In this document: one piece after another, positions 1-42,414 of the stretch
Position numbering within the stretch: the first letter of the stretch is position 1
Layout: each line of letters starts with the position of its first letter
IMG/VR virus record: IMGVR_UViG_3300022750_000006
Coordinates: 1-42,414 of that record
Source: a virus
DNA length: 42,414 nt
Strand: one strand, 5' to 3'
The notes under the pieces: generated by a model
Database searches by the model: none
What the model was told of the DNA's origin: nothing
Seen by the model: the letters and a program-made list of their open reading frames with translations, nothing else
Program-made: the position numbers and the translations under genes

Positions 1-127
1 ACGTAAAGATGCCGGACTCCTGCTGCACAAGAATTTCGCCTTCAAGGCGGATTCTGTCGCCGACGACGGCACCTTTACCGGCTACGGCTCGGTGTTCGGC
101 AACGTCGACAGCTATAACGAGATCGTC
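1..127. repeat. Terminal repeat, copy 1 (circular-assembly overlap)
   Basis: Bases 1-127 are identical to bases 42288-42414. The repeat lies inside the prohead protease gene and joins its two parts in frame. An exact 127-base overlap is what a de Bruijn assembler with k=127 leaves on a circular or circularly permuted genome, so I read it as an assembly overlap and not a biological terminal repeat. Confidence 0.93.
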
Positions 128-688
128 ATGCCTGGCGCCTTCAGCAAGAGCCTGAAGAATATCCGTGACGGCGGCGACCCGCTGCCCATGCTGTGGAACC
201 ACAATCCGAACGAACCGATTGGCGGCTACACCTCGCTGGAAGAAGATGCGCGCGGCCTGAAGGTATCCGGCTTTATCATGATCGATGAGGTGGCCCGCGC
301 CCGCGAGATCCACGCGCTGATGAAGCGCCGGGTGATCAAAGGTTTGTCGATCGGCTACTATGTCGACGACGACAGCAAGGACGCCAAGACCGGCGCCCGG
401 TTGCTGCACAAGCTGGACCTGCAAGAGATCAGCCCGGTGACATTCCCGGCGAACGTCGAGGCCGAGATCGAAAGCGTCAAGTCGGCTATCTCCGGCATTC
501 TCCAGCGAGGCGAACTGCCCGGCGTCAAACAATTCGAAGAACTCCTGCGCGAGGTAGGATTCTCCAAATCACAGGCCGCAGCCGTCGCAAACGGCGGCCT
601 GTCGAAGCTTTCCCGGAGTGAGTCCGGTGGCGAAAAAAGCGACGAAATTCTTGCTGCGCTGCGCAGCTTCAACCTCACTCCGAACTAA
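2..688 (+). CDS. HK97-family prohead (capsid maturation) protease, 5' end across the contig join
   Basis: This serine protease of the phage prohead family should cleave the capsid scaffold (delta) domain during head maturation. The frame is open from base 2. The true ATG is at 42283, at the other end of the window, giving about 230 residues. Candidate catalytic residues are His69 in LWNHNPNEPIG, Ser118 in KGLSIGYY and Glu144 in LQEISPVTFPAN, which are the conserved blocks of the family. The portal gene is directly upstream with an ATGA overlap, and the capsid gene follows after 11 bases, the usual portal-protease-capsid order. The C-terminal 50 residues are low in complexity and may be a tether or self-cleavage region. 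Confidence 0.95.
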   Translation, partial: RKDAGLLLHKNFAFKADSVADDGTFTGYGSVFGNVDSYNEIVMPGAFSKSLKNIRDGGDPLPMLWNHNPNEPIGGYTSLEEDARGLKVSGFIMIDEVARAREIHALMKRRVIKGLSIGYYVDDDSKDAKTGARLLHKLDLQEISPVTFPANVEAEIESVKSAISGILQRGELPGVKQFEELLREVGFSKSQAAAVANGGLSKLSRSESGGEKSDEILAALRSFNLTPN

Positions 689-699
689 AAGGAAACATC

Positions 700-2028
700 A
701 TGCTGAAAAATAAATACCACATGCGCGCTCTCGTGCTGCTGGCGCTGGCCGCTGTTGCCGGCATCGCTCAAGCCTTCGGCGTCGTCGATCTGACCACCAG
801 CGGCGCGGGCTTGGGCCTGGCGGCCATGGCGATGGGCGGCGAGATGGACGTCAAGGGAATCGTCGAAGAACTGGGCAAGATCAAGAAGGACATCAACGAC
901 ACCACCGACAAGGTGCGCGAAAAGGCGGACGAAGCGGTAACCCTGGCCAAGGCCGGTAAAGCGCTGAGCGAGAAGCAAAAGGAAGTCACCGATGAACTGA
1001 TGGTCAAGCAGGGTGAAGCGCTGGCCCGCCTGGATGACTTCGAGCAGAAGCTGGTGCGCCGTGGCGCGGATGAAAAATCCCTGATCCTGACCCCCGGCGC
1101 GCAGTTCACCGAAGGCGCCGCGTTCAAATCGTTCGTCGAAAAGGGCGAGAAGCTGCAGCGCGGCCAGTCGATCCGTGGCCAGGTGAAAGCAATCACCAGC
1201 TTAACCGCCTCCGGCGGCCTGCTGGTGGCGCCTGACCGTCTGCCCGGTGTGATCGCGATCCCGCAGCGCCCGGCCACCGTGCGCGACCTGCTGGCCCCCG
1301 GCCGCACCTCGTCGAACCTGATCCAGTACTTCCGCGAGCTGGTCTTCACCAACTCCGTCGCACCGGTGGCTGAGGGCACCCGCAAGCCGGAATCCAACCT
1401 GACGTTTGAACAGCGCCAGGCGGTGGTCATCAAGCTGGCGCACTTCATCAAGGCCACCACCGAGATCCTGGACGACGTGCCGGCGATGCAATCGATGATC
1501 GAAGAGCGCCTGCTGTACGGCCTGCGCTTCGTTGAGGACGTCCAACTGCTGATGGGTTCGGGCACCGGCAACAACCTGGCCGGGATCTACACCACCGCGA
1601 CCGCCTACGTGGCGCCGTTCGTGGTGGCCGGGGAGACCGCCATCGATCGTCTGCGCCTGGCCTTCCTGCAAGGCGAGCTGGCCCTGCTGCCGGCCGACGC
1701 TGCCGTGCTGCACCCGACCGACTGGGCGAAGATCGAGCTGATCAAGGACACCCAGGGCCGGTACATCATCGGCAATCCACAAGGCACCATCGCCCCAACT
1801 CTGTGGGGCCGCCGCATCGTCACCACCCTGGCCATGACCGCCGGTAACTTCTTGGCCGGTAACTTCCGCCAGTCGGCGCAGATCTTCGACCGCGAGACGG
1901 CCGACATCGTGGTCTCGACGGAAAACGAAGACGACTTCGTCAACAACCGCGTGACCATCCTGGCCGAGGAGCGCCTGGCTCTGGCGGATTACCGTCCAGA
2001 AGCGCGCGTAAAAGGCGCATTCGCCTAA
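700..2028 (+). CDS. HK97-fold major capsid protein
   Basis: The 442-residue precursor builds the icosahedral shell. Residues about 48-125 are charged and helical (coiled-coil rich), the expected scaffold-like delta domain removed by the upstream protease. The HK97-fold domain follows, with typical segments GGLLVAPD, the E-loop/spine region, and the C-terminal ILAEERLALADYRPEA. The start at 700 has a good Shine-Dalgarno sequence (AAGGAAACATC). Oddly, the first 27 residues resemble a secretion signal: charged MLKNKYHMR, then a hydrophobic stretch, then AQA. In-frame ATGs at 825, 831 and 843 would remove it, but none has as good a ribosome site. A strong terminator hairpin follows the stop. Confidence 0.95.
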   Translation: MLKNKYHMRALVLLALAAVAGIAQAFGVVDLTTSGAGLGLAAMAMGGEMDVKGIVEELGKIKKDINDTTDKVREKADEAVTLAKAGKALSEKQKEVTDELMVKQGEALARLDDFEQKLVRRGADEKSLILTPGAQFTEGAAFKSFVEKGEKLQRGQSIRGQVKAITSLTASGGLLVAPDRLPGVIAIPQRPATVRDLLAPGRTSSNLIQYFRELVFTNSVAPVAEGTRKPESNLTFEQRQAVVIKLAHFIKATTEILDDVPAMQSMIEERLLYGLRFVEDVQLLMGSGTGNNLAGIYTTATAYVAPFVVAGETAIDRLRLAFLQGELALLPADAAVLHPTDWAKIELIKDTQGRYIIGNPQGTIAPTLWGRRIVTTLAMTAGNFLAGNFRQSAQIFDRETADIVVSTENEDDFVNNRVTILAEERLALADYRPEARVKGAFA

Positions 2029-2033
2029 GTTAC

Positions 2034-2060
2034 AGCCGGGGTTTGCGCCCCGGCTTTTTC
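2034..2060 (+). terminator. Intrinsic terminator/attenuator after the capsid gene
   Basis: AGCCGGGG and CCCCGGCT form an 8-bp perfect stem with loop TTTGCG, followed by TTTTT. It lies in the 51-base gap between the capsid gene and the next gene, which is on the same strand. It probably terminates only part of transcription, keeping capsid mRNA more abundant than downstream head-tail mRNA, or it stabilises the capsid mRNA 3' end. Confidence 0.8.
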
Positions 2061-2079
2061 TATCGGATAAGGACAGATC

Positions 2080-2331
2080 ATGGAAACCAAAGTGGTAGCA
2101 ACCGACAGCTTTGCGCACGGAGCGAAAATGTACCGGGCCGGCGATCCAGTCGAAGTAAGCCCCGGCGAACTGGCCGACTTGCGCAAAGCCGGCCTGGTGT
2201 CGATTGGCAAAGACGCCGCACCGCAAACTGGTGTGACCGACAGCCAGGACGACCTGCTGGGCGGCGAGAAGATGAACGAAGCACCAAAGAACAAAATGGC
2301 CCCTGCGCCAGCCAACAAGGGTAAAAAATAA
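2080..2331 (+). CDS. Small hypothetical protein after capsid (83 aa)
   Basis: The start has the ribosome site AAGGACAGATC. The first 45 residues form a compact unit, with GAKMYRAGDPVEVSPGEL followed by DLRKAGLV, typical of small proteins found just after major capsid genes. The tail from about residue 50 is polar and lysine-rich (APKNKMAPAPANKGKK) and probably disordered. Position suggests a head accessory or assembly protein. I do not recognise a function. Its stop overlaps the next start by one base (TAATG). Confidence 0.75.
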   Translation: METKVVATDSFAHGAKMYRAGDPVEVSPGELADLRKAGLVSIGKDAAPQTGVTDSQDDLLGGEKMNEAPKNKMAPAPANKGKK

Positions 2332-3938
2332 TGACAATCCGCCTGCTCTCGACGTACGACGGCTTCGCGCCACAGTCCATCATCACGCTGGACTCGGAGC
2401 TGGAGACCGCGCTGATTGCGGGCGGCAATGCCACCGCGACCCTGACCGGCGGCACCGTGGCGTATCGCGAGCGGCAACCGGTGATGATCCAGCCAGCGGT
2501 GCAGAAGCGCGGCACGGTCAACCTGATCGCGAACCGCAAGGCCACCGTTCCGCTGACCGAAGGGTCCACCCTGACCATCACGCCGGCGACCGGCACCACC
2601 GGCACCTACCAGCGCTATGACGCCAGCGGTGCGGCCGTCGGCGCCTTGATGGCGATCGGCACCACGCCCCTGGTGGTCGGTCCGTTCGAAGGCGACTTTA
2701 CCGTCGAGATCAAATGTACGACCGGCGCACTGGTGGCGAAGGTGGGCGACGCCGCAGTGGATTTATCAAGTAAAATTCCGCCTCCTGTACTACTGAATGT
2801 TGGCCGGCGCGGTATTATGTCACAGCAACAAACAAGCACCTCGAAGCAAGCTCGAGGCCGCACGCTGCACACGATCATCGAGGACACCAACCCCGGCGAC
2901 AATCCGCTCCAACTGGTGTATCTGAACTGGTTTGTGGATAGTAGCTCCGGCGGATCTACATACAACGAGGTCGGCGGCGGCGGCCCTATGACGGTCACCT
3001 GCTCCGTCGAAATCGGCGGGGTCATCTACCAATGTACTTCGGGCGGATCTTCTGTTGGCGTAGCTCCTGACGGCGGCCAAGTAATTTTCACCTGCCCTAT
3101 CGCTATTCCCAAAAATACTGAGTTCAAAGAGCGTTATTTCATTCAGTATATTGGTGCAGGCACTATCCACCACACGGGTAACGGCAATGTCGCCGGTAAT
3201 ATGACACCCACCTTCAACAACTCGATGGGAGATGATTTTGAGGTGGCTGTATCGGGCATGACAGACAACACCATGACCGGTGCGGGATACACAAATGGCG
3301 CGGCGGGCAACCGTGGCGGTTGCCAACTTCTACTCGCCAAAACCAGCAAACCGTCCCTGATTAATTTCTCGGGTAACTCCATCGACCACGGTCAAAATGG
3401 CCTGCAGGATGCCCTAGGCGTTGAGGGCATTATCGCCCGCTCCATTGTTGGGGCGGGTAATATCGGATTTTTCAACGCTGGCGTAAAGGGTGATTGGTTT
3501 TCGTATTTCATCACTCACAGCACGAAGCGTCAGGGATTATTGCAGTACTTTTCGGCGGTGTGTCTAGGTAGCCCTGTAAATGATATTTACGCGCGTAGTC
3601 GCACTGGCGCGCAAGCATATGCTGATTTGCTAAGTATCCGAGCCCTATTCACCGACAAAAAAGTATTTGCGCAAACTTGCACCGTTGCTGGAGCTGGAGC
3701 TAGTGGCACCACCCCAAGTGGCTATGAATTTGAGCGATCGGCATATAACACTGCTATCAAGGCAGGTGCTTACCGATTTAACGGGCTTTGGCTCGTGGCC
3801 GAGGTGCTCGCAAACGCTGCGACGCCTGGAACTTGGGCCTTCCCAGGTGACACGATCGACGGTACCCACCCATCGCAGCAGGGATACATCCGCGTTGCGA
3901 ATAGTGGTGCGGTGGTAACATCCCAGATCACACGGTAG
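2331..3938 (+). CDS. Capsid-proximal protein with SGNH/GDSL-like hydrolase domain
   Basis: The 535-residue protein has two parts. Residues 1-145 resemble the short module found in head-decoration or head-fibre proteins beside capsid genes (MTIRLLSTYDGF, then TLTGGTVAY). The rest carries blocks matching SGNH hydrolases: block I FSGNSIDHG with candidate nucleophile Ser350, block II FFNAGVKGD around Gly384, block III GSPVNDI with Asn417, and block V DGTHPSQQGY with Asp510 and His513. Such enzymes de-acylate polysaccharides or other esters, so a capsid-displayed esterase or sugar-binding role is plausible. The DNA from about 2757 to the stop is clearly less GC-rich than its surroundings, which suggests a swapped-in domain. 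Block I has GNS, not GDS, so activity is untested. Confidence 0.75.
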   Translation: MTIRLLSTYDGFAPQSIITLDSELETALIAGGNATATLTGGTVAYRERQPVMIQPAVQKRGTVNLIANRKATVPLTEGSTLTITPATGTTGTYQRYDASGAAVGALMAIGTTPLVVGPFEGDFTVEIKCTTGALVAKVGDAAVDLSSKIPPPVLLNVGRRGIMSQQQTSTSKQARGRTLHTIIEDTNPGDNPLQLVYLNWFVDSSSGGSTYNEVGGGGPMTVTCSVEIGGVIYQCTSGGSSVGVAPDGGQVIFTCPIAIPKNTEFKERYFIQYIGAGTIHHTGNGNVAGNMTPTFNNSMGDDFEVAVSGMTDNTMTGAGYTNGAAGNRGGCQLLLAKTSKPSLINFSGNSIDHGQNGLQDALGVEGIIARSIVGAGNIGFFNAGVKGDWFSYFITHSTKRQGLLQYFSAVCLGSPVNDIYARSRTGAQAYADLLSIRALFTDKKVFAQTCTVAGAGASGTTPSGYEFERSAYNTAIKAGAYRFNGLWLVAEVLANAATPGTWAFPGDTIDGTHPSQQGYIRVANSGAVVTSQITR

Positions 3939-3956
3939 CTTACCCTATTATCAAAA

Positions 3957-4517
3957 ATGATCAAAGTCATCACGCCACCGGCCGAAGAACCGATCACCCT
4001 CGCGGAGGCCAAGGCCAACCTGCGGGTGATCGGCGCCGACGAGGACGCCGACATCGAGCGCATGATCCGCGCCGCGCGCCAGATGGCCGAGGAACGGCTC
4101 AACCGCGCGCTGATGCCGCAGACCCTGGCCTTCGGCGCGGATGGTTTCTGCATGTTCCTGAAGGTCCCGCGCCCGCCGCTGCGCCAGGTGGACAGCATCA
4201 AGTACATCGACGCCGACGGCACCGAGCAGACGCTGCCGGCCGGCTACCTGGTCGACCAGTTCGTGGACCCCCCGATGATCACCCCGGCCTACGGCACACC
4301 GTGGCCCACCGCCAGGGCGCAAGCTGGCGCCGTGGTCGTCCAGTACCAAGCCGGCTATCTTGATGCGGCCAGCGTGCCCGAGCCAATCCGCCAGTGGATG
4401 CTGCTGGCCATCAACGCTTTCTACGAGCACCGCAGCATGGTCAACGAGGGCCAGACCTACGCACTGCCCGACGACTTCTACAAATGGCTGCTGCAGCCGT
4501 ATATGGTGTATCAATGA
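3957..4517 (+). CDS. Head-tail connector protein (gp6-like / phiE125 gp8 family)
   Basis: The 186-residue protein begins IKVITPPAEEPITLAEAK, then AEERLNRALMPQTL, the classic start of the phage connector family that forms the adaptor ring under the portal. A mostly helical first half and the C-terminal segment IRQWMLLAINAFYEHRS fit the family. I see no convincing Shine-Dalgarno before this ATG, unlike its neighbours. The 18-base gap upstream is AT-rich and belongs to the lower-GC block ending here, so the natural ribosome site may have been lost at a recombination junction. The stop overlaps the next ATG. Confidence 0.88.
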   Translation: MIKVITPPAEEPITLAEAKANLRVIGADEDADIERMIRAARQMAEERLNRALMPQTLAFGADGFCMFLKVPRPPLRQVDSIKYIDADGTEQTLPAGYLVDQFVDPPMITPAYGTPWPTARAQAGAVVVQYQAGYLDAASVPEPIRQWMLLAINAFYEHRSMVNEGQTYALPDDFYKWLLQPYMVYQ

Positions 4518-4858
4518 TCGCCGGCGGCCAGTTCGATCGGCGCATCACCATCCAGCGTCCGACCGTGATCGAAGATCCGGAGTACGGCCCGCAGCCCGGC
4601 CCGTGGGTGGATGTCTTCGTGCGCGTGCCCGCCCAGGTGTGGGACGTCTTGCCAGGCAACGCCGAGCGCAACGGCCAGGCCATCGACATGTCCGAGAAGC
4701 CGGCGCGCGTGCGCATCCGCTACCTGCGCGGCATCAGCTCCAACATGCGGGTGATCGTCCACAACGAGATCGACACCATCCACCAGATCAGTGCGGGGCC
4801 GGCTGAGATCGGCCGGCGCGAGTGGCTGGAATTCACCATCAAGGAGTTCAGCTCGTGA
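4514..4858 (+). CDS. Head closure / head-tail adaptor (SPP1 gp16-like)
   Basis: Translation from the ATG at 4514, which overlaps the previous stop (ATGA), gives 114 residues. The pattern GGQFDRRITIQRPT, then DPEYGPQPGPWVDV and VRVPAQVWDVL, is that of the phage head-tail joining family, a small beta-barrel that stacks under the connector ring and closes the portal channel. Near the C-terminus RREWLEFTIKEFSS is also typical. It is translationally coupled to both neighbours. Confidence 0.88.
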   Translation: MIAGGQFDRRITIQRPTVIEDPEYGPQPGPWVDVFVRVPAQVWDVLPGNAERNGQAIDMSEKPARVRIRYLRGISSNMRVIVHNEIDTIHQISAGPAEIGRREWLEFTIKEFSS

Positions 4859-5361
4859 GCCAGGAGAACATCACCGGCGGCGCCGCGCTCGACGCCTTGC
4901 TCCAGACGCTGCCCCAAAAAGTAGAAACGAACATCATGCGCTCCGCGCTGCGCGCGGGGGCCAAGGTGTACCTCGATCAGGTCAAGCAGAATCTTTCGGT
5001 CATATCTAAGACCGGCGCGCTTCTGGCGTCCGCACGCATCACCACCCGCAAAGGCAAGGATGGCCAGGTGTCGGCCAGTGTCAAGGTCGGCAACCGTCAA
5101 GCGTTTTATGCGCAGATGGTGGAGTTCGGCACTCGCGCCCACGTCATAGTCGCCCCGCCGGGCGGCGCTATGAATGTGAATGGCACCCTGGTGAAGAACG
5201 TAGATCACCCGGGCACGGAGAAAAAGCCTTTCATGCGCCCGGCCGCCGACGAGAATTTCTCGCAGGCCGTGGCCGCTGTGCAGACGCAGATCCGCAAGCG
5301 CTTGACCAAGGAGGGCCTCAACGTGCCCGCCGCCGTGCCGCCCGACGAGGCCGCAGCATGA
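4855..5361 (+). CDS. HK97 gp10-like tail completion protein
   Basis: I chose the GTG at 4855 because it overlaps the previous stop (GTGA) and lies 8 bases after AAGGAG. This gives 168 residues. The family signature is clear: RSALRAGAKVYLDQVKQN, an alkaline middle, and FYAQMVEFGTRAH followed near the C-terminus by KPFMRPAADE. Members act at the head-tail interface. The C-terminal 20 residues are proline- and alanine-rich. Confidence 0.9.
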   Translation: MSQENITGGAALDALLQTLPQKVETNIMRSALRAGAKVYLDQVKQNLSVISKTGALLASARITTRKGKDGQVSASVKVGNRQAFYAQMVEFGTRAHVIVAPPGGAMNVNGTLVKNVDHPGTEKKPFMRPAADENFSQAVAAVQTQIRKRLTKEGLNVPAAVPPDEAAA

Positions 5362-5774
5362 GCGCCGTTGCCATCGTCCGCGCGCTTCTGGCCTCCAATC
5401 CTGTCGTCACCGCGCTGGTGCCGGCCGAGCGCATCTACGTCGGCCCCGCCACGCAGTTCACGGTACTGCCGGTGATCAGCGTGACCCGCATCTACGGCGA
5501 CGAGATCAGCACCATCGCGCGCCGCCAGCCGGGCAAGACGATGCGCACCCGCGTGCAGGTCACGGTGCTGGCGAAAGACCCCGGCGGCTACGCGGCGAGC
5601 GAGAAAATCTTGAAAGCCGCAGCGCTCGGCGCGGGCGTCCACACCGGCCAGGTGTTGTCGTACCACGTCAAGTCCATCCTTCAGCAGGGCGAAGGCCCAG
5701 ATCTACCGGTGGGCGACGATAAAATACACGAAAAGTCGCGGGATTTCATGGTAACTTTTTCCGAACCGAATTAG
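5358..5774 (+). CDS. Tail terminator protein (DUF3168-like)
   Basis: The 138-residue protein overlaps the previous gene (ATGA). The order VRALLASNPVVTALV, RIYVGPATQFTVLPVISV, and a later RVQVTVLAKDPGGYAASEKI matches the tail-completion/terminator family, which caps the tail tube and joins it to the head. Its place between the gp10-like gene and the tube gene is the expected one. Confidence 0.85.
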   Translation: MSAVAIVRALLASNPVVTALVPAERIYVGPATQFTVLPVISVTRIYGDEISTIARRQPGKTMRTRVQVTVLAKDPGGYAASEKILKAAALGAGVHTGQVLSYHVKSILQQGEGPDLPVGDDKIHEKSRDFMVTFSEPN

Positions 5775-5841
5775 AATACGGTATCGGTTTGCCCGCCCGT
5801 CTCGCAATGGTGCGCGCGGGCATTCAACAGGAGAAAACATT

Positions 5842-6339
5842 ATGCCGTTTCCAGCAGATTTCGAGACCTACGCAGGCACGCGCCTGTTCATCAAAGCCGG
5901 CCGCCCAACCGACGACACCGAGGCCGCGTTCGAAACGTTCTTCGGCGCCGGCGCACTGGAGTTCACCGTCACTCAAGTGGGCGCCATGGAAGGCCGTCAG
6001 TCCAACACCTCCGAGCTGGACGTCGTGAGTCAAGGCCTGGTGCGTCGCCGCGTCGGCAACTACCAGCTGATCGACTCCGAGTGGATGGTGCTGGAAGAAG
6101 GCGAAGACGGCGACACCGATGCGTTCGACGCCGCCGACACGGTGATGCGTGACCGCTCGGTCGCCTCGTTCGCCGTCGTGCGCCAGTCCGGCTCGGTGCT
6201 GTACTGCACCGCGCAGGTGTCGAACCTGTCCGAGTCCGGCGGCGGTAGCAACGACAACCTGACCTACGCCATGACCCTGCTGTTGCAGTCCGAAGCCCTG
6301 AAAGCAGCGACCCCGGTCATCCCGACCCCGGCCGCGTAA
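5842..6339 (+). CDS. Major tail tube protein
   Basis: The 165-residue protein has a strong ribosome site (CAGGAGAAAACATT) and sits between the terminator-protein gene and the tail chaperones, as expected for the tube subunit that polymerises around the tape measure. The sequence is acidic and beta-rich: TRLFIKAGRP, GALEFTVTQVGAMEGRQ, DGDTDAFDAADTVMRD. It is at the short end for tube proteins and lacks an added Ig-like domain. Confidence 0.88.
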   Translation: MPFPADFETYAGTRLFIKAGRPTDDTEAAFETFFGAGALEFTVTQVGAMEGRQSNTSELDVVSQGLVRRRVGNYQLIDSEWMVLEEGEDGDTDAFDAADTVMRDRSVASFAVVRQSGSVLYCTAQVSNLSESGGGSNDNLTYAMTLLLQSEALKAATPVIPTPAA

Positions 6340-6372
6340 GAACCCGGCCGCTAGGCCACAACCAGCACTGAC

Positions 6373-6407
6373 GGTCACCTGTCGCCCTTGGGAGGGCGCA
6401 GGTGGCC
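6373..6407 (+). promoter_or_regulatory. Strong RNA hairpin with an alternative pairing before the tail chaperone
   Basis: In the 102-base gap after the tail tube gene, 6373-6388 pairs with 6393-6407 (about 15 bp, one bulged T, loop TGGG). No T-run follows, so it is not a standard intrinsic terminator. CTTGGGAGG (6387-6395) is also the exact complement of CCTCCCAAG (6422-6430), just upstream of the chaperone start at 6442. The leader could therefore switch between two structures. Confidence 0.6.
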
Positions 6408-6441
6408 GAAGGTGCATTAATCCTCCCAAGAAAGAATCCAA

Positions 6442-6888
6442 ATGAAAAGCTTGAAATCCCTCTCCATTCTGCCGGTCGGCAAATACGAAGTCACCGATGC
6501 TAAGGGCAACGTCCAGTACAACGAAGACGGCACGCCGTGGACCATCACCCACCACAGCCCTGGCACCAAGGTTTTCCAAGCCGCGCTGCACGACTTCACC
6601 GAGAAGAAATCCGGCGGCCTGTCGGCGCTGATCAACGGCAAGGACAGTAAGCGCGCCGCCGACGCGGACACCGAAGACCTGGCCGTGTTCCTGGCCGCGA
6701 TCACCATCTCCTTCGACGGCTTCGACTACGAGGGCAAGGTGGGCAACGCGGCTTTCCGCGCGGCCTACAAGGATCTGGAGATCGGCCACATCGCCGCCGG
6801 CCTGAACAAGTTCGCGGGTGATCGGGGAAACTACTTGCCAGAGCAAGCGACGACCTCCACCGATTCGTCCGCTTCGCAGCCTGGCTAA
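6442..6888 (+). CDS. Tail assembly chaperone, short form (gpG-like)
   Basis: The 148-residue protein is the product made without frameshifting. It begins SLKSLSILPVGKYEV and contains PGTKVFQAALHDFTE and VGNAAFRAAYKDLE, consistent with lambda gpG-type tail chaperones that bind the tape measure during assembly. A canonical slippery heptamer lies 57 bases before the stop, so part of the ribosomes should shift to -1 and make the longer G-T form. A strong leader hairpin precedes the gene. Confidence 0.85.
   Translation: MKSLKSLSILPVGKYEVTDAKGNVQYNEDGTPWTITHHSPGTKVFQAALHDFTEKKSGGLSALINGKDSKRAADADTEDLAVFLAAITISFDGFDYEGKVGNAAFRAAYKDLEIGHIAAGLNKFAGDRGNYLPEQATTSTDSSASQPG
6825..6831 (+). promoter_or_regulatory. 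-1 programmed ribosomal frameshift site, GGGAAAC
   Basis: In the chaperone frame the codons read CGG GGA AAC, giving the heptamer G GGA AAC of the form X XXY YYZ. Lambda uses GGGAAAG in its G-T gene. The -1 frame has a stop at 6819-6821 and is then open to 7328. A shift here therefore yields a 295-residue fusion. Confidence 0.88.
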
Positions 6889-7328
6889 ACGCAACGCCCG
6901 AGGCCAGCACCTCGGACACGAAGGCGCCGCCGGAGAAGCCCCGGCGCGACACGATCGAGGCCAGCGGCTTGCCGCTGGAGCTACCCCCGGTGTCTTGGGG
7001 GCGTGACCTGTTGGACTACCTGTGGGAGATAGGCCCGACCAAGAAGGACGGGCCGATTGAAGCGGTCGATTTGGTGCACTGGGAGCACCTGCTTGGTATA
7101 GAATGGCAACCGTACCAGTCGCGGCTGCTGATCAAATTGTCCAAGGCGTATTTGGGGGAATCGTTCGCCGCGACGAAGCGCGAAGCACCTTGCCCATGGC
7201 CTGAGTTCGAATCGAAATGGCGGTGGGCGCGGAACCAAAAAGCGGAGAAGTCCCTCGACCGCGAAGAACGGCGCCTGGAGCGCAAGGCCAAGAAACTGGA
7301 GAAAACGGGCAATGACAGTCGCAGCTGA
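6831..7328 (+). CDS. Tail chaperone extension (gpT part of the G-T frameshift product)
   Basis: This frame has no good start of its own. It is reached by the -1 shift at 6825-6831, fusing the first 130 chaperone residues to about 165 more. The extension starts LARASDDLHRFVRFAAWLNA, has a proline-rich linker, then a conserved-looking block (VSWGRDLLDYLWEIGP, EHLLGIEWQPYQSRL) and a strongly basic end rich in E, R and K. In lambda-like phages the T part recruits the tape measure to the tail initiator. The end overlaps the tape-measure start by 17 bases. Confidence 0.85.
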   Translation, partial: LLARASDDLHRFVRFAAWLNATPEASTSDTKAPPEKPRRDTIEASGLPLELPPVSWGRDLLDYLWEIGPTKKDGPIEAVDLVHWEHLLGIEWQPYQSRLLIKLSKAYLGESFAATKREAPCPWPEFESKWRWARNQKAEKSLDREERRLERKAKKLEKTGNDSRS

Positions 7329-10300
7329 TGTAGAGATTCGCCTTCGCGCTGACATTGCCCGACTCCGGCAAGACCTCAACGACGGCCGCCGGGAAACCCG
7401 TGCGGCTTTCGCGGCGATGTCCGCCAGCGCAGAGGCGTTCAAGGACGTGCTGAAAGGCTTGGCCGGCGGTCTCTCCATCGGGGCCTTCGCGGCATTCATC
7501 AAGCAAAGCATCGACGCCGCCGACGCGCTCAACGATTTGAGCGTGCGCACCCGCGTGGCGATTGAGGATCTCGCGGGCCTTGCCTACGGGGCCAAACTCT
7601 CCGACACCCAGCTCGAAGGGGTGGGGGCGTCCATCACCAAGCTTGCGCAGAACATCGGCAAGGACGGCGCTAAGTTCCGCGAGCTGGGCATCACCGCCAC
7701 CGAACCGCTCGAAGCGTTCAAGCAGCTTTCCGACATCTTCAAGAATATCCAAGACCCCCAACAGCGCGCGGCCTTCGGCGCCGAAGTGCTGGGAAAGTCG
7801 TGGCAAGAGGCGGCCGTCTTGCTCGACAACGGTGCCGCCGGCATCGACGCGCTGATCGGCAAGGGTAAAGAACTGTCCGGCATCACCGAGCAGGTCGCCG
7901 CCGACGCGGGCGCGTTCAACGACAAGATCGACGAACTGGGCTTTGCCGCTCAGGGTCTCGGCACGCGCATCGCCGCCAGCCTCTTGCCGGTGCTGACCGT
8001 GCTTGCGGACGACTTCGCCACCAACGGCAAGGAGCTGGATAACGCGGCGGATAAATTCGCCCCATTGAACGAGATCCTGCGGGTGCTGATCATCACCGCC
8101 GGAAACGTATCTTTCGTGATCAAGACCGTCGCCACCGAGATCGGCGTGTGGGCGGCGCAGATAGGACAGTTCTTTAGCGCGGTCGGGCAGTTCGCCAATC
8201 TTGACATCTCGGGGGGCCTGCAGACGTTGAAAGGTGCCTTTGGCGAGGGCGGGATCGGCGACCAGGCGGCGGCAGACGCGGATAAAGCGCGCGCCGCCTT
8301 CGACGTGTGGGAAAAGAAGTGGGTTGACCTCGGTACCACGGCGGCGGCCCAAGTCGCGCCGGTCAAGGACGCCGGCGACCTGATCGCGGACAACCTAATC
8401 AAGGCCGCAACCGCCGTCAAGGTGGCCACCTTCCTGAACGCGGGCGAGATCGACGCCGCGCGCAAGAAGTCCGCCGACCAAGCCGCAGCCGCAGCGGCCA
8501 AGGAACAAAGCGCCTATGCGGGCCTGATCGCATCGATCAAAGAGAAGATGGCCGCCGACCAGTTGGAGATCGACGGCGGCGACGCACTGACCGATTCGCA
8601 GAAAGCGCGCATCAAGCTCGATGAGGAACTGGCCGCCGGCAAGATCGTGCTGACCAAGGAGCACATCAAGGAAGTGCGCGCGCTGCTCGATAACGCGCAG
8701 GCGCTGGAGAAGAACGCCGCCGCCGCCAAGCAGGTGCGCGCCGCCGTCGCCGCACTGGCTGACGAGCGAGACGCCAACTACACCGCACTGGTGGCCGAAG
8801 CCGCCGCGAACGAGGACTTGGTGGCCGTCTACGGCAAGACCAAGATGGAGATCGCACGGATGACGCTGGCGCGCGACGAGGATCGGCTGTCGCAGCGCGC
8901 CGCGCTGGACCTGAGCGAGGACACCGTGGCGCAGTTGGAGCGCGAGATCGAAGCGCGCAAGCGCAACATCGCCGCCATGGGCAACCTTGAAGTGCTGGAC
9001 AAACAGAAGAAAGCCAGCGACGACGCGGCCGCCGCGCAGGTGGCGTTCTGGAAAAGCATAGACGATACCGCGCACTCGACGTTCGTCTCGATCCTCGACG
9101 GCAGCAAGGACACCGCCACGCGCTTGAAGGACACCTTCAAGAATATCTTCTTCGATTGGCTGTACCAGATGACGATCAAGAAGTGGCTGATCAACATCAG
9201 CACCACGTCCAGCGGCGTAGGCGATATCGCCACGGCATTGAGCGGCGGGGCTTCGTCTGGCGGTGCGGCCAGCGGCGTCAGCCTGATCAACGCGGGCAAA
9301 TCGATCTACGACGGTTTTACATCGGGCTTCGCCGGCGCGGGCGGCGCACTGGGCGGCTACGTCACCACGCTGGGGAATCTATTCGGCTCGTCGGCCACCT
9401 CGGCATTCGGCGCCGGCATGGGCCTGACCAGCACACAGGCCGCCAATGCCGCCGCCGCCTACAACGCGGCCGGCATGGCCAGTACCGGCTCGGCGATCAG
9501 CAGCGGCTCGGCCGTGGGCGCCGGCGTCGGTATCTTCGCCGGCGCGGCGGGTGGCTACCTCGGCGGCAACCTGATCTCCGGCCAGTACGGCAGCAAGAAT
9601 ACCGTCGCCGCCGGCACCGCCATCGGTGCGGCGATCGGCAGCATCGTGCCCGTCGTCGGTACCGCACTGGGCGCGCTGATCGGTGGGCTGCTCGGCGGCG
9701 TCGCCAATCGTCTGTTCGGCATGGGCGAGAAGAAGGTACAGAGCACGATCATCGACGGCTCGCTCACCGCGACCGGCGCGACCGGCAACAACATCAGTAC
9801 CTGGACGCAGAAGGGCGGCTGGTTCCGCAGCGACAAGAAGGGCACCGACAGCACCGCGCTCTCGAGCGAGCAGTCGGCCGCGTTCTCGTCCACCTATAAG
9901 GCCATCCTCGACGTGTCCAAGGTGCTGGGCGACACCATCGGCGCGGACACCTCCGCGCTGTCGACCCGCGTGCAGAAACTGAGCATCGATCTGACCGGAT
10001 TGGCGACCGACTCCGACAAGCTCGGCGCCATCACCAAGTTCTTCGAAGGCGTCGCCGACAGCATCGCCGTGGAACTGGTGCCGAACCTGACCAAGTTCCA
10101 AAAAGAAGGCGAGTCGCTCAGCGTGACGATGGAGCGCATCGTCAGCAACTACACCAGCCTCGACACCATGCTCGCCGCTGTGGGCACCTCGTTCGGCGCG
10201 GTCGGCGCCGGCAGCATCGCCGCGCGTGAAGCCTTCATCGCGGTCAACGGTGGCCTGACGGCACTGGGTAGTGGTCTGTCCTACTTCCAGCAGAATTTCT

Positions 10301-11829
10301 TGACCGAAGCCGAGCAACTGGCCCCAGTGCAGAAGCAGCTGACCGATGCGCTCAAGTCGATGGGCGTGGCGGGCCTGACCACCAACGACCAGTTCAAAAC
10401 CTATCTGCTGGGCCTGGACAAGACGACCGAGGCCGGCGCGACCATGTTCGCCCAGCTGCTCGCCCTGGCCCCGGCCTTCAACGAGATCACCAAGGCCACC
10501 GAGGCGGCGGCCAAGGCTGCGGCGGACGAAGCCAAGGCCAAGGCGCAAGCGGAGGCCGAGATCGCCGCCGCCCAGGTCAAGGCCGCGCAGGAAGTAGCGG
10601 CAGCACTGGCAGCGACGAACAAAGGCTATCAGGACCAGATCGACGTTATCCTCGCCGCGCGCGGTGGCGAGGCAGCCGTGCGCGCGCTGGAGATCGAGGG
10701 CATGGACGCCAGCACCGTGGCGCTGTACGACCGCTTGGCCGCGCTGAAGGCGGAAGAGAAGGCTACCGCCGACGCCGCGCAGGCCGCCAAGGATCTGGCC
10801 ACCGCGCAAATGCAGGAAGTCAACGCCCTGATCTCCGCGATCAGCGCGGCGTACAACGACCTGAAAACCGTGGTCGACGCGCAGAAGACCGCCGCCAAGA
10901 CCGCGCTTGATGCAGCGCTTGCCGCCATCAACGACAGCATCACGGCGGTGACGACGAAGATCGGCAATCTCAAATCGCTGTCCGACGCCCTGGCCGCGCC
11001 GGTCACAGCCGTGCGCAGCGCGCAGCAGAATGTGGCCTCCTACGGCGCGGCGCGCGCCCAGGTGGTGGCGGCCATCGCAATCGCCAAGGCGAGCGGCGTG
11101 CTGCCGTCTGCCGACAGCCTGAAGGATGCGCTCTCCGCGCTGGGCAGCAACAGCACCGACCGCTACGGCAGCATGGCCGACTACCTGCGCGACCAGGCCG
11201 CCGCCGGCCGGGACATCAAAGAGCTGGGCGCGATCACCGACGGGCAGCTGACCGTGGCCGAGAAGACGCTGCTCGCCTTGCAAGACCAGAAGACCGCGAC
11301 GCAGCGGGCCTACGACATGCAGATCGCGCGCCTCGATGCGATCCTGGAAGAACAGCGCAAGGCCGTGGCGATCGCCACAGGCACCTCGGCGTCGCTCAAC
11401 TCGTTGCCCGCCGCACTGGCCGCACTGGCCGAAGCAATCGCCGCGCTCAAGGGTGCCGCCGCAACCAACCCGCTCGCGGCCGAAACCGGCAACATCGGCG
11501 CCATCGAGAATCTGTATAGCACCCTGCTGGGGCGCAATGCGGACGCCGCTGGACTGCAGTTCTACCTCGACGAGATCAAGAAGGGCACCAGCTGGGACGC
11601 CATCAAGCAGGGTTTCCTCAATAGCCCCGAGTATCTGCAAAACCAGAACAGCGGCGCCAACACGGTGGCCGAGCTGCGGGTGATGAATGCGCGCATGGCC
11701 AACGTGGAGGCGGACATCGCGCGCACAGCGAACAGCACCAGCAGCAGCGCCAGTTCGGGCGCGCGCCTGGCGCAGCAATTCGACCAAGTATCTGCCGGCG
11801 GCAACGCCCTTTTGACGGAACCAGCATGA
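7312..11829 (+). CDS. Tape measure protein
   Basis: At 1,505 residues this is by far the longest gene. Features are a helical N-terminus with coiled-coil character, a tape-measure block at residues 70-230 (DLSVRTRVAIEDLAGLAYGA, GITATEPLEAFKQLSDIF), glycine/alanine-rich hydrophobic segments around 640-805, and long alanine-rich coiled coils at about 1060-1340. Near residues 1396-1443 is a DUF4214-like segment (YSTLLGRNADAAGLQFYLDEI). The protein sets tail length and is threaded through the tube. At about 0.15 nm per helical residue it predicts a tail of roughly 200 nm or more. It overlaps the chaperone extension upstream and the next gene downstream (ATGA). Confidence 0.95.
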   Translation: MTVAADVEIRLRADIARLRQDLNDGRRETRAAFAAMSASAEAFKDVLKGLAGGLSIGAFAAFIKQSIDAADALNDLSVRTRVAIEDLAGLAYGAKLSDTQLEGVGASITKLAQNIGKDGAKFRELGITATEPLEAFKQLSDIFKNIQDPQQRAAFGAEVLGKSWQEAAVLLDNGAAGIDALIGKGKELSGITEQVAADAGAFNDKIDELGFAAQGLGTRIAASLLPVLTVLADDFATNGKELDNAADKFAPLNEILRVLIITAGNVSFVIKTVATEIGVWAAQIGQFFSAVGQFANLDISGGLQTLKGAFGEGGIGDQAAADADKARAAFDVWEKKWVDLGTTAAAQVAPVKDAGDLIADNLIKAATAVKVATFLNAGEIDAARKKSADQAAAAAAKEQSAYAGLIASIKEKMAADQLEIDGGDALTDSQKARIKLDEELAAGKIVLTKEHIKEVRALLDNAQALEKNAAAAKQVRAAVAALADERDANYTALVAEAAANEDLVAVYGKTKMEIARMTLARDEDRLSQRAALDLSEDTVAQLEREIEARKRNIAAMGNLEVLDKQKKASDDAAAAQVAFWKSIDDTAHSTFVSILDGSKDTATRLKDTFKNIFFDWLYQMTIKKWLINISTTSSGVGDIATALSGGASSGGAASGVSLINAGKSIYDGFTSGFAGAGGALGGYVTTLGNLFGSSATSAFGAGMGLTSTQAANAAAAYNAAGMASTGSAISSGSAVGAGVGIFAGAAGGYLGGNLISGQYGSKNTVAAGTAIGAAIGSIVPVVGTALGALIGGLLGGVANRLFGMGEKKVQSTIIDGSLTATGATGNNISTWTQKGGWFRSDKKGTDSTALSSEQSAAFSSTYKAILDVSKVLGDTIGADTSALSTRVQKLSIDLTGLATDSDKLGAITKFFEGVADSIAVELVPNLTKFQKEGESLSVTMERIVSNYTSLDTMLAAVGTSFGAVGAGSIAAREAFIAVNGGLTALGSGLSYFQQNFLTEAEQLAPVQKQLTDALKSMGVAGLTTNDQFKTYLLGLDKTTEAGATMFAQLLALAPAFNEITKATEAAAKAAADEAKAKAQAEAEIAAAQVKAAQEVAAALAATNKGYQDQIDVILAARGGEAAVRALEIEGMDASTVALYDRLAALKAEEKATADAAQAAKDLATAQMQEVNALISAISAAYNDLKTVVDAQKTAAKTALDAALAAINDSITAVTTKIGNLKSLSDALAAPVTAVRSAQQNVASYGAARAQVVAAIAIAKASGVLPSADSLKDALSALGSNSTDRYGSMADYLRDQAAAGRDIKELGAITDGQLTVAEKTLLALQDQKTATQRAYDMQIARLDAILEEQRKAVAIATGTSASLNSLPAALAALAEAIAALKGAAATNPLAAETGNIGAIENLYSTLLGRNADAAGLQFYLDEIKKGTSWDAIKQGFLNSPEYLQNQNSGANTVAELRVMNARMANVEADIARTANSTSSSASSGARLAQQFDQVSAGGNALLTEPA

Positions 11830-12773
11830 TAGAAGCGGACGACCTTTGCAGCATCCTGGCGCCGGTCACGATCACGGCGGCGGTGATCACGTCCACCAAT
11901 CTGACGCCGGAAGACCCGAATCCCGCGTGGTCGGCGGCCAACTTCGCGGTGGGCGCGCGCGTCTACAAGGCGTCGACGCACCGCGTCTACGAGGCGGCGC
12001 AGGTGATGACGTCCGGCGCGCCGAAAGACCCGGAGATCCTGGCCAACCGGTTCAATGCCGCCGGCGAGGTGACGTTCTGGATCGAGGTTGGACCGACGAA
12101 TCTCTACGCCATGTTCGACGGGTTGGTGTCGACGAAGACGCGCCGCGCCGGGAGCATATCGATCACCCTGAAGCCCGGTTACTTCAACGGCTTCGCGCTG
12201 TTCGGCCTGGAGGCCGAGCACATCAACGCGGTGGTGAAGGACGCCCCCGGCGGGACGGTGATCTACACGCTGGACCAGGATCTGGAAGGATCCGCGCCGG
12301 CCGACTACTACGAGTATTTCTTCGACCGCTTCAAGCCGCTGCGCCAGTTTATCGCCACCGGCATCGACCCGTACAACAGCATGGAGATCACCCTCACGCT
12401 GACGTCGGCCAGCTCTGAGGTGGCGGTAGGCATGTTCGCCCTGGGAGATCTGCGTCCGGTCGGCGCGCCGCTGAGCGGCGTGTCGGTGGAGCCAATCGAC
12501 TACAGCTCAGTGATCACCAACGAGTTTGGCGAGACGGCGGTACGCAAGCGCAACAACGCCACCGGCATGAACATCAGCGCGAAGATGTCGATTGAGGACG
12601 CAAACGCGGTGCTCGATACGATTAAAGAAGTTCTCGGTACACCTGTCGTCGTTATCGGAAGTCGAGTTACAATGTACGAAGCCCTGACCGTTTTCGGATT
12701 GGTCAGCGCGCGGCAAACATACGACGACTTCGGGGAACCTGTTGTGAATATTACGGTAAAAGGATTGATCTAA
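11826..12773 (+). CDS. Tail-tip protein after the tape measure (315 aa)
   Basis: The start overlaps the tape-measure stop (ATGA). The protein is beta-rich, with a segment WSAANFAVGARVYKASTHR followed by YEAAQVMTSG that resembles small carbohydrate-binding modules, and a C-terminal half ending VVNITVKGLI. The latter part (EPIDYSSVITNEFGETAVRK) resembles conserved tail proteins found after tape-measure genes. No separate Dit, Tal or gpJ-sized gene follows, so this protein probably makes up much of the tail tip. The family name is uncertain. Confidence 0.65.
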   Translation: MIEADDLCSILAPVTITAAVITSTNLTPEDPNPAWSAANFAVGARVYKASTHRVYEAAQVMTSGAPKDPEILANRFNAAGEVTFWIEVGPTNLYAMFDGLVSTKTRRAGSISITLKPGYFNGFALFGLEAEHINAVVKDAPGGTVIYTLDQDLEGSAPADYYEYFFDRFKPLRQFIATGIDPYNSMEITLTLTSASSEVAVGMFALGDLRPVGAPLSGVSVEPIDYSSVITNEFGETAVRKRNNATGMNISAKMSIEDANAVLDTIKEVLGTPVVVIGSRVTMYEALTVFGLVSARQTYDDFGEPVVNITVKGLI

Positions 12774-12774
12774 A

Positions 12775-14238
12775 ATGGCTGCTACCCCTCCACCAGGCTA
12801 CACCCCGCCACCGGCGGATCTCCCGCAGCGCGGCGACCGCGCCACGTTCTCCGACCGCGTTGACGCGTGGGTTACGTGGTTCTCCACGGTCATCCTGACG
12901 CAGATCGCGGCCATCGCCGCCAACGTCTACGCCAATGCGCTGGACGGCGCCGCCTCGGCCGTCGCCGCGATGGGCTATCGCGACACCGCGCTGACCTATC
13001 GCAACGCGGCCGAAGCCGCGCGCGACACCGCCCTGACCTACCGCAACGCGGCGCAGTCTGCGCAGACGGGCGCTGAGACGGCGCGCGACGCGGCGCAGAA
13101 CTACGCCGCCGCGCTGACGGCGACCAGCACCACGTCGCTGGTGATCGGCACCGGCACCAAGGTCTTCACCACGCAGGCCGGCAAGCAGTTCGGCCCGAAC
13201 CAGACGCTTAAGGCGGTCAACCCGACCAACGCCGCTCAGTATATGGTGGGCACGGCCACGTACAGCGGCACCACCCTGACGCTCGCCGTCACCGATGTCA
13301 ACCCGGCAACCAGCGGCAACACCGTGGCGAACTGGGTGATCGGGCCAAGCGGTGAGAAGGGCGCGGCTGGATCAACTGGCGGCGTCACCGGGGGTAATCT
13401 AACGGGGGCGCTGAATGGTGCGGCGGCGGCGGACGTACCCGCCAGCACTACCCCGGATATCTGGAGCGGCGCGGGCAATACACTGTTCCTAATCGGGCCT
13501 GGCACTGTAACAGGCTTTACGGCGTCGCCCCAACCAGGTTCCCGGCGCAGGTTGATTATAAGCGGGACCGTAACCCTACAAGACGGCGCCGGGATGCAGG
13601 TTTCTGGCGGCACGCAAACCTTAGTCACTGGTGATCAGGTCGAGGTGGTTCGTCTGGGCGGGATATTTTGGGTGACCGTCAAGAAGCGCGACGGTACCCC
13701 GTCAGTCGGCGCCAAGCAGTATATCGAGATACTCACTTCCGGTTCCATCTGGACTGTGCAGGCCTCCAGTTTCGAAGTTGAGGTGCAGGCAGGTGGGCAG
13801 GGCGGGTACAACCGAAACGGAGGGGGTGGGGGCGAGGCGGGCTGGTGCGCCATAAAACGTTTCCGGGACGCGGTGGTGGGCAGCACGGCCCTGATTACGA
13901 TCGGCGGTGCTTCCGCGCCAGGCACCACCACGGTTGATCCCGCCTTCGGCGGCACCACCACATTTACGCTCTCCGGCTTCACTGCGCTGTCCGCTACTGC
14001 CACCGGGGCAACCGGGGCAGACATGGTGATCGCACCGCGCCCCCGAACGCCCCGCGTAGGCAGCCTTCTGGTGGGCGCCGGCGGGGATTCGAATAACGGC
14101 TTCGGCGGGCCTTCGCTGGAGAACCCCAACGTCGCCAACGCGAACGGCTACGGCGCCGGCGGCAGTGGCGGGAACCAGAGCAGCGGCACCGGCGGCACCG
14201 CCACCGGCGGCTGCATCATCATCCGCTACTTCAAATAA
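12775..14238 (+). CDS. Tail fibre / receptor-binding protein with glycine-rich C-terminus
   Basis: The 487-residue protein has an N-terminal anchor (residues 1-60), then an alanine-rich coiled coil with a visible 14-residue tandem repeat (DTALTYRNAAEAAR, DTALTYRNAAQSAQ), then beta-rich stalk-like sequence including TTSLVIGTGTKVFTTQAGKQ, which resembles a module common in phage fibres. The last 170 residues are glycine-rich (GGGGGEAGWCAIKRF, GYGAGGSGGNQSSG) and end GGCIIIRYFK, like glycine-rich fibre-tip domains that bind receptors. It probably decides host range. There is no dedicated chaperone gene I recognise, although the next two small genes are in a suitable place. Confidence 0.8.
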   Translation: MAATPPPGYTPPPADLPQRGDRATFSDRVDAWVTWFSTVILTQIAAIAANVYANALDGAASAVAAMGYRDTALTYRNAAEAARDTALTYRNAAQSAQTGAETARDAAQNYAAALTATSTTSLVIGTGTKVFTTQAGKQFGPNQTLKAVNPTNAAQYMVGTATYSGTTLTLAVTDVNPATSGNTVANWVIGPSGEKGAAGSTGGVTGGNLTGALNGAAAADVPASTTPDIWSGAGNTLFLIGPGTVTGFTASPQPGSRRRLIISGTVTLQDGAGMQVSGGTQTLVTGDQVEVVRLGGIFWVTVKKRDGTPSVGAKQYIEILTSGSIWTVQASSFEVEVQAGGQGGYNRNGGGGGEAGWCAIKRFRDAVVGSTALITIGGASAPGTTTVDPAFGGTTTFTLSGFTALSATATGATGADMVIAPRPRTPRVGSLLVGAGGDSNNGFGGPSLENPNVANANGYGAGGSGGNQSSGTGGTATGGCIIIRYFK

Positions 14239-14249
14239 GGGAGCACCTC

Positions 14250-14576
14250 ATGGGCTGGGAAAATATTCCACCGAACACCTGCACCATCGACGATCCGGTC
14301 TTGCCGGCCGTCGAATTGCTGGACCAGAATGGCCGGATACTAAATGTCATCGTGGCGTCCATGTGCGACGCCGAATGGCTATGCATCGCCTACGTGGAGC
14401 TGGGCATGTACGAAGCGGAGGGCGTCACGGCGATGACCTGCCGGCCGCGCCCGGAGGTGGCCGACCCGGACGTCCCGCCGCCGACCGAGTTCCCACCGCC
14501 CGGCGACATGCCCGAGCAGCCGCCGCCCGATCACGAGTGGCTTGAATCTCCTGCTCCCGAAGCCGAGGAAGAGTGA
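14250..14576 (+). CDS. Hypothetical protein, possible fibre accessory (108 aa)
   Basis: It begins 11 bases after the fibre gene with ribosome site GGGAG. Residues 1-70 are a compact acidic domain with four cysteines (TCTIDDPV, MCDAEWLCIAY, MTCRP). Residues 72-108 are proline- and glutamate-rich and probably disordered. Position suggests a fibre-assembly or tail accessory role. I do not recognise the family. Confidence 0.7.
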   Translation: MGWENIPPNTCTIDDPVLPAVELLDQNGRILNVIVASMCDAEWLCIAYVELGMYEAEGVTAMTCRPRPEVADPDVPPPTEFPPPGDMPEQPPPDHEWLESPAPEAEEE

Positions 14577-14612
14577 TAGAATTCGCGTACATTCACCCTG
14601 AAAGGAAACATC

Positions 14613-14708
14613 ATGTGCGCAGATCCTAAGCCCGTACCGACCCCTGACCCGGTGCCTACCCCGCAGACCGGCGGCGGCACCGAGCCACCACCGAAGCCTC
14701 CGAAGTAA
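14613..14708 (+). CDS. Tiny proline-rich peptide (31 aa)
   Basis: A clear ribosome site (GAAAGGAAACATC, nearly the same as the capsid gene's) precedes ATG at 14613. The 31-residue product is almost wholly proline, threonine, glycine and lysine (PVPTPDPVPTPQ, PPPKPPK). It ends one base before the next gene's start. I assign no function. Confidence 0.6.
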   Translation: MCADPKPVPTPDPVPTPQTGGGTEPPPKPPK

Positions 14709-14709
14709 T

Positions 14710-15093
14710 ATGCGCACGCCGCTCTATCTGGTGCTGCTGGCGCTCGCCGTTTGGCTGAACTGGAAAGACTGGCGCATGCTCGCGCTCACCGCAGTGGTGG
14801 CCGCGAGCATTTTTATTCCGGCCCCAACAGAATGGCCGACCTATTACATTTTCTGCGGTCTCGCCGAGATCGTTGTCGCCCTCGTGGCACTGCGCCTAAG
14901 AGCTGCTGCTAGTGTCGTTATCGCCTCCATCTGTGCCGTGTTGGTATTTGTCCACTTCATGGGCTACTATAGAGACGGGAGCCACCCGTTTAGCCAGTAC
15001 CGCGCGCTGCAGGCGATCCTCGAACTTTCGGAGATCCTATGCCTATCTTTCATCCCAGCGTCCTCCCGTCTTCGGAATCGAGGAAGCCAATGA
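14710..15093 (+). CDS. Four-helix membrane protein in the lysis region (127 aa)
   Basis: Hydrophobic segments at about residues 4-17, 25-37, 45-62 and 66-86 suggest an integral inner-membrane protein, ending in a hydrophilic basic tail. It precedes another membrane protein (ATGA overlap) and the holin-lysozyme-spanin set, so a lysis-timing or accessory holin role is plausible. No family was recognised. Confidence 0.7.
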   Translation: MRTPLYLVLLALAVWLNWKDWRMLALTAVVAASIFIPAPTEWPTYYIFCGLAEIVVALVALRLRAAASVVIASICAVLVFVHFMGYYRDGSHPFSQYRALQAILELSEILCLSFIPASSRLRNRGSQ

Positions 15094-15545
15094 TCCAACG
15101 TTTGCAAGACCAATTCCCCGCCCTCACCCGACTGGCCATGGGTGGCGGCGCCCTCGTCTCCTGGTACTACGGCACCAACGACCCGCTCACCGGGCTGTAC
15201 GAGGTGAACCGCTACGCCGACGGCACCGCGTTGCTGTGGGCCATGGCGCTGATCGGACTGGTGCTGGTGCTCGACGTGCTGCTCAACGACTGGACCCCCG
15301 ACCACATTTGCTTCGGCCGCCGCAAGCTGGTGATCACCTGGCGCCGGACGTTCCGGTATCGCCACTACCTCTTCGCTAGTCTCGCTTTCTGCTACGCGGC
15401 GCAACCATTTGTTGCGGAAAGGGGCGGGCACAGCGTATCATTGTTATTATTTTTCTACTGGCATGCGTTCCTAAATATTGCCGTTGCGTTCTTGGACGCC
15501 AAACTACGATCACGAGGCCCAGGGTGGCAAAGAGCTTGCAGCTGA
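15090..15545 (+). CDS. Membrane protein in the lysis region (151 aa)
   Basis: I chose the ATG at 15090 because it overlaps the previous stop. The protein has hydrophobic segments around residues 15-27, 48-68 and 98-135 with basic loops (RRKLVITWRRTFRYRH), typical of an inner-membrane protein. Its 3' end overlaps the next gene by 22 bases. It could be a second holin, an antiholin or an exclusion protein. Confidence 0.7.
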   Translation: MIQRLQDQFPALTRLAMGGGALVSWYYGTNDPLTGLYEVNRYADGTALLWAMALIGLVLVLDVLLNDWTPDHICFGRRKLVITWRRTFRYRHYLFASLAFCYAAQPFVAERGGHSVSLLLFFYWHAFLNIAVAFLDAKLRSRGPGWQRACS

Positions 15546-15982
15546 AGATTGCCTTCTGGATTTACCTTTGCGCCTTCTGGTGCGCCGCAGCCTATGCGGC
15601 AGAGACCGACCTCGCGAAGGGCATCGAGTCCATCCCCTTCGCCGCCATCAAGTACACCATCATCTTCTCGCTGATCGGCGCGGCGGCCAACACCCTCAAC
15701 AAAATCACCAAGCCCGACTTGCAGATCAAGAGCGTATGGCTGGAGATCGTCAAGGATTTGTTCTGCGGCCTGGCCGCCGGCATGCTGGTGTTTCTGCTGG
15801 TCAGCTGGACCCCGCTCTACTTTTCGTTACAAGCCGCATTGATCACCCTCGGCGGCGCCGGCGGTAGCCGCGTCATTGATCGAGGGGTGGACGACGGCCT
15901 GTTCGGATGGATGGCCGATATCTTTAACCGGCTGCGCGGCGCGCCCCCCGCACCGGCACCAAGGGAGGAAACCCCGCCATGA
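15524..15982 (+). CDS. Holin candidate (152 aa)
   Basis: A GTG start at 15524 has a modest GAGG site. The protein opens with a hydrophobic segment (AFWIYLCAFWCAAAYA) that could be a signal or first helix. Further segments follow at about 38-58 (IPFAAIKYTIIFSLIGAAAN) and 73-115, then a polar proline-rich tail. The arrangement resembles LydA-type phage holins. It immediately precedes lysozyme and overlaps it (ATGA). Because that lysozyme has no signal peptide, a membrane-pore protein is needed and this is the best positional candidate. Confidence 0.7.
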   Translation: MAKSLQLKIAFWIYLCAFWCAAAYAAETDLAKGIESIPFAAIKYTIIFSLIGAAANTLNKITKPDLQIKSVWLEIVKDLFCGLAAGMLVFLLVSWTPLYFSLQAALITLGGAGGSRVIDRGVDDGLFGWMADIFNRLRGAPPAPAPREETPP

Positions 15983-16440
15983 ACCGCGAACTATTGAACG
16001 TCGAACTACGCGCCGACGAGGGCGAGAAGCTGCGCTCGTACAAGGACCACCTCGGGTACTGGACCATCGGCGTTGGCCACCTGCTGGACCCAGCCAAGGG
16101 CGCCGACCCCGCGCCGTTCGGCGTCGACCTGCGCGAGGGCAAGAGCATCACCCCGCACCAGTCGGCACTGCTGCTCAATCTCGACATCGACACCAAGATG
16201 GCGGAACTTGACCGCCGCGCGCCGTGGTGGCGCCGCCTGTCGGACAAGCGCCAGCGCGTCATTCTCAACATGGCTTTCCAGCTGGGCGTGTCGGGCTTGC
16301 TCGCTTTCCGCAAGGCGGTGGCGGCCATGCAGGTGGGCGACTACGAGGGCGCGGCAGAGCACATGCGCGACTCGGCATGGGCCAAGACACAGACCCCGAA
16401 CCGCGCGGCGCGGCTGATCGAAAGGATGGTGATCGGATGA
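15979..16440 (+). CDS. Endolysin, T4-type lysozyme (GH24)
   Basis: The 153-residue enzyme hydrolyses the MurNAc-GlcNAc bond of peptidoglycan. The catalytic region ADEGEKLRSYKDHLGYWTIG aligns with T4 lysozyme, placing Glu14, Asp23 and Thr29 as the catalytic triad. TPNRAARLIERMV near the C-terminus matches the family end. There is no signal peptide or SAR helix, so release depends on a holin. It overlaps the holin candidate upstream and the Rz gene downstream. Confidence 0.95.
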   Translation: MNRELLNVELRADEGEKLRSYKDHLGYWTIGVGHLLDPAKGADPAPFGVDLREGKSITPHQSALLLNLDIDTKMAELDRRAPWWRRLSDKRQRVILNMAFQLGVSGLLAFRKAVAAMQVGDYEGAAEHMRDSAWAKTQTPNRAARLIERMVIG

Positions 16441-16907
16441 GCCTGATCCCCACCTGGCCCTTCGTCGTAGGCGGCCTGCTGCTCGGTGCTGCCGGCGGCG
16501 CGGCGCTCGACCACACCATCATGTCCGCCAAGATCGCGCGCATCGAGAAGGCCTCGGCCGACGCCGAGCGCCAGCGCGCGGAGATCTACGCCGCCGATCA
16601 GCTGGCCGCGCGCGCCACCGAACGAGGATGGGCCGATCGCGTCGGCCAAGTCGAACAGGAGAAACAAAATGAAATCAATCGCGTGCGCGCTGCTGGCGCT
16701 GCTGCTCTTGCAGGGCTGCGGGACCGTCCAGACCGCCAGCCCGCCGGCCCAGGTGGGGTGCCCCAAGCCGCCCCCGCTTGCGCGGGTGCCACTGGGGCCG
16801 AGCTATATCGATCAGATGCAACTGTTCTTGTCGGGATCGCTCAGCGCGCCGACGAACAGCGCGCCGCCCTCGCCGCATGCTACGGCGCCTATGACGCGCT
16901 GAAATAG
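16437..16907 (+). CDS. Rz: Inner-membrane spanin subunit (Rz-like)
   Basis: From the ATG at 16437 (overlapping the lysozyme stop) the product is 156 residues: an N-terminal transmembrane anchor (FVVGGLLLGAAGGAALDHTI) then a periplasmic coiled coil (IARIEKASADAERQRAEI) and a C-terminal part like DUF2514-type Rz proteins. It should pair with the Rz1 lipoprotein to fuse inner and outer membranes in the last step of Gram-negative lysis. The complete Rz1 gene lies inside it in another frame. Confidence 0.85.
   Translation: MSLIPTWPFVVGGLLLGAAGGAALDHTIMSAKIARIEKASADAERQRAEIYAADQLAARATERGWADRVGQVEQEKQNEINRVRAAGAAALAGLRDRPDRQPAGPGGVPQAAPACAGATGAELYRSDATVLVGIAQRADEQRAALAACYGAYDALK
16669..16902 (+). 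CDS. Rz1: Outer-membrane spanin lipoprotein (Rz1-like), nested in Rz
   Basis: ATG at 16669 follows AGGAG with good spacing. The 77-residue product has a lipoprotein signal with lipobox LQGC (Cys17), then a proline-rich mature part (SPPAQVGCPKPPPLARVP). It lies wholly inside the Rz gene in a different frame, the nested arrangement well known for lambda-type spanins. Confidence 0.88.
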   Translation: MKSIACALLALLLLQGCGTVQTASPPAQVGCPKPPPLARVPLGPSYIDQMQLFLSGSLSAPTNSAPPSPHATAPMTR

Positions 16908-16908
16908 A

Positions 16909-17115
16909 TCAGGTCCGGAAGCGGCGGCCCGGCGGGATCATCGACGCGAATCTTTCCTCGTCGGCCAGCTCCAGCAAGAAGCCCTCCGGGGTGTCGGTCT
17001 CGATTTGGAAACTCTCAGTGCGCGAGACCAAGCGCGCGTGTGTCGGCGCGCCCTTCGGCCCGTACAAAATCAGGTGGGCACCTTGCCGGTGCTGCTTGGT
17101 TCTCTTGAGTCGCAT
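16909..17115 (-). CDS. Hypothetical protein (68 aa), end of the leftward early operon
   Basis: The ATG at 17115 has AAGGAG seven bases upstream. An upstream in-frame extension lacks such a site. The product is small and basic at the N-terminus (MRLKRTKQHRQGAHLILYG) with an acidic patch later. It converges on the lysis operon with only one base between stop codons. No family was recognised. Confidence 0.7.
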   Translation of the reverse strand: MRLKRTKQHRQGAHLILYGPKGAPTHARLVSRTESFQIETDTPEGFLLELADEERFASMIPPGRRFRT

Positions 17116-17126
17116 AGTCCGCTCCT

Positions 17127-17264
17127 TCAAAGTAGCCGCAGGCTTGCGAGCAGGGCCGCCACGGCGAGCAAAACGCAAAGCCAGCCTTGCACCGCCAGAT
17201 CGCGCTCGGCGTGCACAGCGGCACGTTTAACGGCTTTCCAGTGCGGGGTGTGCCAGCGCTTCAT
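17127..17264 (-). CDS. Small single-helix membrane protein (45 aa)
   Basis: The start overlaps the previous stop in the ATGA pattern, which supports translation. The N-terminal half is basic (MKRWHTPHWKAVKRAAVHAE). The C-terminal half is a membrane helix (GWLCVLLAVAALLASLRLL). It is part of the four-gene cluster behind a promoter cassette. Confidence 0.68.
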   Translation of the reverse strand: MKRWHTPHWKAVKRAAVHAERDLAVQGWLCVLLAVAALLASLRLL

Positions 17265-17377
17265 TTGACGACCGCCCCGCCCAGCAGCGCCAGCACCACG
17301 GCAGCGACGAATAGGGCGCCGATCAGGCGCGCCCAGCGGACCCATGGATCGTTGAGGGTGGGGATTGGTTTGTTCAT
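17261..17377 (-). CDS. Small single-helix membrane protein (38 aa)
   Basis: The ATG at 17377 follows AAGGAG. The product has a short polar N-terminus and one membrane helix (LIGALFVAAVVLALLGGAVV). It lies 10 bases after the lipoprotein gene and is coupled to the next tiny membrane protein, so the two may act as a pair at the envelope. Confidence 0.68.
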   Translation of the reverse strand: MNKPIPTLNDPWVRWARLIGALFVAAVVLALLGGAVVK

Positions 17378-17387
17378 GATGCTCTCC

Positions 17388-18233
17388 TTAAAGTGGCTGT
17401 TGCGAAAGTTTGGCGATGTCGGCGCGCACACTGTCGAGCGTGCCCACCACAACGTACAGGGTGAATCGATAGATGCCTTCGACGTTGGTGTCGCGCACGA
17501 CGGCGTTCCACTTCACCACGCCGTCGGCCCGGAAGCGCCAGCGGCCGTAGCCCACCGTCCGGGGCGAATAGATGCCCATGGCATGCTGACCGTTCGGGGT
17601 GGCCAGGATGACCGGCTTCTCTTGCTCGCCCGGGCCGTCCGACAGGTGCGCACCGTCGGCGGTGTAGAACTCGCTGAAGGCGGCCGGCATGTAGGCGGTC
17701 AGCGTTTCGAACGTGGCGGCCTGCTTCTTCGGCACCACGTAGGCCACGTCATAGCGGATCACGGTCGGCGTGACGAACTGGACGCGCTTCTCGAAATAGG
17801 TGTCCGATGTGCGCTGGCCGGCGACCGGGTTCCAGTAGGCCATTTGGCTGAAGGTGCTGATCACGTTGCCGGCGCCGCTCGACTCCACCAGGCGGCTGCT
17901 CGACGGCGACGGGTTGTAGCCGTTGGTCAGGTGCGACGCGCCGGCCTCGGTCGGGTTGTCGTTCTCGCCCTTGCCGTCGTAGGACACCGCGCTTTGCAAC
18001 TGGCGGCCGTGGTCGGTGTCGTTGATGTACTCTACGCCGTTACGCACCAGCGAGCAGATGGCGCCGGCGTCGTGCACGCAGGTGCTGATCGTGGTGCGAC
18101 CATCCGGCGCGGTGATCGAGACAGCCGGCAGCGACGGCCGGTATATCTGCCGTACGCGCTCGGCGTGGGCGTCTTGCATGCCGCCGCACGCGGTGAGCGT
18201 GGCGGCGAGGGCGATTGTGAGGATGGTTTTCAT
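17388..18233 (-). CDS. Phage-encoded lipoprotein, candidate envelope/exclusion factor (281 aa)
   Basis: I chose the ATG at 18233 because GGAG lies upstream and a lipoprotein signal begins there: MKTILTIALAATLTAC with lipobox L-T-A-C (Cys16). The longer frame runs into the promoter. The mature protein is beta-rich and looks like a sandwich fold (SPRTVGYGRWRFRADGVVKW). It is the first gene behind a promoter cassette shared with replication operons, so it is probably made early. An early lipoprotein next to two tiny membrane proteins suggests superinfection exclusion or receptor masking, but that is inference. No family was recognised. Confidence 0.75.
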   Translation of the reverse strand: MKTILTIALAATLTACGGMQDAHAERVRQIYRPSLPAVSITAPDGRTTISTCVHDAGAICSLVRNGVEYINDTDHGRQLQSAVSYDGKGENDNPTEAGASHLTNGYNPSPSSSRLVESSGAGNVISTFSQMAYWNPVAGQRTSDTYFEKRVQFVTPTVIRYDVAYVVPKKQAATFETLTAYMPAAFSEFYTADGAHLSDGPGEQEKPVILATPNGQHAMGIYSPRTVGYGRWRFRADGVVKWNAVVRDTNVEGIYRFTLYVVVGTLDSVRADIAKLSQQPL

Positions 18234-18251
18234 GATGTGTTCTCCGGCGGC

Positions 18252-18290
18252 GATGTAAGAACTATACACGCAAGTATTTACTTGTGCAAG
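18252..18290 (-). promoter_or_regulatory. Early promoter cassette copy 1 with operator in the spacer
   Basis: The 39-bp sequence is identical to 21317-21355 and 23469-23507. On the minus strand -35 is TTGCAC (18284-18289) and -10 is TATAGT (18261-18266), with 17 bp between them. The operator CGCAAG-TATTTA-CTTGTG (18269-18286) fills the spacer, an ideal place for repression. It drives the lipoprotein cluster. Confidence 0.88.
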
Positions 18291-18294
18291 TTAT

Positions 18295-19695
18295 TTATGC
18301 GTAGCCCTTGGCCTTCATCGCCGCGAGCAGCACGTCCTGCACCGAGCGTTTCGTCTCCACCCGCTCGATCACCATAGAATCTGCGGTTTCCCTCGCGATA
18401 ATGTTGTGAATAAACATCGGCCGATCCTTGCCGGCCTGCATCTGCCGCGTCGGCCCGATGCGCTCGATGATCTGCAGGCGCTGCTCCAGGTTCCAGTCGT
18501 GGCCGAAGAAGGCCATGATGTTGGTGTGCTCCTGCAGGCCGTCGACGCCGTGGCCCATGCTGGCCGGGTGGCCCAGCCACACTTTGCCCTCACCACGCTG
18601 CGCACGCCGCACGCCCTCCTGGCTGTTCAACGCGATGGCGTCCTTGCCGAAGGCCTTCAGCAGGCGCGCAAGGTCGCTTTTAAACTGGATGGATACCAGC
18701 ACCGGCATGCCGGCCGCTTCTTCCACGATGTCCTCCAGCGCGTGGATCTTCGCGTCGTGCACCTCGGCCCATTCGCTACTGCCCGGCGAAAGGTAGGCGG
18801 CGCCGTTGGACAGCTGCAGCAGCTTGCCGATCTTCTGCGCCGCGCCCAGCGCCTCGATGCCGTGCATGGTGCCCATTGCCGCGATCTCCATGAAGGCGCG
18901 CTTCTCCATGTCCTGGTACAGCGCGCGCGCCTTGGCCGGCAGATCGACGTAGATGTTGTTGACGATCGGGTCCTTCAGGTCGAACCAGTCCTTGGCGTCG
19001 ATGGTCACGCAGATGTCGCGCAGCGCGCGCTGGATCTGCTCCTGGGCGTGTTCCATCGGCTCGGTGCCGAAGCCGCTGTACTTCTTGCGGAACCAGCGTT
19101 TCTTGAAGTCGTCGTAGGTGCGGCCGAGGCGCGCGCCCTTGTCCAGGAACCACGCTTGCCCCCACAAGTCCTCAAGGCCGTTGGGTGCCGGCGTGCCGGT
19201 CAGCTCGACGATGCGCTTGATCTTCGTGTGCGCCACCCGGCCCAAGGCCTTGGCGCGCTGGGTGCCTTGCCGCAGGCGGAACCCTTTGAGCTTGGTGGAC
19301 TCGTCGATCACCACCGTGGCGAACGGCCAGCGCTCGCCGAAGTGTTCAACGAGCCAGGGGAGCTGTTCGAAATTAGTTGCGTAGATGTTGGCGTCGTACT
19401 TCAGCGCGCGCATGCGCTCCTTCTCGCTGCCCGTGATCGGCAGCACGGTGAGGTGCCGGAGATGGTTCCATTTACGCACCTCATCGGGCCAGGTGGTCGT
19501 GGCCACCCGCAGCGGCGCGACGACCAGGATTGGGCGGTCGTCGAGCGCCTGCAGGGTGTCCAGTGCGTTGAGCGTGCTGACCGTCTTGCCGAGGCCCATG
19601 CCCGCCCACACGCCGGCTCGGTCGGTGTCGAGGATGAAGTCGGTAATGATCTTCTGGTATGGGCGTGGCGCGAAGTCTTTCGGGACGATGATCAT
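18295..19695 (-). CDS. SNF2/DEAD-like superfamily 2 helicase
   Basis: The ATG at 19695 overlaps the upstream stop and gives 466 residues. Motifs in order are Q-like FAPRPYQKIITDF, Walker A GMGLGKT, VVAPLRV (Ia), Walker B VVIDEST, LTGTPAPN (III), and in the second lobe GHPASMGHGVDGLQ and QIIERIGPTRQ (VI). This is a dsDNA-translocating ATPase of the kind found with phage polymerase, VRR-NUC and primase genes, probably acting in replication or recombination. It is the last gene of its early block, and its stop is five bases before the next cassette. Confidence 0.92.
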   Translation of the reverse strand: MIIVPKDFAPRPYQKIITDFILDTDRAGVWAGMGLGKTVSTLNALDTLQALDDRPILVVAPLRVATTTWPDEVRKWNHLRHLTVLPITGSEKERMRALKYDANIYATNFEQLPWLVEHFGERWPFATVVIDESTKLKGFRLRQGTQRAKALGRVAHTKIKRIVELTGTPAPNGLEDLWGQAWFLDKGARLGRTYDDFKKRWFRKKYSGFGTEPMEHAQEQIQRALRDICVTIDAKDWFDLKDPIVNNIYVDLPAKARALYQDMEKRAFMEIAAMGTMHGIEALGAAQKIGKLLQLSNGAAYLSPGSSEWAEVHDAKIHALEDIVEEAAGMPVLVSIQFKSDLARLLKAFGKDAIALNSQEGVRRAQRGEGKVWLGHPASMGHGVDGLQEHTNIMAFFGHDWNLEQRLQIIERIGPTRQMQAGKDRPMFIHNIIARETADSMVIERVETKRSVQDVLLAAMKAKGYA

Positions 19696-20006
19696 GCGGC
19701 GCGCCTCGCCGCGAGCAGCGCTTTGCACTCCAACCAATCGGCGTGCGCGAAACGCTGGTGCCAGAACGAATTTACGATCCCCGCCGCGTAGGCGTACACC
19801 GCGCGCTCGGCGGCCTCGCGGGTGCCGAACATGCTCGCCCCGTAGAAATGCCGGACCTTGCGGGCGCGGGCGCCATTGCGGAGGATCGCCACCCCGTAGA
19901 TGGCCTTCGGGCCGATGTGGATCTCGCAGTCGGTTAAGCGGACGCCGCACTGCGGGCGTTTGATGTCAAGCACCCACATAGGCCGGGTTTCGTGGGTCAC
20001 GCGCAT
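19692..20006 (-). CDS. Hypothetical protein (104 aa)
   Basis: The ATG at 20006 has a purine-rich ribosome site (GAGGTGGGGG). The product starts MRVTHETRPMWVLDIKR and contains an aromatic/basic segment (FWHQRFAHADWLECKALLAA). It overlaps both neighbours, the upstream gene by 10 bases and the helicase by 4, so it belongs to the operon. No family was recognised. Confidence 0.68.
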   Translation of the reverse strand: MRVTHETRPMWVLDIKRPQCGVRLTDCEIHIGPKAIYGVAILRNGARARKVRHFYGASMFGTREAAERAVYAYAAGIVNSFWHQRFAHADWLECKALLAARRAA

Positions 20007-20353
20007 GGCAAATCCCCCACCTCGTCGCCGAACGCGGCGCGCACGACGGCGCGGCAGATGGCGATCAGCGGGGTGTCGCCTTCGCCACGCGCTGTTTCCG
20101 TGTTGGCGCACCACTCCAGGCGCGCGACCTCGCCGATGTAGCTAAAGCGGTGCTTTTCCAGCAGCGGACCGGACAACGCCCAGTTCGTGCTGTAGTCGAG
20201 CACCTGGACGGCCACGATCTTGCCGGGCGTGCCGCGCAGGTACTGCACGCACAGCGTGCCGTTGGCGCGCAGCTCCAGGTCGGCGGCCGGCACGCCCTCG
20301 GCGCGCGCGGTGTGGTAGTCCAGCTGGGCGCCGGTCAGGTCAGCGGTTCGCAT
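19997..20353 (-). CDS. DUF2591-like phage protein (118 aa)
   Basis: The start MRTADLTGAQLDYHTARAEG is the typical opening of the DUF2591 family of small phage proteins (role unknown). The ATG at 20353 overlaps the upstream gene by 14 bases. The C-terminal part (PLIAICRAVVRAAFGDEV) is also family-like. It is co-transcribed with helicase and nuclease genes. Confidence 0.75.
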   Translation of the reverse strand: MRTADLTGAQLDYHTARAEGVPAADLELRANGTLCVQYLRGTPGKIVAVQVLDYSTNWALSGPLLEKHRFSYIGEVARLEWCANTETARGEGDTPLIAICRAVVRAAFGDEVGDLPCA

Positions 20354-20603
20354 TGCGGGCCTCCAGCATGGCGTCGGCAATTTCGTATGATTGGCGAGCA
20401 TAGCGTTCTGGCGTGCCGCCGTGGGCGATGCAAGCCGGAAGCGCTGCTATGGCGAATTCGTCGCGCAGGGTCTTGTCCGACGTCATCAGAATCGGTGGCG
20501 CTGGCCGAGTGGGCGATTGGAAAAGTCCTTTGTCCGTTGCGCACATCTCGCACTCGGTGCCGAAGGTTGGCTCACCGCACGCGCAGGTTTTAAGGCCGGC
20601 CAT
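20340..20603 (-). CDS. Small zinc-finger-like protein (87 aa)
   Basis: From the ATG at 20603 the N-terminus has a CxC-x8-CxxC pattern (CACGEPTFGTECEMC), a likely zinc site. The second half, LRDEFAIAALPACIA then YARQSYEIADAMLEARN, is a block seen in many small phage early proteins. The function of that block is unknown. It overlaps neighbours on both sides. Confidence 0.72.
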   Translation of the reverse strand: MAGLKTCACGEPTFGTECEMCATDKGLFQSPTRPAPPILMTSDKTLRDEFAIAALPACIAHGGTPERYARQSYEIADAMLEARNANR

Positions 20604-20797
20604 CACGCCACCTCGCACAGGTAGCGGCCGGCCAGAACGGCGATCGTTTCGTGCTGCTTGTCGGTCAGCGGCGAGGCGTGCTCGTACAGGTAGGCGACCA
20701 TGGCGCTGTCCGGCGCCGGCAGGGTGTTGCGCACCTGGGCCAGCGCTTTCAACTGCGCGGCGCGGCGGGTGTGGAGGGTTTCGATAGAGCGAGGCAT
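20603..20797 (-). CDS. Hypothetical helical protein (64 aa)
   Basis: ATG at 20797 follows AAAGGAA. The product is helical (MPRSIETLHTRRAAQLKALA). It overlaps the next start by one base. Its leader contains the 18-base sequence also found before the tail chaperone gene on the other strand. Confidence 0.68.
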   Translation of the reverse strand: MPRSIETLHTRRAAQLKALAQVRNTLPAPDSAMVAYLYEHASPLTDKQHETIAVLAGRYLCEVA

Positions 20798-20819
20798 GGT
20801 GGTTCCTTTCTTGGGAGGA

Positions 20820-21053
20820 TTAAGGGTACTCGATTCCGAAGTGCTGCTTTATTTTCGCCCGGACCTCCGGGGTGTCTTTAAGCAATCCTGTCGGGCTGCA
20901 CATGATCTTACGGGCCTTGCGCTCTTTGCCGCGCGGTGGGCACATCAGCGCGACCAGGGCGGGGTGTTCTTGCGGTAGGACTTCACCGCGCCGCCAGGCG
21001 TCTGGGTTGCCCTCGTAAAGGTGCAACCCGTTGATGATGGCAAACTGCGCCAT
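20820..21053 (-). CDS. Hypothetical protein (77 aa)
   Basis: The start overlaps the previous stop (TGATG). The middle is very basic (PPRGKERKARKIMCSP), which would suit nucleic-acid contact. The C-terminus is LLKDTPEVRAKIKQHFGIEY. No family was recognised. Confidence 0.68.
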   Translation of the reverse strand: MAQFAIINGLHLYEGNPDAWRRGEVLPQEHPALVALMCPPRGKERKARKIMCSPTGLLKDTPEVRAKIKQHFGIEYP

Positions 21054-21289
21054 CAGTTGAAATACGAAGGGTAACGGTTGCGGAAGATGGCGACGTCATC
21101 GCCGGCCAGGGTCAGCACTTCGTAGCCGCCATCAGCGGCCAGAAGGCTGACGATGGTGTCGTCTGGATAGACGTAGAACGATTGGCGGGCGCGAACGCCG
21201 CGCACCTGGTCGTCGAACACGCATGCGGCCGAAACTACTTCGGTCAGGCATTCGGTGGCGATGTCTTGAAACAGGTTCGATGCGTTCAT
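21053..21289 (-). CDS. Hypothetical protein, first gene after promoter cassette 2 (78 aa)
   Basis: I chose the ATG at 21289 (GGAG upstream). The longer frame starts inside the promoter. The product begins MNASNLFQDIATECLTEVV and ends in a beta-rich acidic part. It leads the operon that ends with the helicase. Confidence 0.7.
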   Translation of the reverse strand: MNASNLFQDIATECLTEVVSAACVFDDQVRGVRARQSFYVYPDDTIVSLLAADGGYEVLTLAGDDVAIFRNRYPSYFN

Positions 21290-21316
21290 TTTATTCTCCA
21301 GGTGGTTTGTAGTGCC

Positions 21317-21355
21317 GATGTAAGAACTATACACGCAAGTATTTACTTGTGCAAG
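21317..21355 (-). promoter_or_regulatory. Early promoter cassette copy 2 with operator in the spacer
   Basis: The 39 bp are identical to the copies at 18252 and 23469. -35 TTGCAC is at 21349-21354, -10 TATAGT at 21326-21331, spacer 17 bp, operator CGCAAG-TATTTA-CTTGTG at 21334-21351. The last codons and stop of the upstream gene lie inside this cassette. It drives the 21289-18295 block, helicase last. Confidence 0.88.
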
Positions 21356-21531
21356 ATTTTATTGCGCACCTCGATCAGCGCCTTGTAATTGACCTCGGTG
21401 TGGAAGCGACCCTTGCACTGGGCCAGCTTGTCAATGGCCGCTTCGAGTTCGGCGATGCGCGCCTGAGCTTCCGCGAGGCCCTGTTCGTTAAGCTGGCGCA
21501 GCGTGCGCTCGAACCAGATATCGCCGCTCAC
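21343..21531 (-). CDS. Small coiled-coil protein (62 aa)
   Basis: The GTG start at 21531 overlaps the VRR-NUC stop (GTGA). The product is a short helix-rich protein (LAEAQARIAELEAAIDKLAQ). Its stop codon TAA is provided by the operator of promoter cassette 2, so insertion of the cassette may have set its C-terminus. Confidence 0.65.
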   Translation of the reverse strand: MSGDIWFERTLRQLNEQGLAEAQARIAELEAAIDKLAQCKGRFHTEVNYKALIEVRNKILHK

Positions 21532-21848
21532 GACAGCACCTCGTCGACGCCTTCCAGCGAGTCGATAACCACCACCCGCTGCCCCATCTTGCGCATGCGC
21601 GCGTGCTCGCGGGCCTGGTGCGGCTCGGCCTTTTTGCCGGGGGCTTTGAGTTCGATCCAGATGGTTTGCGCATTGCGCACCACCTGGCGGAAAGCTCCAA
21701 CGCCGCCGATCTTATCCGGCAGCATCACCAGTCGATCCGGCGCGCCCGGCCGGCCGATGAACTGGATCTTGCGGCACTCGCCGCCCAGTTCCTTGACGCG
21801 CTTGACCAGGTACTTTTCGATATCGCTCTCGCGCAGGGGGCGTTTCAT
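21528..21848 (-). CDS. VRR-NUC domain nuclease (106 aa)
   Basis: This is a stand-alone VRR-NUC domain of the PD-(D/E)XK superfamily. Visible motifs are RESDIEKYLVKRVKELGG at the N-terminus, GRPGAPDRLV (catalytic Asp), and IWIELKAPGKKAEPHQ (E-x-K) followed by AREHARMRKMG. Such phage proteins are structure-specific (Holliday-junction-like) nucleases often found beside SNF2-type helicases, as here. Confidence 0.9.
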   Translation of the reverse strand: MKRPLRESDIEKYLVKRVKELGGECRKIQFIGRPGAPDRLVMLPDKIGGVGAFRQVVRNAQTIWIELKAPGKKAEPHQAREHARMRKMGQRVVVIDSLEGVDEVLS

Positions 21849-22081
21849 CGTGGCACCCGCACGCCGGTGAGCCAGGCCCAGGTGTCGTAAGCGCCGCGCG
21901 TGCGGTCGCGCATTTCTTTGAGAGCCGTGCCGATGCTGGGCGCGCGTTGTACCTTGCGCACCGTAAATGAGCCGTCGGGGTTCTTCCGTTTATAGACGGT
22001 CACGCCGGGATCGCGGCCCCGTACATGGCGGTCTTGTATCTTCTCGAGGTAGGCACCCTCGGTCTTATTGCGGCTTTGCAT
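21845..22081 (-). CDS. Hypothetical basic protein (78 aa)
   Basis: ATG at 22081 follows GAGGTG. The protein is basic (VTVYKRKNPDGSFTVRKVQR) and ends WAWLTGVRVPR. It overlaps the nuclease gene, so joint function in DNA processing is possible. No family was recognised. Confidence 0.68.
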   Translation of the reverse strand: MQSRNKTEGAYLEKIQDRHVRGRDPGVTVYKRKNPDGSFTVRKVQRAPSIGTALKEMRDRTRGAYDTWAWLTGVRVPR

Positions 22082-22259
22082 TTTTCACCTCGCAAAGGTA
22101 GTTGATGGTGCCGGCCGGGGTGACTTCCTTGATGCGGACGCAGCTGAGGGTTTCCGTTTTGGCGGGTGCTGGTGTGGCGCTGAAAAACCCCACCAGGATT
22201 ATCAACGCCATGCCCAAGGCCCAAGCCACGACGAAGACGGGGATGATGTGGCGCGTCAT
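22065..22259 (-). CDS. Small membrane-anchored protein (64 aa)
   Basis: One N-terminal hydrophobic helix (VFVVAWALGMALIILVGFF) follows a short basic start (MTRHI), giving an inner-membrane anchor or uncleaved signal. The rest is a 35-residue segment with two cysteines that could form a disulfide in the periplasm. The start overlaps the upstream stop (ATGA), and the 3' end overlaps the next gene by 17 bases. Confidence 0.68.
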   Translation of the reverse strand: MTRHIIPVFVVAWALGMALIILVGFFSATPAPAKTETLSCVRIKEVTPAGTINYLCEVKNAKPQ

Positions 22260-22528
22260 GGCTTCACACCGTAGGGCGCCTCAAACGCTGGGTGGGCGCC
22301 GACGTAGCGGTCTACTTGAATCGGTGCCGGCAGCACCGGTGCGTACCCCGCAATAAGCAGCGCCAGCGGGTCGGCGCCGTCGAGCACGCCGAACCAGTGC
22401 ACCTCGCCGTGCGAACACATCGGGACGACTTTGTAGACGCGGGCGTGGATCGAAACACCCATCATCGTACCGTGGACTTCGACGCGCTGGCCGGCGGCCG
22501 GGCCGCCGAGGAGGAGAACGGTTTTCAT
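22256..22528 (-). CDS. Hypothetical protein (90 aa)
   Basis: It begins MKTVLLLGGPAAGQRVEV, a short beta-rich motif seen in small phage proteins of unknown role, not a P-loop because it lacks GK[ST]. It overlaps both neighbours by 4 bases. Confidence 0.68.
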   Translation of the reverse strand: MKTVLLLGGPAAGQRVEVHGTMMGVSIHARVYKVVPMCSHGEVHWFGVLDGADPLALLIAGYAPVLPAPIQVDRYVGAHPAFEAPYGVKP

Positions 22529-22785
22529 TTTGGAATCCGATCGATCAGGAACTGCACTTTTGCCTCGTCGGTGATTCCGTCACCGACGTTCCATTCTTCG
22601 TTGTATTCGTGGATCAGTGCAGCTTCCAGCAGTGCTACACGACGGGCCAGCGGCTCCACCAACTGGTTAAATTCCATGGTGTAGCCCCGCGCGCCCGGCC
22701 AACCTTCACCCCGGCGCTCGTAGCTTATCTGATCGGCGGCGATCACCACGGCGTACTTACCGTCGAGCAGTTCGATGCGCGTCAT
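22525..22785 (-). CDS. Hypothetical protein (86 aa)
   Basis: The ATG at 22785 overlaps the stop of the HTH gene. The product begins MTRIELLDGKYAVVIAADQI and is acidic toward the C-terminus. No family was recognised. Confidence 0.65.
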   Translation of the reverse strand: MTRIELLDGKYAVVIAADQISYERRGEGWPGARGYTMEFNQLVEPLARRVALLEAALIHEYNEEWNVGDGITDEAKVQFLIDRIPK

Positions 22786-23018
22786 TTCACCGCCTGCTGC
22801 GGGCCGTGGGTGATGAAGGTCTTGATCTCGCGCACGGCCATGCCGGTGGCCAGGTGCAGCTTGATCACCATGCTGGCACCCACCGGCAGGCGGGCGTGGC
22901 GGATCTTGCTGGCGACCGGCGGCGCCACTTCCAGCGCGCGGCACAGTGCGGCGTCGTTCTTGCACTTCAAGATGTCGGCGGCCAGGTCGAGCAGCGCGTT
23001 TTCGTTTTTCGTGTTCAT
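22782..23018 (-). CDS. Small helix-turn-helix DNA-binding protein (78 aa)
   Basis: A Cro/CI-like helix-turn-helix is visible at residues 22-68: DAALCRALEVAPPVASKIRH, then LPVGASMVIKLHLATGMAV. It is a candidate regulator of early promoters and is expressed from promoter cassette 3, so it could feed back on it. Compare the tandem-HTH protein at 31272, which is the other candidate. Confidence 0.78.
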   Translation of the reverse strand: MNTKNENALLDLAADILKCKNDAALCRALEVAPPVASKIRHARLPVGASMVIKLHLATGMAVREIKTFITHGPQQAVK

Positions 23019-23045
23019 GGTGTTTGTCCTTGGGAGGGTGGGGTT

Positions 23046-23219
23046 TTACTTCAACTGATCGGCGCGGGCGGACACTTCTTTCAACATAGCATCGGCTACC
23101 TGCCCGGCCCAGTGGGCGAAGTCCTTCGGGCTGTTGCACCCGGTGTTCGGATTGGCGGCGACACCAGCGAGGACAGCGGCGGCGAAATCGCACCACAGTT
23201 CGTATCTTGTTTTTGGCAT
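23046..23219 (-). CDS. Hypothetical protein (57 aa)
   Basis: ATG at 23219 follows a strong ribosome site (GGAGAACGAT), the same leader used by the gene at 27280. The product begins MPKTRYELWCDFAAAVLAG and contains a tryptophan-bearing helix (DFAHWAGQVADAMLKEV). It starts directly after an intrinsic terminator, so it is probably expressed by read-through. Confidence 0.7.
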   Translation of the reverse strand: MPKTRYELWCDFAAAVLAGVAANPNTGCNSPKDFAHWAGQVADAMLKEVSARADQLK

Positions 23220-23231
23220 ATCGTTCTCCAG

Positions 23232-23252
23232 AAAAAGCCCGCCGAAGCGGGC
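23232..23252 (-). terminator. Intrinsic terminator inside the early operon
   Basis: On the minus strand GCCCGC-TTCG-GCGGGC is followed by TTTTT. It lies just after the 59-residue gene and immediately before the next gene's ribosome site. It should limit transcription past the first gene, and so attenuate the block unless there is antitermination. Confidence 0.82.
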
Positions 23253-23259
23253 AGTGTGG

Positions 23260-23439
23260 TTAGCGGGCGTTGGCGGCGTCGTGAATGTCGGAAGCCAGTT
23301 TCAGGTAGGCGCCGGCGCCGAACACCAGATCGTAGGCCACGTCCAGCGGCATACCCTTTTCGACGTTGACCAGTACCTTGGCCAGAACGATGGCGGCGTT
23401 GCCGGCGTTTGCTGCTGCGATTTGGTTGATTGCGTTCAT
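23260..23439 (-). CDS. Small helical protein, first gene after promoter cassette 3 (59 aa)
   Basis: ATG at 23439 follows GGAG. The product MNAINQIAAANAGNAAIVLA continues with KVLVNVEKGMPLDVAYDL and ends HDAANAR. It is alanine-rich and amphipathic. It lies between promoter cassette 3 and a terminator, so it should be the most abundant early transcript of this block. No family was recognised. Confidence 0.72.
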   Translation of the reverse strand: MNAINQIAAANAGNAAIVLAKVLVNVEKGMPLDVAYDLVFGAGAYLKLASDIHDAANAR

Positions 23440-23468
23440 GGTGTTTTCTCCGAGTGGTTTGCGCTGCT

Positions 23469-23507
23469 GATGTAAGAACTATACACGCAAGTATTTACTT
23501 GTGCAAG
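23469..23507 (-). promoter_or_regulatory. Early promoter cassette copy 3 with operator in the spacer
   Basis: The 39 bp are identical to the copies at 18252 and 21317. -35 TTGCAC is at 23501-23506, -10 TATAGT at 23478-23483, spacer 17 bp, operator CGCAAG-TATTTA-CTTGTG at 23486-23503. It drives the 23439-21343 block. A relic of a polymerase 3' end abuts it upstream. Confidence 0.88.
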
Positions 23508-23570
23508 TTATTTTTTGTAGCGGTACGACTCGAAGCCGGCGGCGGCCAGCGGCATGTCCAAGGCCCACGG
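23508..23570 (-). pseudogene. Relic of a second DNA polymerase 3' end
   Basis: After the real polymerase stop, the minus strand encodes PWALDMPLAAAGFESYRYKK and a stop. The real polymerase ends WAEGLPLAAAGFEAYRYRKD. Fourteen of 19 aligned residues are the same, but the codons differ, so this is a diverged homologue and not a fresh duplication. It directly abuts the promoter cassette and is probably a recombination scar. Confidence 0.8.
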
Positions 23571-23580
23571 GGGTGGGGCG

Positions 23581-25827
23581 TCAATCCTTCCGGTATCGAT
23601 ACGCCTCGAAGCCGGCCGCCGCCAGTGGCAAACCCTCGGCCCAGTCGGGCGCCTCGGCCATGAGTTCGGCCAGGTGCTCGGCGTTGTACTGCGGCTCGTC
23701 GGGCGCCTCGGCCAGAATCTCGTCGTGGATGGTCAGCACGATCTGGTAGCCGGCCTTTTCGATCGCCACCATGCTCGACGCCATCACGTCGCGCGCGACT
23801 GCTTGCGTTATGTTTTCGACAATTTTTCCGGAATATGTGTCGATGCGGCCCCACTTCCGGCTGTACTGATTCACCCCGGCGTAGGTGATTTTCGTCCGGC
23901 CGCCCTCGCACGCCGGCTCCTGGCCTTGGCATGCGTAGCATAATTCACGGTGCGCCACGCTTGGGGGCTCTTCGCCTTGCCAGCCGCCGACCAGCACTGT
24001 GTGGGTGCCGCCGCACGCCGCACATTCGCCGGCGGAATCGACCTCAAAATTGCGCTTTTTCTTCTCGGCTTCCAGCTTCGGCGCCGGGTAGCAAAGCGCA
24101 CGGCCTGAGGGCAGCACGATGCGCAGCCAGGCGCCGTCGCGGCGGATCTTGAGCATGCGCACCTGCACGGTGCTGCTCGGCGTGCTGATGGCCTCGCGCA
24201 CCGCCGTGTCGACGTCGCGCCACAGCTGCACCACGTTAGCGTGGGCGTCGCGCCAGCCGAGTTTCAGCGACTCGCATACCAGCCAGGCGCGATCGGACAG
24301 TCCGAGCAGCGCGGCGGGGTCGCGCCCCTTGCTGCGGTGCCAGTCGAGCATAATGTTGGCTTGACCCCACACATTGCCGGGGATCGAGCTTTGCGCGCTG
24401 TTGGCCAGTTCTTCCAGGTCGATGCCATAGCCGGCCGCGAAGGTGACGAACGCGCCCACCCCGCCCTCGTAGCCCAGGGCGAGTTCTTGAACCTTGCCTT
24501 TTTGTCTATCCGCTTTGCTAACAGTTTTCGGGTCTACCCCGAACGACTTCGCATAGGACAAAATGTACAGGTCCAGTCCGGTGCCCGCGTCGTAGTCGCG
24601 GAACGCCTTGAGCTTCCAGGTCTCACCCGCCAGCCAGGCCAGCACCCGACCCTCGATGTTGGACAAGTCGGCCACCACCAGCTTCTTGCCGGCCGGCGCG
24701 GTGATGCAGCCACGAATGGCGTTGCTCGTCAGCTGCATCACGTTGTCGTAGAGCATATCGGCGATGCCGGCCTTCAGCGCGTCAATGCCCAGTTCGATGT
24801 CCGGGTTCTTCATAGTTGGCCGAGGTAGATTATCCGGCTGGAATAGCCGGCCCGCCCAGCGGCCGGTGCGTGCGGCGCCGCAGTATTGCTTCGTGCCCCG
24901 CAGCCGGCCGTCGCTGCTCACGCAGTTCATCAGCGCCGTGTACTTGCTGGTGCTGGTGGTGGTGGCCTGCAGGCGGATGCGCAGCAGTTCGCGCAAGCCC
25001 TCGGGCAGCTCGGGGTCGGCGATGCGCCGCTCCAAGGTGGACTTCTGCATGTCGGGCAGATCGACGCCGTACTCGGTCAGAATGTGCAGCATCATGGCGT
25101 CGCGCTTGGTCGCGCTCTCCACCTCGCCGGACGTCATATCGAACGTCTGCTCGCGCAGCGCCACCTGGGCGACGTCCACCGCCGCGACAGCAGCGCGCGC
25201 CAGATCGATGTCCATGCACATGCCGCGCCGGTTGATGGTCTGGTCGACGTGGAACACCGCGCGCTCCCCGACCAGGGCGCAATTCCATTTCGGCATGCGC
25301 TTGTAGCACTCGCGCATGGCGACGATATCGAGCGAGGCGTAATCCTTGAAGCGCGCCCACTCGACCGGGTGCGTGGCAGCAGTGGCGCGTCCGCGCTTGA
25401 GGTTGCCGGCCGGCGGGATACAAAACAGGCGAATCAAATCCTTGCCGGCCTTGTCCTTGGCCTTGTCGCTCGGCACACCCAGCACCTCGCACAAGGCCCC
25501 TAGCGAACCGGGCAGACTGTGCTGTAGCGCTTGGACCATGGTATCGTGCAGACGCGCCAGTGGAATGTCGATGCCGAGCGCCACCGCCAGGATGGTGGTG
25601 TCGAACATCGAGCCGTTGTGCCACACGGTGGTGATCTCGTCGTCGACGAGGATCGCCGCTAGGTCGTCGGGCATCGGCGCGCCGCTGGTCAGATCCCACA
25701 CCTTGACCGGGCCATCTTCCAACGCATAGGCCCACAGCAGCACCTCGGCGCCCTCGGCGTAGGCCCACGCGCCGTTGCGGATCGGGACAGTGGAGAAGGT
25801 TTCGAGGTCGTGCCAGGAAAGTTTCAT
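23581..25827 (-). CDS. Family A DNA polymerase with 3'-5' exonuclease domain
   Basis: The 748-residue enzyme should replicate phage DNA. Exonuclease motifs are WHDLETFS (ExoI), VWHNGSMFDTTIL (ExoII) and KDYASLDIVAM (ExoIII). Polymerase motifs are A VVADLSNIEGRVLAWL near residue 385, B-like KGKVQELALGYEGG near 445, and C LTIHDEILAE near 700. Between B and C, residues about 600-645 hold a cysteine-rich insert (CAACGG, CYACQGQEPAC) that looks like a zinc ribbon. The ATG at 25827 overlaps the upstream stop, and a GTG one codon earlier is also possible. There is no 5'-3' exonuclease domain, which is usual for phage enzymes. Confidence 0.95.
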   Translation of the reverse strand: MKLSWHDLETFSTVPIRNGAWAYAEGAEVLLWAYALEDGPVKVWDLTSGAPMPDDLAAILVDDEITTVWHNGSMFDTTILAVALGIDIPLARLHDTMVQALQHSLPGSLGALCEVLGVPSDKAKDKAGKDLIRLFCIPPAGNLKRGRATAATHPVEWARFKDYASLDIVAMRECYKRMPKWNCALVGERAVFHVDQTINRRGMCMDIDLARAAVAAVDVAQVALREQTFDMTSGEVESATKRDAMMLHILTEYGVDLPDMQKSTLERRIADPELPEGLRELLRIRLQATTTSTSKYTALMNCVSSDGRLRGTKQYCGAARTGRWAGRLFQPDNLPRPTMKNPDIELGIDALKAGIADMLYDNVMQLTSNAIRGCITAPAGKKLVVADLSNIEGRVLAWLAGETWKLKAFRDYDAGTGLDLYILSYAKSFGVDPKTVSKADRQKGKVQELALGYEGGVGAFVTFAAGYGIDLEELANSAQSSIPGNVWGQANIMLDWHRSKGRDPAALLGLSDRAWLVCESLKLGWRDAHANVVQLWRDVDTAVREAISTPSSTVQVRMLKIRRDGAWLRIVLPSGRALCYPAPKLEAEKKKRNFEVDSAGECAACGGTHTVLVGGWQGEEPPSVAHRELCYACQGQEPACEGGRTKITYAGVNQYSRKWGRIDTYSGKIVENITQAVARDVMASSMVAIEKAGYQIVLTIHDEILAEAPDEPQYNAEHLAELMAEAPDWAEGLPLAAAGFEAYRYRKD

Positions 25828-26102
25828 CACGCCCCGTCCTTTGCCTGCTGGTAGGCTTGGCCTGGCAGTGCCGCTTTTTCTTCAGCGGTCAGAAGGTAGT
25901 GGTACAACGCCGGCAGTTCGTGTGGCTTGGCCCATTCAAAGCACGGCCGTCCGTTGCTGTATATGCGGGCGCCCCGGTGCGGGCCGAAACCGCACACCTG
26001 CGGGATGCGAATTTGCAGGCCGTGCTTTTTAGTTGTGCGGCGGTCACCGGTCTTCGGCTTCGCGCGCGCGGGTGCGCTGCTGTAGTGGATGGTAAGGTTC
26101 AT
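25827..26102 (-). CDS. Hypothetical basic protein (91 aa)
   Basis: The protein lies directly upstream of the polymerase and overlaps it. It is basic in the first half (ARAKPKTGDRRTTKKHGLQI) and has an aromatic segment (ALYHYLLTAEEKAALPG). The start overlaps the previous stop. It could be a polymerase accessory by position only. Confidence 0.68.
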   Translation of the reverse strand: MNLTIHYSSAPARAKPKTGDRRTTKKHGLQIRIPQVCGFGPHRGARIYSNGRPCFEWAKPHELPALYHYLLTAEEKAALPGQAYQQAKDGA

Positions 26103-26524
26103 TGGGTCAAATCCTCAAAATCGTTAATCGGGCCGCACTTCGCAACGGCAGCGCGGCACACGTCGCTGGCGGCGCAGACGGCCACCACCCGCTGGCACAT
26201 GTCCACGTCGAACAGCACCATGTGGCAGGCGGACACCGGCAGGTGCAACTGGATCGCCAGCCAGTCATAAGCCGAGCGGCGCGACATGGCGCCGGATTTC
26301 CACAGCGGATCAAACGCGTTGTGCGCGGCGATGCGTGCGCGGGCCAGTGCGCTGCCGGGCGGCGCCTTCATGGCGCGCCGGTCGATGAACGACTCGGGCG
26401 GTACGTGCATAGCGCGCTGGTCGGCCTGTCGCACCTCGGCCTGCTTCTTCGGGCTGCGGTTGCCGAAGAACCGACGTCGGCTAGTGCCGATGTACTTGTC
26501 TTCGTGGTCGTCAAAGTAGGTCAT
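26099..26524 (-). CDS. DUF3268-like phage protein lacking the usual zinc finger (141 aa)
   Basis: The C-terminal two thirds (ARIAAHNAFDPLWKSGAMSR, AYDWLAIQLHLPVSACHMVL, FDVDMCQRVV) match what I recall of the zinc-finger-containing DUF3268 family. Members normally begin with a CxxC zinc ribbon. Here the N-terminal 60 residues are instead polar and basic (GTSRRRFFGNRSPKKQAEV) with no cysteine pair. Either the finger was lost or it is supplied by the cysteine-rich neighbour at 26739. Confidence 0.75.
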   Translation of the reverse strand: MTYFDDHEDKYIGTSRRRFFGNRSPKKQAEVRQADQRAMHVPPESFIDRRAMKAPPGSALARARIAAHNAFDPLWKSGAMSRRSAYDWLAIQLHLPVSACHMVLFDVDMCQRVVAVCAASDVCRAAVAKCGPINDFEDLTQ

Positions 26525-26526
26525 GG

Positions 26527-26742
26527 CTAGCCCCTGCCATCCCATTTCGTGACGATATGGGCGACGGGGTTGCCCCGCGAATTGTGCACCACCAGGCCTT
26601 GATCGTATCGGATGCCGGTTGCGGTGGCCACACAGCCGGGGCAGCTATCCACGATGGAAGCCAGCACCGACACCAAGTCTTTGGCGAGGTGCACCTCGAA
26701 CTCTTGCACCTCCTGCTTTTGTTTCGGATCGTAAAGTTTCAC
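26527..26742 (-). CDS. Hypothetical protein (71 aa)
   Basis: I prefer the GTG at 26742, which overlaps the upstream stop (GTGA) and lies 8 bases after AAGGAG. A TTG two codons earlier is possible. The product contains CPGC in the middle (VDSCPGCVATATG) and an alternating beta pattern. No family was recognised. Confidence 0.65.
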   Translation of the reverse strand: MKLYDPKQKQEVQEFEVHLAKDLVSVLASIVDSCPGCVATATGIRYDQGLVVHNSRGNPVAHIVTKWDGRG

Positions 26743-27056
26743 GGCCAATACTCCTTCGGTATGTCCTCATGCGCAACGCCACGGGCGCGCGCCTGGTTGT
26801 AAATGCCGTGCGGGTGTTGGTCGCACGACGGGTGGGTGATGCGGTGCGGGAATGTCTTGTTCGGGTCGTCCTCGCACAGCGGGCCGGCGCAGTGGCACAG
26901 CCCGCGCTTGTTGTAGGCCCGCTGCTCGATCCGCCAGCCCTTGCGCGAGCCGCACACCGAGCAGCGGGGCACGACCTTGTAGTCGTCGGGGTGGGTGCGC
27001 GACACGCGGCGGTGCCGGCATTGGCCGTTGCGGCAGCGGATCGAGTAGGTGGACAT
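26739..27056 (-). CDS. Cysteine-rich zinc-finger protein (105 aa)
   Basis: ATG at 27056 overlaps the upstream stop. Several Cys pairs are visible: CRNGQCRHRR, PRCSVCGSRKGW, LCHCAGPLC, followed by HRITHPSC. This is the pattern of small phage zinc-ribbon proteins found among replication genes. The spacing suggests two zinc sites. Nucleic-acid or protein bridging is likely, but the substrate is unknown. Confidence 0.75.
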   Translation of the reverse strand: MSTYSIRCRNGQCRHRRVSRTHPDDYKVVPRCSVCGSRKGWRIEQRAYNKRGLCHCAGPLCEDDPNKTFPHRITHPSCDQHPHGIYNQARARGVAHEDIPKEYWP

Positions 27057-27280
27057 TACGCCGGCGCCGTAAGGCCGCGCCACCGTTCGCCGCGCGTGTC
27101 GCCGTGGCCGAAGCAAGTCCATTCGCGCTCGTCGTTATGGCACCAGCGTGCGCCATCCCAGTAGCGAACAGTGTCAGCGCTCTCGGCCGTGTCACTTGCA
27201 TAGGCTACGTCGTAGAACCCCGGCCGCGCCGGGTTTCCGTCTTTGTTGATGCTAAACCACCGCGTAAATTCGATTGCCAT
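27056..27280 (-). CDS. Hypothetical protein (74 aa)
   Basis: ATG at 27280 follows GGAGAACGAT. The composition is tryptophan-rich (TRWFSINKDGNPARPGFYDV, WDGARWCHNDEREWTC), a pattern of small phage proteins with an SH3-like or beta fold. It begins directly after an intrinsic terminator. Confidence 0.68.
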   Translation of the reverse strand: MAIEFTRWFSINKDGNPARPGFYDVAYASDTAESADTVRYWDGARWCHNDEREWTCFGHGDTRGERWRGLTAPA

Positions 27281-27291
27281 ATCGTTCTCCA

Positions 27292-27315
27292 GAAAATGCC
27301 CGGCGCGAGCCGGGC
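27292..27315 (-). terminator. Intrinsic terminator after the ssDNA-binding protein gene
   Basis: On the minus strand GCCCGGC-TCGC-GCCGGGC is followed by ATTTTCT. It sits between the DUF2815 gene and the next early gene. As at 23232, it touches the following ribosome site, so it probably gives partial termination and keeps the ssDNA-binding protein abundant. Confidence 0.78.
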
Positions 27316-27322
27316 GGTGGGT

Positions 27323-27871
27323 TTAGATCATGCTGTCGGCGTCGGCGCCGTCCAGGGCGTCGAAGTCATCTTCGTCGGCTGCGCTGCCGCCACCGGCGAA
27401 CGCATCGCCGTCGCTGTGGAACTGGATGCCGCCCAGCTGCGCGTTGATGCGCTTGCCGTAGCTGTTGTCCTGCGCCCACAGTTCCAGCGACACGTTGACG
27501 AAGCAGCCCGAGTACAGGATGCCATCGGCTTCGGTCAGCGGCGCTTTGTCGCGGCCGAGGGTCAGCGGGCGGGTCTTGGTGCGCGAGCTGATGAACATGT
27601 TGCCTTCGAAGCCGTCGTACTGGGACTTGGTGTCGCCGTTATGCAGCGCCAGCTTGTCGGATGCCTTCATCTGTTTCATGATGGCATCTGCCTTGGCGCC
27701 CCACTTGTTTTTCGCCACTTCCACCTGAGCGGCTTCGATCATCTTGATCTGAGGGTCGTCCGGCAGGATGATGAACGAGGACGAGAACGCCGGCTCACCT
27801 TCGCCGTTGACGGTTTCAGCTTTCCAGCACTTCAGGAAGGCAGCGCGGACTTTGGTCAGTTTGATTTTCAT
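27323..27871 (-). CDS. DUF2815-type single-stranded DNA-binding protein
   Basis: The 182-residue protein matches the DUF2815 family, related to T7 gp2.5-type ssDNA-binding proteins. Recognisable blocks are KCWKAETVNGEGEPAFSSSF near the N-terminus, LHNGDTKSQYDGFEGNMFI, and GILYSGCFVNVSLELWAQ. The C-terminus is strongly acidic and ends in hydrophobic residues (DEDDFDALDGADADSMI), the usual tail by which SSBs dock partner proteins. The neighbouring DUF2800 protein ends in a very similar tail. Confidence 0.88.
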   Translation of the reverse strand: MKIKLTKVRAAFLKCWKAETVNGEGEPAFSSSFIILPDDPQIKMIEAAQVEVAKNKWGAKADAIMKQMKASDKLALHNGDTKSQYDGFEGNMFISSRTKTRPLTLGRDKAPLTEADGILYSGCFVNVSLELWAQDNSYGKRINAQLGGIQFHSDGDAFAGGGSAADEDDFDALDGADADSMI

Positions 27872-27898
27872 GGTAGATTTTCTCTCAAGTTTGATAAA

Positions 27899-29470
27899 TT
27901 AAAGGAGGTCGGACAGGTCGTCCGCGTCGGACAATGCTTCAAAATCGTCGGCCACCGGGGTGATCACCACCGCTGGTCGTTTGTCGGCCGCTGGCGCCAC
28001 GGACAGGCCGCCCTCGCTGCGGGTGATGAGCGCCTGCAACTTCGGCCATTGCTTCTTGCCGATGATGCCGTCCGCGTACAGCTTCTCGGCCGTGGTCGGG
28101 CTGATCAGCGTCCAGTCGTACATCACGTCTTGCTTCAGGCGCATCGACTTCATCATCTTCTCGGCCTCGGCGGCGTCCGAGAACTTGCGGATACCCTCGC
28201 GGCCCTTTACCAGCTTGAAGCCGGGCACCTCGCCGCCGGCCAGTATGCGCCGCTCCAGCTCAGCGCGCACCGCCTTGGCCCAGCCTTCGACCAGGTCGAT
28301 GGCCTCGCCCAACAGGCCAAGCTGCTCGTCGCTTGCACTGGTCAGCCGCGCCTCGTGATTCTCCAGGGCCGGGCGCAGGGTGGGCTTTTTGACGATGAAG
28401 TACGCAGGCGCGTAGTGGTCTGGCCGGTCGTCCGCGCTTTCAAAGTCCACCTTGCCCGGCGCTACACCGTGCGCCGCCGCGATGATCTTCTCGGCGTCGA
28501 TGATGGACACCGCGATCTCGCCTTTTCCAAGTGCGATGAGGTTGTCGACCACTGGCTTGGGGAACTGATCCACCAGGTCGCCGTGGGGGTCATGCAGATC
28601 GTCCGTCAGAACTTCGAAGTCGCCTGCCACCGTCGCCAGCACCTGGTCGCGCAGCGCCGGGCAAGTCGCCTTGGCTTTGCACCAGCGGCATTGGTCGGGA
28701 CCGGGGGACAGCGCGTGGATCGGCTGCACGTCGGGCAAGTACAGTTCGGCGATGCTCAGGGCTTCCTTGCCGGCGGCGATCGCCCGCTGCTCGAACGCCC
28801 GCAGATATTCAACACTGCAAGTCCAGCTGTCCGAGTGATTGAGGCGTGGCTGGTCGATGGTCATTTCGACTTCCTCGATCTCGCCTAGCAGGTCGAACTC
28901 GTCCAGCGCGCCGAGGGCGTAGAGCATCAGCTGCTCGTTGCCGTCGCGGCCCACTTCCACCAGCTTGGTGCTGCCGTCTTCCTGCGGTTCAAAGTCGTAT
29001 CGCGGTGTGGATGCATAGACCTGCACGCCACGTCCGTATTTCAGATCCCGGATCTTCAATTTCTTCGGGAAAATGATAACGGTGTCTGATGTGCCGAACT
29101 GGTCGGGGATCACGCCGCCGAAGATCGGCAGGCGCTGCTCGACGTGCAGCTCGCCGCCCTGCGCCGCTTCGCGCACCGCGTCGATGTACTTCTGCACCTC
29201 GCGGCACATGTCGGCGTCGGCATGGAACGCGCCGCTGTTGCCGTTGTCGGTCCAGTCGGTGGTCCCCTTGACCACCTGAATCCAGCGGCCCAAGAAGAAC
29301 TTCGCATCGTGTTCACCCTCCAGGCACTCGGACGCCAGGAAGTGCGCGGCGGTGCCCTCGTCGGCGAACTCGCTGCCCTTGTCCGGGATGCCGGCCTCCA
29401 TGGTCAGCGAGCCGGCGCAAGCCATCCACCGCTTGGCGCCGCTCGGGGAGAGTTTGGCGTGTGCGGCCAC
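27899..29470 (-). CDS. DUF2800 protein (Cas4/AddB-like PD-(D/E)XK nuclease)
   Basis: The 523-residue protein begins [18 protein letters not shown] and continues [13 protein letters not shown], the DUF2800 signature. Nuclease-type residues lie around [20 protein letters not shown] (D then D-x-K). A later cysteine triad ([16 protein letters not shown]) with the early Cys in WMACAGS fits a Cas4-like [4Fe-4S] cluster. It probably processes DNA ends for recombination or replication. The start is GTG. The C-terminus ([16 protein letters not shown]) mimics the ssDNA-binding protein tail. Confidence 0.85.
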
Positions 29471-29472
29471 GA

Positions 29473-29976
29473 TCAGCCCCGCGCGGCCAGGATCTTGTCG
29501 CAGGCGGCGACGACGGCGCCGAACTTGTCAGCCGGCAGCATGTCGGCCTTGGCGTAGGTCAGTTCCTTGCCGACGCCGAACGAGGCCAGCAGGTCTACCA
29601 TTTCCTGCTTGTTCTTGCCCACCTGGACCAGCTTAGGCTTGACGTCCTTCTCGTATTCCAGCGGAGTGGAGTCGGCCAGTGGGTCGTCTTCCTCGACGAC
29701 CGGCGCGGCGGACGCTTCCTTCTCTGCCTTGGCGCGGGCCAGTGCATCGGCCACGGCTTCCTTGGCGGTGCTCGGCTTGCGGTCGGCTTCGACAGAGGCC
29801 ATGACCTTCTTCTGCTCGGCCTTGGCGTCGGTTTCCACCTTGGTGACGTCCGCTTCGATGGTGTCGGCGGCGACAACCGTCGGGGCGCTGGATGCGATGT
29901 AGTCGTGGCGGGGGTTCGACTTGGCCAGATTGTTGATCGCGGCGGCCAGTTCCAGGATTGCGTTTTCAATGCTCAT
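29473..29976 (-). CDS. Hypothetical coiled-coil protein, first early leftward gene (167 aa)
   Basis: ATG at 29976 follows AGGAA. The N-terminus is [19 protein letters not shown], followed by an acidic alanine-rich helix ([17 protein letters not shown]) and a C-terminal domain ([17 protein letters not shown]). It is the first gene leftward from the divergent control region. I do not know its function. Confidence 0.72.
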
Positions 29977-30027
29977 AAGATTATTCCTAGTGGGTTGTGG
30001 GGTTTGTCCGAATCGACAGGGAGAATG

Positions 30028-30107
30028 ATTACACAAGGATTTACGATACGCAAGCAATTTCTTGCGAATATTTATTACTTGCGTAAAGTAACAGTGTGGT
30101 TTATGCT
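30028..30107. promoter_or_regulatory. Divergent early control region with a four-half-site operator
   Basis: The inner operator CGCAAG-CAATTT-CTTGCG is at 30049-30066. Outer half-sites CACAAG (30032-30037) and CTTGCG (30078-30083) are exactly symmetric about its centre, each 23 bp away. The leftward promoter is TTGCTT (30052-30057) with TGTAAT (30028-30033), 18 bp apart. The rightward promoter is TTGCGT (30079-30084) with TATGCT (30102-30107), 17 bp apart. Bound protein would cover both -35 boxes. Confidence 0.78.
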
Positions 30108-30133
30108 GGCGCTTGTCAGTGAAAGGAACTGCG

Positions 30134-31258
30134 ATGGTGATGTATAACGAGATCAACAAGTACATGGCGCAGTGGCTGCGCAACCTGATAGCCGCTGGCC
30201 TGATCGCCGACGGTGTCGTGTGGGAATGCAGTATCGAAGATATCAAACCGGAGGATCTTAATGGATTTACACAGTGTCACTTCTTCGCCGGACTCGGCGG
30301 ATGGAGCCTGGCTCTCCGAGCTGCTGGGGTCCGGGACGACGAGCGCGTCTGGTCTGCCAGTTGCCCGTGCCAGCCTTTCAGCGCGGCAGGCGCGGGAGCA
30401 GGGTTTGCTGATGAGCGGCACCTCTGGCCGGTCGTCGAACACCTCGCCCGCGAGTGCCGCCCTGCAAGAATCGTTGGTGAGCAGGTTGCAAGCCGCGACG
30501 CAGAGCCTTGGCTCGACCTTGTACAAGATGACATGGAAGCCTTGGGCTATGCCTTCGGGGCGGTCGCGTTTCCGTCTGCGGGCGTCGGTGCTCCGCACAT
30601 CAGAGACCGCACGTACTGGTTGGCCGACGCCGATCGCGAACGAAGCAAAGGCGGGCTTGCACTGCGCGAACCAGGTGACGGTTTCAATGGCGGCGCAGCT
30701 GGCCGGCTGGGTGACGCCCACCACCAGAGACTGGAAGGACAGCGGCGCGGACATCAGACCGAGGGCGGACGGGTCGGAGCGGTTCGACCAGCTGCCGCGC
30801 CAGGCGAATCTGGCGGGCTGGCCGACACCAATGGCCGGGACGCCGGCGCAGAACGGCAACAACGCGGCGGGGGACAACGACAGCAGCCGCAAGACGGTGG
30901 ACTTGTGCGGATGGCCGACGCCAGTAGCGAACGACTCGACGGGTTCGACCCATTGCTACAGTGGGACGGCACCCGACGGATCGCGGGGCTTGGCGTGGAA
31001 GCTCTCGGGCGCGGCCCGGTTGCTGGGTTCTGGCGAGATTCTGACTGGCTCCGCTGCCGGGATGATGGGTCTGCCGCCCGGGTGGGACGAGGCCGCGCCG
31101 ATTGGCATGCCCCCGCCGGTAAAGAAGGCCAAGGCCACCGCGCCGGGCGTCTCGCCGGATACGGCAACGCGATCAACATCGAAGCGGCGCGCATCTTCAT
31201 CGAATGTGCCTTCGGAACTGTCCGACCTGTTGTAGAAGACCTCAGCGATTTAATTTAA
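30134..31258 (+). CDS. C5 cytosine DNA methyltransferase
   Basis: The ATG at 30134 (AAAGGAA upstream) gives 374 residues. An N-terminal helical part (WLRNLIAAGLIADGVVWECS) precedes the catalytic motifs: I CHFFAGLGGWSLAL, IV SCPCQPFSAAG with catalytic Cys79, VI RIVGEQVASRD, VIII HIRDRTYWLAD, and X AGYGNAINIEAA. The enzyme probably methylates phage DNA to escape host restriction. No cognate endonuclease is visible. The target-recognition region is a series of LADA-like units separated by polar spacers. A long second ORF overlaps nearly the whole gene. Confidence 0.9.
   Translation: MVMYNEINKYMAQWLRNLIAAGLIADGVVWECSIEDIKPEDLNGFTQCHFFAGLGGWSLALRAAGVRDDERVWSASCPCQPFSAAGAGAGFADERHLWPVVEHLARECRPARIVGEQVASRDAEPWLDLVQDDMEALGYAFGAVAFPSAGVGAPHIRDRTYWLADADRERSKGGLALREPGDGFNGGAAGRLGDAHHQRLEGQRRGHQTEGGRVGAVRPAAAPGESGGLADTNGRDAGAERQQRGGGQRQQPQDGGLVRMADASSERLDGFDPLLQWDGTRRIAGLGVEALGRGPVAGFWRDSDWLRCRDDGSAARVGRGRADWHAPAGKEGQGHRAGRLAGYGNAINIEAARIFIECAFGTVRPVVEDLSDLI
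30261..31235 (+). CDS. Overlapping ORF nested in the methyltransferase gene (324 aa, GWPTP repeats)
   Basis: In the +1 frame relative to the methyltransferase, ATG at 30261 follows a near-perfect ribosome site (GGAGG, 6 bases spacing) and the frame is open for 324 residues. The product starts MDLHSVTSSPDSADGAWLSE, has YKMTWKPWAMPSGRSRFRLR, and carries four repeat units: TGWPTPIANEAKAG, AGWVTPTTRDWKDSG, AGWPTPMAGTPAQNG and CGWPTPVANDSTG. These are the same bases as the LADA units of the methyltransferase. From memory, similar GWPTP-rich hypothetical proteins occur in phages, which I could not check. High GC makes chance overlapping ORFs common, so translation is unproven. Confidence 0.6.
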   Translation: MDLHSVTSSPDSADGAWLSELLGSGTTSASGLPVARASLSARQAREQGLLMSGTSGRSSNTSPASAALQESLVSRLQAATQSLGSTLYKMTWKPWAMPSGRSRFRLRASVLRTSETARTGWPTPIANEAKAGLHCANQVTVSMAAQLAGWVTPTTRDWKDSGADIRPRADGSERFDQLPRQANLAGWPTPMAGTPAQNGNNAAGDNDSSRKTVDLCGWPTPVANDSTGSTHCYSGTAPDGSRGLAWKLSGAARLLGSGEILTGSAAGMMGLPPGWDEAAPIGMPPPVKKAKATAPGVSPDTATRSTSKRRASSSNVPSELSDLL

Positions 31259-31271
31259 AAGGAGCAACACC

Positions 31272-31622
31272 ATGACCAAGAAACAAACCGGCCTGCAGAT
31301 GGCCATCGCCCACATCGGCCGCCAGCAGGATTTCGGCCGCGCCCTCGGTGCCAGTCCACGCACCGTTCAAGGATGGCTCGCCGCCGACGAACCAGTGCCG
31401 CGCGCCACCAGCGCGGTGGACAAGGCCGTCGAGAAGGCCGGCAGCTGGAACAAGCTGGCCGTCTCGCTGGGCGTCACCCGCCAGGCCGTGGGCCAGTGGC
31501 TGCGCCAGGGCTACGTGCCGCTGGCGCGCGCCAAGGAGATCGAAATGCAATTCGGCATCCCGCGCAACGACCTGGTGTCGCCGAAGGTGCGCAGCTCGAT
31601 GGGTGTCGGGGGTGAGTTGTGA
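31272..31622 (+). CDS. Tandem helix-turn-helix regulator (116 aa)
   Basis: ATG at 31272 follows AAAAGGAGCAACACC. Two HTH units occur in one chain: residues 17-40 (RQQDFGRALGASPRTVQGWL) and 58-80 (WNKLAVSLGVTRQAVGQWLR). The second is followed by VPLARAKEIEMQFGI, as in YdaS/Cro-like proteins. It lies in the rightward operon from the divergent operator region and is the best candidate for the regulator that binds CGCAAG-N6-CTTG sites. A two-headed protein would suit the paired inner and outer half-sites. That link is inference. Confidence 0.82.
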   Translation: MTKKQTGLQMAIAHIGRQQDFGRALGASPRTVQGWLAADEPVPRATSAVDKAVEKAGSWNKLAVSLGVTRQAVGQWLRQGYVPLARAKEIEMQFGIPRNDLVSPKVRSSMGVGGEL

Positions 31623-32134
31623 CCCCGATCATCAAGCGCCTGGAGCTGGCCGAGGCGGCGCTGCTGAAGAACGGCTTCCAGTGCGTGGATGATGTGTGGG
31701 TGGCGCCAGCCATTCAGCAGGAAGGGACGGCGCTGGATGAGCGGGCGGCGTTTGAGGTGTGGGGAGATACTGAAGCCGCGCCGTGGCAAGTGGCACCAAG
31801 CCTAGCTGAGCGTCACGGCGAATCATATATCCGCTCTACGGATGCCGCCGCTTGGGCTGCATGGCAAGCCCGCGCCGCTCTAGCCCCATTGCCAGCACAG
31901 CCAAAGCCACCAGCCGATGCCGCGCCGCACGGTGGTGTGGCAAAGGCCACGGACCAGCAGATCGCCGAATGGGTCGAGCGGCATGATTTGGAGCGCGCTT
32001 TTGGCGGCAGCACGTCGGATATGCGGTGCGCATTCGAGGATGCGCAAACCCTGCGCTACACGTTCAAAAACCCATCGAACGAACCCGCCGCCGTGCAGCA
32101 GGGCAGCGAGCGCGATGTGGGTCCAGCGCCATGA
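31619..32134 (+). CDS. Hypothetical protein (171 aa)
   Basis: The GTG start overlaps the previous stop (GTGA). The N-terminus is MTPIIKRLELAEAALLKNGF, then a segment with DERAAFEVWGDTEAAPW and DAAAWAAWQARAAL, a pattern of small phage proteins of unknown role. The middle is proline-rich, and the end has a short helical domain (QQIAEWVERHDLERAFG). Confidence 0.7.
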   Translation: MTPIIKRLELAEAALLKNGFQCVDDVWVAPAIQQEGTALDERAAFEVWGDTEAAPWQVAPSLAERHGESYIRSTDAAAWAAWQARAALAPLPAQPKPPADAAPHGGVAKATDQQIAEWVERHDLERAFGGSTSDMRCAFEDAQTLRYTFKNPSNEPAAVQQGSERDVGPAP

Positions 32135-32370
32135 CCGCCCGTCCCCCGCTCGTCATCCCCCGCCTGATCGCCCCGCGAACGGCGGGCAACCCCACGCCGG
32201 CGCGCCTGGTGGCCGCTGTACGCTGGGACTATGAAGTCGGCCTGATGTCCGTCGCCCAGTGCGTGGCGCGCTATAGCACCCTGCTCGGCGCCGACACCGT
32301 GCGCGATATCTGCGCCGGCCGCGCCCACCCCGACGTCAAGGCGTCGCGTATGAAATTACTTTGGAGATAA
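32131..32370 (+). CDS. Hypothetical basic protein, possible HTH (79 aa)
   Basis: ATG at 32131 overlaps the previous stop (ATGA). It is basic, and residues 35-70 (YEVGLMSVAQCVARYSTLLG, then DTVRDICAGRAH) could form a helix-turn-helix of the kind in small phage DNA-binding proteins. No family is certain. Confidence 0.65.
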   Translation: MTARPPLVIPRLIAPRTAGNPTPARLVAAVRWDYEVGLMSVAQCVARYSTLLGADTVRDICAGRAHPDVKASRMKLLWR

Positions 32371-32372
32371 TT

Positions 32373-32510
32373 ATGCACCCGGACTTGAGAAAAGTTCTCC
32401 GCGCACGTGCCGAGGCGATGCGACCTATATACGCCATTTTGCGCGCTCAAGCGGCAGAGGTTTCTAAGATTATTCGCCAAACCAAGGAGAAAAACCATGA
32501 TGCGAATTAA
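32373..32510 (+). CDS. Small basic helical protein (45 aa)
   Basis: ATG at 32373 lies 8 bases after GGAG. The 45 residues (MHPDLRKVLRARAEAMRPIY, then AILRAQAAEVSKIIRQTKEK) form one or two basic helices. It overlaps the next start by 14 bases, and that gene's ribosome site lies inside it. The local DNA is a little AT-richer. Confidence 0.6.
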   Translation: MHPDLRKVLRARAEAMRPIYAILRAQAAEVSKIIRQTKEKNHDAN

Positions 32511-32925
32511 ACTATTCGGCCTGTTCATCGCCTTCGCCCTGCTGGCGCTGGTGCGCCCGCGCAAGTGCCTGGAACTGTTGGAGGCGGCGGACGATAGCGT
32601 GGACGCCATGAAGGCTCTGGCGCGGGAACAGCGCGACGCTCAAGGTTTAGCCTCCTTGCTGCGCCGAGAGCGCCAACGTTTTGAGTTCCTGCACTCCAGC
32701 AATACGGATGCCGACGGGTGGGAGTGGGGTGTCGCCCGAGTCCGTTTAGCCGAGAGCGGCCGGGTGGAGTATCTATGGGGGCTATCTGATCATTCCGACA
32801 TCGACGCCGCTATGTCGACCCAAGAATGCGCCCTCCCGCCGCCCGGTTGGCGCTGCACGCGCGCCGCTGGGCATGATGGGCCTTGCGCGGCGGTGGCGAC
32901 CCACATGCCTGGCCCGATGCAATAA
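32497..32925 (+). CDS. Membrane-anchored hypothetical protein (142 aa)
   Basis: ATG at 32497 follows AAGGAG. The N-terminal hydrophobic stretch LFGLFIAFALLALV after basic MMRIK is a membrane anchor. A helical segment follows (AMKALAREQRDAQGLASLLR). The C-terminus has Cys/His residues (CALPPPGWRCTRAAGHDGPC) that could bind zinc. Function unknown. Confidence 0.65.
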   Translation: MMRIKLFGLFIAFALLALVRPRKCLELLEAADDSVDAMKALAREQRDAQGLASLLRRERQRFEFLHSSNTDADGWEWGVARVRLAESGRVEYLWGLSDHSDIDAAMSTQECALPPPGWRCTRAAGHDGPCAAVATHMPGPMQ

Positions 32926-32993
32926 CCGCCCGGCCTTGATATCCGTCACCCGCCCGCCTGACAATCAACAAACCGCCGGCCCCGCGCCGGCGC

Positions 32994-33038
32994 ATGATGG
33001 AACTCCGATTTATCACTTTTGAGAAGGAGTTCCATCAT
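32994..33038 (+). promoter_or_regulatory. RBS-masking hairpin before the gene at 33037
   Basis: ATGATGGAACTCC (32994-33006) and GGAGTTCCATCAT (33026-33038) are exact 13-base inverted repeats with a 19-base loop. The right arm contains the Shine-Dalgarno AGGAG and the first two bases of the start codon. In mRNA this stem would hide the ribosome site. As DNA it could also be an operator. Confidence 0.75.
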
Positions 33039-33645
33039 GTCCACGCCCTCCCACGATTTCACCGCCTGCGTCAAAGCACTGTCCGGCGCGTTCGCCTTGT
33101 CATCCAAGGCCCTCCAGGCCGAACTGGCCGTCTCCCTGTTCGTCTTCCACACCCTCGGCGGTGCGTCTTTAGATGCCCGGCGCGAGCTGCGCGGGGTCTA
33201 CTCCGACGCCGGCCGGCCATGCGCCAACCACGAAGATCCGGCCTACCAGACCGTGATGCGTCGCATCAACCGCTCGGCGGCGCTGTTCGAGAAGATCGGC
33301 GCGCGGCGCGTCGGCAAGACCGTCGGTGCCCTGCCGCCGGCGGCCGCCATCAATGCGCTGGTCGACCTGCTCCTGCCGCTGCGCCTGGCCACCATGGACG
33401 CGGTCGGCGACTACGTGGCGGCGCCGGTCAGCGCGCCCGGGCCGGTGGCTGCGCCCACCCCAGCGGCGCCCGCGAAGACGAGCCGCGCGCCCCGGCGCCG
33501 CGCCGCCGACAATCCCGATGTGCAGCACGTCAAGACGCGCCATATCGACGTGGCCGTGCCGCCCGGCACCCCGGCGCGAGAGCTGGTGGCGCTGGCGCAA
33601 AAGCTGATGAAAATGGCCGAGGCGATGGGGGTCGAGGCGGCTTGA
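33037..33645 (+). CDS. Hypothetical protein (202 aa)
   Basis: The start at 33037 follows GAGAAGGAGTTCCATC. Residues 1-125 are helical (KALSGAFALSSKALQAELAV, INRSAALFEKIGARRVGKTV). A proline/alanine-rich linker follows at 126-150, then a basic stretch (SRAPRRRAADN) and a final helix (ARELVALAQKLMKMAEAMG). This looks like a two-domain regulator or DNA-binding protein but no family was recognised. Expression may be controlled by the preceding hairpin. A terminator follows the stop. Confidence 0.72.
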   Translation: MSTPSHDFTACVKALSGAFALSSKALQAELAVSLFVFHTLGGASLDARRELRGVYSDAGRPCANHEDPAYQTVMRRINRSAALFEKIGARRVGKTVGALPPAAAINALVDLLLPLRLATMDAVGDYVAAPVSAPGPVAAPTPAAPAKTSRAPRRRAADNPDVQHVKTRHIDVAVPPGTPARELVALAQKLMKMAEAMGVEAA

Positions 33646-33666
33646 CCGGCCGGCAGTACCGAGAAG

Positions 33667-33693
33667 GCCCGCCGCGCGCGGGCTTTTTCTTTT
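33667..33693 (+). terminator. Intrinsic terminator
   Basis: GCCCGC and GCGGGC form a stem with a 5-base loop, followed by TTTTTCTTTT. It ends the transcription unit that starts at the 30-kb divergent promoter, and a new promoter-like sequence begins just after it. Confidence 0.88.
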
Positions 33694-33694
33694 G

Positions 33695-33724
33695 TTGCGT
33701 GGGGGCGAGGGGGTGGGGTATGAT
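33695..33724 (+). promoter_or_regulatory. Sigma70-like promoter candidate after the terminator
   Basis: TTGCGT (33695-33700) and TATGAT (33719-33724) are 18 bp apart, with a very G-rich spacer. It resembles the rightward promoters at 30079 (TTGCGT/TATGCT) and 37718 (TTGTGG/TATGCT). It would drive the structured RNA and the primase operon. Confidence 0.6.
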
Positions 33725-33730
33725 GGTCGG

Positions 33731-33826
33731 GCCAAGTCATATCCAGTAAGCTCACAGGGGAGCGCTCGCCGGTATTGGTCCGGGACTTGGCAGTCAGAGC
33801 GCAACCCTGTGAGCTTTTGTTTTTAT
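33731..33826 (+). ncRNA. Structured RNA candidate (leader, attenuator or small RNA)
   Basis: Outer stem AAGCTCACAGGG (33748-33759) pairs perfectly with CCCTGTGAGCTT (33805-33816). Inner stem GCGCTC (33762-33767) pairs with GAGCGC (33797-33802). Within it are GCC/GGC and CCGG/CCGG pairings. The outer stem runs into TTTTGTTTTT. It lies between a promoter candidate and the primase operon. It could be a small RNA with its own terminator or an attenuating leader. I recognise no known RNA family. Confidence 0.6.
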
Positions 33827-33840
33827 AGAAAGCAATTGCC

Positions 33841-34041
33841 ATGCCATCCATCTACACTGTAATTCCAGCAGCACCCGGTTTTGTCTACTATGCCGTTGAC
33901 GGTAAAATGTTTGATATTCTCGCCTGGGCGTTCGCCCCCGGCAGCGCCTTGCCAATCCCCGTAACAGTGCTCGGCCCGCAACCCAGGAAAGGCGCGGCGG
34001 TAGATCATCGCGATTACGAGAACTGCGGAGCGCTTCTGTGA
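33841..34041 (+). CDS. Hypothetical protein before primase (66 aa)
   Basis: The small protein (MPSIYTVIPAAPGFVYYAVD, then GKMFDILAWAFAP) overlaps the primase start (TGATG). The ribosome site is weak (GAAAG). By position it could be a primase partner. No family was recognised. Confidence 0.65.
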   Translation: MPSIYTVIPAAPGFVYYAVDGKMFDILAWAFAPGSALPIPVTVLGPQPRKGAAVDHRDYENCGALL

Positions 34042-36212
34042 TGACCACCAAGCCCGAACTGCCTACCCTTCTTGACGTCGATATTGCGGGCGTTCCCGCG
34101 TCCATGATGGACACCGCCCGCTGGGCGCCGTGGCGCGCCGTGTGGAACGAGAAGAAGCGCAAATACGAGAAGATCCCGCATCGTGCCGAGCAGCCGGCCT
34201 ATGGCTTGTCGACCAAGTCGACGAAGGGCTGGACCTCTTTCCATAAAGCCATGGCGGTGTACCTGCAAAATCGCTCCAAGTTTGCCGGCGTCGGCTACCT
34301 GGTCACGGGCGAGAAGGTCGCCGGCGCGGCGGCCGATGTGTTCGCCCCCGGCGATCTGGCCGGCGTGGACCTGGATCACTGCCGCGACGCGGCGACCGGC
34401 GAGATCGCGCCGTGGGCGGCCGAGGTGATCGCCAAGCTGGACAGCTACACCGAGGTCAGTCCGTCGGGCACTGGGCTGCGCGTGATGGTGCGTGCCGGCC
34501 TGGACGCCGACACGATCGACCACCAGCAAGGCATTGAAATCTACGGCGGCACGCAGGCCCGGTTCGTCACGATCACCGGGCAGCGCGTCGACGGTAGCCG
34601 CGCCGATGTACGGCCGGCGCCTGCCGGCGTGCTGGAAGGCCTGGCGGCGAAGTACCGGCGCCAGCGCACCAAGGCCGAGGTGGAAGACTTGCACCTACCG
34701 CCGCTTCTCTCGGCGCTGGACCTGCCCGATATGGAAGTCCTCGACCTGCCGCCGCACGCGGCCAACTTCCTGGCTGAAGGCCCGGACCCTGGCACCGATA
34801 GGTCGAATGCCCTGTTCGCCACGTCGATCGCGCTGTCACAGGCCGGGTGCTCACGCGAACAGATCCTGTCCATCCTGGAGGCGAACGAGTACGCCATGGA
34901 GGTGGCGCTCGACCACCGGCGCCAGGACTACGACAAGGCGCTGCGCTACCTGTGGAAAGACCATTGCCGCGCCGGCGCCACGCGGGCGATGCAGCTGGCG
35001 CAAGATCAGCTGGACGAATTCGAGCAGTTGGAGCCGGCCGAGCCGACGCTGGAAGACCTGCTCGGCGGCGCGCCCGAGGTAGCCGCCCCCACGGAAGGCC
35101 AAGTGTCTGATGTGTATGGGGATTTTGATAATTTGGACGCCCCGAACGGTGCCGAGGTAGCCGCCCCCGCGAGCCGCGACCTGTCGCCGGTCAAGGTGCC
35201 TCGCTTCACGCCGATCATGCCCGACGCGTTCCTGCGCCGCACGCCGCCGAAATGGCTCGTCAAGGGCGTGGTGCCGCAGGCCGGCCTGGCCGTGATCTAC
35301 GGCGCCAGCGGCTCGGGCAAGACGTTCTTTACCTTCGACCTATGCGCGTCTATCGTGCGCGGCGCGCCGTGGCGCGGTATGCCGGTGGTAGAAGGCCGGG
35401 GCGTGTATGTCGTTGCCGAGGGCGCCGGGGGCTTCCGCAACCGGCTCGAAGCCTATTGCCAGTCGCACGACGTGGACCCGAGCGCGTTCGGCATGGGGGT
35501 GATAGCCGATGCGCCGAACCTGATGGACAAGGCCCAGGTGAAAGAGCTGCTGGACGCCCTGAAGGCATTCGGCCCGCTGTCGTTCGTCGTGGTCGACACT
35601 TACGCGCGCGCCATGGTCGGCGGCAATGAGAATGACTCGAAGGATGCGGGCCTGGTCATCGCGCATTGCGGCCGCATCCACAAGGCCACCGGTGCGTTGG
35701 TCATCCTGGTCCACCACAGCGGCAAGGAGCCGGGCAGCGGGGCGCGCGGCAGCTCGGCGCTGCGGGCGGCGGCCGATCTTGAGATCGAGGTGACGGGCGG
35801 CGCCAAGACGCGCGCGGCCACCATCACCAAGATGAAGGACGGCGAGGACGGCAAGCAGTACGGCTTCCGGCTCGGCGAGGTGGTGCTGGGCGAGGACGAG
35901 GACGGCTTTCCGGTCACCTCCTGCGTGATCGAGCATATCGACGGCCCGGTGCAGCGCGAGCGCAGGGAGAAGCCGCTCACCCCGGTGCAGCAATTGGTCT
36001 TGCGCACCCTGGACGACCTCATGGACTTGGCCGGCGACGGCGTTGCCTACAGCGAATTGAAGCACCTCGCGGTGGAGCAAATACCGGTTGATCCGGACAA
36101 AAAGAAGGACAACCGGCACCGCGATGTGGGCAATGCGATCGACGCTTTGGTCGCACTGGGCCGCCTCGGCAAGTCGCCCGCCGGGGCTTTGGTTCGGGCC
36201 GAAGATAGCTAA
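34041..36212 (+). CDS. Primase-like / RecA-fold ATPase replication protein
   Basis: The 723-residue protein has two parts. Residues about 25-215 resemble the primase-polymerase module of phage and plasmid replication proteins (LAGVDLDHC, with candidate metal residues Asp-x-Asp, and SPSGTGLRVMVRAG). Residues about 395-600 are a RepA-type RecA-fold ATPase: Walker A YGASGSGKTFF, Walker B FVVVDTYARAM, and VILVHHSGKEPGSGARGSSA. It should prime and unwind DNA at the origin. A helix-rich C-terminus (QLVLRTLDDLMDLAGDG) may bind the origin or partners. An iteron array follows the stop. Primase assignment is less certain than the ATPase. Confidence 0.83.
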   Translation: MTTKPELPTLLDVDIAGVPASMMDTARWAPWRAVWNEKKRKYEKIPHRAEQPAYGLSTKSTKGWTSFHKAMAVYLQNRSKFAGVGYLVTGEKVAGAAADVFAPGDLAGVDLDHCRDAATGEIAPWAAEVIAKLDSYTEVSPSGTGLRVMVRAGLDADTIDHQQGIEIYGGTQARFVTITGQRVDGSRADVRPAPAGVLEGLAAKYRRQRTKAEVEDLHLPPLLSALDLPDMEVLDLPPHAANFLAEGPDPGTDRSNALFATSIALSQAGCSREQILSILEANEYAMEVALDHRRQDYDKALRYLWKDHCRAGATRAMQLAQDQLDEFEQLEPAEPTLEDLLGGAPEVAAPTEGQVSDVYGDFDNLDAPNGAEVAAPASRDLSPVKVPRFTPIMPDAFLRRTPPKWLVKGVVPQAGLAVIYGASGSGKTFFTFDLCASIVRGAPWRGMPVVEGRGVYVVAEGAGGFRNRLEAYCQSHDVDPSAFGMGVIADAPNLMDKAQVKELLDALKAFGPLSFVVVDTYARAMVGGNENDSKDAGLVIAHCGRIHKATGALVILVHHSGKEPGSGARGSSALRAAADLEIEVTGGAKTRAATITKMKDGEDGKQYGFRLGEVVLGEDEDGFPVTSCVIEHIDGPVQRERREKPLTPVQQLVLRTLDDLMDLAGDGVAYSELKHLAVEQIPVDPDKKKDNRHRDVGNAIDALVALGRLGKSPAGALVRAEDS

Positions 36213-36229
36213 CTAGTAAAATATTACCT

Positions 36230-36335
36230 GCTTCATGCTTCATTCTGCTTCATTCTGCTTCAAATGAAGCAAGGGCTATGCTTGCTTCATGCTTCATCAG
36301 CTTCAGGGGGTCTATAACCCTGAAGCAAATGAAGC
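36230..36335. repeat. GCTTCAT iteron-like array, candidate replication origin
   Basis: In the 208-base gap after the primase gene, the heptamer GCTTCA(T/A/G) occurs at 36230, 36237, 36247, 36257, 36284, 36291 and 36300, and its complement TGAAGC at 36265, 36321 and 36330. GCTTCAGGG (36300-36308) and CCCTGAAGC (36318-36326) form a perfect dyad. AT-rich DNA follows (36360-36415). Short direct repeats plus dyad plus AT-rich stretch next to a replication initiator is the usual form of an iteron origin. Confidence 0.7.
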
Positions 36336-36420
36336 AGAAGAAGCGGCCAGAAGTGAAGGTAAGGTGTAAATAATTACGAGTTAAGATGTATTGTGCAAAT
36401 TTTTACAAGGACAATGGAAA

Positions 36421-36741
36421 ATGGCGTGGTCAAAGGAAAGTCGGCAATCCCGTGGGTATGGCACCGAGTGGGAAAAGGTCCGGGCCGAGGTGCTGGCCCG
36501 AGACATGGGCATGTGCCAGGTATGCAAGGCCGAGGGCCGGGTGACAGCGGGCCGCGAGGTGGACCACATCGTCAGCAAAGCGAAGGCCGGGCAGATGGGC
36601 TGGCGCGACGACCAGATCGACGACCCGAAGAATCTCCAGACCATTTGCCATCCCTGCCACCTTGCCAAGACTGCGACCGAGAACGGGCGCACCTACCGGC
36701 CCAAGGTGCAGATCGGCCTCGACGGGTGGCCGGTGGAGTGA
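36421..36741 (+). CDS. HNH endonuclease (106 aa)
   Basis: I chose the ATG at 36421. The product has the HNH pattern: CQVCKAEGRVTAGREVDHI, then DDPKNLQTICHPCHLAKT, with two CxxC pairs forming a zinc site and a DH-N-H catalytic core. In HK97-like phages a stand-alone HNH protein near the terminase helps terminase cut and package DNA. Here it lies 2.2 kb before the terminase genes. A homing-type role is less likely because it is small and not inside a gene. Confidence 0.88.
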   Translation: MAWSKESRQSRGYGTEWEKVRAEVLARDMGMCQVCKAEGRVTAGREVDHIVSKAKAGQMGWRDDQIDDPKNLQTICHPCHLAKTATENGRTYRPKVQIGLDGWPVE

Positions 36742-36826
36742 CAATTCGCTAGATTCCCCGCCTAGCTCTGCTGTAAAATCCGTCTGCCGCCCTCCCGCTA
36801 ACCCTCCACCACCAGCGAGGCGCACC

Positions 36827-37156
36827 ATGGCAGACGAATCCCCCGACAAAATCACATTCGGCATTGGCGACGGTAGAACCCGCACCCTCGTGCGCCTCTC
36901 CGATGGCAGCTACGCCGACCGCACGGCCCCCGCCGCCGGCGCCGGCCTGATCACCGAGTCCACCGGCCAGATCATGTTCGACCTGGGCTCTCTGCCTTGC
37001 AAACCGAAGTACGACACGGACGGCAACCAGGTGGCGATCACCTACGGCCCGGACTCGAAGGGCCGCTTCGTGCGCCAGATGTCCACCTGGGCGGCGAACA
37101 ACGTGTGGATGGGCGACTCGGCGTGGTCCCTGGTGGCCGGATTGGATGCGCCATGA
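36827..37156 (+). CDS. Hypothetical structural-region protein (109 aa)
   Basis: ATG at 36827 follows GAGG. The product begins MADESPDKITFGIGDGRTRT and is beta-rich (TESTGQIMFDLGSLPCKPKY). It overlaps the collagen-like gene (ATGA), so it may form the base of that fibre or a virion accessory. No family was recognised. Confidence 0.68.
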   Translation: MADESPDKITFGIGDGRTRTLVRLSDGSYADRTAPAAGAGLITESTGQIMFDLGSLPCKPKYDTDGNQVAITYGPDSKGRFVRQMSTWAANNVWMGDSAWSLVAGLDAP

Positions 37157-37734
37157 ACCTCGACGAGAACCTGTTTTACAAACGCGTGGTGATGCGGCTC
37201 AAGAAGGAAATGCCTACGGGCGCCCCCGGCCCCGTAGGAGCCGCAGGAACGAATGGCGCGGCCGGGGTGGTAGGTAGCCAAGGACCGCAGGGTGATCGCG
37301 GCGTGGCGGGGCCATCCGGTGCCACTGGCGCGAAAGGCGACGCGGGGGCAACCGGCGCTGTTGGTGCGCAGGGATCGACGGGACCGGTGGGTGCTCAAGG
37401 TCTGCAGGGTGACGTCGGCCCGGCCGGTGCCAAGGGCAACACGGGCGCGGCCGGCGCGGATGCCAAGCGCATCGACACCTACACGGGCACGACCGACGCC
37501 AATGGCCTGGTGACGATCGCCTACACATCGGCCTTTGCGGCGATCCCCAGCATCCAGCCCGAGCCACCCACGGCCAGCAACCAGGTGTGGGTCAAGGTGA
37601 CCAGCACCACCACAGGCTGTTCGTTGCGCCTGGTGCAGCGTGCGGCGGTCACCGTGCTGGGCCTGGAGGTGCTGCTGGCCGGCACCACGAACGTGGCCGG
37701 CGCGCCTGCACGGGTGGTTGTGGTCGCCGCGTGA
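37153..37734 (+). CDS. Collagen-like phage structural protein (193 aa)
   Basis: After 23 residues (MNLDENLFYKRVVMRLKKEM) comes a run of about 27 Gly-X-Y triplets, residues 23-104 (GAPGPVGAAGTNGAAG and so on), predicting a collagen triple helix. The C-terminal 89 residues form a beta-rich knob (IDTYTGTTDANGLVTIAYTS) ending LLAGTTNVAGAPARVVVVAA. Such proteins are trimeric fibres or whiskers on phage particles. It is placed before the terminase, away from the main tail genes, so head fibres or an auxiliary adhesin are both possible. Confidence 0.85.
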   Translation: MNLDENLFYKRVVMRLKKEMPTGAPGPVGAAGTNGAAGVVGSQGPQGDRGVAGPSGATGAKGDAGATGAVGAQGSTGPVGAQGLQGDVGPAGAKGNTGAAGADAKRIDTYTGTTDANGLVTIAYTSAFAAIPSIQPEPPTASNQVWVKVTSTTTGCSLRLVQRAAVTVLGLEVLLAGTTNVAGAPARVVVVAA

Positions 37735-37746
37735 TGGTGGTATGCT
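37718..37746 (+). promoter_or_regulatory. Promoter candidate before the gene at 37867
   Basis: TTGTGG (37718-37723) and TATGCT (37741-37746) are 17 bp apart, at the end of the collagen-like gene. It is similar to the rightward promoters near 30079 and 33695. A 132-base gap without a clear gene follows, so a leader for the 37867 operon and perhaps for the packaging genes is plausible. Confidence 0.45.
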
Positions 37747-37866
37747 TGGGCTTCAATGGACTGGGAGAACCCGGTCGACCGCTCGGCCTGGCTTACGCAG
37801 GCCACAAGCCAACGTCGTGAGACGCAGCCACCATCCCGGTGCAGACCCTCCCAAGGAGTCCATACC

Positions 37867-38352
37867 ATGCCACAACTCATAGCAATCACCACGGCAGGCC
37901 ATTACACCGACACGCAACGTTCGGCGTTGAAGGCCGATATCGAACAACAGATGGCCGGCTTCGACGTCCACATTCTGATCCTGCCGCCAGGCGCTCAGAT
38001 CCAGCAAGGATGGGTGCCGCCTTGCACTGCAGCCTTGACCACCGTGCAGCCGCAGGCCGATCCAGGGCCGTACAACGAGATCGGGCAGCGCGAAGTCCAA
38101 CACGTCGACGTGCCGGACGAAGAACCCGCCGGCATTCCGCCGCATGTGTGGCTGTATCGCAACATGCTGACCGACCTGCAGGCCGTGGCGCCGCTCGGTC
38201 GCGACGAGACCAATGGGCAGTACGCGGTGGCGATCGATCAGTTGACCGATGCGCAGCGGGCGATCCCTCATGTGGCGCGGCAATTGTCGGGCGCCGACAC
38301 GATGACTGTCAAAGGTAACGATGCGTGCTTTGCCCGGCGCGAGGTGTCTTGA
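37867..38352 (+). CDS. Hypothetical protein (161 aa), paralogue-like to the next gene
   Basis: I chose the ATG at 37867 (AAGGAG upstream). An ATG at 37756 would add 37 residues but has no ribosome site. The N-terminus MPQLIAITTAGHYTDTQRSA continues LKADIEQQMAGFDVHILILP. A middle proline-rich segment has acidic residues. The N-terminal 45 residues resemble those of the next gene (T-x-TQ, QQM-G, I-x-ILP-G), suggesting a tandem duplication. Function unknown. Confidence 0.68.
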   Translation: MPQLIAITTAGHYTDTQRSALKADIEQQMAGFDVHILILPPGAQIQQGWVPPCTAALTTVQPQADPGPYNEIGQREVQHVDVPDEEPAGIPPHVWLYRNMLTDLQAVAPLGRDETNGQYAVAIDQLTDAQRAIPHVARQLSGADTMTVKGNDACFARREVS

Positions 38353-38786
38353 TGCGCATCGTACTCCTGACCTTCGACACGGCCCTGACGCAGACCCAGG
38401 TGGGCAACATGCGCGCCGAGGCGCAGCGGCAGATGGGCGGCGACTACATCATCATCGCGCTGCCGCGTGGCGTATCCATGACGATGGTCGACGAGCCGGG
38501 CGAGTACATGACGCGCTGCGCGGCGGGCATCAAGGCGTTTGCCGATACGATGCAGGTCGAGGCGGCCGGCGACGTTGAGACGAATGAGATTGTGCGGCCC
38601 TTTTACCCACCGGTGCCCTACGAGCATTTCTGGATGCGCAAGGGCGGTATTTCGTCGCGCTTCATGTACGGCAAAGACTTGGTGTTCTGGGGCGACGAAG
38701 TGGCGTACCCATGGGCTGACATGCAGGAGACTGCGCGTGTCGGTCGCACGCCAGAACCTGCAACGTTGCGCGAAAGCAACACGTAA
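38352..38786 (+). CDS. Hypothetical protein (144 aa)
   Basis: ATG at 38352 overlaps the previous stop by one base. It begins MRIVLLTFDTALTQTQVGNM, then EAQRQMGGDYIIIALPRGVS, similar to the start of the upstream protein. The C-terminal part has many aromatic residues (PFYPPVPYEHFWMRKGG). It precedes the terminase control gap. No family was recognised. The 3' end holds the first GCAAC/GTTGC elements of a cluster. Confidence 0.68.
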   Translation: MRIVLLTFDTALTQTQVGNMRAEAQRQMGGDYIIIALPRGVSMTMVDEPGEYMTRCAAGIKAFADTMQVEAAGDVETNEIVRPFYPPVPYEHFWMRKGGISSRFMYGKDLVFWGDEVAYPWADMQETARVGRTPEPATLRESNT

Positions 38787-38879
38787 CCTTATGCGAGTTG
38801 TCATCCGAGAAACATTCCTCCCGAGCAACGTTGTTTTTCTGCAACACCCGAGGGGGTTGTCAAAAGTGCAACTAGTTGC
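38760..38879. repeat. GCAAC/GTTGC cluster before small terminase, candidate cos/pac or TerS site
   Basis: The palindrome GCAACGTTGC is at 38760-38769, GCAAC at 38776 and 38841, GTTGT at 38797 and 38856, GCAACGTTG at 38825-38833, and the palindrome GCAACTAGTTGC at 38868-38879 flanked by CAAAAG and TTTTG. They fill the 163-base gap just before the small terminase gene, where packaging initiation sites usually lie. The small terminase subunit binds repeated elements in many phages. Confidence 0.55.
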
Positions 38880-38949
38880 TTTTGGTAAGGACCGCGCCGA
38901 GCCTCTTTTCAAACTCTAACTCACAACTTGCTGACCTGAAACTTACACC

Positions 38950-39414
38950 ATGGCAACTCGAAAAACCCGATCCGACAGCGCGACCGCAGCGATCAACGCG
39001 GCAAAAAATGCGGCATCGCCGGACCTCCGGCCCCCGCCACACGTGCAGCTTTCCGCAGACGCCGAGCCGTACTTCGCCGACATTGTGCGCGCACGCGCAC
39101 GCGAGGAATGGAACGAACACCAACTGACGATCGCCGCGCAGTTGGCCGAGTGCATGGTGGAGCAGGAGGAAGTGCGCGCCGAGCTGGCGCTGGACGGCCG
39201 GGTGCTGACCAACGAGCGCGGCACCAAGGTGGCCAATCCGCTGGTGGGGATCAATGAGGCGCTCGCGCGCCGGCAGATGGCCCTCGGCCGTTCGCTGCAG
39301 ATGATCGGCCGCGCCACCGGCGACCCGCGCGCGCCGACGGCCAAGCGCAAACTCGAAGCCGGCGCGCGTAATCTTCGCAAGGAAGTCGAGCAGGAAGACG
39401 ACTATCTCGCATGA
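38950..39414 (+). CDS. terS: Terminase small subunit
   Basis: The 154-residue protein is basic and helix-rich, immediately upstream of the large terminase (ATGA overlap). Segments ADIVRARAREEWNEHQLTIA and AELALDGRVLTNERGTKV, then NPLVGINEALARRQMALGRS, are typical of small terminases of the P27-like group. It recognises the packaging site and activates the large subunit. The repeat cluster just upstream may be its target. Confidence 0.85.
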   Translation: MATRKTRSDSATAAINAAKNAASPDLRPPPHVQLSADAEPYFADIVRARAREEWNEHQLTIAAQLAECMVEQEEVRAELALDGRVLTNERGTKVANPLVGINEALARRQMALGRSLQMIGRATGDPRAPTAKRKLEAGARNLRKEVEQEDDYLA

Positions 39415-40982
39415 GCAAGAGCGCCAAACAGAACAGCGTCGATGCCGCGCTCGCTTTGCGAGCGGAGCGGGTGATTGGCTTCATCCAGAAACACTGCCGG
39501 GTGCCTGAAGGTAGCAAGGTCGGCCAGCCGATTGTGCTGGAGGAATTCCAGAAAAAGTTTATCCGCGACGTCTACTCGAATCCGCATGGCACCCATACCG
39601 GCATACTGTGCATCGGCAAGAAGAACGGAAAGACCGCGCTGATCGCCGGCATCTGCCTGGCGCACATCGCCGGCCCTGAGGCGCTGGAGAATTCGCAGAT
39701 CGTCAGCGGCGCCATGGCCCTGAAGCAGGCCGCGCTGCTGTTCAAATTAATGGTCAAAATGATAAACTTCTCGGATGAATTGCGCGCCCGCACCAAGGTG
39801 CTGCCGTCCGCGAAGAGCATCATCGGCTTGAATAAAAACGTTGAGTACCTGGCCCTGGCCGCCGAGGGTTCTTCCACCCAGGGAATTTCGCCTGTGCTAT
39901 GCGTGATGGATGAACTTGGCCAGGTGAAAGGCCCGGAAAACGAATTCGTCACGGCGGTAGAGACAGCGCAGGGCGCATATGACAATGCGCTGTACCTGGT
40001 GATCAGCACCCAAGCGCCGACGGCGAACGACATGCTCTCGCGTATGCTTGACGCCGACCCGGACCCCCACATCGTCAAGCACCTGTACGCGGCGCCGGAC
40101 GATTGCGACCTCGATGACGAGTCGGCGTGGTACGCCGCCAATCCCGCCCTCGGTGTCTTCCGCTCGCTGGAGGATTTGCGCAAGCAGATCGCAAAGGCAA
40201 AGGCCCAGCCGTCGCGGGAGAACGGCGTACGCAACCTTGTGCTCAACCAGCGTGTGGACGCGGTGGCGCCGTTCATCTCGCGCCTGATTTGGGAGGCCAA
40301 CGGCGCGCCGCCGACCGAGAAGGAGAAGCCGGCGGTGTACGGAGGCATGGATTTGTCGAGCGTCAGCGACTTGACGGCGGCGGTGCTGGTCTCCGAGGCC
40401 GACGGCAGCGTTTATCCGTACTTCTGGCTCCCCGAACACGACTTGAAAGGCCGGTCGGACCGCGATAAAGTGCCGTATAACGTGTGGCATGAGCAAGGAT
40501 TTTTGCTGACAACGCCCGGAAAAGCGATACAATACCGCTACGTTGCCCAGGAATTGCGCCGAATTTTCGATAAATTCGACGTTAAATTGTTCGCTTTCGA
40601 CCGATATTTGATGGCGTTTTTGAAGGAATGGCTGCGCAAAGAGGATGAAAAAACCGGGAAACCGTTGTTCTCCGTGGACGAGATGGACCGCTTTGTTGAG
40701 TTTGGCCAGGGAACTGCTTCGATGACGCCGGCCCTGCGCGACCTGGAGGTGAAGTTGATCGAAGGCCAGCTGCGCCACGGCAACCAGCCTGTGCTGACCA
40801 CATGCGCGTTCAACGCCAAAGTGGTCGGCGACAGTGGAGCGCGCAAGTTCGACAAAAAGACGGCGCGCGGCCGGATCGATGGTATGGTAGCGCTGGCGAT
40901 GGCCGTCGGCGTCATGCCGCAGGAAGTAGAAAACGAGAAACGGACATGGGATGACTATCTTGCGGACATGGCGGTGACATGA
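39411..40982 (+). CDS. terL: Terminase large subunit
   Basis: The 523-residue packaging motor has an N-terminal ATPase (Walker A-like GKKNGKT at 69-75; Walker B VLCVMDE with Asp167 and Glu168) and a C-terminal RNase H-like nuclease (YGGMDLSSVSDLTAAVLV, KLFAFDRYLMAFL, RGRIDGMVALAMAVG, which give the acidic metal site). It matches the HK97-type TerL group. Overlaps with the small terminase and portal genes show one packaging operon. Confidence 0.95.
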   Translation: MSKSAKQNSVDAALALRAERVIGFIQKHCRVPEGSKVGQPIVLEEFQKKFIRDVYSNPHGTHTGILCIGKKNGKTALIAGICLAHIAGPEALENSQIVSGAMALKQAALLFKLMVKMINFSDELRARTKVLPSAKSIIGLNKNVEYLALAAEGSSTQGISPVLCVMDELGQVKGPENEFVTAVETAQGAYDNALYLVISTQAPTANDMLSRMLDADPDPHIVKHLYAAPDDCDLDDESAWYAANPALGVFRSLEDLRKQIAKAKAQPSRENGVRNLVLNQRVDAVAPFISRLIWEANGAPPTEKEKPAVYGGMDLSSVSDLTAAVLVSEADGSVYPYFWLPEHDLKGRSDRDKVPYNVWHEQGFLLTTPGKAIQYRYVAQELRRIFDKFDVKLFAFDRYLMAFLKEWLRKEDEKTGKPLFSVDEMDRFVEFGQGTASMTPALRDLEVKLIEGQLRHGNQPVLTTCAFNAKVVGDSGARKFDKKTARGRIDGMVALAMAVGVMPQEVENEKRTWDDYLADMAVT

Positions 40983-42286
40983 GCGACAAAGGCAAGCCGA
41001 AGGGCTTCTCGCTCAAGGCGATTTACTTCTCGATCCGCGATGCGCTCGCGTATCGGCAGATCGACCGCGACCCCGGCAACCGCGATGTGGTCAACGGTAG
41101 CTATAACATCGGCGACAACACCCCGCGCATCGATCGCGCGCTGCAGCTCTCCACCGTATGGGCTTGCGTCAAGCTCAAATCGAATGCCATCTCCACCCTG
41201 CCGCTGTTCATCTACGAGCGCACCGAGGTGAACGGGCGCGAGTCCCGCCGCGTGGCGCGCGACCACCCACTCTATCGCCTCCTGCACGATTCGCCCAACG
41301 CTGACATGACGGCGCGCGACTTCTGGAATTCGATCCAAGTGCGTCTCGACACCTGGGGCAATGCCTACGTTCTGAAGACCTTCAGCGGCGCCCGCATCGT
41401 GTCGCTCGACCCGCTCAACCCAGCGTTGATGACGGTGCGACGCCCGGCCGGCGGCGATGTGCAGTTCCTCTACGCCGATCCGAGCGGCCAGAAGACCTAC
41501 ACCGAGCGCGACATCTGGCACATCAAGGGCTTCACCGAGGATGGCTTGACCGGCCTGTCGCCGATCGGCGTCGGCGCCCGCTCCATGGCGCGCGCGCAGA
41601 GCGCGGAGACGGCATCCTCCACCCTGTTCAACGGCAACATGCGCCCCTCCGGGGTGGTCAGTATCCCCGGCGAGATCCTGACGCCGGACCAGCGCAAGCA
41701 GATGCAAGCAGCCATCACCAGCGGCGTCTTCGGCGATTACACGATGGGCCGCCAATACCTGCTCGAAGGCGGCGCCAGCTACCAGCAGCTCACCATCAAC
41801 CCGGTCGACGCCCAGCTGATCGAGCAGGTCAGCGCCAGCGTCGAGGATCTGTGCCGCTGGTATGGCGTGCCGCCGGCGATGATCGGCCACGGCACGGCGG
41901 TGTCAAACTGGGGCACCGGCCGCGAGCAGCAGAATCTCGGCTTCCTCCAATACGTGATCGACCCGGACCTGGTGGGCATCGAGCAGAGCATCGCCAAGAA
42001 TCTGCTCACGCCAGTCGAGCGGCTGAAGTACTTCGCCGAATTCAGCCGCGAGGGCTTCTTCAGGATGGACAGCAGCGGCCGGTCGGCGTACTACGACAAG
42101 ATGATCAAGGCCGCCGTGTACACCCCGAACTTCTGCCGGTCGCTGGAGAACCTGGAGCCGCTGCCGGGCGGTGACAACCTGTTCATGCAAAGCAACATGA
42201 TCCCGCTCGATATGGTCGGAAAAATCACAAGCACCGCGCAAAGTAATGATACAATCGCGCAAGATACCGAGGACACGACCCCATGA
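40979..42286 (+). CDS. Portal protein (HK97 family)
   Basis: The 435-residue dodecameric portal forms the DNA channel at one capsid vertex. Family marks are LSTVWACVKLKSNAISTLPL near the N-terminus, DHPLYRLLHDSPNADMTARD, FWNSIQVRLDTWGNAYVLK, and EDLCRWYGVPPAMIGHGTAV followed by EQQNLGFLQYVIDP. It overlaps the terminase upstream and the protease gene downstream (ATGA at 42283). Confidence 0.95.
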   Translation: MSDKGKPKGFSLKAIYFSIRDALAYRQIDRDPGNRDVVNGSYNIGDNTPRIDRALQLSTVWACVKLKSNAISTLPLFIYERTEVNGRESRRVARDHPLYRLLHDSPNADMTARDFWNSIQVRLDTWGNAYVLKTFSGARIVSLDPLNPALMTVRRPAGGDVQFLYADPSGQKTYTERDIWHIKGFTEDGLTGLSPIGVGARSMARAQSAETASSTLFNGNMRPSGVVSIPGEILTPDQRKQMQAAITSGVFGDYTMGRQYLLEGGASYQQLTINPVDAQLIEQVSASVEDLCRWYGVPPAMIGHGTAVSNWGTGREQQNLGFLQYVIDPDLVGIEQSIAKNLLTPVERLKYFAEFSREGFFRMDSSGRSAYYDKMIKAAVYTPNFCRSLENLEPLPGGDNLFMQSNMIPLDMVGKITSTAQSNDTIAQDTEDTTP

Positions 42287-42414
42287 AACGTAAAGATGCC
42301 GGACTCCTGCTGCACAAGAATTTCGCCTTCAAGGCGGATTCTGTCGCCGACGACGGCACCTTTACCGGCTACGGCTCGGTGTTCGGCAACGTCGACAGCT
42401 ATAACGAGATCGTC
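42283..42414 (+). CDS. Prohead protease, N-terminal part (gene continues at base 1)
   Basis: ATG at 42283 overlaps the portal stop. The first 44 codons reach the window end. Bases 42288-42414 repeat bases 1-127, so the coding sequence joins the frame at base 2 to give about 230 residues. See the entry at 2-688 for function. Confidence 0.93.
   Translation, partial: MKRKDAGLLLHKNFAFKADSVADDGTFTGYGSVFGNVDSYNEIV
42288..42414. repeat. Terminal repeat, copy 2 (circular-assembly overlap)
   Basis: This is an exact copy of bases 1-127. Trimming one copy closes the genome into a 42,287-bp circle with an intact protease gene. Confidence 0.93.

Follow-up and report, generated by a model that had tools for sequence, protein, structure and literature searches.

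A probable phage-wide operator set of a tandem Cro-type repressor within dispersed early promoters

Introduction

The immunity repressor of cluster A mycobacteriophages has two DNA-binding domains, one more conserved and the other differing among relatives, and many dispersed sites (PMC9283540; PMC6550527). These sites, the stoperators, are asymmetric 13-bp sequences located mostly outside promoters, and the phages that carry them are temperate (PMC9283540; PMC6550527). The Cro protein of the telomere phage phiKO2 binds one single operator (PMC4997575). Short repeats before several genes of a single virus are represented by the start-associated sequences of cluster K phages (PMC3203893) and by the intergenic repeats of halovirus HF2, which are reported to carry promoters (PMC8707807); the accessible parts of both accounts describe no Cro-type operator inside a bacterial promoter.

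Here we analyzed the 42,414-bp IMG/VR virus record IMGVR_UViG_3300022750_000006 (its whole length is called the window below). We estimate a probability of about two in three that a series of palindromes in the window constitutes a phage-wide operator set of a Cro-type repressor encoded at 31272. Among published systems, the cluster A stoperators and the telomere-phage Cro come closest. Dispersed sites are a feature in common with cluster A, and the one candidate phage protein is predicted to have two helix-turn-helix (HTH) units, one of them variable, which may both bind DNA. Unlike stoperators, these sites are palindromic and lie inside promoters instead of being asymmetric and outside them; both domains of the protein resemble Cro, and the records studied revealed no lysogeny genes.

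The C-terminal half of the 31272 protein is like the all-alpha Cro proteins (Xfaso1, N15, P22; Pfam P22_Cro and YdaS_toxin) in fold and signature, its gene likewise adjoins a divergent control region, and palindromic candidate operators lie in promoters. It differs from them in being fused to a second, truncated and hypervariable HTH; the candidate operators are spread over the early genes, and no CI-type partner or integrase was found here. The phages of the GB2A/RW group (Riverwalkvirus, PMC11053796) have a homologous single-domain Cro beside the primase and GCAA-N8-TTGC at promoter-like sites, but in them the right arm of the palindrome mostly overlaps the -35 box and the copies are non-identical. 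The words repressor, promoter, operator and lysogen are absent from the GB2A paper (PMC11053796). A description of such a regulon was not found in the open-access literature; for subscription journals, which were mostly outside the coverage, this is weak evidence.

Results

A palindrome in a repeated promoter

A pattern scan of the window for CRCAAG-N6-CTTGYG confirmed the four exact sites predicted at 18269, 21334, 23486 and 30049 and revealed none elsewhere, compared with about 0.013 matches expected from first-order Markov simulations of the window (mean 0.013, maximum 1). When two mismatches were allowed, 25 further matches were obtained, which is near the background of 14 ± 4. The first three sites are on the minus strand, each in an identical 32-bp element, CTTGCACAAGTAAATACTTGCGTGTATAGTTC, of the structure TTGCAC-N17-TATAGT. 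Since these three sites represent one and the same element, the independent sequences here number two rather than four: the promoter repeat and the 30-kb region. The original prediction placed the palindrome inside the 17-bp promoter spacer; all three promoters are indeed present, but the palindrome is not wholly within the spacer, as it shares the last three bases of TTGCAC and stops 2 bp short of TATAGT.

As judged from the sequence, three minus-strand early units start from one identical host-type promoter with a palindrome between -35 and -10. Copy 1 (18259-18290) has its -35 box TTGCAC at 18289-18284, the palindrome at 18286-18269 and the -10 box TATAGT at 18266-18261, and the unit behind it is headed by a lipoprotein-like gene (17388-18233). 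This gene was found with at least 92% identity in five relatives and was not found in the others. Copy 2 (21324-21355, minus strand) is followed by a first gene at about 21053-21289, and copy 3 (23476-23507, minus strand) by a first gene at 23260-23439. In several relatives copy 3 is accompanied by a second, overlapping palindrome 17 bp upstream, which has one mismatch in the window. It should also be noted that the segment 23512-23570, between this promoter element and the polymerase gene, resembles the 3' end of that gene, as if it were a stump left after replacement of the gene.

The promoter element in related phages

The relatives comprised seven IMG/VR contigs encoding a 31272-like protein (66–98% identity), two further contigs with the promoter element, and a tenth on a contig assigned by binning to a Novosphingobium genome, the only relative revealed by a scan of isolate genomes. 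The contig JAPLPG010000203.1 (L063) is binned with Novosphingobium, yet the 22782 homologues point to Oxalobacteraceae, and the binning may be wrong. The ends of the window (1-127 and 42288-42414) are identical over 127 bp, which suggests a closed circular assembly; terminal overlaps of 127 bp, as in circular assemblies, were found in the window and four relatives (G003, G005, G006 and G007), and these five records look complete.

In total, the window and the ten related contigs contain 32 copies of the 32-bp element, placed before genes and without a single mismatch. The initial search used the exact 18-bp core, which favours identity; it was repeated with up to 11 mismatches in 32, and no degenerate copies with 1 to 8 mismatches were found in the window or the relatives. 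Three copies are present in each contig, the exceptions being a 7-kb fragment and G010, whose four copies include one on the plus strand. The flanks of the copies are unrelated, the first downstream genes belong to 21 families across the 32 copies, and the leaders are shuffled among sites and phages. In G005, the plus promoter of the control region bears the -10 end of the dispersed element. The element would therefore appear to act both as a promoter and as a recombination joint, and recombination, rather than selection for binding, could largely account for the identity of its copies.

The divergent control region at 30 kb

The divergent region is built from the same half-sites, as far as the sequence can tell. 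Its inner palindrome, the candidate operator at 30049-30066 (CGCAAGCAATTTCTTGCG; GCAA-N8-TTGC), is conserved in eight of nine phages, the window included; the divergent operator of G007 has a 13-bp insertion. The half-sites at 30032, 30049, 30061 and 30078 are placed as symmetrically as had been claimed. It had further been proposed that the outer half-sites cover both -35 boxes, and this holds for the right one, which coincides with the -35 box of the plus promoter, but not for the left one. The left outer half-site (CACAAG, 30032-30037) is present in the window but not conserved, with the variants CACAAG, CACACG, CACATG, CACAAC, CACACT and CATAAC among the nine phages, and it falls within the spacer of the putative minus promoter; we therefore rejected it as a conserved operator.

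The putative minus promoter (30025-30053, minus strand) consists of TTGCGT (30053-30048), a 17-bp spacer and the likely -10 box AATCAT (30030-30025). Its -35 box (TTGCGY) coincides with the left inner arm of the operator and is kept in all nine phages, while the -10 box is weaker and less strictly kept. This promoter would drive the 29473-29976 gene and the exonuclease, SSB and polymerase genes. The putative plus promoter (30079-30107, plus strand) is composed of TTGCGT (30079-30084), N17 and TATGCT (30102-30107), can be read as TTGCGY-N17-TATNNT in the phages compared, and would serve the operon that includes primase and the Cro gene. Both promoters are recognizable in nine of nine phages. 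Judging by this geometry, a protein occupying the palindrome would obstruct the minus promoter and lie near position -56 of the plus promoter. Methyltransferase-like cargo separates the plus promoter from the Cro gene in some relatives, as in the window at 30134-31258; it is absent in G002 and G007.

The tandem Cro protein encoded at 31272

The proposed regulator (31272-31622, plus strand, 116 aa) was characterized by Pfam, alignment, AlphaFold2, Foldseek and a PDB profile search. It is predicted to contain two HTH units, a conserved C-terminal Cro domain (residues about 47-116; 31410-31619) and a truncated N-terminal copy, and thus differs from the single HTH of about 60–70 residues that is usual, although not essential, for Cro proteins. 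YdaS_toxin and P22_Cro both match above the cut-off, the scores being 53.1 bits against PF15943 (cut-off 30) and 43.1 bits against PF14549 (cut-off 30.2). The AlphaFold2 model (pLDDT 81.5) has the Cro fold, its best Foldseek match being Xfaso1 Cro (3bd1; E 1.8e-3, 37% identity over the domain), and the PDB profile search matched Xfaso1 and N15 Cro (E 5.9e-6). In two relatives the plus-strand genes begin with the Cro gene; in the others it lies a short way downstream of the plus promoter.

Among close relatives the C-terminal unit is nearly invariant. The first unit has a hypervariable segment, residues about 14-36 (31311-31379), which comprises helix 2 and the recognition helix and is bordered by nearly identical DNA. 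Mean pN and pS are 0.46 and 0.55 in this segment, compared with a pN of at most 0.022 and a pS of 0.08–0.17 elsewhere. As pS is raised as well, whole-segment exchange and point mutation under selection are equally likely. We also considered that the control region might covary with the hypervariable helix; this was rejected, no covariation being visible, since the window, G003 and G005 share nearly the same control region and have different helices.

Similar palindromes in distant phages

Directly before its primase, Caulobacter phage GB2A encodes a single-domain protein homologous to the C-terminal Cro (41%); the phage has no homologue of the 22782 protein. We found eight distinct GCAA-N8-TTGC sites at promoter-like sequences of GB2A, two of them repeated in the terminal repeats. 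In the deposited annotation seven of these sites are intergenic, and the remaining one falls in the 5' end annotated for gp008c, for which our own gene caller places the start later. The GB2A paper makes no mention of these eight palindromes, which are present in the GB2A entries L075, L078 and L079.

In 46 further GB2A-type Cro loci, GCAA-N7-TTGC was represented by 20 distinct sites and other spacings by 3–12. A ribosome-binding site and a start codon were located near 18 of these 20 sites, the background rate being 43%. Two loci, L118 and L121, carry GCAAG-N6-CTTGC. In gene-called contigs the intergenic sites numbered nine of 11 (GB2A, N8), five of six (G011, N7), three of six (G012, N7) and four of eight (G014, N8), and the intergenic enrichment was specific to the spacing, as neighbouring spacings did not show it. 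The binomial values, from 6e-9 (GB2A) to 9e-4 (G012), were obtained with a simple in-house gene caller and are too small because the sites were treated as independent. In G014 the sequence GCAAGTAAATGCTTGC is nearly the same as ACAAGTAAATACTTGC of the window.

Thus, distant phages that have a homologous single-domain Cro and lack 22782 contain RCAA-N7/8-TTGY palindromes in their promoters. They are not fully independent of the window, as they share its replication module. Not all Cro clades behave in this way: no enriched spacing was revealed in the gene-called contigs of G017 and G019 (clade A Cro) and of G013, with a similar SHQAVY helix, and no GCAA-N8-TTGC sites were found in Klebsiella phage Kp4865-4 and contig L064, which have more distant Cro matches. 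An unbiased whole-genome search for enriched 4-mer palindromes was swamped by coding composition and was uninformative.

Discussion

The data are well explained by one DNA-binding protein running the regulon, as originally predicted: this claim is well supported by conservation across the window and its ten relatives and by the parallel combinations of Cro and palindromes in distant phages, from which the binding itself is inferred. Two candidates for this protein had been named, 31272 and a second HTH protein of 78 aa (22782-23018, minus strand) encoded in the unit that begins at the 23476-23507 element; both genes are kept in the relatives covering them. The 22782 protein might be the regulator, repressing from its operon the dispersed promoters and its own synthesis, with 31272 doing something else. 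Its gene lies within the regulated block and is present in the window and all nine relatives covering the region, and its putative recognition helix, [AS][PA]PVxSKxRH, is well conserved even where that of 31272 has changed. Nevertheless, the protein is missing from GB2A and the other distant phages with the same operator core, no convincing palindrome of this kind was found near the genes of its plasmid homologues (Janthinobacterium, Massilia), and its Pfam match is sub-threshold only. We consider this assignment unlikely and 22782 disfavoured as a general binder; because the operator core occurs in distant phages without it, 31272 is favoured. The 31272 protein is the likely, not proven, operator binder, in view of the clades without sites and of the helices that changed over unchanged elements: the C-terminal recognition helices of G007 and G010 are different (TRMSVYIW and TPQAIQDW), yet their dispersed elements are the same.

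It is also conceivable, at rather long odds, that no regulator is involved and that the element is a strong host-type promoter whose copies recombination keeps identical, the palindrome being incidental. Identity of all copies over 32 bp exceeds what an operator needs and, like the shuffled leaders, is a sign of recombination at the element. Genes for an exonuclease and a Gp2.5-like ssDNA-binding/annealing protein are present in the phage. Such an explanation does not account for the palindrome core at 30 kb and in distant phages, where it has non-identical flanks, keeps its arm spacing and is tied to promoters. Very improbable, in our opinion, is recognition of the palindrome by a host regulator or lysogeny repressor in a temperate phage or plasmid-like carrier. 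Some temperate phages, among them the cluster A mycobacteriophages (PMC6550527), typically have dispersed operators, and one relative was binned with a Novosphingobium genome; that binned genome (G010) contains one other pattern match only, outside the phage contig. No tyrosine integrase, serine recombinase/resolvase, ParA or S24 repressor was found in nine IMG/VR records (the window and eight relatives, G010 excluded), which include the five that look complete, and no lambda-type immunity region with a CI-type S24 repressor and an integrase was revealed in the nine. For the same reason shut-off of early/middle genes fits better than lysogeny; of the roles proposed originally, early-gene shut-off is the better one and the lysis/carrier or lysogeny decision is left without any support. 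The minus block contains helicase, polymerase, SSB and exonuclease genes, and from gene content and operator position the best reading is that Cro shuts off early/middle genes.

Under the Cro reading, the plus promoter would make Cro along with the primase-side genes. As Cro accumulates, its C-terminal domain would dimerize on RCAA-N8-TTGY and block RNA polymerase at the three dispersed promoters and the minus promoter, turning down the early/middle genes. The 32-bp element could serve as a loading dock, so that new genes arriving behind it would fall under Cro control at once, and recombination would keep its copies identical; this role is suggested by the different accessory genes found behind unchanged copies. 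An exact-copy promoter could explain how such phages gain early genes with control kept. The system provides a case, amenable to testing, in which many dispersed early promoters may be run by one small Cro-type repressor in phages without recognizable lysogeny genes; Cro would then be used outside the lysis-lysogeny switch. Since the operator core also occurs in the cultivated Caulobacter phage GB2A, the idea can be tested at the bench.

More tentatively, and with the odds against it, the tandem Cro may split its jobs: the C-terminal domain would read the fixed operator, and the N-terminal helix, under diversifying selection, would read or evade phage-specific targets such as the operators or anti-repressors of competing phages. 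If so, a split-job Cro would represent an immunity-type specificity module in phages showing no lysogeny genes.

Follow-up and report, generated by a model that had tools for sequence, protein, structure and literature searches.

A conserved reading frame nested in phage C5-cytosine methyltransferase genes, and the probable subunit that it encodes

The locus and its two reading frames

The stretch of DNA analysed here, 42,414 bases long and referred to below as the window, is an IMG/VR virus record that carries a tailed-phage set of genes: portal, terminase, head protein, tape measure and family A DNA polymerase. One of its genes, which we call the outer gene, encodes a C5-cytosine DNA methyltransferase, alpha, that begins at ATG 30134, or alternatively at TTG 30113, and ends at 31258. 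Within this gene a second frame, in phase +1 relative to the first, is open for 324 codons from an ATG preceded by GGAGG, and would encode a second chain, beta. On re-reading the sequence, the original prediction proved accurate in all of this—position, ATG, GGAGG and length—and GTG 30213 offers a possible upstream extension. The four GWPTP-type repeats (GW-x-T-P units) that had been noticed in the nested frame are also present, and the same bases encode LADA-type stretches of the methyltransferase frame. The features of the locus are as follows:

30134–31258, plus strand: outer gene (alpha), C5-cytosine DNA methyltransferase, 374 aa (PF00145, 4e-11; phrog_363, 3e-71; motif matrices; AlphaFold and Foldseek on the homologue L009)
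30250–30254, plus strand: GGAGG, candidate Shine–Dalgarno sequence for ATG 30261, 6 nt before that ATG (sequence)
30261–31235, plus strand: nested ORF (beta, long form), 324 aa from ATG (phrog_1008, 6e-26; phrog_31772, 1e-22; tblastn)
30395–30398, plus strand: GGAG, candidate Shine–Dalgarno sequence for the internal start (sequence; a match at the equivalent site in 115 of 163 loci)
30405–31235, plus strand: nested gene from the internal TTG 30405 (ATG 30411), the part constrained at the protein level (synonymous suppression begins here)
30621–30707, plus strand: GWPTP module 1, of no recurrent type
30708–30818, plus strand: module 2, type A (WVTPTTRDWKDSG...DQLPRQANLAG), the commonest type, 75 copies
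30819–30911, plus strand: module 3, type B (WPTPMAGTPAQNGNNAAG..), 30 copies
30912–31019, plus strand: module 4, type G (WPTPVANDSTGSTHCYSG..), 12 copies
31062–31063, plus strand: point at which 42 nt present in L169 and L170 are missing, a deletion that keeps both proteins in frame (sequence comparison)
31063–31086, plus strand: motif IX-like remnant MMGLPPGW (MGLPPEW in relatives), approximate boundaries (motif matrices, comparison)
31157–31195, plus strand: motif X of the outer frame (GYGNAINIEAARI), approximate boundaries (motif matrices, AlphaFold)

When searched against PHROG profiles, the nested protein matches phrog_1008 and phrog_31772 and the outer protein matches phrog_363, all three labelled 'DNA methyltransferase'. 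That PHROG families exist for the nested frame means that it has been called as a gene repeatedly in phage genomes. The label that phrog_1008 and phrog_31772 bear is attached to a frame with no methyltransferase domain, and needs revision; it is also silent on these proteins being the other frame of phrog_363 genes.

Elsewhere in the window, positions 31272–31622 encode a 116-aa protein with YdaS/Cro-type HTH repressor matches in its second half and an HTH-like match in its first. The family A DNA polymerase ORF (23584–25830, minus strand; 749 aa) has a phrog_17 match that begins no earlier than profile position 669 and is spread over 563 positions; it may contain extra internal sequence, such as an intein or insertion. 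An ORF of 802 aa on the minus strand (9379–11787), antisense to the tape-measure gene (7312–11829), is probably an artefact of GC content.

Conservation of the open frame

The prediction came with the caution that high GC produces many spurious long ORFs, and for this locus taken by itself the caution is fair, since 9% of codon-shuffling trials leave the frame open (p = 0.09; 1.5 stops expected). Many long ORFs occur, moreover, in all frames of the window. Across relatives the caution does not hold. By tblastn, the nested protein matches 179 phage records, every one of them at less than 60% identity, and in the first loci fetched, which include N15, epsilon15, BcepC6B and 80 IMG/VR contigs, the nested ORF always occupies the same phase inside the methyltransferase ORF. 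To avoid selecting on the outcome—an open nested frame—a second set of loci was chosen by methyltransferase protein or frame alone, with a few loci from another search also in the count. The nested frame is open in 160 of these 162 loci, and the remaining two have one late stop; the third frame averages 10.6 stops. Stops in the +1 frame of homologous methyltransferase genes had been named as the observation that would count against dual coding, and the comparison, now made, leaves the prediction standing.

Over 140 non-redundant loci—near-identical ones having been dropped to reduce phylogenetic non-independence—the +1 frame contains 12 stops, against 361.9 expected from codon shuffling. The third frame of the same loci contains 1531, against 1367.5 expected, and so is not depleted. 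Among 29 ordinary PF00145 C5-methyltransferase genes, none has an open +1 frame (5–19 stops). The arrangement spans GC contents from 47% to 70%, and in Paenibacillus phages, at 47%, the nested frame is open for more than 200 codons; it is kept, too, in the very diverged methyltransferases L279–L281. Single in-frame stops occur in the outer frame of L057 (2353–3480) and in the nested frame of L082 (2450–3520); these are pseudogenes or sequencing errors.

The same two-frame arrangement is conserved in hundreds of distantly related phages and prophages, and some of the methyltransferases that nest a second frame are so diverged that only distant motifs remain. No free-standing nested protein was found in phages, plasmids, IMG/VR, GTDB contigs or 398 Pseudomonadota genomes. 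Sixteen of the 398 genomes are positive, and every nested match in them falls inside the ORF of an outer methyltransferase, with an unchanged phase in each case where the frames could be read. GWPTP-rich proteins had been said to recur beside phage methyltransferases; it is inside the methyltransferase genes that they recur, instead. Two candidates were rejected: L276, as a free-standing nested gene, proved to be a truncated locus, and a match on a Klebsiella aerogenes plasmid, as an EaeI-type system, proved to be a decayed phage-like region.

Selection on both frames

Divergence at fourfold-degenerate sites of the outer frame was measured between pairs of 71 distinct, codon-aligned loci. It stands at about 0.5–0.75 over the first 80 codons (around 0.65 as a single figure), falls at the internal Shine–Dalgarno sequence and start, and remains at 0.0–0.3 across much of the nested gene, with values of 0.01–0.07 where the modules and the motif IX-like segment lie. 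The nested gene ends at motif X, and from there the divergence is back at 0.59. Between the window and L178, fourfold sites differ at 20 of 27 positions before the constrained part and at 4 of 27 inside it. In the module stretch, variability at outer-frame codon positions 1, 2 and 3 is 0.42, 0.22 and 0.13, which is the pattern of a gene in the nested frame; the nested frame is therefore the dominant coding frame there. In the region of motifs VI–VIII, constraint acts on both frames simultaneously. Both frames are under purifying selection. With the two of them open and conserved, synonymous sites suppressed, and Shine–Dalgarno and start sites conserved as well, the predicted dual coding is strongly supported, and for the family of loci it is near certain.

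Where nested translation may start

Two candidate start regions recur among relatives. The upstream one consists of an ATG that precedes the QCH motif by 11 codons in 109 of 163 loci, 87 of the 163 having a Shine–Dalgarno match, and at this Shine–Dalgarno position the rare Arg codon AGG makes up 35% of usage versus 7% elsewhere. The internal one is a TTG 44 codons after the QCH motif in 131 of 163 loci, and its Shine–Dalgarno sequence is often AAGGAG, six bases from the TTG. The outer-frame phenylalanine at this internal site is encoded by TTT in 116 loci versus TTC in nine, where TTT accounts for 30% overall. The first 48 codons of the ORF as reported show no amino-acid constraint in relatives, and the constrained part begins near the internal Shine–Dalgarno sequence and start.

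At the upstream site, relatives have AAGGAG and an ATG seven codons upstream of the position of the window's ATG 30261; the window lacks these and has GGAGG and its ATG seven codons later, instead, while keeping the internal site. In phage N15, only the internal start lies within the open frame. EBPR siphovirus 2 has an intein-like insertion in motif IV that lies between the two start regions, and only the internal start is usable. The ATG with GGAGG is present, as predicted, but it is probably neither the sole nor the essential start. Among relatives, Shine–Dalgarno sequences accompany both the internal TTG/ATG and an upstream ATG, the latter usually at a different position. The insertion in EBPR siphovirus 2 (L261; JF412297, 135–2630) falls inside the PC-QPF of the outer methyltransferase; many stops interrupt the nested frame there, but the constrained part of that frame lies intact downstream.

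The outer chain

Alpha is a C5-methyltransferase by its PF00145 match, which lies above the cut-off, and by its motif IV (PCQPFS) and motif X (GYGNA). Motif matrices find motif IV in 100% of homologues, and find motif X as well. Motif I is weak by matrix, with the fold present; the matrices for motifs I and VIII fit this subfamily poorly and that for motif VI settled on the wrong 'EN', and all three were left out. Motif IX was not found in alpha, where its matrix scores as it does on shuffled sequence.

In the AlphaFold model of the homologue L009, the catalytic core (residues 1–165) is mostly predicted with pLDDT of about 75–96, and its best solved-structure matches by Foldseek are M.HhaI and M.HaeIII. 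The motif X helix reaches about 95. Residues 172–248, 77 in all, stand at about 30. Judged by this model and by the matrices, alpha departs from a canonical single-chain enzyme in two respects: it is predicted to lack a folded recognition region, and motif IX is absent.

The nested chain and its modules

Beta is organized, from its N-terminus, as a predicted helix and beta-hairpin, one to five GW-x-TP modules, and a motif IX-like segment. Our census counted 535 modules, 40 recurrent types and 156 orders in 171 loci, in which 18 pairs of types occur in both orders. In the window the modules run unclassified, A, B, G. The nearest relative, L169, has G in common with it but a different first module. 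In phage and restriction–modification enzymes, target-recognition domains are exchanged in this way at the recognition position. In three minimal forms (L256, L260 and L278) the outer protein is only about 260 aa long and the GWPTP array is absent or nearly so; the nested frame is still open, and ends LMGxPxEW.

A matrix trained on ordinary motif IX (LTPRECARLMGFPDTF) has as its best window in beta LNPAHSRWLMGLPPEW, or close variants of it, in most members, and the segment lies at a matching relative position in nearly all of them. The match is weak, at p about 0.01 per sequence (0.0005 for L251), and the canonical invariant Arg and Glu are missing. Profile–profile alignment with ordinary methyltransferases picks out that same window only, at a P of 0.22, which is not significant.

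Searches of Pfam, NCBIfam, PADLOC and PDB sequences with the nested protein or its alignment gave no convincing match. Modelled alone by AlphaFold, from an input alignment of window and scan loci, beta reaches a pLDDT of 58 and a pTM of 0.27, the helix and hairpin being the only better part, and the model is not good enough for a search by fold. Such a result is to be expected of a chain that requires a partner; it can also reflect disorder or a shallow alignment.

The copy in the window

The 42-nt deletion in the window removes most of beta's motif IX-like segment (GGQLNPAHSRWL; GGQLNPAHSRW) together with the overlapping KWRPVEPGTFPLA-type stretch of alpha. Among 178 non-redundant loci, a clean loss of this segment is seen only here. 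The deletion may have arisen recently, may be a variant that is tolerated, or may be an artefact of assembly; GATG repeats flank it. Since most of the segment is lost, the activity of this particular copy is doubtful, and the window's own enzyme may be inactive or impaired, although the family is real.

A methyltransferase probably in two parts

We think it likely, at a probability of roughly three in four, that the locus encodes a two-subunit C5-methyltransferase that works as M.EcoHK31I does, with the nested frame encoding the subunit that recognizes the target and provides motif IX. Two chains would then come from a single piece of DNA by way of its two reading frames. Alpha, from the outer frame, would catalyse the reaction and bind the cofactor, and would comprise the catalytic domain (motifs I–VIII) and a C-terminal helix with motif X. 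The nested +1 frame, from a ribosome-binding site or sites of its own, would give beta: first the predicted helix and beta-hairpin, which overlap alpha's motifs VI–VIII, then the one to five putatively exchangeable modules, and then the motif IX-like segment. Beta would supply the target-recognition region and motif IX, the active enzyme would be an assembly of alpha and beta, and its target would change as beta's modules are shuffled. That beta is translated, that it binds alpha and is needed for methylation, and that its modules set specificity, are matters we infer from comparison and modelling. The original prediction envisaged an antirestriction enzyme plus an unknown protein; the nested product is most likely, instead, a subunit of the same methyltransferase, since it is never found alone, its phase is fixed, and it carries the motif IX-like segment.

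Beta might be functional and yet not be part of the enzyme—an independent anti-restriction or regulatory protein, for example, that overprints the gene. Its coding is real and conserved, which such a protein would share, and it belongs to no Pfam or NCBIfam family and has no convincing match among solved structures, which would suit one. Against this, beta never occurs apart from a C5-methyltransferase, its phase stays constant even where the methyltransferases are very diverged, and the region missing from alpha is exactly the one that beta covers; beta also carries the motif IX-like segment. We regard an independent protein as unlikely. The complementarity of the frames also fits programmed frameshifting, by which they would be joined into one chimera with the outer motifs I–VIII and the nested recognition region and motif IX: what one frame lacks the other has, and programmed frameshifts are well known in phages (review, PMC5009743). 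But the nested frame is constrained over the same 80 or so codons that encode outer motifs VI–VIII and has conserved Shine–Dalgarno and start sites of its own, and motif X is back in the outer frame, so a chimera would need two shifts. This makes frameshifting, to our minds, distinctly improbable.

A functionless ORF, thrown up by high GC and codon bias, is what the window alone might suggest, with its p of 0.09 and its long ORFs in all frames. For the family that explanation is refuted by codon shuffling (12 stops against some 362), by the undepleted third frame, by the ordinary genes (0 of 29 open) and by the phages of 47% GC, as well as by synonymous suppression, and we give it next to no credence. 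Nor do we give appreciably more to the idea that a mobile endonuclease has inserted here and is read in the other frame, on the pattern of phage ShiLan. Out-of-frame HNH ORFs are known inside phage methylases (PMC11855218); in every homologue, however, the nested frame described here runs across conserved catalytic motifs, it matches nothing in Pfam, HNH included, and no relative that lacks the nested frame was found near it.

Many phage methyltransferases that appear to be single proteins are probably two-part, with a hidden part that helps to choose the DNA target. The odds are somewhat better than even, we judge, that these enzymes form a large and ancient class in phages and prophages of Proteobacteria and Firmicutes, their specificity residing in an array of shuffled modules in the hidden +1 frame, where one recombination event swaps modules and the outer protein tolerates the overlap.

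Relation to known systems

M.EcoHK31I (YGGCCR; Lee, Kam and Shaw 1995) is a restriction–modification enzyme, a C5-methyltransferase of two polypeptides and one specificity. Its small chain, of about 176 aa, is reportedly encoded in another frame within the gene for the large chain, of about 309 aa, and both chains are said to be needed in vitro. M.EaeI is said to resemble it. The phage family, too, has its small chain in another frame of the large-chain gene, a likeness of layout and not of compared sequences, and sizes as well as layout agree with the smaller phage-family members. The larger chain of M.EcoHK31I contains motifs I–VIII and X, and only motif IX is in the smaller (PMC3404938); the larger chain of the phage family likewise has motifs I–VIII and X. 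The phage family differs in occurring mainly in phages and prophages and in the variable, shuffled module arrays of its nested frame, and selection suggests that its recognition region lies in beta rather than in alpha, unlike that of M.EcoHK31I.

Multispecific C5-methyltransferases of the Bacillus subtilis phages SPR and phi3T, and HsdS, also have exchangeable target-recognition modules. Those lie in a single methyltransferase chain or in a separate HsdS gene, whereas the modules of the phage family, whose function is a matter of prediction, lie in the nested frame. M.AquI (CYCGRG) is split at the variable region, motifs IX and X both being in the small chain, and is not known to have long nested dual coding. 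Its motifs are naturally divided between two chains (PMC3404938), as is predicted for the phage family, which differs from it in the point of the split and in the long nested overlap. The methylase of phage ShiLan likewise has a second protein in another frame of the gene, an out-of-frame HNH ORF that is a mobile insertion with a homing endonuclease (PMC11855218); the nested gene described here is no insertion, lacks HNH and overlaps catalytic motifs.

The overlap itself has been annotated before. Both genes are recorded in Paenibacillus phage Rani (gp51, 'g50 Internal gene'), in Xanthomonas phage PhiXhv-5, and in Escherichia coli phage K1H (ORF28, 'Mte8-like, similar to Bcep6B, N15 and e15'), in each case without interpretation, selection test or function. 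In the literature searched, no paper that treats the overlap as a class was found.

What it would mean

Should the two-subunit reading be true, the cloning, modelling and annotation of many phage genes for 'DNA cytosine methyltransferase' will have overlooked half of the enzyme, and the specificity of these enzymes would not be predictable from the annotated chain. The overlap would be a very long, same-strand one, widespread in tailed phages and across very diverged methyltransferases, and M.EcoHK31I, a curiosity of 1995, would become an example of a large class. The arrays would amount to a library from which exchangeable recognition modules could be read, and the loci to a natural system in which two proteins evolve in one sequence.
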